DNA of 64,000 nucleotides from Apostichopus japonicus. Lineage: Eukaryota > Echinodermata > Holothuroidea > Aspidochirotida > Stichopodidae. Shown here piece after piece: positions 1 to 64,000 of this stretch; within the stretch, counting starts at the first letter, position 1, and each line of letters starts with the position of its first letter. Location: NCBI RefSeq assembly GCF_037975245.1, contig NC_092561.1:16869001-16933000 (forward strand). The letters run 5' to 3'. The position numbers and the translations under genes are program-made. The notes under the pieces were generated by a model that worked only from the letters and a program-made list of their open reading frames with translations, was not told the origin of the DNA and did not search any database.

Positions 1-469
1 GTCTTAACACCAGAACTACACCAGCAGTAGTGACATAAACTGGCATTAATAGCAGATTTAAACCAGCAGTACTGAATGAATCTTATTTTAACCATTCACA
101 ATATCACTAATCACTCAAAAGACTGCAAGAATATCCAGAAAGTGTGGTGGTCCTTACAAAAAACATTACCAATATGCTCAGCAATTGTTAAGTTGTTAAT
201 TTTTTTTTCCATTTAAAGATAAGAAAAAATACCAAGAGCTAGCTGCCTTATCACCTGAACATGTTCTTACCCGATCATCATCAGATATACAACATCATGC
301 AGGCGTGATGACATCATTGAGACCGATCCCATAATGCATTGTTCATTCACTAAACAAACAAACACTGGTAATACCACACTCTGTATAGTAAGTCCTCTGA
401 GTACTGTAAAGGCCACTGATTGGCTGGAGGCATATCGCTTCAATCTTACAGCTCTGGAAGAAGCAGCTT
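1..469 (-). other. 3' UTR and downstream flank of BTBD10-like gene
   Basis: No open coding segment continues here. The stretch should contain the 3' UTR; I could not identify a convincing AATAAA signal on the minus strand, so the transcript end is unplaced. Confidence 0.5.
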
Positions 470-16646
<16,177 letters not shown>

Positions 16647-16720
16647 GCACAAAGACGTACCGACACATTTGATCCAATCACATGTGAATCAAGTCTTGTA
16701 AGGTGAGAGATTCTACAACA

Positions 16721-18515
16721 CTAGAAAACACAACGAACAGAGCGTGCAAAACAGGAGAAGGATAAACAGAAACATGCTAGAAAAGAAATATGATGTTACA
16801 GTGAAAAAGGAGTGATATCAATAATGAAGGAAGACAACAATCAACTTGCATACATGTATACTGTCTAGAGCAGTGATCCACAAACTTTAATGCTACTGAT
16901 CTAAGAGCTTCCATGAGAACTGAGTTAGAACTCAGACTCCCATCCCTCAGAATTGATGTTCAGACTACCCGAGTGAGGACTAATAGTTGTCACCAGGAAG
17001 GTCTAAAAGGATGTTAAAATTTTCCTACATCTAGAAAAGTCCTACAACCCATCAACATGTTTTTGTGGGTCCATGTTGGCTCATGCCCCAAAGTTTGCCG
17101 ATCAATGCTCCAGAGTTTACATCACATCATGAGACAACAGTCTGAAGCTGAGACTTATGTGTATACACCAAGTGGATACACAACCTGTATCAACTATTGC
17201 CTGTGTTCATAATGTCATGTGTTGTGTTCATGTAGAAGAGAAATGCTTATATACTACCTGCAAGTACATGCAATGTTCATGAGTACAATGCTATACAAGG
17301 TGGTACAAAGGGTGCAACATGTACTGTCAAAAGAAAGCTCACAGAGCCACTTATCACTCCTTTATCGACAATGCTTGGTTACCCAAAATGATTGCACTTC
17401 CAGATTGATGGAACACTCCTTACAGTAAAATGCCAGTACTTTGCACAAAGAATTATTTCAGGTACTTTAAAGTGTTACATTAATGTACATGTATGATCCC
17501 CATCCTTTCCCTATTCTCTCCACCTTTTCCTCATCACTGGGAATAATTTTTCTGGTATTGCATCGACTAATGCTATGCAAAATGGACAAATCGCTACACA
17601 AGTGGGAATATGTATTTAACAGATTATGCACAGTGAAGCACACTGTTTTCAGTAATTTATGTGAAATAAAATTCATAAACCTGTAAACTGCTACACAAAA
17701 TATATAAACACTTCAATAATTTACTGCATCATTATTAGTTCAACATGATACATGGTAATAATACCATTTCAAACAGGTGAGGTACTCCAGTTCAGTTGCA
17801 CTGATGTTTGTGCTTTATCATCAAGTTTCAAGTTAACCTATTTTTTAAGCATGCTGTATTTTCTAGAACAGAGGCCTACATTCAAAATTTGGGGGAAACT
17901 AGGTATAATGAAACCTTACTTGAGTAAATCATCCAACAGGTCTGCAAGAATGTTTTCAATGCTAGCCAGTGCCTTCACATGAATATGTATCACTGAACGT
18001 GTGCTGAATTTGCTACTTCCTTCATTGTCACTTGATTGGACATTAACTTAAAAGTTTGAAGACTGCAGATTGATACAATGATAGTGATACTGTGGTCTGT
18101 ACTAACTTAACTAGGCTACTAATGTACAGAAAGCGTTGTGTTTAAACTGTAAATGTAATATAGCCTAGTCTAGGCTTCAGTTAGGCCTAGGTTTTTGTCA
18201 TAACATAATTAGTTTAGTGTATTTCCCAAAGTCTAGATTTCAGTGTCGTGATTTACTTCACGTAACAATCGATCACGTATGATACACAGGCTAGAATCGA
18301 GCCTAGCCTTCCGCAGACGATGCTAGGCCTATGTCTAAAAAGCTAGGCTACCGTTACGGCGTTAGGCTACTGCGAGTTATGTTAACTGTAGTGGTCAATG
18401 GTAGTTTCTCTTCTACCCAGTCTAACTGATCGCGTAACCAACTCGTTTCGCGAACAGTGAGTAAATTTATGGAGGCTTGCATATAATAACTGGAATTTAA
18501 CCGTACGGTACTCAC
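16721..18515. other. probable BTBD10 intron 1, nothing recognised
   Basis: No transposon end, tandem repeat or coding exon was recognised. Short ORFs occur on both strands without a family signature. Confidence 0.5.
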
Positions 18516-18560
18516 CTTGTTCTGTTTCATTAACAAGCGGAAATGATAAGACTAACACAC
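18516..18560 (-). other. BTBD10: probable non-coding first exon of BTBD10-like gene
   Basis: On the minus strand a consensus donor (AACAAG then GTGAGTAC) falls at 18516/18515, about 1.8 kb upstream of the coding exon. No downstream gene other than BTBD10 could use it. The upstream limit (TSS) is not visible; 18560 is arbitrary. It lies about 130 bp from the left end of the foldback element at 18693. Confidence 0.45.
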
Positions 18561-18879
18561 TAACATATATGTCTCAATATTTTGGCTTTGGAGGTAAGTG
18601 ATGATGTCATCGACATGGTAAGGTTCTGGCAATTTTAGCATTTTTGATAGGGTTATGGGTGGTCACCGCATGTTAGTGAATTCGAAATGAAAACCGGTGT
18701 GAAGTTAGATACTTATTCCCCGTTCCTCGTTCGATATTCGCAAATGAGTAACTGAGCTACCTATTCAGTTACGTATTCGACAATGGTACAAAAGCTTCTT
18801 ACAAGATGTTTAACATTTGGTCGTGGAAAGAGGTTTTATCAATGGCCCATGGTCATATGAACTCTAACGACTATGTGGA

Positions 18880-21445
18880 AGGGTACCATAATGCATCTTG
18901 CCCGGTCCAAATAGTTCTTGACCAACTAAAATGACCACTACTTCATGAGTTCTTAAATTAATGTAACTGGACCAGAAAAAAATCACTTTAGGCCCTAATC
19001 AAGACTAGCACGCCTTGGACCACCTTACCAATGGGTCATATGAATTCTTAACACATTGTAGAAGGATACCATAATGCGTCTTGCCCGGTCCAAAGCGTGC
19101 TTGACAAATTAAACTGACCATTAAATCAACATTTTTTTAAATAAATGTAACGGGAACTGAAATAAAAACATTTGGGCCCTAATCAAAACCAGCACGCCTT
19201 GGACCGCCCAACCAATGGGTCATGGGAAGTCTAAGGACCTTATAGAAGGGTAAAATAATGCGTCTTGCCCGGTCCAAAGAGTGCTTGACCAATTTAAATG
19301 ACCACTAAATCATTACTTCTTTAATGAGTGTAACGGGACCACGAAAGAGCTTTGGGCCCTAATCCATGCAGCACGCTTTGGACCACCTAACCAATGGATA
19401 ATATTAACTCTAAGGACATTGTAGAAGAGTACCATAATGCGTCTTGCCCGGTCCAAAGAGTGCTTGACCAATTAAACTGACCATTAAATCATTACTTCTT
19501 AAATGAGTGTAACGGGATCACGAAAAAGCTTTGGGCCCTAATCCATGCAGCACGCTTTGGACCACCTAACCAATTGGTAACATTAACTCTTAGGACATTG
19601 TAGAAGAGTACCATAATGCGTCTTGCCCGGTCCAAAGCGTGCTTGACCAATTTAAATGACCACTAAATCATTACTTCTTCAATGAGTGAAACGGGACCAC
19701 GAAAAAGCTTTGGGCCCTAATCCATGCAGCACGCCTTGGACCACCTAACCAATGGGTAACATTAACTCTAAGGACATTGTAGAAGAGTACCATAATGCGT
19801 CTTGCCCGGTCCAAAGCGTGCTTGACCAATTAAACTGACCATTAAATAATTACTTCATCATGTAGTGTAACCGGACCACGAAAAGCTTTGGGCCCTAATC
19901 CATGCAGCACGCTTTGGACCACCAAACCGATGGTTAACATGAACTCTAAGGACATTGTAGAAGGGTACCATAATGCGTTTTGCCCGGTCCAAAGCGTGCT
20001 TGACCAATTTAAATGACCACTAAATCATTACTTCTTTAATGAGTGTAACGGGACCACGAAAAGCTTTGGGCCCTAATCCATGCAGCACGCTTTGGACCAC
20101 CTAACCAATGGGTAATATTAACTCTAAGGACATTGTAGAAGAGTACCATAATGCGTCTTGCCCGGTCCAAAGAGTGCTTGACCAATTAAACTGACCATTA
20201 AATCATTACTTCATCATCGAGTGTAACCGGACCACGAAAATGCTTTGGGCCCTAATCCATGCAGCACGCTTTGGACCACCTAACCAATGGGTAACATTAA
20301 CTCTAAGGACATTGTAGAAGAGTACCATAATGCGTCTTGCCCGGTCCAAAGAGTGCTTGACCAATTTAAATGACCATTAAATCATTACTTCATCATCGAG
20401 TGTAACCGGACCACGAAAAAGCTTTGGGCCCTAATCCATGCAGCACGCTTTGGACCACCTAACCAATCGGTAACATTAACTCTTAGGACATTGTAGAAGG
20501 GCACCATAATGCGTCTTGCCCGGTCCAAAGCGTGCTTGACCAATTTAAATGACCACTAAATCATTACTTCATCATCGAGTGTAACGGGACCACGAAAAGC
20601 TTTGGGCCCTAATCCATGCAGCACGCTTTGGGCCACCAAACCGATGGTTAACATGAACTCTAAGGACATTGTAGAAGGGTACCATAATGCGTCTTGCCCG
20701 GTCCAAAGCGTGCTTGACCAATTTAAATGACCACTAAATCATTACTTCTTTAATGAGTGTAACGGGACCACGAAAAGCTTTGGGCCCTAATCCATGCAGC
20801 ACGCTTTGGACCACCTAACCAATGGGTAACATTAACTCTAAGGACATTGTAGAAGAGTACCATAATGCGTCTTGCCCGGTCCAAAGAGTGCTTGACCAAT
20901 TTAAATGACCATTAAATCATTACTTCATCATCGAGTGTAACGGGACCACGAAAAAACTTTGGGCCATAATCCATGCAGCACGCTTTGGACCACCTAACCA
21001 ATCGGTAACATGTACTCTAAGGACATTGTAGAAGAGTACCATAATGCGTCTTGCCCGGTCCAAAGCGTGCTTGACCAATTTAAATGACCACTAAATCATT
21101 ACTTCTTTAATGAGTGTAATTGGACCATGAAAAAGCTTTGGGCCCTAATCCACGCAGCACGCTTTGGACCACCAAACCGATGGTTAACATGAACTCTAAG
21201 GATATTGTACAAGAGTACCATAATGCGTCTTGCCCGGTCCAAAGCGTGCTTGACCAATTAAACTGACCATTAAATCATTACTTCATCATCGAGTGTAACG
21301 GGACCACGAAAAAGCTTTGGGCCCTAATCCATGCAGCACGCTTTAGACCACCTAACCAATCGGTAACATTAACCATAAGGACATTGTAGAAGGGTACCAT
21401 AATGCGTCTTGCCCGGTCCAAAGAGTGCTTGACCAATTTGGGCCC
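18880..21445. repeat. left arm: 179-bp satellite, 15 copies
   Basis: The word CTTGCCCGGTCCAAA recurs 15 times at spacings of 177-185 bp (from about 18898 to 21408). Each unit also has GCTTTGGGCCCTAATCCATG, CAGCACGCTTTGGACCACC and GACATTGTAGAAG. The outer three or four units are the most divergent and inner units are nearly identical, suggesting homogenisation from the inside. Confidence 0.95.
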
Positions 21446-21687
21446 TAATCAAGTCCAGCACGAATTAGCTTGACCAATCATGGTCAAAATTCACATTGAC
21501 AATAACTGTTATTTTTCGATTCTTTTCATTTTGTACCTGAAAAGCAAATTTATTTCTAAGAGGGCTACATGCCATAGGTACACAACAGACAGCCATTTGA
21601 GACATGTTGTTTTTTAGACCACAATTATGGCACGAAAACATGGCAAAGTTTCTTGAGATTACGTAATCTACTGCCTTGTCGTAAAAT

Positions 21688-22310
21688 CATAGGCGTAGGA
21701 GGCGGGGGGGGGGGGGCTGGGGGGGCTGCAGCCCCCCCAACCAAAATTTTTGGTGAAAATTCGGGCAATATGCTGAGAATTTTTCGGGCACCTACTGAAA
21801 GAAGAAAAATTTGCAGTTGTGTTTTTCAATTTTTTGTGTGAAAATTCAGGCAATATGCTGAGAATTTTTCGGGCACCTACTGAAAGAAGAAAAATTTGCA
21901 GTTGTGTTTTTCAATTTTTGGTGTGAAAATTCGGGCAATATGCTGAGAATTTTTCGGGCACTTACTGAAAGAAGAGTAATTTGCAATGTGTTTTTCAATA
22001 GTTAAACTGATATTGTTATTATCATTATTATTGTAACGACTTCCCCAATAATTAAAACTAATATGGAAGGGTAATAACACGGAAAATATGACAACAATTT
22101 TTCGCGCGCCCCGCGCGCGTTCAACATCTTGATGTGCGTATCATATAGTATTCATCGGTTAGTGGTATGTGATGTAATAACCGATGAATGCCTATATGAT
22201 ATGCATATTAACATGTTGAACGCGCGCGGAGCGCGCGAAAAATTTGGTTATATTTTTCGGGCAAGTCGTTACAGCCCCCCCCCAAATCAAATTAGGCTCC
22301 TACGCCTATG
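21688..22310. mobile_element. hAT-type MITE with perfect 8-bp TSD
   Basis: Inverted ends CATAGGCGTAGGAG / CTCCTACGCCTATG, flanked by CGTAAAAT at 21680-21687 and 22311-22318. It contains two and a half copies of an ~88-bp repeat (GAGAATTTTTCGGGCACCTA) and an inner fold-back (22032-22275). Inserted in the core of the large foldback element. Confidence 0.88.
22032..22275. repeat. near-perfect hairpin with CG-rich arms
   Basis: GTAACGACTT...AAGTCGTTAC form the outer arms. Inside, CGCGCGTTCAACAT pairs with ATGTTGAACGCGCG, and TATCATATAG and ATTCATCGGTTA pair with TAACCGATGAAT and CTATATGATA. The loop is about 16 nt. Probably a second MITE nested in the first. Confidence 0.8.
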
Positions 22311-23589
22311 CGTAAAATTACCTATTTTTTTCTACCAATTAGTCTGCTGGCATAGCGATCACATATATTTTTTGTATAAGGGTCGTTGTGTGAACGCTGT
22401 ATGAGTGATTACACTGTAGACATGAACATACTTCCACACAGTGTTTACACAAAGAGCTAGGCAGGCTCATTGTAGAGTCTGAAGCCTGCAGGTTGATTTA
22501 ATTTACGAAGTAATCACAAAACAGGCTTTCCTACCTATAGCGTGCTATATACTTGGAGCCAAAATAAAGCAGATCTTTAAGTGGAAGAGACACGGTAGGA
22601 GGAACAATTATTACTAGGGCAAGGCAACCGTAACTTTTAAAAAAAAACACTGAAAAGTAATGAGCACACGGACAAGCGTTCAATATTTTCCAAACTCTAT
22701 TAACTTCGACACAATTGTAAAACAACATTTCCTTGAATACTTATGCAGATTGGCGTCTCATATAGATTCATATATACACTCCTGTATTTACAATGCTTTC
22801 AGGCTCTCCTCGATTGATTATTTACAACATGCATGGATCAGCGCATGTAGGCCTACTCATCATGGATAAGCTGTATACGGGGTTTGAAGTCCTAACAACC
22901 TTCGCTTCATCAGTTGTCATATATTTTTTATGATTTCCAGAAGTAAAGATCCCTCCCTCCTTCAATAACTCAATAACTCCTTCCTCCGTAAATAACTCCC
23001 CTAATTCCTCCGTCATATCTATCCCTTCTTTCCCTCATGCATTCCCTTCCTTCCCTCTTGCACACATAAACTCGGGCATACATCAACGCATACACCCTAA
23101 CATACATACAAGTATACATGACCATGCATTTTCAAAGTGTACACAGTACACAAGCACTTGTTACTCGAGCTTTACACTGAATGTGGCTATCGCCAGACCA
23201 GCCCAGTATTTTATGTGATAGGCAGCTAATTCTGGCTTGCTTAAAAAATAAAAGATCAAAAGGGCAATCTCAAGAAGCAAACATGTATAAAAGTTGTTAT
23301 CTCAGTTTTGTAGTCGAACCGAGCATTATTCCTATCCGCTTGACAGATTTTGTATCAAAACGAAAAAAATTCGTCTCATGAAACGAAGGGACTCGACAAA
23401 AGGGCGTTACTTTAATCAAATCCAAAGCAAGACTTCATTAGCAAGTTGACTTAATTTTCATTATCAAGAGATGAGCAATTCCCCAAGGTGGGGGGGGGGG
23501 GATATACTCATTTCTAACGAATACCTATATGTTAAGAAAACTTTTATTACTGGATATTGCTTGATATATGTTAAAGTGTTGGTGACCTA
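22311..23589. other. foldback core, left part, nothing recognised
   Basis: Unique-looking sequence with a poly-G tract near 23492; no coding exon identified. Confidence 0.4.
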
Positions 23590-23885
23590 GACCCACCCCT
23601 GCACCTTTGTCCTCGGTAATGAGTTTTAGATTTAATTTAAATCTAAATAAAAATGTGCAATTAGAAATGGCCCGGCTTTCTTGAATCCTTGAAATCGTTT
23701 TTAGATCTTAGTTCGGAGAGTATGTTTTGATATTTTATGTGTATATGCATTCCATTTATATATATTTGTTTATGTGTTCTGTTTGTTATATTTTGTATGT
23801 TATATATGTATGAGGGATCCTCGGGAGAACACTGGCTCACCAGTGACAGGATCCCTGGTTACGAATAAAGTTAATAATAAAAATG
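23590..23885 (+). mobile_element. 3' end of a non-LTR retrotransposon
   Basis: A T-rich tail follows short coding-like sequence. It contains GAGGGATCCTCGGGAGAACA and CCAGTGACAGGATCCC, a small inverted pair, then GAATAAAGTTAATAATAAAA at the end. This is the usual look of a 5'-truncated non-LTR element. Confidence 0.55.
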
Positions 23886-24104
23886 ATAATACAAAAAAAT
23901 ACACATAATACACAGGCACCTTCCTATCAACATTTGTGCTAGAAGAAATGTACGTTCTTTTGACGTAACGGGCGCCAGGCGATTAAAAAAACAATTTAAA
24001 GTAAAAGGGTATTTATTGGGTATGCAGCGACTGATCCATTTAGAATTACCTAACCGAATCCCCTGTTTGAAGAATGGTTTTACAGAAAATCGCAATCTCC
24101 GCTT

Positions 24105-25358
24105 CTAGTTTTTGATGTAAATCAGATAATTTGGTGTTTCATTGTCCTCAAACTTTAGGAATGACTCCTGTCCATACATGGCTCCCTTAAGTCCGTCGTA
24201 GTTGTACCAATAGCCCCTGCTTTTTATCTTGCACGAAAAGTGTCGTCCGTGGTGTACAGTAACACCATACAGCGTGTATCTGAAAAGGAAGGGAAAGTAC
24301 TATTAATAATGAGTGAAAGTAACATTTACACAGCCAAACAACACTATAAATTTGGTCAAGGGTAGTTGAATAGAGCGGAAGGGGCTGCTTATGCGAACGC
24401 GATTGCAAATTGCACCCCCCCCCCCCCCCACAAAGGAATGTGGTTATGTTTATTCGTCATCTTTAAAACAAATGAAAGGATTGCGTATCGAGACTGAAAA
24501 CGTCGCTACTTATATGTTCTCACTCTTTCCTCGATAACGTCTCACATTTCAACTGGAGGCAATCCACTTTTGATCCCCTGAAGGATGTATTCTTTCAAAG
24601 GCTACACGACGTCCAGATATACCGCGCTAAAATGCAGACATAATGGCTTCGGACGCTGCAGTAGTTATTTCACTTCGCTAATGAATTTCTGTTTGCGTAG
24701 TCTTTTAGTGTTTCGGTCTATAGTATCACTGTGAGGCGGGATTAATGTATTATGCGGGGCAAGTTGAGGATGGGCAGGTCGGGGTGGGGGATATTGCTAG
24801 ACCGTGTGACAACTCTTGTGCTGGGCCAACAACAAAAAGTCAATGCACAGAAACTTATTTTACCTTTGCTTGCTGACTGTGAGTTTGTCGTGAAATACGG
24901 TAGCATGCAACTTCTTCTTACTTCTTGAGTACATGGTAGGGCTGACTACTAAAAATGGTGGTTGACCGCTAAAATATCTGAATACTCTTGGTAACCATGT
25001 CCTTGTACCTGTACAACGGCTGTCGGTAAAAAAAATGAAAAATGTACCACACGCAGTATATTTGGGTACATTAATGTCAATTGCTTTCTAGGCTGGTGTT
25101 CGGTTATCGTACTCAATATCAAGTATAGATAGAAAAAAACAATTGAAATAGATTATCGATTAATCGGAATATTTAAAAATGCCAATGGTTCTAACTTTCT
25201 TTCTCCTTCTTAACTTTCTCGAATAAATTGTCTGTTAATTTGTAATAACAAGATACCTGGACAAGTTCAGAAACGGCAATCTGCATTTCTCGGCGAAGGG
25301 TGCTTCCCACTTACTCAACTCGTTTTGTAGTGTCGTTCCCTCAGGTTGCACGGTGAGA
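24105..25358 (-). CDS. ubiquitin-specific-protease-like C-terminus, 2 exons (partial)
   Basis: Exon 25358-25257 (102 nt, acceptor TTATAG, donor GTATCT) and exon 24279-24105 (175 nt, acceptor TTTTCAG, stop TAG) join in phase into about 91 codons. The second exon reads YTLYGVTVHHGRHFSCKIKS, then RGYWYNYDGL and later NYLIYIKN. This matches the end of the UCH/USP fold: the catalytic-His box (usually GGHY), the W-Y-x-x-D box and the closing strand. The His is kept as GRHF. The Cys box and N-terminal exons were not found in the core. It lies wholly inside the foldback element, so it may be a captured gene or cargo. The enzyme would remove ubiquitin if complete. Confidence 0.65.
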
Positions 25359-27490
25359 CTATAACAAAGAAATATAAATTATGAATATTACCATTGTAAA
25401 TCAATATACAGCACAATAGCCACAATTTCGTTTCTTATGAGAGACGGTTAAAACGTCCCAAAACTGTATCTAAGATGTAATTTTGACGTTCATAACTTTA
25501 TGGGTCTGCTGTCTGCATGTCGTCGCGCTAGCTGGGTCTGTTAGGTCTGCATTAATAGTGCGTTTTCATTTCTACCAGTTGAGTTCTGCTCAAAAGCACG
25601 TGACGGGAATTAAAAAAGGTTTATTTTTACCTATACTAGTGTTTTAACTAATAAAACACTGTTTAACCCGCTTCTCATATTGTTTTGATCAGACTAAATC
25701 ATTTTAAACCGCCACTTGCCCAGACGAATTTTATTTTTACGCTTAATCAAAGGTGAAAATAGCAATGGGGTACTTATTTGAACACCATGGCATAAAGCGA
25801 CAGCATCTTTCCAGGGCTGTAGCAAGGCTGTAGCAGGATTGTAGCAGGCATGCACTGTCATAAAAGCTCAACTGAAGCTTACAGCCGGACAAACAATCAA
25901 AGAAATAAGCCATCCCTATACGCCAACTATGCGATCAGGGCAAAATGCAGTAACGTTCAAACATTGAACACTATCACTTTAACTTCACTAACGTGGGTCA
26001 GAGACATTTGTAGAAGGAAAGTCGGAAATTGTGACTATTTCCGATATTTAATTCATTTGGGAATACAAATGCGAAATATCAGTTAAACCATCAACATGCT
26101 GCAGATACTTTCAGTTATTTATCATCTAAGAATGTTAATGGTTCGACGCAAGGGAGCAATCACGCTATGATATATATGAACTGTCAGCCTTTTAAAGATA
26201 ATTCCACGGACGTTCATGATGGTAGGCTGTCCGTTCGTACATCGGTATCAATCATCCTGAATGAATCATTCAATTACATTCAGAACGCATGGTCCTTTGT
26301 TCCGCTCCTTCACATTTGTCCTATCAAGTATTGAGTAATAGTGAAATGGAACATCGTTGCACATAGATTGGTAAAAGTGTATCAATTCTACCAGATTAAA
26401 GTAATTTTGGCATGAACATTTATCTTCTGCAAGTACGATAAAAAATTGGGAGTGGTGGGGGTTGTGGAAGCAAGTTAAATTTCTCCTCACTTATATACTT
26501 CCATAATTAACTCAGCAAATAGCCGAAGTTTTATTTACCGAAGAATTAATACATTAATTACAATTATAGGTGATTAGAAAGTGTAATTTTGACTTAATTT
26601 GACAAACGCAACATTTACCTAACATATGGCACTTTTGTTAATGGATTGAATGTATATTGTGTATTGAGTAAAACTTGTATAGCTAGATGATATAAGTTAC
26701 AATTAATATTTAGGTAAAACTGAATAAAAAGAAATTTATTAAAAACTCACACTAACTCAGGTCTGTGTTTAGTTGAAATAATTGCAGTGAAACTTCTTAA
26801 GGTGGATCTGCCTTCTATACTCCAACAGAAACTTTCTATTGAAAAATAGCTCAGAGAAAGGACAAGCACATGGGAACACGATAAAAGCAAAATGCATCGA
26901 ATGGCACTATATAGGGTAAACTTAGATCGGTTCATTACCAACAATGACTAATGGAGAGTATTAATAAATCAGAAAGGGATTTCGGCATAAAAGATATGTC
27001 TGGGTAGACCTATTTCACTTGAAGCCTCATTTGCTAAATATACTATTAGAGTAAGTTTCCCTCCACTTGACCCGAGATGACTGATTGTCTTGGTCAGCTC
27101 TAGAATGTAGCAGTGGAATCTTTCAGAATCTATAAATTGGGTAACAGCGTTCACAACCACTTTCGATGAGAGACCTACAAAACTTCTCTGTTATAGTTGC
27201 AAGAGAAATAAAAAAAAAGAGAAAAAAAATCTAAGTTCTTTAAATCTGTCAACGTTTGACGTGTGAAACGAATTAAAGAAATGAAAGTATGTTCTATGAA
27301 CGAATAATTACACAAAACGGTATTCATTGCGTTGCCAGTGTACAGAAATCTCTTCATTATGAGAAAAGCAGTTGCGCTAAGGTGCGCCCACCCCTCCCCC
27401 AAGAGGAAGAGTGCGCGTACGTCTCTCGGGAATAGGAAGGAAACTTTGTATGCTGATGATCATTTAGGAAGTATTGGAGAAGAAGTCATT
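25359..27490. other. foldback core, right part, no assigned exons
   Basis: Several open minus-strand stretches (26266-26490, 26747-26944, 26969-27160) could be upstream exons of the USP-like fragment. Their possible splice phases do not fit the entering phase of exon 25257-25358, so none is called. Confidence 0.4.
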
Positions 27491-27494
27491 TTAA

Positions 27495-28830
27495 TTGGTC
27501 AAGCACTCTTTGGACCGGGAAAGACGTATCATGGTACTCTTCTACAATGTCCTTAGAGTTCATGTTAACCATTGGTTAGGTGGTCCAAAGCGTGCTGCAT
27601 GGATTAGGGCCCAAAGCTTTTTCATGGTCCAATTACACTCATTAAAGAAGTAATGATTTAGTGGTCATTTAAATTGGTCAAGCACTCTTTGGACCGGGCA
27701 AGACGCATTATGGTTCTCTTCTACAATGTCCTTAGAGTACATGTTACCCATTGGTTAGGTGGTCCAAAGCGTGCTGCATGGATTAGGGCCCAAAGCTTTT
27801 TCATGGTCCAATTACACTTATTAAAGAAGTAATGATTTAGTGGTCATTTAAATTGGTCAAGCACGCTTTGGACCGGGCAAGATGCATTATGGTACTCTTC
27901 TACAATGTCCTTAGAGTACATGTTAACCATCGGTTTGGTGGTCCAAAGCGTGCTGCATGGATTAGGGCCCAAAGCTTTTTCATGGTCCAATTACACTCAT
28001 TAAAGAAGTAATGATTTAGTGGTCATTTAAATTGGTCAAGCACTCTTTGGACCGGGCAAGACGCAGTATGGTACTCTTCTACAATGTCCTTAGAGTTTAT
28101 ATTACCCATTGGTTAGGTGGTCCAAAGCGTGCTGCATGGATTAGGGCCCAAAGCTTTTTCGTGGTCCCGTTACACTCATTGATGAAGTAGTAATTTAGTG
28201 GTCATTTTAATTGGTCAAGCACGCTTTGGACCGGGCAAGACGCATTATGGTACTCTTCTACAATGTCCTTAGAGTTAATGTTACCCATTGGTTAGGTGGT
28301 CCAAAGCGTGCTGCATGGATTAGGGCCCAAAGCTTTTTCGTGGTCCCGTTACACTCATTAAAGAAGTAATGATTTAGTGGTCACTTATATTGGTCAAGCA
28401 CGCTTTGGACCGGGCAAGACGCATTATGTTACCCTTCTACAAGGTCCTTAGACTTCCTATGACCCATTGGTTAGGCGGTCCAAGACGTGCTGGTTTTGAT
28501 TAGGGCCCAAATGTTTTTATTTCAGTTCCCGTTACATTTATTTAAAAAAATGTTGATTTAATGGTCAGTTTAATTGGTCAAACACTCTTTGGACCGGGCA
28601 AGACGCATTATGGTATCCTTCTACAATGTGTTAAGAATTCATATGACCCATTGGTAAGGTGGTCCAAGGCGTGCTAGTCTTGATTAGGGCCTAAAGTGAT
28701 TTTTTCTGGTCCAGTTACATTAATTTAAGAACTGATGAAGTACTGGTCATTTTAGTTGGTCAAGAACTATTTGGACCGGGCAAGATGCATTATGGTACCC
28801 TTCCACATAGTCGTTAGAGTTCATATGACC
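27495..28830. repeat. right arm: 179-bp satellite, 8 copies, inverted
   Basis: The same unit in reverse complement: TTTGGACCGGGCAAG near 27515, 27694, 27873, 28052, 28230, 28409, 28592 and 28773. As on the left, the outermost two or three units are the diverged variants, so outer units pair with outer units. Confidence 0.95.
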
Positions 28831-29032
28831 CATGGGCCATTGATAAAACCTCTTTCCACGACCACATGTTGAACATCTTGTAAGAAGCTTTTGTCTTGCC
28901 AGAGGTGTTACGTCGATATCATTGTCGAATACGTAACTGAATAGCTAGCTCAGTTACTCATACGCGAATATCGAACGAGGAACGGGGAATAAGTATCTAA
29001 CTTCACACCGGTGGTACACCGGGGCGGGTACG

Positions 29033-29123
29033 GTACCGTTAAAGTATAATTACAGGTAGGTGTTTATGGAGGACCGGTTACCCGTACCGTTAAAGTATAA
29101 TTACAGGTAGGTGTTTATGGAGG
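29033..29123. repeat. 51-bp tandem duplication spanning the ALDH8A1 start
   Basis: GTACCGTTAAAGTATAATTA followed by CAGGTAGGTGTTTATGGAGG occurs at 29033-29072 and 29084-29123, period 51. The second copy supplies the ATG at 29117. The first copy supplies an ATG at 29066 opening a 14-codon upstream reading frame that stops at TAG before 29117. Confidence 0.9.
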
Positions 29124-29313
29124 TTGTAGCAGCAAAGAAAATGAAAACAATGGCACTGGAGGTACAAAATTTCATCGGTGGGGAGTTCATCCCTGCTAAA
29201 ACTCACTTAGATAGTTTCAACCCAGCTACTGGTGAAGTTTGGGCGAAAATTCCGGATAGTGGAAAGGAAGAAATTGACTTAGCAGTGAAGTCGGCGAAAC
29301 AGGCATTTCCCAG
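29117..29313 (+). CDS. ALDH8A1: ALDH8A1 exon 1
   Basis: Ends FPS with donor CCCAG then GTAGGC, phase 2. It starts about 100 bp to the right of the foldback element end and inside the second copy of a 51-bp duplication. Confidence 0.85.
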
Positions 29314-32300
29314 GTAGGCCTAAGGTTACTGATGATAAGTGTAAATGGTATGACTATTGGTAGCTCACACTACGCCACAGCTAGTGATCAGTAGGTAAAG
29401 CCAGGCACCTAAGTATTTGTATTGAATATGTTTTGTGACAATACTACTAGACAATACAATACACATGGGCCATTGAAGTTCTGGTTTCTAATACACACTA
29501 ACACAGTGAGTTGAACAGGTTGGTAAATGGTAGTACTTAGCTAGTTTTTTTCAATATCAACTGTCATTGTCAAGTAATGAAGTATCATTCACTCAGGCAT
29601 AGGCTAGGTCTTGATAGATAAAGGCAATATGCCTAGGCTCATTTACCCAGACACCAGTTAAGTAGGCAGTACATTGTTGCTTTCAAGTCAGAAAGAGCCA
29701 TGGTTGGGGATATCGCTGCCACTAGACATGCATGTAGAACTAGAGCCAGCACCTCATAAAAGAACTTAAGAAGCCAAACGCATCTTCTACGCGAACAAAT
29801 TTGAATCATCTTCACGGTCAGCTGCTGAATTATTCAAAAATTTTAGCCCTACCAAATACCAGTTCACCAATTGACAATAACATGCCAACGAATTTTGAAA
29901 GTTCCGTACTGGTCTATGGATTGAGTTGACCAGCCATCTGCTACAACCTCACAATGCCACACAAGTTGCACTAACAAGTAACATGACTAGCCTAGGCTCA
30001 TTTGATTTGCACCTAGCCTAGGCCTACATCAGTAAAAGAACTTGAATCAGTTCTGAAAGTTTCAAAACTAAAAATATCCAAATTAGATCCTCCTACCATC
30101 AGTTCTTCTTCAAAGGTGTTTGCCCATGTTGCTCATGTTATGTTCATAATATATTTAATTATTGCATGCTGTGTGGCATTTTTGCATTTAGTATGAAATA
30201 TGCAGTCATAAGGCCATTGCTTAAAAAGAGTAATCTTGACCAAAATGTATTAAGCAATTACAGGCTAGTTTCTAATCTTAGTTTTGTTTCTAAATTTGAG
30301 AAAGTCATCTCAAGATACATGATCATTTATTTGAGATGAAGGTTTATCTCTTGTATCAATACGCCTATACTATAGCCTGGCCTAGGCTAGGTCTGGACAC
30401 TGTGGAAACTGCCATGGTGGCTATTTCCAAATAAGCTAGTAATGTCACTTGGCACGATTAAAGCTGTGATTTTATTACTATTAGACCTAAGTGCTGCTAT
30501 TGATACAATAGATCATAGCATACTCTTGACACGTTTCAAAAGTTTGTATGATTTTTCTAATACAGCCTTAGGTGTACTGAAGTTTTATCTTGTTGATAGG
30601 CACTTCGAAGTTCAAATATTCAATGCCAACAATCCTCTGTCTGATAATCTACTTAGTTTGGTGTGCCTCAGGAAAGTGTCTTAGGCCCATTATTATTCAC
30701 TATTTATACTAAGCCACTGAGTGATATTCTACTTACTAAATCAAATCTTTCTTTCCATATGTATGCGGATGATGTGTTGTAGAGATAGCTTATTACTTAT
30801 GCGGCTTGCACTGGCCCTGTTATGTATAAGAAGTATGTGTGTCAGTTTACATGTATACCAGGTGGACATAATACTGTATTCAGTTCATTCCTCCTATCAA
30901 TGGTATATTGTTCTTTATGCATTTATGTTTAATGTAAATAGCTAGACAAGCAGTCTAGTTAGTAAGACTGAATAAAGAAGTAAGGCAGAGCCTCCCAGAC
31001 CCTCAGAGTATGTATTTTCTTGTTTCTGTGTTTTGTGTTCAAAGTCTGTTGTCAAGCCCTCGGACTCTACAGTATAAGCAGATTTGGACAGTGGTTAATT
31101 TAATTGACCCAACTGACATCCAAACTAAGATAGACTTAATTTAAGATGTATTTTATTGAAATTCAGAAATGGATCGTACTAACAAATGGGTCATTCCATA
31201 TCAAATCACCAAATTTTTGGGTATGTTGTAGTTCGACATCTTTGAAAAATTCCCAAACTTTTTGTATGATTAGACCACCATGAAATAAGCATATTCTGAA
31301 AATTTCAGTTGCATTGCTTTACAATTGGCCGATTTATCACACTTTGAAATTCCGCAATTTGTCGCCACCATGGCATTTTGACATTTTCTTGACTTTTGAG
31401 GTCTCATTTCTCAGCAATTAAACATTCTACTACCTTTCTATTACAGATGCTTATAGAGTCTATCCCATAGAACAGGAAAATAAAAAATTAGGCTACAAAA
31501 ATATTGTCTAGTGGAGTTAGGTCAACTTAAAAGTGTCAAAATATTTGATTTTTGTACTTTTCACTAAAAAATGTGCTGTTTTTAGTGATGAATTGCCCCT
31601 AAACCATTGCTTCAGGGTACTTGATTCTTTCAGAGGTTATTATTTCTAGTATAAACATTACAAAATAATGATTACAATGCTTTCCTATAATATGTTTGCA
31701 AGTTGTGCAACTCTAAAGTTGCTAATGTAATTTTTGGAAGATATTCTGTTAAGTTCTAATTAATGTCATTGAGCATCAACAAACCCCTCACCCCCCCCCC
31801 CCCCCCACAAAAATGATTATTTTTAATTGTTTGAAATAATGAGTACTATAAATTATATAGGACTTGTCCAAAAAAGTGACCTTCAGACAAAAATTGCAAC
31901 AAATACTATTATAATGACAGGTGCTTCAATAGTGATATCATAATCTGGTGAAACGTATTCCTTTTCTGGTTAATAATTTCATGCATTAAATTGACACTTA
32001 CTGTATAATGCACTGTGATTCTGTTTAAATTGATTTTGTGTATGGACTGTACTGCATTGATCTGGTACTGAAAGCCTTTACATATCCTGACAAATAGGCA
32101 AAGGTAAACATAAGATATAAACTATCCAATGATTACTGTACCAACAGATTGAAAGGCCAAAGTTGAACATCATAAAGATAAATAAACCATCCACTGTTTA
32201 CCAATAGATATTGGATAAACTATCCAGAAACCAACTTGTAAGTCACAATAACATTGTCTGTAGCGAGATAATCCCTTGATGGGGCTTGCCTTGCTGCCTG

Positions 32301-33679
32301 TGTAAAATTAAGCTGTTTAATAAACTTTGCTTTCATTATTTTCAATGTTCAAAGGAAAACTAAGTCTTTGTTGCATATATACAGCTTTCTGAATTATCAA
32401 CTTCTTGAATAATAGCTGAAACTAGGTGTGAATGCTGATACATACACACGTACACAGTCCCAATTCTTCCACTCAATCTCTCAGGTCTCCCAATAGTTTG
32501 CAGTAACTTCACTCAGCCACACCCTCTATTTTCCCAACAGCCAGCACAACAACACAAGGCCAATTACACAAAGTCAAAGAGAACTCACTTTTTCTCACAC
32601 AATATCATATAAGGTAGTCTACATATACAGTAGCATACACTGTAGGAAACACACACACACATCTCTAACCCCTCTTGACCCCATCTCCCCTAATCTCTAG
32701 TTCAACCTGCCTGACCTCTCTTAGCATCAACTTTGGACTTGCTGGCTTCCCCAAGAATTCCATCTCCATAGCAACAATATTAACAATATAGTTAAAGAGG
32801 TATATATATATATAGAAATATAAAGTTGAGATACAGTATATAGATTGTTCATGTTTATAGAAATAGTGTTTAAGTTTGTTCTCAAGTTACAAGGCACTAG
32901 TACACCCATTTATGAATATAAAACCACATCTTGTGTAAGTTAGGGCACATGACCCATGCTTTACATATCCTGTAAAGTTTTAGGGAAAATAAGTACAGTA
33001 CAGTACATGTAGAGTGTTTATGTCAAATTTCACAGTATTTGATAATTCATTTGAATGCACACCCAGCGGGCCCCTCATGGTTTATCTTTCACAGTCCTTA
33101 ATCCTTTCACCTATTACCTCCAATTGTTCCATGGTAACCCTCATGGTTTATCTTCACAGTCCTTAATCCTTTCAGATCTTATAACCTTTAAGGTATATTA
33201 AGGTATCTGTTATGTAATAGGCAGGGAATTATTTATCTGGTATCACATCACAAAATTCTAAACAAAATGGGCAAATCATATACTGCTAACTGTGCAAACA
33301 TGCATAGCATCTATTGTACACTGGAACCATACCATTTAATATGTGACTGTTGAGGACATTTAGAACTGCTACACAAATGTGAACACTAAAGTTATTCCCT
33401 AACAAGTGATGAGTTTGAAAAGGGAATGGCCAAGTGAACCTTTAATAAAACAATGCCTGGCGACAGAAGACAATTTGATTATCTTGTTAACTTTCAACCC
33501 TTTACATTTCTTCCCAATTCTTGTCACTAAAAGTATTGTACAGTTGCATCTAATAAAGGCTTTATGTACAAGATAAAGCCATGTACATTGTTGGTGAATT
33601 TGTACAGTTGTACAGAGAGCTTTTTAATACCATTTATTGGTTCCTTGCTTTAGCAAAAGGAACCTATGCAGTCAGGTTG

Positions 33680-33718
<39 letters not shown>

Positions 33719-36700
33719 TATGTGTGTATGTGTGTGTGTGTGTGCGTCTGTGACGCTTGGGTACGCTCTATCTCAATAAGGGAATGTTGGATTGAGGCCA
33801 AACTTGGACTATAGATCCGCCATATGGAGAAGGTGTGCCCTATTGTTTTTGGTGCTCACAAAGGTCACCAAAGGTCAGTTATGGTCCAAAAACCGAAAAT
33901 ATTAAAACTGCAATAACTCCCAGTGCCAATGTGCGACAAGGTTGATATTTTGGGACAAGTTGTGAACTGGTTAGGGGAACATTTTCAAACTTAACGGTCA
34001 TGTGATCCGAGGTCACCAAAGGTCAATTAATGATAAAGAACTAGTATTTTTGCGATAACTTGAGAACGAATTGTCCGTTTGGGTTGGGAGTTGCCTCAAT
34101 GTCATCCAATTGTCGACCCGCATCTTGGTGACCCTTGACCTCAATTTGACCTCTGGTGACCTTTTCGTGTTTTTGGGATTTTTACAGTTTCGATGCTATT
34201 TTCAGATGTCAAAGGTACCTTCTGATCATAAATGTCAATAGGTTGACCCCGTGTGACCTTTATGTGCGAAGTTATATGAGGTCAAAGTTTTTCGGTCGGA
34301 GTTAGGACGGTTGTACAGACTTTTCGTTTTGTTTTTTGGAATCAGGAGATTAAACTACATCTGAAACCAAGGTCAAAAGGTCAAAGGTCACATTAGAAAA
34401 AATGTGCTTATTTTGGGAGGAAACGAGCAAAAAAGAAAATGTTTGGTTTTGATGCTAGATTTGGATATCAAAGGTACCTTCCGATCAAAAATGTCAATTG
34501 GTTGACACCCGTGTGACCTTCGTGTGCGAAGTTATACGAGGTCAAAGTTAATTTTCAGACATTTAATGCAACAACTCCCAGTTCCAAGGTGTGACATGGT
34601 TGATATTTTTGGACAAGTTGCAAATGGTATAGGGGAATATTTTCAAACTTAACGGTCATGTGATCCGAGGTCACCAAAGGTCAATTAATGTCAAAACACT
34701 AGTATTTTGGGGGTAGAAAATGGGCAAAGAAAAAAATGTTTGAATTTTTATAGTTTGATGCTCTAATTTAGGTCTCATCAATCAAAAATGTCAATAAGTT
34801 GACCCAAGGTGACCTTTGTACGTTAAGTTATATGAGGTCAAAGTTAATTTTCAGACATTTAGTGTAATAATTCCCAGTGCCAAGGTGTTACACAGTTGAT
34901 ATTTTGAGACAAGTTGCAAATGGTATAGGGGAATATTTTCAAACTTAACGGTGATGTGATCCGAGGTCACCAAAGGTCAATTAATGATAAAAAACTAGTA
35001 TTTTTACGATAACTTGAGAACAAATTGTCCGTTAGGGTTGGGAGTTGCTTCAATGTAATCCAATTGTCGACCCGCATCTGGGTGACCCTTGACCTCAATT
35101 TGACCTCTGGTGACCTTTTTAGTGTTTTGTTGATTTTTACAGTTTCGATGCTATTTTCAGATGTTAAAGGTAACTTCTGATCATAAATGTCAATAGGTTG
35201 ACCCCGTGTGACCTTCGTGTGCGAAGTTATATGAGGTCAAAGTCAATTTTCAGACATTTAATGCAATAACTCCCAGTTCCAAGGTGTGACAAGGTTGATA
35301 TTTTTGGAGTAGTTGCAAATGGTATAGGGGAATATTTTCAAATTTAACGGTTATGTGATACAAGGTCACCAAAGGTCAATTAATGATAAAAAACTAGTAT
35401 TTTTGGGACAACTTGAGAACAAATTGTCCGTTAGGGTTGGGAGTTGCTTCAATGTAATCCAATTGCCGACCCGCATCTGGGTGACCCTTGACCTCAATTT
35501 GACCTCTGGTGACCTTTTCGTGTTTTGGGGATTTTTACAGTTTCGATGCTATTTTCAGATGTTAAAGGTACCTTCTGATCATAAATGTCAATGGGTTGAC
35601 CCCCATTTGACCTTCGTGTGCAAAGTTATTTGAGGTCAAAGTTAATTTTCACACATTTAATGCAATAACTCCCAGTGCCAAGGTGTGACAAGGTTGATTT
35701 TTTTGGACAAGTTGCAAATGGTATAGGGGAATATCTTCAAACTTAACAGTCAGGTGATCCAAGGTCACCAAAGGTCAGCTAATGTTAAAAAAGTAGTATT
35801 ATGGGGGGAGAAAATGGGCAAAGAAAAAACGTTTGCAATTTTTATATTTTGATGCTATATTCACGTCTCACCGATCAAAAATGTCAACATGTTGACCTCA
35901 GGGTGACCTTTGTGTTTTACGTTACATACAAGTTCAAAGTTAATTTTTTGACATTTAATGCAATTAAATCTCAATGCCAAGGTGTGACATGGTTGATATT
36001 TTGGGACAAGTTGTGAATGGAGTGGTGGAACATTTTGAAACTTAAAGGTCATGTCATCTGAGGTCACCATTGTTATCATATCTGTTGACACGCTTGTAGG
36101 TGTCTTATATTTCTTACACTTTCGACGCCATATTTAGATCTCAAAAGTGCCTTTTGATAAAAAAATCCGATCACATTTTGTGATCACAAAAGTGTTGGTT
36201 ACTTTATGGGAACATGTAGGACCACAATTACTTGGACTTTTTCAGCCCAATCTTGCTTGATAATATTAATGTATATTGTCATATACCCCAAGCAAGGAAC
36301 CACAGTGCCCTTGGGCTCTTGTTATCTTCTGCTTCCACCTTACCCTAGGTTCACCTTTAGTCCTTTACAATCTCTTAGCTACCAACATAGACAGGAAGTC
36401 CTCCTACATCACACTTCCCAGAAAGATGACTAACAGTTTCTGTTTACAATCCATCAACATAATAATACAGTTTTCCAACCTCTAAGTCCCAGTTGATCAC
36501 TTACACTTTGACCTCTACAGTAACTTTCTACAACAGAAACCCTACACCTCTCTGTGCACCTACTGTAATATCAAAATATCTATTACCCTTTGACCTCCAC
36601 ATGTGGTAACTCTCTACAATAGAAATCCTAGCCGTTTCTGTGCACCTAGTAGCAGATCTCTACCAAGAAAGTAACCTTTGAACAGTATGATGTCATAGCG

Positions 36701-39223
36701 ATGATGTCATAGTGTGGTCATTACATTGTAGCAGTAACCTCAGTTTATGGAAAAGGTATTATATGTGGACAGAGTAACTTCCTGTCCCATCATGTGTAAT
36801 CCATTGTCAAGATTCTCCTTCTAACTTATAAGTGAAAAACGAACTCGCCCCATGTTATATTAATGGACCACCTCTGTAACGCTTTGCTCTTCTTCCTATA
36901 TACACCTACAGTTTGCCCCTGGTCCTTAAACTAGGACTCGCTATGGCGATCTGTTGCTGCTGTACCTGCTCTTTGGAATGAATTCCCAATTCGTGTGTAA
37001 GATTTCCTCCACACTTGAAATTCTCAAAAGACAGTTTGAAACGTTTCTTGTATCTTATCTTGTTAGTGTTTGTTTGCTATGTTCCTATTTTCCTTTGTTA
37101 AGCCCTTAGAAACATTTGTAATTAGGCACTATATAAATGTTATTTATTATGATTATTCTTATTACTATGTAACTTTCACCAATTGTATTGAGTGTGATTT
37201 TACCTGCAGGAGCAGTGCTTCCTCTTTAGCATGGCTCAATCAAGCTTACTCCCCCCCCCCCCTCACACTACTTTCCACACTCACTGTACTCTGAGGATAT
37301 CTAGCCAGATGAAGATCTATATACCGTCTGATTCAACTACTTGTTCACATGTCCTTATTTCTGGTTCGCTTACCATTGTGACGGTGACATCCCAATGTTC
37401 CGATGTCTCGATGTTCCGACAATACCAAATAATTTTTGGACTCATAATTTTTTTTTATCAACAATTTCGGACCAACATTTTTTCTGACCAAAATTTTTTG
37501 GGGAGACTTAATATTTTTAGGCCCATTTTTTTCGGACACAATCTTCTTTGGGGACTCTTTTTTGGATGAGACTCTTTTTTGGATGGACATCTTTTCGAAC
37601 CTAATTTTTTGGGGGGACTGGACTCAATTTTTTTGACACACCAAATTTTGGGTTAATTTTCTTTCTTTTTTGCAGGAAAACATTTTTGGCCTGTAATCAT
37701 GTTGTTCCAAAAAATTTGCTCTGAAACATGTTGGTCCAAAAAATGTTGGTTCGAAAAAATTTGCTCTGAAAACATGTTGGTCCAAAAACATTTGGGCTTC
37801 ACAAGTGTTGGTCCAAAAAAATTTGGTCTGAAAAATTGTTGGTCAAAAATAATTGTCCAAAAATTATTTGGTATTGTCAGAACATAGAGACGTCGGAACA
37901 TAGAGATGTAATCGTTAAGACAGTTATTGCAAGACAGTGACTTGCAAGTCATTCATCTCAACTACATTGTACTCACATGGAGGTACTATTGTATGTCTTG
38001 ACACTCAGTGTGTATTGTTTGGTGGGTGTCTGTCATTTCATTTTATCCCCTTTTCATCTCATTTAGTTGGTCATCTTTGAGTCCAGAGGTCCGAGGTCAG
38101 CATTTGCACAAGATTGCGGACATTCTCGAGTCCCGACTCGACGAGTTTGCTGAGATAGAATCCCGAGACCAAGGAAAACCGGTTGGACTGGCCAAGAAGG
38201 TAGACATCCCCAGAGCTGTCCAGAACTTGAGGTTTTTTGCAACAGCAATTCAGCACACACTGAATGAGTAAGTAACTAAATATTGAAGGGGCTGCTATGG
38301 ATGTGTGTGATATTGTGTAGCAATTTAATTATTTTCTTAAAAGTATTTTGTAACTTTTGTTGGCATTTTCAAGACCAATACTCTGCCATTTAATGGTTCA
38401 TCTCCTATTGGAATACTTTATATAAAACATCTTTAAGTATACACTTCTATTGTATGCAAGTTCTCTAATACAGCTTATTTACATTTAGATTATTCTTCTT
38501 CTGCATAGTTCTGCTAGTCATTCATTGACCTAAATGATGATGATGATGATGATGGTGATCAAGGTGATGGTGGTGAGGGTGAGGGTAGTGGTGATGAGGG
38601 TCGTGGTGGTGGGGGTGGTGGTGGTGGTGAGGGTAGTGGGGATGAGGGTGGTGGTGAGGGTGGTGGTGAGGGTAGTGAGGGTGGTGGTGATGAGGGCAGT
38701 GAGGGTGGTGGTGGGGGTGATTGTGGTAGTGAGGTTAGTGGTGATGTGGGTGGTGGTGGGGGTGGTGGTGAGGCTAGTGGGGATGAGGGTGGTGGTGAGG
38801 ATGAGGGTGGTGGTGAGGGTAGTGAGGGTGTGATGAGGGCAGTGAGGGTCGTTGTGAGGGTGATTGTGGTGGTGAGGGTAGTGAGGGTGTAGTGTGGTGA
38901 GGGAGTAGTGGTGAAGGTTGTGGTGATGAGGGCAGTGGTGGTGAGGCTGTCAGTGGTCGTGTGGGTGGTGATGATGATGAATAAAATTGTTTGATATTTC
39001 CTTCCTTCTAGTTCAACAGTACAGAGTAAATTTGGTGTTTTCAACTATACGACTAAGAATCCCATCGGTGTAGCCGGGCTGATCAGTCCCTGGAATCTGC
39101 CTCTCTACTTACTCACCCTCAAGATTGGTCCGTGCATTGCAGTCGGTAACACGTGCATCTGTAAACCAAGTGAAATGACCTCAGTCTCTGCATGGATGTT
39201 ATGTGAGGTCATGAAACAAGCAG
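29117..39223 (+). CDS. ALDH8A1: ALDH8A1 (2-aminomuconate semialdehyde dehydrogenase), 5' three exons only
   Basis: Exons 29117-29313, 38067-38267 and 39012-39223 join in phase (610 nt, about 203 codons), covering roughly the first 40% of a ~490-aa enzyme. Recognisable family blocks: [83 protein letters not shown] and [17 protein letters not shown]. These include the PWN and KPSE contacts of the NAD-binding fold. The catalytic Glu and Cys would lie further on and are absent here. ALDH8A1 oxidises 2-aminomuconate semialdehyde in the kynurenine pathway. The start could be ATG 29117 or ATG 29150 (MALEVQNF); the latter resembles the family length better. The transcript presumably continues past 64 kb, or the gene is truncated. 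Confidence 0.85.
29760..30800 (+). pseudogene. decayed non-LTR reverse transcriptase (CR1/L2-like)
   Basis: Broken in several frames. Pieces in order: [20 protein letters not shown] (upstream ORF2 part), [20 protein letters not shown] then [37 protein letters not shown] (palm motif A), [16 protein letters not shown] (motif B region, GS changed to ES), and MYADDV with the catalytic YADD at 30762-30773. Internal stops and frame changes show it is dead. Endonuclease and C-terminus are missing. Confidence 0.8.
30801..33640. other. ALDH8A1 intron 1 sequence, no assigned features
   Basis: A C-rich run at about 31791-31806 and short CA runs near 32648. 31190-31960 looks like a repeat family (conserved style, no ORF) but no ends were found. 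No exon was recognised. Confidence 0.4.
33641..33760. repeat. GGTTCCTTGC..GGAACC hairpin plus GT microsatellite
   Basis: GGTTCCTTGCTTTAGCAAAA followed by GGAACCTATGCAGTCAGG, then a GT-rich run to about 33743. A second copy of the same module is at about 47189-47250, so this is a dispersed element whose end carries the microsatellite. Confidence 0.75.
33850..36090. repeat. tandem-like array of AGGTCA-rich units
   Basis: Long units with recurring blocks CTCCCAGTGCCAAGGTGTGA, TTTTCAAACTTAACGG, TTGACCTCAATTTGACCTCT and GTGACCTTCGTGTGCGAAG repeat about four times with partial deletions. It follows the GGTTCC/GT module directly and probably belongs to the same mobile family. Non-coding; intron 1 of ALDH8A1. 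Confidence 0.85.
33862..35777. promoter_or_regulatory. nuclear-receptor-type direct repeats (six DR4, three DR1)
   Basis: AGGTCA-CCAA-AGGTCA, a perfect DR4, occurs at 33862-33877, 34010-34025, 34668-34683, 34964-34979, 35363-35378 and 35762-35777. TGACCC-T-TGACCT, a DR1 on the minus strand, occurs at 34129-34141, 35083-35095 and 35482-35494. These match known binding-site forms for RXR heterodimers (DR4) and HNF4/COUP-TF/RXR (DR1). Function in vivo is not shown by sequence. Confidence 0.4.
36091..36889. other. intron sequence, nothing recognised
   Basis: No element ends or exons identified. Confidence 0.4.
36890..37170 (+). mobile_element. 3' end of a second non-LTR retrotransposon family
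   Basis: A frame reads [18 protein letters not shown], the standard C-terminal RT-ORF motif. It is followed by decayed coding sequence and the tail TAGGCACTATATAAATGTTA then TTTATTATGATTATT. Distinct from the copy at 3770. Confidence 0.6.
37385..37911. mobile_element. 527-bp palindromic (foldback/MITE-like) element
   Basis: The left ~50 bp (ATGTTCCGAC, AATACCAAATAATTT) is repeated inverted at 37861-37911. The inside is a degenerate series of TTGGTCCAAAAA/TTTTTTGGAC words on both sides, so the whole piece folds on itself. Confidence 0.75.
38067..38267 (+). CDS. ALDH8A1: ALDH8A1 exon 2
   Basis: 201 nt; acceptor ATTTAG, donor GA then GTAAGT. It encodes [20 protein letters not shown], then [18 protein letters not shown] and [15 protein letters not shown]. 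Intron 1 before it is 8.75 kb. Confidence 0.9.
38534..38990. repeat. GGT/GAGGGT-rich minisatellite
   Basis: ATG repeats turn into a long GGTGGTGAGGGTAGTGAGGG-type tract in ALDH8A1 intron 2, ending 22 bp before the exon 3 acceptor. Open frames through it (poly-Val/Met or poly-Pro/Ser) are artefacts. Confidence 0.9.
39012..39223 (+). CDS. ALDH8A1: ALDH8A1 exon 3
   Basis: 212 nt; acceptor CTTCTAG, donor G then GTACAG. It encodes [20 protein letters not shown] and then [19 protein letters not shown], the first NAD-binding part of the ALDH Rossmann domain. Confidence 0.92.
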
Positions 39224-40398
39224 GTACAGTCTATATATTAGAATCACAGTACTTGTGAAGAGCTGTATTGATCTATAATATAACAGATTAATGTAATGTA
39301 AATAAAGTTGTATATAGTGCTCTACGCGTGATGCACCTGTGCGCTTTACAAACAATCTAGAATATACAATGACTAAAACAGTAAATACATATACCATATA
39401 CAGACAGGAATATGAGATTGAAAAATGAATAAAAGCATTGGTGAAGAGTAAAGCGATAAAACAGATTGACTACAAAATCTACAATTAAGATTAGGTACAT
39501 GTCTGCATTATAACATCAGCAGATTGCTTGTATTGACTTTTGAATGGTAGAGAAAGAAGGAAGGAGGAGGGCAGTTGCCTAAGTGAGGGTCATTGCGGGC
39601 ACTGTGCAAGAATGGTATCAGTTGTTAGGCAATGAGGCTTGTAAGCATGTTTGTAAATACCCAAACCAGTAAGATTTGGGGTATTGATCATCACTTGGAA
39701 CCAATGTCTTGTATCACATAACAAATGCTATACAAGGTGTGCACACTGCAAGATGCAAAGATGTATGTAACAGTTTTGACTCATGGTTGGAGTGGAGTCC
39801 ACCTAACCCGAGTCCAACCACACAAGGCCTCTAGTTCGAGCCAAGTCCAGTTTCACTGGGTTCCAAGTCTGATACGGACTGGATTGTTGAGCCTCTCTTG
39901 TAAACAGGGCGTTAGGGAAGGGTGGAGGGTACGGGAGGGGGGTGGGGCACATATCATACCAACTTATAGTTAAGACCCTGTAGGCTTGACTGTTCCACAC
40001 ACAAGCATAATCCTTTGGGAACATACTGACAAGTAAATAAAAGTACAAGGAAAGGGGTGGCTTCATTTCAGCTCTTTACTTACCTCTTGAAGCCAAGTAC
40101 CTAAATATATGTGACGTAGACTATGTTCACATTAACCTACTCACCTTATTTTTTCCCTATGCTGTACTAACCTCCACCCCTCTCCACAACTGCAAACCAT
40201 AGAATACATCATACATATCTGATATCAAATTCAAGGTTTATGTGTATGCACAAATTCAAATTGATCTATAGATAATTATTGTACAAACTTCACATAGACA
40301 GGCCAGCTCTGTAACCATGCAGTGACCTATAGCTATATATGCTACTAGTTACTTTATTCACATCTGATTAAGATACTGTAACTATAAGAGCAAGAACC
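39224..40398. other. ALDH8A1 intron 3 start, nothing firm
   Basis: Around 39290-39350 a TATATAGTGCTCTACGCGTG / GCGCTTTACAAACAA stretch looks like a retroelement tail, but no family can be named. No exon 4 seen. Confidence 0.4.
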
Positions 40399-40419
40399 CC
40401 CAGGAGAAAATTCCTGTTA

Positions 40420-40850
40420 ATACCTGTTACAATTTCAATTGGTTTTAACCGGAACCAACAGGGACTAACAGGTACCTGTTAACGACAACTGGTTTTAACA
40501 GGTATTGTGACCAAAACCAGTTTATACCAGTTAATTGCCTGTTGCAACAGGTAAATTACCTGTAAGCTGTAACAGGTACCAATTGGTTTTAACAGGTACC
40601 TGTTAAACCAGTTGCTTTCAACAGGTAAAATACCTGTTGAAAACAACTGGTTAAACAGGTACCTGTTGAAAACAACTGGTTCAACAGGTACCTGTTGAAA
40701 ACAACTGGTTTAACAGGTACCTGTTGAAAACAACTGGTTTAACAGGTACCTGTTGAAAACAACTGGTTTAACAGGTACCTGTTGAAAACAACTGGTTTAA
40801 CAGGTACCTGTTACACCAGTTGCATTCAACAGGTACCAGTTGGTTCAAAT
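40420..40850. repeat. left arm tandem repeat (29-bp unit)
   Basis: At least six near-identical units of AACAGGTACCTGTTGAAAAC followed by AACTGGTTT, preceded by diverged units. Each unit holds the palindrome AACAGGTACCTGTT. Confidence 0.92.
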
Positions 40851-42041
40851 TTCTGTTTCCACTTTAAGGCACATAATGGTGGATCACCGTTGTCAGGGAA
40901 GGTTTATGAGGGGAGGGGGGCTTGAAAATTTTTGTTTCTCATAAAGGGCTTATATGCAAAATAATGCAATTATTTCCTCTTTTTTTGCTCCCTTCGTTTT
41001 TTTCACCGTCGGACATCACGTTCCCAAATTTTTTTGTGGAGGTACTCTTTCCCCTGCCCCCCCTCCCCGCCCTCGCTGGCTTTGCCACTGCAAAGATGTG
41101 GTATAACATATGTCTGATCACTGAATTGTTTATCCTATTTGGTACATTAAGGTAAAATGAAAAATTCACATATTAAATTTATGAGAGAGTTCTTCCAGAT
41201 AATATATGAATACGTAGCATACACATACATCAAAAGATTGAGACGAGCTCGCATCTATATTTAGATCAGTGATTCATAGTCTAAGAAAGTAAGACATATT
41301 GCCAAGTCAAGATCAAGATAAAAATAATTAATGTTTAAATTGTATTATGATTTAATTCTTTCTTATTTACTGTTGTTTTAAATTTTTGATTTCAATTAAT
41401 CATATTTGTAATTTTTAGTGACATGAAACTCTCAAATTGGGGCCAAAGACAATTTTTTCAATAATCACATTTTGTACGAGGTTGAACTTTGACTTCAACA
41501 CCATATTCGATTTCGAAACCGAGGAGCAACGGCAACTTGCATTGCACAGCGTAAGCATTGCTTTGCATGGTTTAATACGATCACTCTAAGCAGCTTTCAA
41601 CTGTTAATCACCCAAGAAGATCTATAGAAGAATGGAAGTATTAACCGCCACCATCGGCCTACCTGTTGTTCCTTAAACTTGGAGGTAAAACTAACGTTAA
41701 TTGTTAGGCCACTGGCACTTGTGACCGTTGTTAGGCTAGCGTTTCGCAATACACAAGTGCAATGACAGTGAGTAGCCTAGGTTTTCTATTGAGTACTGCA
41801 GTGCATTCTCAACACTAAACTGTGCATTCTAAACACCAATTAACAATGTGTTATGTGAGTATTGGGCTAGATTGAACAGTCGCACATAATCTTCTAATTT
41901 ATTTCCAAACAAATGCTGGGACTGAGTTTCAATACTGTAGTTTACTTGAAGCTTAGGTCTACACTCATTTGGTAAATATTTCTTGAATTTCCCATGTGAA
42001 TCTAAATGGGTAGGCTATGTGATATTGAATAAAACAAGGCC

Positions 42042-42316
42042 GTGGCTATTCTTACGACGAGTCGTAACAATTATTTATAAACTATTCTTACGACAAAGGC
42101 AAATTCAAGCGCAGTAAAGTAAATAAAGCAACTGCGCATGTAGTAGGGGTAACCCTAACCCTAATCATAACCCTAAACCTCAATCCTAACCCTTACCCTA
42201 ACCCTAACCGGAAATTGTTTCTCCTCGTCGTAAAAATAGTACTCCTGGTCATGAAAATAGCAACTGCGCATGCGTAGTCGGGAATTATTCTTACGACTAG
42301 TCGTAACAATAGCCAC
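42042..42316. mobile_element. 275-bp inverted-repeat element with telomeric tract
   Basis: Inverted ends GTGGCTATTCTTACGAC and GTCGTAACAATAGCCAC. Flanks TTGAATAAAACAAGGC (42025-42040) and TTTGATAAAACAAGGC (42317-42332) match at 14 of 16 positions and may be a target duplication. The middle holds CCCTAA-type repeats (42149-42210). Confidence 0.75.
42149..42210. repeat. interstitial telomere-like (CCCTAA)n tract
   Basis: About ten imperfect hexamers such as TAACCCTAACCCTAAT, then CCTAACCCTTACCCTAACCC, inside the small inverted-repeat element. Confidence 0.85.
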
Positions 42317-42840
42317 TTTGATAAAACAAGGCTAGACCTTCAAACTTACTGTTACAGTAGGCTGAACAAATTATGTTGGCTAGTCACCGGTATTATATAC
42401 TTTAGTACTACTACTAGTAAGACTAAAAAAACGAGTGAAAGACAAACTTGACTAGTGTGACAAAGAACTGTTTCTTCTCTAGCCTAGGTCTAAATAAGAC
42501 TTGTTAAGTGAGCAAGCAAAATAACAACTTAAAACAATTAGGCCTATAGATAAGTTGGCTCAGTGCATTTGTGTTTCTAAAATCTTGTTTTTTTAGATCT
42601 TAAAAACAAACAAAGATTTAGCCCATGTTTTATTATCTCTGTAGTCTGGGCATTTGATTCTGGTTGCAATGATGACACTCTGGTTCAAATGTTCAGCTTT
42701 ATACAGTCTGCTTCAGACTTTGGGAATCTTTTTTTCAGACTATTGTGGAAGCAAATCTCACATCACTTTGTGGTGACAACTTTATTTCATTTTTTCAAAT
42801 GATTCATGACTACTGCTGCTTTGCTATTTCCTTTTTCTAG

Positions 42841-44222
42841 GAAGAATTGAAAAACCAAATATCCAGGTGAGGTTTCCTGTGATGTACGACACCAGTGTGG
42901 AGGCAACAACAGAAGAGGAGAACGTATATGGCTTAAAGACATAATGGTGTAAGATGATATTAAGAGTTTATCCAAGAGTCCAAAAAGCAAAGGAACAAGT
43001 GCCATAGAGAAAAAAGATGGAAGGGTGAGTTAACTATTGTACCCAAATGTGTAATTATATTATTTAGATACTTTTCATAACCTGTTTATATATATATAAT
43101 ATATAAAAAACAGTCTGGTACATCATTTACGTACAAGCGTCATAAGTTTGGCCAATTTTTTACTGATTTGGGATAATTATAAACATGGTTATTAAGCTTT
43201 GAAAAATAACTTGGTGTTATAGTGCAAAGCTAGTAATTATTTGGTAAAGCTGCTATTCCTGGCTTGTAACTTGAGGGACCTTGATTTAAATGTTTACCTC
43301 CCAATATGTTGATATAAAATTTTAATGTTAATGTATGTTTATGATAATGCGAGTTATCATGTGCTATATCTGTATATATGCTTACAGGTATATCATATTT
43401 TCTGTTCACAGGTCAATATTGGTGCAGATTTTGGGCTTCCTGAAGACAAGTGGGAGGCCATTTGTAGTTAAGAGAAACACTCTATGTTCGTGAAGACTTT
43501 ACTGGTGTTGATTTGGGGTACCAACACTTTGAAAACGAAAGTCGTTGGGAATGCTTGCACACGATTCAACAGTGACAGAGATGCAAAACCGCTGTTGTCT
43601 CCCGTGAAGCTTAATGCTATGGAAGGTTAGTCATTATGAAAAGCTTTCAAACAAGTTACCATTTATATTACAAGCTCATGACTTAGTACACAAGTGTACA
43701 ATAGAATTTACTGAATAAGCTGTTTTTCAGGAGTAAGTAATTTTTTAACACTGACAGAACTATTTATCAGTAGGATTATGCATTCCAGTATCATGAGTTA
43801 ACAACTGACAGGAAGCCTACAATCAAACTACCATAGTGGTGTAGTTTTTCCAACCAAAAGATTGAGCAAACCCAAATTCTAAACCAGAAGAATGTTCTTG
43901 GTTAGACTGTGATTGCTAGTCCATTCAGGTTGGATACCCCTAGAGATAAATATCGTGAGACATTCTAAACCATAGGAAAGTTTGACATTAACTTTCCATG
44001 AAAGCGCTCATCTAGCAATGCAAGAGAGTTTGTTAAGTTTTAGGACCACACTGTTACTGTTAATCATCATAAGTCAATTCTTAAGTGTTCCTACGCTTTG
44101 TTTCTTGCAGCAAAATTCGTGGAACGTTTGAAAGAAAGCTGCAGTTTACTGAGGAAGCTGCAAGGTTCAGCAAATACATATCCGAGAAGCTGACGTCAAT
44201 CGTAAAACAAAGAAGGCCTTAA
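42841..44222 (+). pseudogene. broken BEN-domain-like gene, 3 exon-like pieces
   Basis: Exon-like pieces with splice borders: 42841-43024, 43412-43625 and 44111-44222 (stop TAA). Middle piece: VNIGADFGLPEDKWEAICS, an in-frame TAA, then MFVKTLLVLIWGTNTLKTKV and KPLLSPVKLNAM. The pattern of a Leu-Pro-x-x-x-W start, FV..L...IWG and a K/P-rich end matches BEN domains. Last piece: KIRGTFERKLQFTEEAARFS then KYISEKLTSIV. The first piece changes frame and has a stop (ENVYGLK, then DIMV stop DDIKSLSKSP). The phase into the last piece does not match. BEN domains bind DNA in chromatin regulators. The intron-bearing layout indicates DNA-level capture, not retrocopying. It lies inside the foldback element. 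Confidence 0.5.
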
Positions 44223-45349
44223 AACATTAGTATCATATTATTTTTTTCAGTGGTTATTGCTTACCATTAAACAGTCTTTAGTTTTATTCAAACTGACAGC
44301 ATATTGCTGTCACTGACAAGTTAACTTTTCAGAGGAAGTTTTTTAGATAGTTCTTTTTTCAAAGTAGGATTAAACCCATATTTATTATTATGTTTTAAAC
44401 AGTTATTGTTTGCCATTATATGGTATTTAGTTTTTTAATTAAATTCAGGAAATGGAAAGTATGTTGCTGTCAATTACAACTTAAGTTTTCAATGGAGACC
44501 TTCTGGACAGTTTTTTCTTGAAAGTGGTTTAACCATGACTATTATAGACTGATGTTGACTTTTACTTGGCAAAGTCATCTTTCCACTTTTGCCTTATTTT
44601 TTTTTAAAGAACTAACATTTCTAGTAATCAGTATGTACAAATGCCTTTAAACAGTATTCAGATTTTTATTCAAACTCCAGAATAGACAGTATATTGTTGT
44701 CACATATGTGTTCAGTATAAATATGCATTACAAATACATGCTTTGTAGGTAAATATTGTTTTTTAAGATCTGATTGGTAGCCAATTTAAGAATAAATTCC
44801 TTTCAAAATGTTACTGTCTGACTAGCTATTATTATTGTCTGCCTAGCATGCAGAATTGCACACTACATAGTTTGGTAATGCTAACTCTTGAATAACTTTT
44901 ATCTATTCAGCTGTAACTTTTATTTTGATATAATGATTGATAAAAAATTAACCTTGATATTGTTTTAACAGATAGAGTTTCCTTTCTTACTTGCCACAGC
45001 AATACATGAAATCATTGTTTTAATGAACATATTTAGTTGGTATTTCATAATATATGTAAGTTTTTAACGTGTAATATGAAAGCGTTTACTTCAGAAGTTT
45101 GCTTTCTTGTTAGACTCCAAATTTATGTTTTCTTTTTCATTGCCCTCAACTTTGCATTATTGTGCAGTACTATACTTTTGCCATTCATGTTTGATCCATT
45201 AACTTGTCTTAACTTTGTTGGAATAAAATGATATTTTCAGATTTTTGTTAACAGTGATTTTTACTCCATCTGCTGGAAGTTCTCCCTCGCCTTAACTTGC
45301 TTGTTAAGTGTTAGACCTACATCATGTGCAACTGTAAAGAGTAATTTTA

Positions 45350-46020
45350 ACCTGTTGAAATTCATCGCCACCTGTTTTCACCAGATAACTTGTTGAAAAC
45401 AATTGAACCTGTGGAAAATCCTACTGTTATAACCAGCTTAAAACCTTCCATACATGTTCTTACCTGTTCAAATGTTTTCAATACCAGTAAAGACATGTTG
45501 AAAACAGAACCAGTTAAAACCTGTTACCCCTGTTGAAAACAGTTGAAACCAGTTCATACAGTATGTTATTACCAGTTAATAGCTGTTGCGCCTGTTGAAG
45601 ACAGTTGAAACCTGTTATTACCAGTTAATACCTGTTCATGCCAGTTAAAAGCTGTTGTGCCTGTTGAAACTTGTTGAGAACAGTTGAAACCGGTTAATAC
45701 CAGTTAAAAACTGTTATGCCTGTTGAAAACAGTTGAAACCTGTTATTACCAGTTAATACCTGTTAATACCAGCTAAAGCTGTTGTGCCTGTTGAAACCTG
45801 TTGAATACAGTTGAAACCTGTTAATACCAGCTAATACCTGTTAATACCAGTTAAAAACTGTTATGCCTGTTGAAAACAGTTGAAACCTGTTAATACCAGT
45901 TAATACCTGTCAATACCAGTTAACACCTGTTAATACCATTTAATACCTGTTATTACCTGTCACCAAATACCAGTTGCAACAGGTACCTGTTAAAACCAGT
46001 TCAACAGGTATTAACTGGAA
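45350..46020. repeat. right arm tandem repeat
   Basis: Repeats of CCTGTTGAAAACAGTTGAAA, CCTGTTAATACCAGTTAATA and CAGTTAAAAACTGTTATG. Made of the same words as the left arm in inverse orientation, but more diverged. Confidence 0.9.
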
Positions 46021-46296
46021 TTTTCACCTGGGCCTTCTTCATAGCAGTTATTAAGTCTTTTTTACTATACAATAGTCTACATAGTGGATTTATTTTAATT
46101 TGTGGACACTCAGGATGCAAATAATAGTCCATCCTCATCCTCAGATAACTTTATGATTTGAATAGGATGCTTTCAGGAGCTTCACTGACAATATGCACTG
46201 TAGGGCCTCACAGATCTTTGGTTTGCAATAAGTCAATAAGTAACTTGTAATAACAATGCCATGGTGCAAGTTCAAGCTTGTGGTTGTCAACACTTT

Positions 46297-46505
46297 GAGC
46301 CCATTTCAGCCAATTAACTATTCTCATCAAGGCATTATAATAACAATGGAATAAGCTAGGAAGTCTGTACCTGCTAGGAATTCCCTCTATTGTCTTGTCT
46401 TGGACAATGGAGCCCATTTCAGCCAATGAACTATTCTCATCAAGGCATTATAATAACAATGGAATAAGCCAGGAAGCCTGCATCTGCTAGGAATTCCCTC
46501 TTTTG
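46297..46505. repeat. two-copy tandem duplication, about 115 bp
   Basis: GAGCCCATTTCAGCCAAT, ACTATTCTCATCAAGGCATT and CTAGGAATTCCCTCT occur twice, the second copy starting near 46411. Confidence 0.85.
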
Positions 46506-49134
46506 TTATTCAGATGTATAGGAGCAGATCTTCATTGTTCCTGTCACTGATAAACATTCTTTAGCTCTACAAGTTAGGGAGCTGTAGTCTGCACATGTTT
46601 GCAACATTTCTGAATGCAAGCTCCTTCTGTGAACAAGTGCATAGTTATACTACAAGTATAGTATTACACCCTTGGGCCTAACAACAGGCTTTTAGAGCTA
46701 CTCACTGAATTCTCAGGACCTCACCAGCCAAGGAAAGCATGCAGTGTTTGCTGCATCAGCCAGGGATGTTTAGACTCATTATTACTATTCTACTAGTCAC
46801 TATCAGCAGCTAAAATAGCTTGTACATCATGGTACTTCTTGAACAGTAACTATCTTCAGTAGAGATTAGTAAGAGCAACAATATTTTATACCCGGAAGCC
46901 ATCCATTTGTTGCCCAGCAAAGTGTACAAAATTGAACAGGAACCCAGCTGCAAAATTATATTCATTTAGTTCAGCAAGCAAGAACATATCCTCAAACATC
47001 TTACAGGGTAAGTCCTGTCTTCACAGCCTGTCTTATAGAATGCTAGAGGATCTTCACCAAAGCACATGGATTGCTGGACGCCATGTTCCTTAACACTGTG
47101 ATGCCAGGACTGGCTACTGCATTAGTTTGTATTTATAACCTCTGAGATGTGGTGTAGGGTAAAGAACTACTATCTGTTGCTATTTTTGGTTCCTTGCTAA
47201 AAGCAAAGGAACCTATGTATTCAGGTTGGCGTGTGTGTGTGTGTATGTATGCGTGTTCTTACTAGCCATACATATGTTGGACAAGTGGGACAATACACAC
47301 CTGCATTTGTGGGTCAGTTTTCTGTGTAACGTGCACTTGTTGGTCGTCCTACAAGTGATTATGCATTCAAAAACTCCAAAACGCTTAATTTGATTATTAT
47401 AGTTCATATACAGCAAAACATAATTTGTCCAAAAAGTGAATCTATTCTTGGTTCATTTGTGTATAAACGTGAATATAGCAAAAGTTCAACATCGCCCTCT
47501 ATTATGAACTGTCCCACAACAGTGTTGTCTGATATTAACTGAATCTTCTGCCTAAGTTACAAACATGTCTAACAAATGGTGGTGTGTTAGAGAACATTAG
47601 TCATAGCATGGCCCTATACGGTACTGTTTCAAGGTAAGTTGGAAGGAGTCTCCTATGTTTATTTGCATGAACACCTTTTATGAAGTTAAATTATCCTTCT
47701 CATCTTTTAAAATACACTTTCAAAATTACTACAAAGAATGCTATTCACATAATTCACTGAAGCTTGAAAATTTATATCAACAGTAAGTTTCTCATGTGAG
47801 ACATTGACACAGGTTTATATTTTTGAAAGTGAGTAGAGGAGGCCAAACAGGGTCATATAGCAGTCCAACTCATCTTCTAACCAACTATCACGACTAAGCG
47901 TAATCGCAATAAAAATAGTCCATGTATATGTACCCAGTTCAAACACTTCACTAAAGATCTGACTTCATAGCCAACAGCATCTGCTACCCGCAGGCAAATA
48001 TGTCATTTGAAAATGTGCCACCTCCAAGTGTAATAGCAGTTACAAGCGAAAAATAATAATTCGTTATTTTGCAAATCTAAACAATAAATTAGGCATGGAC
48101 AACAATACAAGGGGAGAGGGAGGGGCTTGTCCCCTCACATAACACTAAATGTCCCCCCCCCCCCACTTTTGGTTCGAAGAACCATCAAATTGTCCTTACA
48201 TTTATAACAATCGAGCCAAGGCCCACCCGGGACGTGTTTCATATTAATCGCCTAAATGTGATGTACATTCACATTGTAAGTAATATGTAATAAAAGTACT
48301 TCCATTTGTCAAGTCTCAGTTTTTGTGGTATCTTTAGTGCGCATGTAATACCACTTGAACATAGTGAATTAAATACTTAATTCTTATGCCAACAATTTTT
48401 TATCTTTAACATGACTAGGACATTGTACATGTGCGCATGGAAACAAGTGCAAACTTCAAGCAAAAGAAGTGGCATCGAAAGACGACCAATCCTGATCCTG
48501 GTATTGTAACTATTCATGCATGAAACTTGAGCCGATAAGGGCAAAGTATAGACGCTCATGAACCCAGACCTGCCCTTACATCTCAGAAAAAGTAGGCGAA
48601 AATAGTGTTATCAGTTCTAACGGTTGGTCGATATGATGATGCAGAAGGCTTTTGTGTGAGGAGGACACAAACCAAACACAGACTGACCTGAACTGCCACA
48701 CCCCGTACCCTACGGGGCCCAACCGTTCAGCCCACCCCCAACCACCCACCCACCCTTATAAGTAGGCAACCACAGGTACCATCAGAATGGCCTAATGACA
48801 GTGCTTTCATATCTGGTTATATACGTAACAATAGGTACAAGTGCGTTATTGACATGTTTTGTTTAAGTGGACATTTCTCAAATCATGAGATCTCAAAATA
48901 AAGAAATTGTACATGTTACTCAAGTGCCTGGAAAGTGGCAATCTAGGAGGCTTTTTTCGCAAACTGTTTCTTGGTACAAATATCCTCAAAATGTATTAAC
49001 TGACACACAATGTATTCATCTTTATAATGAAAACTTTTGCATCAACCATAAATGGAATACGAGACGGCCACCATGATATCCCACGCTAGGCAAGGACATG
49101 TAATATTACAAGAATATTTTTCAACCAATGTGCG
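46506..49134. other. intergenic or intronic sequence, little recognised
   Basis: Contains the second GGTTCCTTGC/GT module (about 47189-47250) and a poly-C run near 48153-48164. No exon of a known family was identified. Confidence 0.4.
47189..47250. repeat. second copy of GGTTCCTTGC hairpin with GT run
   Basis: GGTTCCTTGCTAAAAGCAAA then GGAACCTATGTATTCAGG and a short GT run; same module as at 33641, without the AGGTCA-rich body behind it. Confidence 0.7.
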
Positions 49135-49530
49135 GCTGCATAAAAAAAAACATAACGGGTGTGAAGACTCTCGCAAAAATGACGTCTAAATGCCGGTACT
49201 TTGACCTATATAGTTTCAAATGAGGTGTAACAGAAGTGTTAAACACCACCATTGATCCCCGAAAATACACACAGCTTGCTGCCGTCGGTAATTAGACACT
49301 AGTGTACAGTCAGTACATACAGCTGCCGTTAATACCCACAGCACAGTGTACAAACCATACAGCGATGGACATCTCAGGTCCAGCTAAAGATAACAATTAA
49401 GGTATCACGTTTCATTACTGTTTGCATTTTGTAGCGACACGAACAAAATGTTACTTGCAAGCAACAGAGAGTTAACTTTTTCAGATTGGCCGCACGCGGT
49501 TTGTGGCGAGTCTTCAATGCCTTTAAAGGC
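49135..49530. repeat. dispersed repeat, copy 2, with empty hAT target site
   Basis: Collinear with 13405-13539 plus 15667-15899 at roughly 90% identity by eye. At 49288-49295 it has a single GTAATTAG where copy 1 has the 2.1-kb element between two copies of that octamer. Confidence 0.85.
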
Positions 49531-50004
49531 TACGGTGAAAGAAATTCACCCACTAAAAGATGTTAATGTGTATGAACAAAACTGCACAATATATTTGTAG
49601 CAGTTTTGGGGAATGCGTAAATCAAACAGTTAAATTGCCTTGTTTGTGAAGGGGTAGAGCTGATTGCACCCTATGTTTACTTGGGGTAGAATTCCTCAAT
49701 TAAGTTAGGAATAACAACACTGATGACATTCAAAAACAATGAAAAAGAAAATAGTATCAAGATTCCAAAATTTATTTAACATTCCTGTAAATAACAATAT
49801 CATAACGTTTTAACGGTATACACAGGAAGTAACTAAATTGCATAATAAACTACCACTGACTTGGGAGTAACATGTTGAAAATATATATGTAACAAATGAC
49901 TTCAATAATAATAACAAGCTTTTGTAAAGTGTACAGTATTTAAATTTCACAACTCCTGATGAAAATGACCCAATTAATTTATCAAATTTAAAGCACTAGA
50001 TTCC
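49531..50004. other. nothing recognised
   Basis: A/T-rich sequence without coding or repeat signature. Confidence 0.4.
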
Positions 50005-51470
50005 TGAATAGTCTGCATATGTTCCCTCTCTCATGTTTGAAGGATTTGGTAAAACCGTACAGTGCCATACTAAGAATACGTACAGCTTCTTCAGTCAGGG
50101 AAATAGAAATTGATAAACTGTATCTACAATGCTTTCAAACTTTCAATACAATGTACAATTAAACTGAATTAATTACAATAGAATTGTAATACAATATAAA
50201 TTCAGAATTCAAATATTCAATTTATTCATGACAAAGTTTATATAGAAATCACATTTAAAAGAGCCTGTAAAAGAATGATGAGTTAAGATTTCACAAAGGA
50301 TTTACTACGAACGTCAGTGAAAAATGAAGAAAATTGCACCAATATGATAATGTAGTGTATGTTACTTTTATGCTGCAAAAGAATGTTACCATATGCAATC
50401 ATCAATGTATTACATTAGAGTTAGCATATTTTAAAATCCGCTTAAGGTGGATACAGAATCCCTAATAATGATGAAATATTTGAATCAAAATAACCAATCA
50501 AGTGTCAATTAAATGCTAAGTAGAAAAGTGACAATTGCTTTTTAGCAATTATATGAATAAACAACAATTTTGATTTAAAATGCGTTATTGTAACACATGT
50601 AAACAAACAAAATGAAGGTATTTTATTATTCTAATGTTGAATTACTATTGTCGAAGAACAACAAGATTCTTGAAAATTTTGAAATGTCAGTAGTCTGCAA
50701 ATGTTCCCTCTTTCATGTTTGAATTATTCGGTAAAACCTTACAGTGCCATACTAAGAATACGTACAGCTTCTCCAGTCAGGGAAATAAAAATTGATAAAC
50801 TGTATCTACAATGCTTTCAAACTTTCAATACAATGTACAATTAAACTGAATTAATTACACTTAAGGCATCAATTTGCTGTACAATAGAATTGTTATACAA
50901 TATAAATTCAGAATTCAAATATTCAATTTATTCATGAAAAAGTTTATATAGAAATCACAATTCAAAAGAGCCTGTAAAGGAATGATGAGTTAAAAATTTT
51001 ACAAAGGATTTACTACCAACTTCAGTTAAAAATGAAGAGAATTGCACCAATATGATAGTGTAGTGTATGTCACTGTTATGCTGCAAAAGAATGTTACCAT
51101 ATGCAAGCATCAATGTATTACATTAGAGATAGCATATTGTAAAATCCGCTTTAAGGGGGATATAAGATTCATAATAATAATGAAATAGTTTGCTTAATTA
51201 AAATAACCAATCAAGTGTCAATTAGACGCTATGCAGAAAAATTAACAACAAATTTAGCAGTTATATGAACAAACAACAATTTTGTTTTAAAATTCATTAT
51301 AGCAACACATGTAAACAGGTATGTTATTATTCTAATGTTGAATTAGTACTGTCCAAGAACATGACTCTTGTGACTTACAAACGTCGGTGAAAAAAAACAC
51401 CAATATGATAGTGTATGGATGTTACTTTTATGGTTTTCCTCAGCAATATGAAAACGAATCATGATATTTA
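50005..51470. repeat. tandem segmental duplication, about 690-bp unit
   Basis: Two full copies (starting near 50005 and 50690) share GTACAGTGCCATACTAAGAA, TACGTACAGCTTCT, CAATGCTTTCAAACTTTCAA and AAGAATGTTACCATATGCAA. Shorter diverged pieces (CACCAATATGATAGTGTATG) recur near 51390 and 51905. Confidence 0.85.
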
Positions 51471-52063
51471 AGATCATGTGTCATGTCTGTGGTGAGTCTG
51501 TCAAAATCTGAACAATTTAGTAATTTGTGCCAGAGGTACAGCTGGCTGTACCATGTTAAGGATACATGCAAGTTGAGGGGGCGAGCTCCTTCATTTGTTT
51601 TCTCATTTGGCATTCCAAATCAAATGCACTTTTTTACTGAAAAGATACTAAAAATGAATATTTGCAATCATTCCAAAATCCCACCCCCCCCCCTCACTTT
51701 AAGAAAATACTATAATTACACTAATGGTTACAATTTGCTGTATGATGAAAGTGGTATACTAATACTATATTCATTCAGAAATATCCAATTGTAATCATAT
51801 GAAAATTTGACATACAAATCACATGTTTGTATGTGCCTGTAAAGGAATAAAGTTCAAATTTCACAAAGGACTTACAAATGTCAGTGACTGAAAATAAGCA
51901 ACTGTACAAATATGATAGTGTATGGAGACAACTTTTTAGCTTTATCGTAATAAGCTTTAAAAAGAAAGAAAATTTAATGAGGGTCTTTAAAATTTGGGGA
52001 TAATTTTTAGAAACCACACATGTTTACACTACTGTTGCTGAGGAGGAGTAGAACAAGCTGTCT
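51471..52063. other. 3' flank of the recombinase-like gene
   Basis: A/T-rich; likely 3' UTR of the minus-strand gene plus remnants of the 690-bp repeat. No other feature. Confidence 0.4.
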
Positions 52064-54297
52064 TTAATACTTCATTTGTTCCCTCTTATTCTTTTGTATG
52101 ATGTTCCATACTTTGGACTTTATTTGTACTATGGACCTGCGCTTAAGACAGGAATTCTTTAGCTTTGCTTGAAGGCAATCTTTTGACACAGGTGGGTGCA
52201 TGGCATTGATAGCCTTTCTAAGGCATGGATCATTAATAACAGCTGTCTCTTCCTCTTTTGTCCACATTGTTTTAGATATTTTCACCCTCTTAGTTGGAAG
52301 TGCCTTTGTTGGCTCTTTTGATTCAGAGTTGTCACTCTCATTTCCGTCTGACATTTCTATGTCTGACAGAAGTTGGCTTTCCTCAATCTCAACTTCTTCA
52401 AGGGACCTCCCTTTAAATTCATGAAGTTTTCCCTTCTCAGCAGTTAGTAAAAGCTTCCTCACTTTTGCAAGAAATATGACATCTTGGGGCAGCCGGTAGT
52501 ACTGCTTGTGGACGGTTACATCATGCCCTAAATGGTTGGCCAATTGTTCTAATTCAGTGTTGGATAGACTAAGGATTTGTGAAAGAGTTGCTAAATGCTT
52601 GCGCAGATTGGTGGCGGTCAGTCTGTCAGGATTTTTGGCCCCACACAAATGCGCGTATTTGTGCAAACAATCATAACCTCGAAGCGGCTGAACAGAGTTT
52701 CCTGATGGGCAAGCAAATATGTATGGGTTTTGTGGATCGACGCCAGCAATTTGACGAGTTTTGTTGAGTACTTTAACCGAATCTGCCATGTCAGGGGTTA
52801 ACAAGATTGGCACCCCTCTGTCACGTTTTCCACGTGTCATTATTAGAGTAAGCCTCTTTGCTGCCAGCTTTTGTGCTATTGGAAGAGATTCAAATATTTC
52901 ATCTTGGAACTCTCTCTTTTTCTTTGTTTGCTCTAAATAATCTGACATTCTCAAATATTGTGTTTCGCCAGGTCTACGGCAATTGAACATTATTAGCTGA
53001 GCAAGGGTTAAAGAAGCCAACTCCCGCCAAGTGGATGTTGATACTTCATTACCTTGTAACTTCTCTTTTGTAGTACAAACTTGGTTTGTCAGTAGCTGAT
53101 TGAGCTTCACAGTGTCGGCTGTTAAGGGAACTTTCTTTGTTTTTGCCACTTTTGCTTGCATTGTTGCTTATAAACTTTTGTGGCAATTCTTTGTTTCCAT
53201 TGCAGATTCTTTAGTTTCAAGAACTGCTCTGCTTTGCACTCCTGCAAGGTATCTGATGATTTAATGGATTCTGCAATTACAATTTCAGCCAAAGTAGTTA
53301 GGCTTTGTCCCAGCTTTTTAGCAAGTGTGGGTGCTTCAAAGTTTTGGTTTGAAGTGTCAAATCCAGAGCAAATGTTAACACCAAGGATCACGTCATCGAA
53401 ATGTGCTGGGTCTACTAAGTCTTTAGCAGACTTAATAGATGCATTTATTTGCTGTGTTTCAAGAAGGAGCCTTGCAATGCGCCTCATTCTTTCTGAAACA
53501 ATGTTGTGATTAATTGTGCTGCTATCATCACAGTGATGCTCTCCTAATTTGCAGATCCAGGAATCTGCTCTTATGGTAACAACAACACTATCAGTTCTCA
53601 TACCAGCAAGTATCTCTTGCAGTTTAGCACTGCAGGGACTTTTTGTTGGAAGCAATGCCCTACCAGCCTTTTGACACTGTGCAGTTCGAGATGTGGTTGG
53701 ATTTTCCTTTGCTTTTTTTAGGGTACATTTCTTTTGATGTCGCCACAATGACTTTTTCGCAAAATAGCCTTGGCAATCTGGGCAAGGAATGTAATCTTCC
53801 ACATGCATTGTGCCTAATTTTGGTCTTTTGTAGACCAAGAGCTTTCCCTTGCCTTCTTTTAGCACACGACAATTATAGGCATTGTCTCCCTTTTTTCTGA
53901 TCTCTTCTAAAATTGCATTTCTTTCTGCTGACCTTTTTGGCAACAGCATAGCTTTCATTACCAATATTTCATCAGCATGATGAGTTTCTAGATGTCTTGG
54001 TAATTTGGTTACATTTTTTTCACAAAAGAGGCAACAGTGTTGTCTGTTCCATGTTCTTTTCCTACTTTTACTATAGTAAGTGGAAGATACTTTGACACCA
54101 TCTGAATGATTTTTACTTGTTGAGGGCTTTTCATTTTCACTGCTTTCTTCTTCGGATTCTTCATCTGTTGTAGATTCACTCTCACTAAATGCGTCTAGGT
54201 AATCATCGCTGAAATCCTCCTCATCAGTGCTGGTGCATTCCTCACTATCATAGTCCGTTGTTTGCATATGGCTAAGATGCTTTAGCCTTTGTGGAAC
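52064..54297 (-). CDS. last exon: zinc fingers, recombinase-like domain, SANT-like tail; one frameshift
   Basis: The acceptor CTTCTAG precedes 54297, and the frame runs VPQRLKHLSHMQTTDYDSEE. The first frame stays open from 54297 to its stop at 53122. The second, in the -1 frame, runs from about 53161 to the stop at 52064. The overlap is about 40 nt in an A-rich stretch. The protein context reads sensibly across it (IATKVY...QKW in one frame, PLTADTVKLNQLL in the next), so one net base appears lost. No canonical slippery heptamer in the zero frame was found. Single-base decay, assembly error and polymorphism are all possible. Confidence 0.75.
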
Positions 54298-57200
54298 CTA
54301 GAAGCAAACATAGTTTTAAAGACAAATGTTGTGATTGAATTCAAGTTTATGCAAACATAGTTGGTTTGTATGGTACAACATTACATCCAGAGTTCTAGAC
54401 CTTATATTTTGGACAATGGTGTCTGAGATCTGAAATAGTCAGTGTCTTGTAATATTATTGTTGCCTATTGGTCAATTAATTATTTGACTTCAGGAAAACT
54501 GGAACTTGTCATAAAACTTTCAGGCTGAAGTCACCTAATAATGAAAACCCTTTGACTTAAAACTTCCTGAGTGATAATATGTGTTCCAGTATAATTGCTT
54601 ATCGTAGCTGTCAGTTAGCGCTATAACACTGCTAAGCTAACAAACTGGCTGACTGCCCAGGCAAACATTACTGTTGGGAAATCAAGTCTTAAAGTGGGAA
54701 GGAGGTAAACCTGGGGAGGGGTATAAAAAGAGAGACTCATCTTTAGGAAGTTTTGGATTTTATAAAGCTCCTAAATGTTATATGGTGCAATATTTATAAG
54801 TTATTTTCCCCTTGTCATCTCATCCCTGATCTACTTACTTGATCTTTGGTTTATATTTTCGCAGCTGAGCAAAGTCACCTTTAATAATGGTACATATTAC
54901 AAGATTCAATGAAAAGATGACTTTAACAGATTCTTAGTACATTTATTAAAATACATAAGAAACTGGCAAAGCAAAGTTATTTTAACCAGGTTCTTCATTC
55001 ATTTCCAGGCAAAGGGTGCCAGTCAGAGTGACAGTACCTTGCCCAATGTTTTATAACTCCATTATTAACCAATTTTCACTTGATACAAGCCTGAAGCAGA
55101 TGGGAAGTTATTTCCAGTGAAGTTCCCCATTAAAACAAACACGTGATGAAATTATAAATGGGAAACTGACTAGGAGAACTTTTAATTTGAAAAGTGCCTA
55201 GGAAATTAGGGACAGCTACCTTCATATGGCTGAGTAGCTCAGTTGGTGAAGCACAGGTCCATAATCCTGAAGTCACTGGTTTAGAATCCCATCTTGGCCT
55301 CAATTCTTTGCACTTTACAAATTTTATTAAAATATCTCCCAGTCATTTTTCCATTTATAATTTCATTATTCATTCATATATCACATTTAGATACCAAAGT
55401 TACAATACCTGAGCCTTCATTTGTTCTAGCATCCTTTCAAAGATTGGTTGCAGTTCAGGGTGAGACTGTGAACAGATAATTAAACCTCTTTAGAGCATTT
55501 GTAATTTTAATGAGAGAAGTAAACAGAGCCATAATTGTTGATACGATATAGAAGCTTGAGACTGATACCTTTATAAGGTTCTGAATAAAAACTTCATGAG
55601 GTAATATAGGTTTCTTGGCCAAAAAAAAGGAAGAGTTACTGCACTAGAAGATGGCTTTTCTCCACAATTTGTCATTTTGTCTCTGGGAGACAAGCGGCCT
55701 GAAGTAACATGGTTGAAACATTGATTACAAAGGTAGGATTACACATGTTTATTACTTGCAGCTCATTCCTTTATCTTACTTTATGTTAGAAAAATTTGAA
55801 AACCTAAATTGAATGTTTTGAAATAACAACACTTACTTCCTGACATGGTTTGTTCAAGATATCTGTTTAAAAGATAGAAATAACACATTTTATTTATCAC
55901 AGTCTGAAATGCATGCAAACTGTTTCGGATTGTGTGTATTGCTTTAATATTGGTAATGTGTTTATTTGTTTACCTTGAACCTGCATTGACCTTAAACATT
56001 CTTTTAGCAGTCATAACTTTCCTTTTTGTTGAAGCATTTCCTGATTCCAAAAAGTTCAGGTAACCATAGTTCAAAACAGTAACAAACAGAAAATAATTTC
56101 CAGATAACCGTATGCATGTAGAAACAGTGATTTCTATAGATATTACCTCCTCATAAGAATTCATACATGTAAGCGATATATTCTGCTTGAGAATAATACC
56201 TGCCTACAGTTTTGACTAGGAAATATATTTGTAATGTTAATTAACAGTTTAAAAAGAACCGAATGCTTTGTTTACTAGTTGTAAAGATATTTTCACACTG
56301 GTGATTACAAAATAAAGTTGGATTTCCATCTTTAGACAATTACAATGCATTGTTTACCTCACAAAAATCATAAAATGTTTTAGTCATAACTATTAAAATA
56401 GCTTTGCTTCTAGTTTGTATCTTACCATATGAGTACATATTTCCTGTCAATTCGTCTAAAAAAACTGCTTCATCACGGTTTGAGTCTGCAATGTTAAAAC
56501 GATTAGAAGTTTTTTGTTTATTTTGTGATTATAGTAGATTCAAGATTAATGAAGAGAGCCCACATCTAACCCTTAAAGCTATTTAACTATGCCATTTTGG
56601 TATATTATCATAATTAGTTGCAAGAAAATAATCACAATTTGTTTCGAATAGTATACATCTTCAAACATAAAATACAAAAAAAAGGGGACCTACATATGAT
56701 ACAGACAATTTATTCAAAGACATTGGGCTGCACTTACCAAGTAAGGAGTTGTGATATTTTCCTAGATCAGCATCAAAGTACAGTTCACCGCCTGTGTCTT
56801 CTGTAAGTTAAAAGTGTAAGAAGTTGTAAATGATATTACTGCAGCTATTAAATGTTTAGATTTAACATAGTTAGGGATATATCTTAACTACGGTATAATG
56901 CCTGAACAGTAGTTAGATTTAAATGTTAATAGCTAAAGAACACATAAGCCTGATAGTTAAGTAACATGCATGCATTTGGACTATAGCTATCAACACACGA
57001 CAAGGATTTACAAGAAAATGTTTAATCATAGAGATATGAATATGAAACATACTAGTAAATGATGTTGAAGTTGAGGTTGAAATGCTCTCCTGAAGAAATA
57101 TGTAGTAAAATATGAGAAACATATTTGTTATTGTTTGCAAAAAAAGGACCAAAATTTGAGTCAAAATTTTTTCCATCTTAATGCTATGATTGCAGAGCAT

Positions 57201-60200
57201 CAGTATCACATGTAATCAATATTAAAGTAGCAATATAACAATATAACCTGTTCTTTCACTATGTTCCAGACTAGCATTAAAAAGCAGGCAAAGACAGCAC
57301 ACAGAGGATGCCTGTAGATATGGACTCCTGAAGGTTTAACTCGCTATTTACTAAAGAAAAGACTATTTGCTTCACTTCAGCAGCTTCGACATTGCGTTAT
57401 TAGTGTAACGGTAGTAAAAGGAAGCAATGCACCAACTATTCCAGAATGCAGTTTGATGCAGTTTACATGATTTAAAATTGTTTGTTGCATGAGTCACTTA
57501 ACAAAGGAGTGATATGACTCAAGTAGAAAGGGCATGTGTTACGTAGTGACTTCACAACAGCATGTAAAAGCCAAATCGCATTAAGTTTGGACAATTTGTT
57601 CACATGCAGTGTATCATGTACAGTAGGTCTTGTACACACTGCTACAGGATTCAAAAGGACATCAAACGGAAAAGACAAAGCTACTTACTTTGCAACATGA
57701 CTTGATAATAATTCTCAAACACAGTTCAAATTTCAATGGGTTAAAGCATTACTTTGGATTTATGAATTAATTTCAATTAATTTTAATAGTTAATTTGTGG
57801 TATATTCTTCCACAAAAGGTTATCACATTTCAATTGTTGGAAGCTTCTTTTCAAGGCCAAAGCTAGTGTTAAAAACAGTTCTTGGTCAACTGAGCACACA
57901 CACATTCACTTGTAGGTCTGCATATAGTGCCATACTTACTCAAATCACAGGACAGTCACTCCTTTTATTTTGTAATGAAATTTACTCATTTTCAAACAGC
58001 ATTTTAAGTATCTCAATGTACATGGATGTAGGCTAGTATACCTACCTTACTATTTTCTGTGACAATTTCGTCATTGGCTTCACAAATGGTCTGTGTAAAA
58101 ATGAGGACAAAATAGTCATGTTAACATCAAATTACAGAGTCACATACAGGTGTGGCACAACTGGACTTACACACAGGGTCACTTGTTGGTCTAGTTGTAA
58201 GTGTTAATGAAATCAAAGAAAGACCATAACAAATACAAAATTGACATGATTTACAACTTGTTTTTAATTAATTTTAATAACATAGGGTGCCTTCTGAAAC
58301 CCACACCATCAAACTATGGTTAAAATTTTACAAGAGCTTGTGCCAGAGCTAGTGTTAAAAACAGTTCTTGGTCAACTGAGCACACACACATTCAATTGTG
58401 GGTCTGCATATAGTGCCATACTTACTCAAATCACAGGACAGTCACTCCTTTTATTTTGTAATGAAATTTACTCATTTTCAAACAGCATTTTAAGTCTCTC
58501 AATGTACATGGATGTAGGCTAGTATACCTACCTTACTATTTTCTGTGACAAATTCGTCATTGGCTTCACAAATGGTCTGTGTAAAAATGAGGAGAAAATA
58601 GTCATGTTAACATCAAATTACAGAGTCACATACAGTTGTGGTACAACTGGACATACACCCAGTGTCATTTGTGGGTCTAGTGTAATTGTTAATGAAATCA
58701 AAGAACCCGCCCCCGCCCCCCCCCCAAAAAAATTACTGAATTGACATGATTTACAACTTGTTTTTAATTAATTTTAATAACATAGGGTGTCTTCTGAAAC
58801 CCACACCATCAAACTTTGGTTAAAATTGTTCAAGAGCTTGTGTCAGAGCTAGTGTTAAAAACAGTTCTTGGTCAACTGAGCACACACACATTCACTTGTA
58901 GGTCTGCATATAGTGCCCTACTTACTCAAATCACAGGACAGTCACTCCTTTTATTTTGTAATGAAATTTACTCATATTCAAACAGCATTTTGAGTTTCTC
59001 AATGTACATAGCTGTAATATAGTATACCTACCTTACTATTTGCTGTGACAATTTTGTCATTGGCTTCACAAATGGTCTGTGTAAAAATGAGGACAAAATA
59101 TTCATGTTAACATCAAATTACAGAGTCACATACAGTTGTGGCACAACTGGACTTACACACAGTGTCACTTGTTGGTCTAGTTGTAAGTGTTAATGAAATC
59201 AAAGAAAGACCATAACAAATACAAAATTGACATGATTTACAACTTGTTTTTAATTAATTTTAATAACATAGGGTGCCTTCTGAAACCCACACCATCAAAC
59301 TATGGTTAAAATTTTACAAGAGCTTGTGCCAGAGCTAGTGTTAAAAACAGTTCTTGGTCAACTGAACACACACACATTCAATTGTGGGTCTGCATATAGT
59401 GCCATACTTACTCAAATCACAGAACAGTCACTCCTTTTCTTTTGTAATGAAATTTACTCATTTTCAAACAGCATTTTAAGTATCTCAATGTACATGGATG
59501 TAGGCTAGTATACCTACCTTACTATTTTCTGTGACAAATTCGTCATTGGCTTCACAAATGGTCTGTGTAAAAATGAGGACAAAATAGTCATGTTAACATC
59601 AAATTACAGAGTCACATACAGTTGTGGTACAACTGGACTTACACCCAGTGTCATTTGTGGGTCTAGTGTAATTGTTAATGAAATCAAAGGACCCGCCCCC
59701 CCCCCCAAAAAAATTACTGAATTGACATGATTTACAACTTGTTTTTAATTAATTTTAATAACATAGGGTGTCTTCTGAAACCCACACCATCAAACTTTGG
59801 TTAAAATTGTTCAAGAGCTTGTGTCAGAGCTAGTGTTAAAAACAGTTCTTGGTCAACTGAGCACACACACATTCACTTGTAGGTCTGCATATAGTGCCAT
59901 ACTTACTCAAATCACAGGACAGTCACTCCTTTTATTTTGTAATGAAATTTACTCATATTCAAACAGCATTTTGAGTATCTCAATGTACATGGATGTAGGC
60001 TAGTATACCTACCTTACTATTTTCTGTGACAAATTCGTCATTGGCTTCACAAATGGTCTGTGTAAAAATGAGGACAAAATAGTCATGTTAACATCAAATT
60101 ACAGAGTCACATACAGTTGTGGCACAACTGGACATACACACAGGGTCACTTGTTGGTCTAGTTGTAAGTGTTAATGAAATCAAAGAAAGACCATAACAAA

Positions 60201-63200
60201 TACAAAATTGACATGATTTACAACTTGTTTTTAATTAATTTTAATAACATAGGGTGCCTTCTGAAACCCACACCATCAAACTTTGGTTAAAATTGTACAA
60301 GAACTTGTGCCAGAGCTAGGGTTAAAAACAGTTCTTGGTCAACTGAGCACACACACATTCACTTGTAGGTCTGAATATAGTGCCATACTTACTCAAATCA
60401 CAGGACAGTCACTCCTTTTATTTTGTAATGAAATTTTCTCATATTCCAACATTATTTTAAGTATCTCAATGTACATGGATGTAGGCTAGTATACCTACCT
60501 TACTATTTTCAGTGACAAATTCGTCATTGGCTTCACAAATGGTCTGTGTAAAAATGAGGACAAAATAGTCATGTTAACATCAAATTACAGATTCACATAC
60601 AGTTGTGGTACAACTGGACTTACACCCAGTGTCATTTGTGGGTCTAGTGTAATTGTTAATGAAATCAAAGAACCCGCCCCCGCCCCCCCCCCAAAAAAAA
60701 TTACTGAATTGACATGATTTACAACTTGTTTTTAATTAATTTCAATAACATAGGGTGTCTTCTGAAACCCACACCATCAAACTTTGGTTAAAATTGTTCA
60801 AGAGCTTGTGCCAGAGCTAGTGTTAAAAACAGTTCTTGGTCAACTGAGCACACACACATTCACTTGTAGGTCTGCATATAGTGCCCTACTTACTCAAATC
60901 ACAGGACAGTCACTCCTTTTATTTTGTAATGAAATTTACTCATATTCAAACAGCATTTTGAGTTTCTCAATGTACATAGCTGTAATATAGTATACCTACC
61001 TTACTATTTGCTGTGACAATTTCGTCATTGGCTTCACAAATGGTCTGTGTAAAAATGAGGACAAAATAGTCATGTTAACATCAAATTACAGAGTCACATA
61101 CAGTTGTGGCACAACTGGACTTACACACAGTGTCACTTGTTGGTCTAGTTGTAAGTGTTAATGAAATCAAAGAAAGACCATAACAAATACAAAATTGACA
61201 TGATTTACAACTTGTTTTTAATTAATTTTAATAACATAGGGTGCCTTCTGAAACCCACACCATCAAACTTTGGTTAAAATTGTACAAGAACTTGTGCCAG
61301 AGCTAGTGTTAAAAACAGTTCTTGGTCAACTGAGCACACACACATTCACTTGTAGGTCTGAATATAGTGCCATACTTACTCAAATCACAGGACAGTCACT
61401 CCTTTTATTTTGTAATGAAATTTTCTCATATTCAACCAGCATTTTAAGTCTCTCAATGTACATGGATGTAGGCTAGTATACCTACCTTACTATTTGCTGT
61501 GACAATTTCGTCATTGGCTTCACAAATGGTCTGTGTAAAAATGACGACGAAATAGTTATGTTAACATCAAATTACAGAGTCACATACAGTTGTGGCATAA
61601 CTGGACATACACACAGGGTCACTTGTTGGTCTAGTTGTAAGTGTTAATGAAATCAAAGAAAGACCATAACAAATACAAAATTGACATGATTTACAACTTG
61701 TTTTTAATTAATTTCAATAACACAGGGTGCCTTCTGAAACCCACACCATCAAACTTTGGTTAAAATTGTACAAGAGCTTGTGCCAGAGCTAGTGTTAAAA
61801 ACAGTTCTTGGTCAACTGAGCACACACACATTCACTTGTAGGTCTGCATATAGTGCCATACTTACTCAAATCACAGGACAGTCACTCCTTTTATTTTGTA
61901 ATGAAATTTTCTCATATTCAAACATTATTTTAAGTATCTCAATGTACATGGATGTATGTTAGTATACCTACCTTATTATTTTCTGTGACAATTTCGTCAT
62001 TGGCTTCACAAATGGTCTGTGTAAAAATGAGGACAAAATAGTTATGTTAACATCAAATTACAGAGTCACATACAGGTGTGGTACAACTGGACTTACACCC
62101 AGTGTCATTTGTGGGTCTAGTGTAATTGTTAATGAAATCAAAGAACCCGCCCCCCCCCCCAAAAAATAAAATAAAATAATGAATTGACATGATTTACAAC
62201 TTGTTTTTAATTAATTATAATAACATAGGGTGTCTTCTGCAACCCACACCATCAAACTTTGGTTAAAATTGTACAAGAACTTGTGCCAGAGCTAGTGTTA
62301 AAAACAGTTCTTGGTCAACTGAGCACACACACATTTACTTGTAGGTCTGCATATAGTGCCATACTTACTCAAATCACAGGACAGTCACTCCTTTTATTTT
62401 GTAATGAAATTTACTCATTTTCAAACAGCATTTTAAGTATCTCAATGTACATGGATGTAGGCTAGTATACCTACCTTACTATTTTCTGTGACAATTTCGT
62501 CATTGGCTTCACAAATGGTCTGTGTAAAAATGACGACAAAATAGTTATGTTAACATCAAATTACAGAGTCACATACAGTTGTGGCACAACTGGACATACA
62601 CACAGGGTCACTTGTTGGTCTAGTTGTAAGTGTTAATGAAATCAAAGAAAGACCATAACAAATACAAAATTGACATGATTTACAACTTGTTTTCAATTAA
62701 TTTTAATAACATAGGGTGTCTTCTGCAACCCACACCATCAAACTTTGGTTAAAATTGTACAAGAACTTGTGCCAGAGCTAGTGTTAAAAACAGTTCTTGG
62801 TCAACTGAGCACACACACATTCACTTGTAGGTCTGAATATAGTGCCATACTTACTCAAATCACAGGACAGTCACTCCTTTTATTTTGTAATGAAATTTTC
62901 TCATATTCAACCAGCATTTTAAGTCTCTCAATGTACATGGATGTAGGCTAGTATACCTACCTTACTATTTGCTGCGACAATTTCGTCATTGGCTTCACAA
63001 ATGGTCTGTGTAAAAATGACGACAAAATAGTTATGTTAACATCAAATTACAGAGTCACATACAGTTGTGGCATAACTGGACATACACACAGGGTCACTTG
63101 TTGGTCTAGTTGTAAGTGTTAATGAAATCAAAGAAAGACCATAACAAATACAAAATTGACATGATTTACAACTTGTTTTTAATTAATTTCAATAACATAG

Positions 63201-63977
63201 GGTGCCTTCTGAAACCCACACCATCAAACTTTGGTTAAAATTGTACAAGAGCTTGTGCCAGAGCTAGTGTTAAAAACAGTTCTTGGTCAACTGAGTACAC
63301 ACACATTCACTTGTAGGTCTGCATATAGTGCCATATTTACTCAAATCACAGGACAGTCACTCCTTTTATTTTGTAATGAAATTTACTCATTTTCAAACAG
63401 CATTTTAAGTATCTCAATGTACATGGATGTAGGCTAGTATACCTACCTTACTATTTTCTGTGACAATTTCGTCATTGGCTTCACAAATGGTCTGTGTAAA
63501 AATGAGGACAAAATAGTCATGTTAACATCAAATTACAGAGTCACATACAGTTGTGGCACAACTGGACATACACACAGGGTCACTTGTTGGTCTAGTTGTA
63601 AGTGTTAATGAAATCAAAGAAAGACCATAACAAATACAAAATTGACATGATTTACAACTTGTTTTTAATTAATTTTAATAACATAGGGTGCCTTCTGCAA
63701 CCCACACCATCAAACTTTGGTTAAAATTGTACAAGAACTTGTGCCAGAGCTAGTGTTAAAAACAGTTCTTGGTCAACTGAGCACACACACATTCACTTGT
63801 AGGTCTGAATATAGTGCCATACTTACTCAAATCACAGGACAGTCACTCCTTTTATTTTGTAATGAAATTTTCTCATATTCAACCAGCGTTTTAAGTATCT
63901 CAATGTACATGGATGTAGGCTAGTATACCTACCTTACTATTTGCTGTGACAATTTCGTCATTGGCTTCACAAATGGT
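52064..63977 (-). CDS. tyrosine-recombinase-like (Crypton-like) multi-exon gene, 5' end outside window
   Basis: Exons on the minus strand, all phase-compatible: thirteen 45-nt exons (63977 down to 58046), 57089-57053, 56800-56738, 56485-56426, 55862-55837, 55465-55409 and the last exon 54297-52064. The N-terminal part is acidic and Ser/Thr-rich. The last exon has a CxxC..HxxxxH motif (CLFCEKNVTKLPRHLETHH) and a CxxC..HxxxxC motif (CPDCQGYFAKKSLWRHQKKC). A -1 frame change near 53122-53165 separates these from a tyrosine-recombinase-like domain. That domain has FNCRRPGE (Arg I), RGKRDRGVP, TATNLRKHLATL (Arg II; the usual His of HxxR is Thr) and LANHLGHDVTVHKQYYRLP (His and Tyr). A basic Myb/SANT-like tail follows. 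Similar proteins occur widely in fish and invertebrates, possibly Crypton-derived. Active transposon versus host gene is undecided. Confidence 0.7.
54298..55227. other. intron of recombinase-like gene, nothing recognised
   Basis: The stretch between the last exon and the tRNA-like relic shows no repeats or exons. Confidence 0.4.
55228..55299 (+). mobile_element. tRNA-like sequence (SINE head or tRNA pseudogene, CAT anticodon position)
   Basis: GGCTGAG at the start pairs with CTTGGCC at the end (7 bp with wobble). Box A is TAGCTCAGTTGG, a perfect consensus. A CAGG..CCTG anticodon stem has CAT in its loop. Box B is degenerate (GGTTTAGAATCC), and the T-stem does not pair properly. No CCA or T-run terminator. 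Best read as a tRNA-derived SINE head or dead tRNA. Confidence 0.6.
55409..55465 (-). CDS. recombinase-like gene, 57-nt exon
   Basis: Acceptor TTCACAG, donor GTATTG, phase 0 on both sides. Encodes SHPELQPIFERMLEQMKAQ, a likely helix. Confidence 0.65.
55837..55862 (-). CDS. recombinase-like gene, 26-nt micro-exon
   Basis: Acceptor AAACAG, donor GTAAGT. It completes an Asp codon and encodes ILNKPCQE; it converts phase 1 to phase 0, and the frame fits both neighbours. Confidence 0.55.
56426..56485 (-). CDS. recombinase-like gene, 60-nt exon
   Basis: Acceptor TTGCAG, donor GTAAGA; phase 1 in, phase 1 out. Encodes DSNRDEAVFLDELTGNMYSY. Confidence 0.65.
56738..56800 (-). CDS. recombinase-like gene, 63-nt exon
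   Basis: Acceptor CTTACAG, donor GTAAGT; phase 1 in, phase 1 out. Encodes DTGGELYFDADLGKYHNSLL. Confidence 0.65.
57053..57089 (-). CDS. recombinase-like gene, 37-nt exon
   Basis: Acceptor TTCTTCAG, donor GTATGT. Encodes ESISTSTSTSFT; converts phase 0 (from the 45-nt exons) to phase 1, matching the next exon. Confidence 0.6.
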
Positions 63978-64000
63978 CTGTGTAAAAATGACGACAAAAT
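57770..64000. repeat. 486-503-bp tandem array, 13 units, continuing off the window
   Basis: Unit spacings measured at the exon are 486, 500, 486, 495, 486, 501, 486, 486, 503, 486, 486 and 486. Two unit types exist: a 486-bp type with AAAGAAAGACCATAACAAAT, and a longer type with a C-rich ACCCGCCCCC run. They alternate at first and then occur as two or three short units between long ones. A 68-codon plus-strand frame is open in every unit, but lacks any family signature and is treated as chance. The left-most unit decays between about 57770 and 57850. Confidence 0.97.
58046..63977 (-). CDS. thirteen tandem 45-nt phase-0 exons (acidic 15-aa module)
   Basis: Exons: 58046-58090, 58532-58576, 59032-59076, 59518-59562, 60013-60057, 60499-60543, 61000-61044, 61486-61530, 61972-62016, 62475-62519, 62961-63005, 63447-63491 and 63933-63977. 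Each has acceptor TTTTTACACAG and donor AAG then GTAGGTATA, is exactly 45 nt, phase 0, and free of stops. The consensus product is TICEANDEIVTENSK. Variants are I to F (copies 2, 4, 5, 6), E to A (copies 3, 7, 8, 11, 13), E to K (copy 3), T to A (copy 11) and S to N (copy 9). They join in frame to the exon at 57089. If all are used, they add at least 195 residues. Use in mRNA is inferred, not shown. Confidence 0.6.

Follow-up and report, generated by a model that had tools for sequence, protein, structure and literature searches.

Protease-like exons in a satellite-armed foldback element of Apostichopus japonicus are most likely remnants of the transposon's own transposase gene

A foldback element that carries spliced, host-like exons raises the question of whether those exons were taken from a host gene or belong to the transposon itself. 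Such an element lies in the stretch of DNA analysed here (64,000 nucleotides of the Apostichopus japonicus genome, hereafter the window), and the initial annotation, which saw USP-like exons and no transposase between its arms, took the locus to have captured a host gene at the level of DNA.

The window copy extends over 18693-29012 (10,320 bp), with both ends exact to the base: the constant terminus ACCGGTGTGAAG... starts at 18693, and the reverse complement of the same terminus stops at 29012. Inverted units of ~179 bp, counted by unit anchors, make up a left arm of 15 units, the last truncated (18838..21439, plus strand), and a right arm of eight (27485..28837, minus strand). TRF found the same period of 179 at 18860-21439 and 27485-28833, and with anchors and TRF in agreement the proposed giant foldback with 15 + 8 satellite units stands. 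The longest inverted pair measures 919 nt at 94% identity. Outside the arms lie non-repetitive terminal segments, of A type on the left (18693..18837, plus strand) and of B type on the right (28838..29012, minus strand), where 23 bp are inserted compared with the left. As first described, the two ends match: the ~185 bp preceding the first unit anchor agree at 180/185 aligned bases, plus 25 gap columns. The claim that outer units pair with outer units held for the two outermost pairs (L01/R01, 99%; L02/R02, 96%), units 1 and 2 being just 78-84% identical to full inner units, but pairing among the inner units was ambiguous. No evidence emerged that the satellite unit derives from the terminal segment (score equalled in 124/1000 shuffles forward and 653/1000 reverse). 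Across 21 full units, the longest stretch without variation covers 14 columns, a length reached in 411/20000 column shuffles, and hints weakly at a conserved binding site. Searches for the satellite in viral contigs and for the terminus in phage records returned none. The 9-bp flanks, GAAATGAAA on the left (18684..18692) and GGTACACCG on the right (29013..29021), are mismatched (7/9), leaving no target site duplication (TSD). Outside the element, and 104 bp away from it, a neighbouring gene for aldehyde dehydrogenase has its first exon (29117..29313, plus strand, borders by eye).

The element belongs to a family. Across the genome there are 264 occurrences of its terminal 27-mer and 0 of the reversed control, so the terminus in the window is not a chance sequence. 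Among eight copies compared, the left/right unit counts were 15/8, 19/5, 14/10, 9/15, 8/2, 17/13, 9/8 and 4/15; six had a perfect 9-bp TSD (9/9 bases), and the other two, the window copy and the copy at locus C17, had none. In 6/8 copies, according to the identity table, the ends comprised one A type and one B type each, which makes the arms older than the window copy. The suggestion of an inverted pair that later changed in copy number is supported. The 100 satellite unit sites listed, out of 1901, all lay ≤5 kb from a listed element end (by eye). Of the USP-like exons, whose presence in other copies had been proposed as a check, the C17 copy has the last and the other copies compared have none.

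The exons themselves lie on the minus strand at 25257..25358 (first surviving 3' exon), 24864..25019 (second) and 24105..24279 (last, with the stop codon), the last carrying the USP-like His/Asp region. Their AG/GT borders and compatible phases were read by eye, and the joined exons matched Pfam UCH at E 8e-4 with 19.5 bits, below the Pfam cut-off of 23.9; on these terms the in-phase USP-like C-terminal exons are confirmed. An NCBIfam search gave no match, and no homologues of the joined exons were found in PDB or the protein database. Only the C half of a USP (C19) protease is present in the window copy, so that the Cys, His and Asp boxes do not occur together; since the transposase and Cys-box exons appear to be deleted, the three remaining exons would make no working protease. 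In the last exon, 172/172 coding bases are the same in the C17 copy, and because ~2 differences would be expected at the surrounding 1.25%, this identity is no evidence of selection.

Comparison with the C17 copy indicates what the window copy has lost. The last exon and its surroundings are common to both: within 21460-24837, which includes part of the region 3' of the exons (21440..24104, minus strand), 34/2721 aligned bases differ, excluding a younger nested insertion with inverted ends (21688..22310) that the C17 copy lacks and that is flanked by an 8-bp duplication, CGTAAAAT, at 21680-21687 and 22311-22318. On the other side, the non-coding core (25736..27460) differs at 12/1722 aligned bases; long pieces of it match the non-autonomous copies L034, L035, L037 and L048-L051 at ~77-80%, and L047 matches one piece only. 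Between these shared parts, at a putative deletion junction (25735..25736), the transposase and Cys-box exons kept in C17 are missing from the window copy, which suggests that the transposase part was deleted from it. Pfam detected no transposase in the core, either in 28 of 59 listed ORFs or in a scan of six frames, the latter being insensitive, as it also missed UCH, and tblastn of 21 proteins from the transposase search against the window element gave no match at E 1e-3. For the window copy, the absence of a visible transposase thus holds; the C17 copy has one.

At C17, a transposase gene and then the Cys-box half of the protease lie upstream of the last USP exon on the same strand. One homologue of this transposase, from the fish Triplophysa, is named NOF-FB transposable-element protein (E 2e-43); Pfam assigned the C17 frames to no transposase family, and an in-frame stop separates two parts of the frame. 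At C16, too, the family element contains a transposase gene plus Cys-box half, with one TAA in frame, no detectable C half, and an upstream PHD match of 19 residues only (E 0.006). The C17 copy is without the first two C-half exons, and in no single family copy did the transposase and the Cys half turn up together with the full set of three C-half exons. At locus C19, a diverged gene has the transposase, the Cys half and then two of these three exons, arranged in this order on the same strand; nothing there matched the first exon of the window copy, the gene's protease is unrecognised by Pfam, and neither family terminus nor satellite was found there. Two relatives in the same genome, L054 and L055, have uninterrupted frames of 1509 and 2017 aa with the domain order PHD - transposase-like - USP - Ulp1, and UCH matches both over almost its entire profile (3-254 of 254). 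No PHD finger was seen in the C17 pieces. In both relatives, the pattern used for the motif of the first catalytic Asp was unmatched, and the flanking DNA examined contained no 14-base TIR accompanied by an 8-10-bp duplication. With no element bounds found at C19, L054 or L055, these three could be transposase-derived host genes. The P0013 model (mean pLDDT 66.8) gave one Foldseek match <0.001, to RAG1; the VIA-align table has no MULE or NOF entry and excludes nothing. At C19 and in the two uninterrupted relatives, a related transposase is thus followed on its C-terminal side by a USP-type domain.

These loci bear directly on the capture of a host USP gene's 3' exons at the DNA level, in the manner of a Pack-MULE. 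Seen alone, the window copy invites that reading, with spliced host-like exons and no transposase, and the other copies compared, C17 apart, lack the exons. However, no donor gene was found in the assembly; the exon DNA recurs elsewhere only in part, in the C17 element copy, at the protein level the genome has a single further match, downstream of another transposase-like gene, and USP sits inside a transposase-like frame in the two relatives. Host-gene capture is largely refuted by the C19 locus and these two frames, and we consider it improbable. An assembly artefact is more improbable still, given that other loci show the same arm-core-arm layout, in six cases with an exact 9-bp TSD.

CCGG beside TGTGA at both ends might recall a Ginger1-type element, for which the published TSD (4 bp, CCGG/CCGT) and TGTNR terminus would fit (PMC2836005). 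Here, however, CCGG belongs to the constant terminus, beyond which lie the duplications, 9 bp long in 6/8 copies, and the transposase is NOF-FB-like; Ginger1 membership was rejected and is the least credible of the readings weighed. Membership of the Galileo/P superfamily, with its 7-bp TSD, was likewise rejected on the 9-bp duplications of 6/8 copies. As an addition to the main reading and not an alternative to it, the window copy may sit at a rearrangement breakpoint created by exchange between two copies. The TSD is missing at the window and C17 copies, versus 6/6 elsewhere, and Galileo inversions offer a precedent (PMC2775673), but the left 9-mer was found beside another element end at one place, with 2 mismatches, which is about chance for 264 ends (0.35); we entertain this exchange as somewhat doubtful.

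The exons are thus most likely 3' remnants of the transposon's own transposase gene and not of a captured host gene, a reading that follows from the C17 and C19 loci and the two uninterrupted PHD - transposase-like - USP - Ulp1 frames and replaces the capture proposed initially. With a probability of roughly 0.88, we interpret the window copy as a non-autonomous, internally deleted foldback of NOF-FB/Rehavkus type (MuDR-related) with exons from its own transposase gene. Its ancestor would have had two inverted satellite arms, a non-coding core and, on the minus strand, a single gene of several exons encoding a transposase whose C-terminal part was a USP-like cysteine protease; from this gene the window copy would have lost the transposase and Cys-box exons up to 25735/25736. 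By analogy with NOF/MuDR biology, a DDE-type transposase supplied from elsewhere would recognise the termini and excise the element, reinsertion would make the 9-bp duplication, and satellite units would multiply through unequal exchange; they may also carry extra binding sites, as in Galileo. More speculatively, the USP and Ulp1 domains might act on the transposase, or on host factors that repress it, by stripping off ubiquitin or SUMO. We tentatively generalise that NOF/Rehavkus-type transposases may have a built-in deubiquitinase, often followed by a SUMO protease, that shields the transposase or disarms ubiquitin/SUMO-dependent host silencing, and that satellite-armed foldbacks may be parasites that shed this enzyme. 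The locus corrects a plausible gene-capture story: when a transposon contains host-like exons, they can be the end of the transposase that it encodes itself. The locus also connects foldback arms made of satellite units with a NOF-FB-like transposase, the 264 matching ends in this genome make the gain and loss of arm units traceable across copies, and the two four-domain frames render a role of ubiquitin/SUMO proteases in transposition directly testable.

FB arms are long, inverted and internally repetitive. The family resembles Drosophila FB-NOF in such arms by description, and the NOF-FB-named protein of Triplophysa is homologous to the C17 transposase; it differs in its 179-bp satellite units and in a USP-like C-terminal domain split over exons. 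Rehavkus, which is MuDR-related, is described as having a 9-bp TSD, a satellite-type repeat by the TIR and a PHD finger (PMC6446971); the first two recur here and the third in the relatives, again by description, but the satellites of the present family lie on both sides, in inverted arms. Satellite-built foldback arms are already known from Tetris and Galileo. Tetris of Drosophila virilis is reported as a non-autonomous foldback whose TIRs contain ~220-bp tandem units in variable number (PMC4079207), much like the arms seen here; its units also form free satellite arrays and share 37 bp with the terminus, whereas here the 100 listed of 1901 sites are all near element ends and units and terminus have no significant similarity. 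Galileo, of the P superfamily, shares foldback-like arms with internal repeats, described as containing binding sites, and causes inversions (PMC2775673), but differs in its 7-bp TSD and THAP-domain transposase. Tm1 of root-knot nematodes combines foldback-like composite TIRs and a 9-bp TSD with a Mutator-type transposase, described as similar to those of the Phantom subclass (PMC3169594); it is not known to carry a protease tail. A USP fused to a NOF-type transposase was not found in our literature search. Cysteine proteases on transposases are nevertheless on record for Ginger1 (OTU or Ulp1) and Mutator (Ulp1), and a Trichomonas protein joins transposase_11 to Peptidase C19 (PMC2836005), so the pairing of a transposase with a C19 domain is not in itself new; in all three, as here, a ubiquitin- or SUMO-type protease is joined to a transposase, although the transposase families differ.

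The USP-like exons of the window foldback (minus strand; 25257-25358, 24864-25019 and 24105-24279, covering the C half of the protease domain) are, judging from domain order, best read as the remnant of a transposase's C-terminal USP-type domain, because such a domain lies on the C-terminal side of the transposase in the C17 and C16 family copies (Cys half), in a gene on contig C19 and in two long open frames, L054 and L055. A DNA search of the window's own assembly (671.6 Mb in 35 contigs, as for all genome searches) with 24060-25400 matched twice, in the window itself and in C17, where the match covers 24061-24837, the last exon plus part of the preceding intron. C17, a family member 13.5 kb long, has window 21460-24837 in common, diverging at 34 of 2721 aligned positions once the nested insertion is set aside, as well as 25736-27460, with 12 differences over 1722. 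Between these common stretches lies a transposase frame (L033, the fetched C17 copy, 7652-9391; minus, like the USP exons), interrupted by an in-frame stop between two of its parts. It is followed by the Cys-box half of the USP-like domain (6922-7596, minus) and, downstream on the same strand, by the last USP exon (5728-5901). C17 is without the first two C-half exons, with a (CATC)n stretch at that place; the losses in C17 and the window copy are complementary. C16 holds a second copy of this transposase (94% identical, one TAA), positioned between core and satellite arm, together with the Cys half; the C half was not detectable there.

In the C19 gene a transposase 37% identical to the C17 type and the Cys half share a single frame, open over 1560 aa. 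Sequences corresponding to window exons 2 and 3 follow on the same strand, with phase-2 borders as in the window (assigned by eye). C19 yielded no match to the first exon, and the 8 kb examined there showed neither the family's terminus nor its satellite. L054 (1879-6405, from contig C3) and L055 (1099-7149, from contig C12) each hold one frame free of interruptions, 1509 and 2017 aa long respectively, with the order PHD, transposase-like region (26% and 25% identical to C17, respectively), UCH (6.5e-21 and 9.5e-24) and Ulp1 (3.3e-26 and 1.9e-16). No TIRs with duplications were found around either, and neither matched a simple motif for the first catalytic Asp, so these frames may belong to mobile elements or to transposase-derived host genes; the remnant reading stands in both cases. 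The transposase-frame search listed 33 matches, two at ≥94%. Further long stop-free frames, up to 2017 aa, occur among the matches listed, and five places (C22, C3, C14, C8, C4) score near-equally, so this family of long frames may have been recently active.

Twelve family copies were tested for transposase and USP sequence (window, C17, L034, L035, L037, L044, L047-L051, C16; L047-L051 over core stretches only), a sample biased by the choice of C17 and C16 via their search matches. Transposase sequence occurred in two, C17 and C16. Presence of the USP exons in other copies, a point raised by the initial annotation, was confirmed for C17 in the case of the last exon, which with the window copy makes two carriers of C-half sequence; none was detected in the ten others.

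The giant foldback with 15 left and 8 right inverted satellite units, as initially annotated, is real and correctly placed, at 18693-29012 (10,320 bp). The two ends match at 180 of 185 aligned bases, plus 25 gap columns, and the longest inverted pair spans 919 nt at 94%. That outer units pair with outer units was borne out for the outermost two, which match across arms at 99% and 96% in unit-by-unit comparison and are just 78-84% alike to full inner units. Some left-arm units resemble the unit four positions further (L07/L11, 99%), the pattern expected from unequal exchange. The absence of a visible transposase from the core likewise held: none was detected by Pfam in 28 of 59 listed ORFs, by a six-frame Pfam scan (which also missed UCH) or by tblastn with 21 proteins against the element. 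A nested insertion of ~620 bp (21688-22310; inverted ends, 8-bp duplication CGTAAAAT), which we take from its length to be hAT-like, is absent from C17. Beyond the element, 20 bp from its end, a ~40-bp direct duplication including an ATG (29032-29124) lies just upstream of, and overlaps, the start of an aldehyde dehydrogenase exon. Elsewhere in the window are a BTB/POZ domain exon start (7149-7607, minus; Pfam BTB_3, E 5e-9), two long overlapping ORFs of 367 and 391 aa (52064-54297, minus) with no Pfam match at E 0.01 and a stretch presumably resembling a tyrosine recombinase, and a 486-bp tandem satellite (12.5 copies, 57856-64000) reaching the window end.

Across the assembly, the terminal 27-mer (≤2 mismatches) has 125 + 139 = 264 sites (reversed control, 0); among 100 listed, 26 adjacent head-on pairs of 0.65 to 16.8 kb account for 52 and the other 48 are unpaired. 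The unit 20-mer (≤1 mismatch) has 1901 sites (control, 0); by eye, none of the 100 listed is more than 5 kb from a listed terminus. Eight copies were compared end to end (window, C17, L034-L037, L044, L045), with left/right unit counts of 15/8, 19/5, 14/10, 9/15, 8/2, 17/13, 9/8 and 4/15. In the identity table six of the eight have two end types, one of each per copy, and L044 and L045 group apart. Perfect 9-bp duplications stand immediately outside ACCGGTGT... in six of the eight; no such duplication flanks the window copy (7 of 9 positions mismatched) or C17 (5 of 9). A first classification as Ginger1 was dropped because the CCGG beside each end belongs to the terminus. The window copy may lack a target site duplication (TSD) because of an exchange with another copy, for which Galileo offers a demonstrated precedent (PMC2775673), but the left-partner search returned a single site with 2 mismatches, about what chance would give.

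Features of the family are satellite-built inverted arms, TSDs of 9 bp, complementary internal losses and, in two copies, a homologous transposase gene. We infer that copies would be mobilised in trans, that arms would grow by unequal exchange and that internal parts would be lost by deletion. More speculatively, satellite units might hold binding sites (the invariant run across units is 14 columns, reached in 411 of 20,000 shuffles), and the transposase tail might have a deubiquitinating role.

The literature searched, most subscription papers and Repbase reports lying outside it, yielded no NOF-type transposase described as carrying a USP domain, and the words ubiquitin, protease, SUMO and ULP do not occur in the main text of PMC6446971. 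OTU or Ulp1 on Ginger1 transposases, Mutator elements with Ulp1 and a Trichomonas protein combining transposase_11 and Peptidase C19 domains are already in print (PMC2836005). The window copy is a decayed, non-autonomous foldback of known kind, and the transposase architecture behind it is under-described.

Follow-up and report, generated by a model that had tools for sequence, protein, structure and literature searches.

A tandem array of 45-nt micro-exons as a probable coding part of a SET-recombinase mobile element in Apostichopus japonicus

Can a satellite-like array of introns and very short exons be part of a protein-coding gene, and if so, of which gene? This question is raised by a 64,000-nucleotide stretch of the Apostichopus japonicus genome (contig NC_092561.1, positions 16,869,001 to 16,933,000), referred to below as the window.

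Structure of the array

Tandem Repeats Finder (TRF) revealed an array at 57856-64000 with a period of 486, 12.5 copies and 92% matches. The original prediction of at least 13 in-frame 45-nt segments at 58046-63977 was confirmed by this search and by a copy scan tolerating up to 12 substitutions and no indels. In this interval, 13 copies spaced by 486-503 nt were found on the minus strand, and a 14th is located beyond the window end.

57856..64000, minus strand: tandem array of 486-503 bp units (intron + 45-nt micro-exon), delimited by TRF; 14 exons in this copy, one of them past the window
58046..58090, minus strand: last array micro-exon, m14 (TICEANDEIVTENSK)
63933..63977, minus strand: micro-exon m2, the first wholly in the window; m3-m13 lie between m2 and m14
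64463-64419, outside the window: array micro-exon m1 (the 14th copy)
65601-65557, outside the window: diverged copy m0 (TTSKDNEVHVTEKNK)

The array unit was detected at five loci, and the frame neutrality attributed to the 45-nt exon holds at all of them: the 69 copies are all 45 nt long, preceded by AG, followed by GT and stop-free. Since successive copies are always 474-507 apart, no array-internal unit was skipped by the scan. In the 486-bp unit, the 45-nt exon is the sole AG..GT segment of 30-75 nt with a donor score of at least 7 and an acceptor score of at least 11. When the unit was dinucleotide-shuffled 400 times, a phase-0 open candidate appeared in 7.2% of the shuffles and a candidate with at least 25% D/E in none, the score thresholds having been chosen post hoc, once the 45-nt exon was known.

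Two sequence variants account for 27 + 27 of the 69 exon copies. This near identity bears on the idea that the array is alternatively spliced, each transcript including one or a few near-identical exons, in the manner of mutually exclusive exons, or a variable number of them. Tandem exon duplications are generally associated with mutually exclusive splicing, as stated in PMC9013439, but copies so alike would yield hardly any new isoform and, all exons being symmetric, exclusion is unforced. We consider this explanation improbable.

The array is carried by a mobile element

The five loci are all copies of one mobile element of 22-25 kb (family A), which have differing flanks and common ends, as is the rule for a mobile element present in several copies.

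47231..64000, no strand assigned: in-window part of the mobile element, from alignments to the other loci; the window copy measures 23.3 kb and goes on to ~70480 (window numbering)

Of the alignments to the other four loci, three begin at 47231-47234 and end at 70456-70482. The alignment to the fourth locus (C16) reaches 47210 and 70763, thus overrunning the element ends because the C16 flank resembles the window flank there. GT/GTAT repeats adjoin both ends in most copies, so that a short target-site duplication is indistinguishable. An imperfect, subterminal motif, CATACNNATGTTGG, is present in inverted orientation 36-78 nt inside the ends and nowhere else in C9b, the one copy scanned.

The element copies contain 14, 17, 10, 11 and 17 array units, respectively. 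Homogenisation of the array after insertion was considered and rejected, the mean unit distance being 0.0559 within copies versus 0.0568 between copies (permutation p 0.28).

Predicted gene

On the minus strand, the predicted gene order is a start exon, the SET exons, m0, the array, five small exons and the tyrosine-recombinase exon. The exons downstream of the array are the following.

57689..57713, minus strand: exon x1, 25 nt (NYYQVMLQ + one base), phase 0 in and 1 out, with a weak acceptor (gtgtttgag)
56738..56800, minus strand: exon x2, 63 nt (DTGGELYFDADLGKYHNSLL); families B and C contain a homologous exon
56426..56485, minus strand: exon x3, 60 nt (SNRDEAVFLDELTGNMYSY)
55837..55862, minus strand: exon x4, 26 nt (ILNKPCQE), family B counterpart DICTVSCQE
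55409..55465, minus strand: exon x5, 57 nt (SHPELQPIFERMLEQMKAQ)
53122..54297, minus strand: last exon, first part, with an acidic stretch and paired Cys/His motifs, ending at a stop after the frameshift of the window copy
52064..53167, minus strand: last exon, second frame, with the tyrosine-recombinase catalytic domain

At the place of x1, the related family B has a 37-nt exon with identical phases. The frame is open in every array exon and the frameshift of the last exon is confined to the window copy; in the other four copies this exon is a single one of 2235 nt coding for 744 aa. Phase 0 is found on either side of the array in all five copies. In four of them the frame is open across 10-17 array exons and ten other exons, giving proteins of 1246, 1141, 1156 and 1246 residues. 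The micro-exons are thus in phase with the downstream recombinase exons, as had been proposed. The length of the predicted protein also follows the unit number as anticipated, from 1141 to 1246 residues among the four copies whose last exon is intact. Since skipping any or all of the symmetric exons would equally keep the frame, the open frame is no proof of their inclusion. Between families A and B, dN/dS is 0.20 for the SET part and 0.12 for the recombinase exon, where dS is near saturation.

The proposal of a recombinase-like gene containing the array is partly supported; it lacked the five-copy mobile element, the SET half of the gene and the arrays of related families. Judging from the gene architecture, from which we infer the exon interpretation, the array is probably a coding part of the element's own gene and would specify a linker, expandable and mostly acidic, between the SET and recombinase parts of a transposon protein. 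Each unit, an intron plus a symmetric phase-0 45-nt exon, would contribute a further acidic module of 15 residues to this linker, which joins a KMT5A/SET8-like SET domain to a tyrosine recombinase with Cys/His pairs. The array exons would be spliced and translated, and units would be gained or lost via unequal recombination or replication slippage. With symmetric exons the frame is intact at any copy number, so that the element would tolerate array changes fatal to an ordinary gene. The linker may act as an acidic, length-tolerant tether that would let the SET part modify nucleosomes, or attract chromatin factors, close to where the recombinase acts.

SET and recombinase domains

The SET exons matched the Pfam SET model (PF00856, E 2.2e-20) and their best PDB matches were KMT5A/SETD8 (E 4e-27; next molecule 3.6e-15). 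By sequence, the first half of the predicted gene is a KMT5A/SET8-type SET domain. The KMT5A stretch RLINH of the PDB match is replaced by RLVND in families A and B, so that the predicted H4K20 methyltransferase activity may be altered.

Tyrosine recombinases share the catalytic pattern R..K..R..H..Y. In the second domain, R64, K113, R188, H214 and Y223 are invariant among 17 aligned family members, with an H-Y distance of 9. Pfam Phage_integrase matched 2 of the 17 members (best E 0.0004) and MOM1, an unrelated-looking Pfam model, matched 4 (best E 0.0011). Searches of Pfam, PHROGs and NCBIfam with three full last exons gave no credible family match; DUF3504 was absent for these three exons and from the Pfam matches of the 17 members at E <= 1. 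PDB profile searches with the recombinase part returned no recombinase among the matches, and its single-sequence structure model, with a mean pLDDT of 36, was uninformative.

Divergence of the array units and of m0

One check proposed for the array exon was whether its codon positions 1 and 2 vary less than the intron part of the unit. Exon diversity is 0.020 versus 0.061 for the remainder, yet 46 of 437 equally sized windows have lower values still, and 8 of the 9 distinct codon changes (counted by eye) are nonsynonymous, so that the check lends the exon no clear support. As to tighter constraint on exons than on introns, variable sites among four family A copies gave a mixed picture: 5/510 in exons versus 14/2390 in introns on the 5' side, where exons are more variable, and 10/2466 versus 27/3137 on the 3' side. 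Overall, selection on the micro-exon was not clearly visible in the divergence tests.

In m0, exon length, phase and splice sites are retained without indel, while only 30-31 of the 45 nt are identical to the array exons; K/R are as numerous as D/E. In an ungapped search, the alignment was limited to the exon plus 22 nt of preceding and 8 nt of following sequence, on which the idea of an exon outliving its own intron had rested. This idea was abandoned when a gapped search recovered two further pieces of the intron (83 and 97-99 nt) with 71-75% identity (E ~1e-7 and ~1e-5), which makes m0 a whole diverged unit. Compared with the array, the m0 exon has 67-69% identity, against 71-75% for the intron pieces alignable by gapped search. 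Its mismatches per codon position number 3, 5, 6 or 3, 6, 6, without a clear third-position excess.

Several of these observations suit an intronic satellite that grew for non-coding reasons and carries a cryptic exon as a passenger, skipped or rarely spliced in: exon diversity is not clearly under that of the intron part, nearly all array-exon changes are nonsynonymous, and the m0 exon is no more similar than the aligned intron pieces. Against this explanation, m0 retains an exon's length, phase and splice sites, and the related families described below add further objections. On balance we regard it as unlikely, although it is the most serious competitor of the coding linker.

Comparison with known systems

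In the open-licence literature searched, no SET-recombinase element with such a micro-exon array was found. In LPA, the kringle IV-2 repeats are tandem units of an intron and symmetric exon(s), and protein length follows copy number, in a host gene encoding large folded domains. The unit type is alike, but LPA is neither part of a transposon nor repeated across an element family. Schistosome micro-exon genes contain many short exons with lengths that are multiples of 3, and code for secreted proteins with differing micro-exons. Short multiple-of-3 exons are common to both systems, whereas here one exon is repeated satellite-like inside a mobile element (PMC4671649 is one paper on schistosome micro-exon genes).

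Cryptons are DNA transposons with a tyrosine recombinase containing four conserved catalytic residues, and their hosts include sea urchin (Kojima and Jurka 2011, PMC3212892). According to that paper, animal Cryptons have no C-terminal domain, no terminal repeats were found in them, the tested CryptonA recombinases match DUF3504, and the first-found sea urchin, insect and cnidarian Cryptons encode the recombinase only. Like Cryptons, the present element is a mobile element of DNA type with a tyrosine recombinase as its central enzyme. It differs from the animal ones by DUF3504 matches in 0 of 17 members, a SET domain predicted at the N-terminal side of the same gene, many introns, a size of 22-25 kb and perhaps by its short inverted subterminal motif. 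Finally, a host gene fusing a SET methyltransferase domain to a transposon DNA-cutting enzyme is reported in PMC8704517. That fusion is a single host gene, whereas here the predicted gene is the element's own, multi-copy, and of another recombinase class. The transposase in the host fusion gene is of mariner type.

Linkers in related families

The SET-recombinase linker is lengthened by tandem repeats in 8 of the 13 linkers examined, which were hand-picked and all from related families. Family B, with a recombinase domain 69% identical to that of A, carries 8 copies of a different 51-nt phase-0 acidic exon in the same SET-to-x1 stretch and, further on, 4 copies of a second 51-nt phase-0 exon; its joined frame is open over 1146 residues. 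In family N, a 60-nt phase-0 exon is repeated 12 times, with 10, 12 and 14 units across three element copies; most units have gtacgt and fall outside the donor filter of the shuffle controls. Five further families show in-frame coding repeats in the linker, three of them with just 2.1-2.8 copies, and the repeat of family K is basic. Linkers of families D, E, G and J were examined and no comparable array was found.

These families bear unevenly on the passenger exon. Family C, with a single exon and large intronic minisatellites lacking a clear exon in the same region, fits it, as does family M, whose 24-copy, 199-bp array was rejected as an exon array, the best candidate exon (26 nt) breaking the frame. 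On the other side are the presence of a phase-0 exon (45, 51, 51 or 60 nt) in each of four arrays from three families, the shuffle controls for three of these four arrays (A, B1 and B2), and the repetition of coding sequence for the same linker in five further families.

They also bear on a role at the DNA level, in which the array would seed heterochromatin, bind the recombinase or hold a promoter or enhancer, its coding content being incidental. The unit introns are homogeneous too, with an invariant 26-nt stretch beginning 197 nt past the exon start, and each of the five A and five B copies has an array. Yet the DNA that is repeated differs among A, B and N, always inside the SET-to-recombinase stretch, and the repeat is purely coding in five families, which makes such a role very improbable.

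If the array exons are used as a coding linker, the transposon has made a satellite into a coding device in which the protein grows or shrinks by 15 residues, and stays unbroken, whenever a unit is gained or lost. Linker expansion in 8 of 13 hand-picked related families hints that linker length matters and provides a natural series for functional tests. As a tentative extension, to which we give about one chance in three, these families might form an animal transposon superfamily with a recombinase-SET fusion, in which micro-exon arrays or in-frame repeats have repeatedly and independently lengthened the linker as a length dial, kept because its length or charge would affect the place or frequency of insertion. 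The fusion poses the question of whether chromatin marks at the target are written or read by the element.

The single exon of family C resembled the exons of A, m0 and B2 no more than shuffles did (p 0.24-0.45). The A, m0 and B2 exons themselves are mutually similar (p 0.0006-0.0008, for pairs selected post hoc).

The array of 45-nt candidate exons

In the window, TRF detected a single array at 57856-64000 with a period of 486 and 12.5 copies. On the minus strand each unit contains ttacacag, then ACCATTTGTGAAGCCAATGACGAAATTGTCACAGAAAATAGTAAG, then gtaggtat, or a near variant, and the central segment is translated in phase 0 as TICEANDEIVTENSK. The original prediction had counted at least 13 copies of this 45-nt segment and regarded it as a frame-neutral exon. 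The 13 copies at 58046-63977 were found again, and a 14th lies beyond the window end at 64463-64419. Several features favour the exon reading: phase is 0 on both sides and 69 out of 69 units show neither a stop nor the loss of a splice site. The unit contains no other good exon candidate of this type. Of 400 shuffled units, for which the thresholds were chosen post hoc, 7.2% contained a phase-0 open candidate and none an acidic one.

Predicted gene structure of element A

The array lies within a predicted gene of element A, a mobile element only partly contained in the window.

Predicted exons of the gene of element A (window numbering; L001 is the same locus extended past the window end)
68461-68350, minus strand: start exon (L001, outside the window)
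67195-67036 and 66477-66285, minus strand: two SET exons (L001, outside the window)
65601-65557, minus strand: m0, a diverged copy of the micro-exon (L001, outside the window)
between m0 and x1, minus strand: array exons m1-m14
57713-55409, minus strand: small exons x1-x5
beginning at 54297, minus strand: last exon

The phases fit at every junction, in agreement with the predicted in-phase joining of the array exons to downstream recombinase exons. The joined frame is open in four other copies, where 17, 10, 11 and 17 array exons give 1246, 1141, 1156 and 1246 residues, respectively. In the window copy all 14 array exons are open and the last exon carries a frameshift; the frame of this copy has 848 codons up to a stop. 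Over its N-terminal 170 residues the predicted protein matches Pfam SET (2.2e-20), and the best PDB match of the first 155 is KMT5A/SETD8 (4e-27), the next other molecule scoring 3.6e-15. The last exon contains Cys/His pairs, and its residues R64, K113, R188, H214 and Y223, which we take to be the tyrosine-recombinase pattern, are invariant across 17 aligned family members. Pfam Phage_integrase was matched by just two of these 17, with a best E of 0.0004.

Copies of the element

When one array unit was searched against its own genome (671,581,487 bases, 35 contigs), it was present at five loci on four contigs. These loci are copies of one element, 21.7 to 25.2 kb long; the aligned segments, both those that cross the array and those beyond it, are 95.6-99.2% identical. 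At three of the other four loci the alignment limits are window positions 47231-47234 to 70456-70482; that of contig C16 extends to 47210 and 70763 because its flank resembles the window's flank there. GT or GTAT repeats adjoin the ends of most copies. A 14-base motif, CATACNNATGTTGG, is found in inverted orientation 36-78 nt inside both ends and is absent elsewhere in C9b, the copy scanned.

Downstream of the recombinase exon, the element contains a direct duplication of 650-680 bp (50009-50660 and 50691-51361) with blocks 89-95% identical, also found in the other four copies. A tRNA-like stretch (gctgagtagctcagttggtgaagc...) at 55230-55290, in an intron, is perhaps a SINE; ARAGORN detected no tRNA gene in the window.

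Constraint on the array exon and on the gene

Across 64 aligned units, diversity was 0.020 in the exon versus 0.061 elsewhere, yet 46 of 437 windows were lower than the exon. The initial 21 nt are invariant, eight variable sites fall in the other 24, and the changes are for the most part nonsynonymous. The diverged copy m0 (TTSKDNEVHVTEKNK) favours the exon reading in that its length, its phase and its splice sites are preserved and it contains no indel. It is identical to the array exon at 30-31 of 45 positions, with mismatches by codon position of 3, 5, 6 and 3, 6, 6, and aligned intron pieces of the two units are 71-75% identical. The check put forward with the original prediction, that codon positions 1 and 2 of the segment vary less than the intron part, is not clearly supported, and the data do not demonstrate sequence constraint on the exon.

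Between family A and the related family B, the SET part has a dN/dS of 0.20 (dS 1.48) and the recombinase exon one of 0.12 (dS 2.23), which points to a gene kept functional while the families diverged; comparisons with family C were saturated. The A copies differ among themselves by few changes, the exons of the 5' side being slightly more variable than the introns.

Arrays and repeats in related families

The recombinase part gave at least 111 matches in the genome (111 of 166 candidates scored), and SET exons lie close to many of them. The SET-to-recombinase stretch was compared in 13 families, namely A and 12 others (B to N, without L) hand-picked mostly for a short SET-recombinase distance; D and E appear closely related and should not be counted as independent. 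Exon arrays or coding repeats were found in 8 of these 13 linkers, a proportion that applies to hand-picked families of this element group alone.

Family B, whose recombinase domain is 69% identical to that of A, has two arrays. The first, located between the second SET exon and x1, consists of eight copies of TTNEEHDEVPQEEMNTM (51 nt) spaced by 937-1336 bp, apart from a single interval of 7.8 kb. The second consists of three copies of TSDDD(S/N)DKAIYEENDSK (51 nt) 268-273 bp apart, and one copy about 6.5 kb further. Counted without the start exon, the frame of B stays open for 1146 residues between the first SET exon and the stop. At C13:2.75M, C13:8.97M, C16:32.0M, C16:31.8M and C9, the first unit occurs at least 8, 9, 8, 9 and 6 times (scores covered 40 of 49 candidates); the second occurs 4, 4, 3, 3 and 3 times, and a related C17 locus holds three more copies of it. 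In family N a 60-nt phase-0 segment reading LISEPQPDEVTSNSGEQSEV, or close to it, is repeated 12 times, most units having a weak donor; the copies of N on C12, C23 and C1 have 12, 14 and 10 units, respectively.

In families F, H, I, K and M, the same linker holds in-frame coding repeats with periods of 279, 138, 141, 537 and 258 and copy numbers of 5.9, 2.8, 2.2, 2.1 and 3.0, respectively. All periods are multiples of 3, as the open frame requires; the repeats are acidic in four of the five families and basic in K. A 45-nt exon, DSTNQDTTMDEEHEK, is present once in family C, which also has minisatellites in its introns. No such array was found in the SET-to-recombinase stretches of D, E, G and J. 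A 24-copy 199-bp array in M was rejected as an exon array, its candidate exon being of 26 nt and not frame-neutral.

The three minisatellites of family C (L020:1772-2910, L020:3768-4367 and L021:4081-5824) have a 51-58 bp unit like CACAACTGTATGTGTGAGGTAAGT; in many units there is a donor-like GTAAGT that no clear acceptor accompanies. In the family B pair C16:31.82-31.85M and C16:32.02-32.05M, each listed match is offset by exactly 199,200 bp from its counterpart, except one at 31836047 that has no listed partner; either a large segmental duplication has occurred here or the assembly contains the segment twice. Contig C17 (37.2 of 671.6 Mb) holds 28 of the 111 listed recombinase matches, as counted by eye, many being short fragments and some belonging to one and the same copy; low recombination, allowing such elements to accumulate there, may be the explanation.

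Comparison with described elements

The nearest described elements are Cryptons (PMC3212892), those of animals being described as matching DUF3504 and as coding for a recombinase only; element A shows neither feature. Excerpts of a sea cucumber genome preprint (PMC13228809) mention neither KMT5A, nor SET domain, nor methyltransferase. Among the open-licence papers listed, none describes, by title or start of abstract, a transposable element with a tyrosine recombinase and a SET domain or KMT5A, though a description elsewhere may exist; no such element appeared, at that level, among the papers listed on Cryptons (exons, tandem repeats, sea urchin) or among the matches listed on exon duplication and exon arrays.

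Proposed working of the linker

Because it is short, symmetric and largely charged, the module could be inserted in any number between the two folded parts. The array is probably spliced in full to form a negatively charged tether, the length of which would change by unequal exchange. What has been observed is genomic; that the exons are spliced and translated, that linker length is under selection and that the protein acts in any way on chromatin, we infer.

Other features of the window

Plus-strand reading frames at 38002-39258 resemble aldehyde dehydrogenase exons, and those at 30046-30684 resemble the reverse transcriptase of a LINE-type element in degenerate form.
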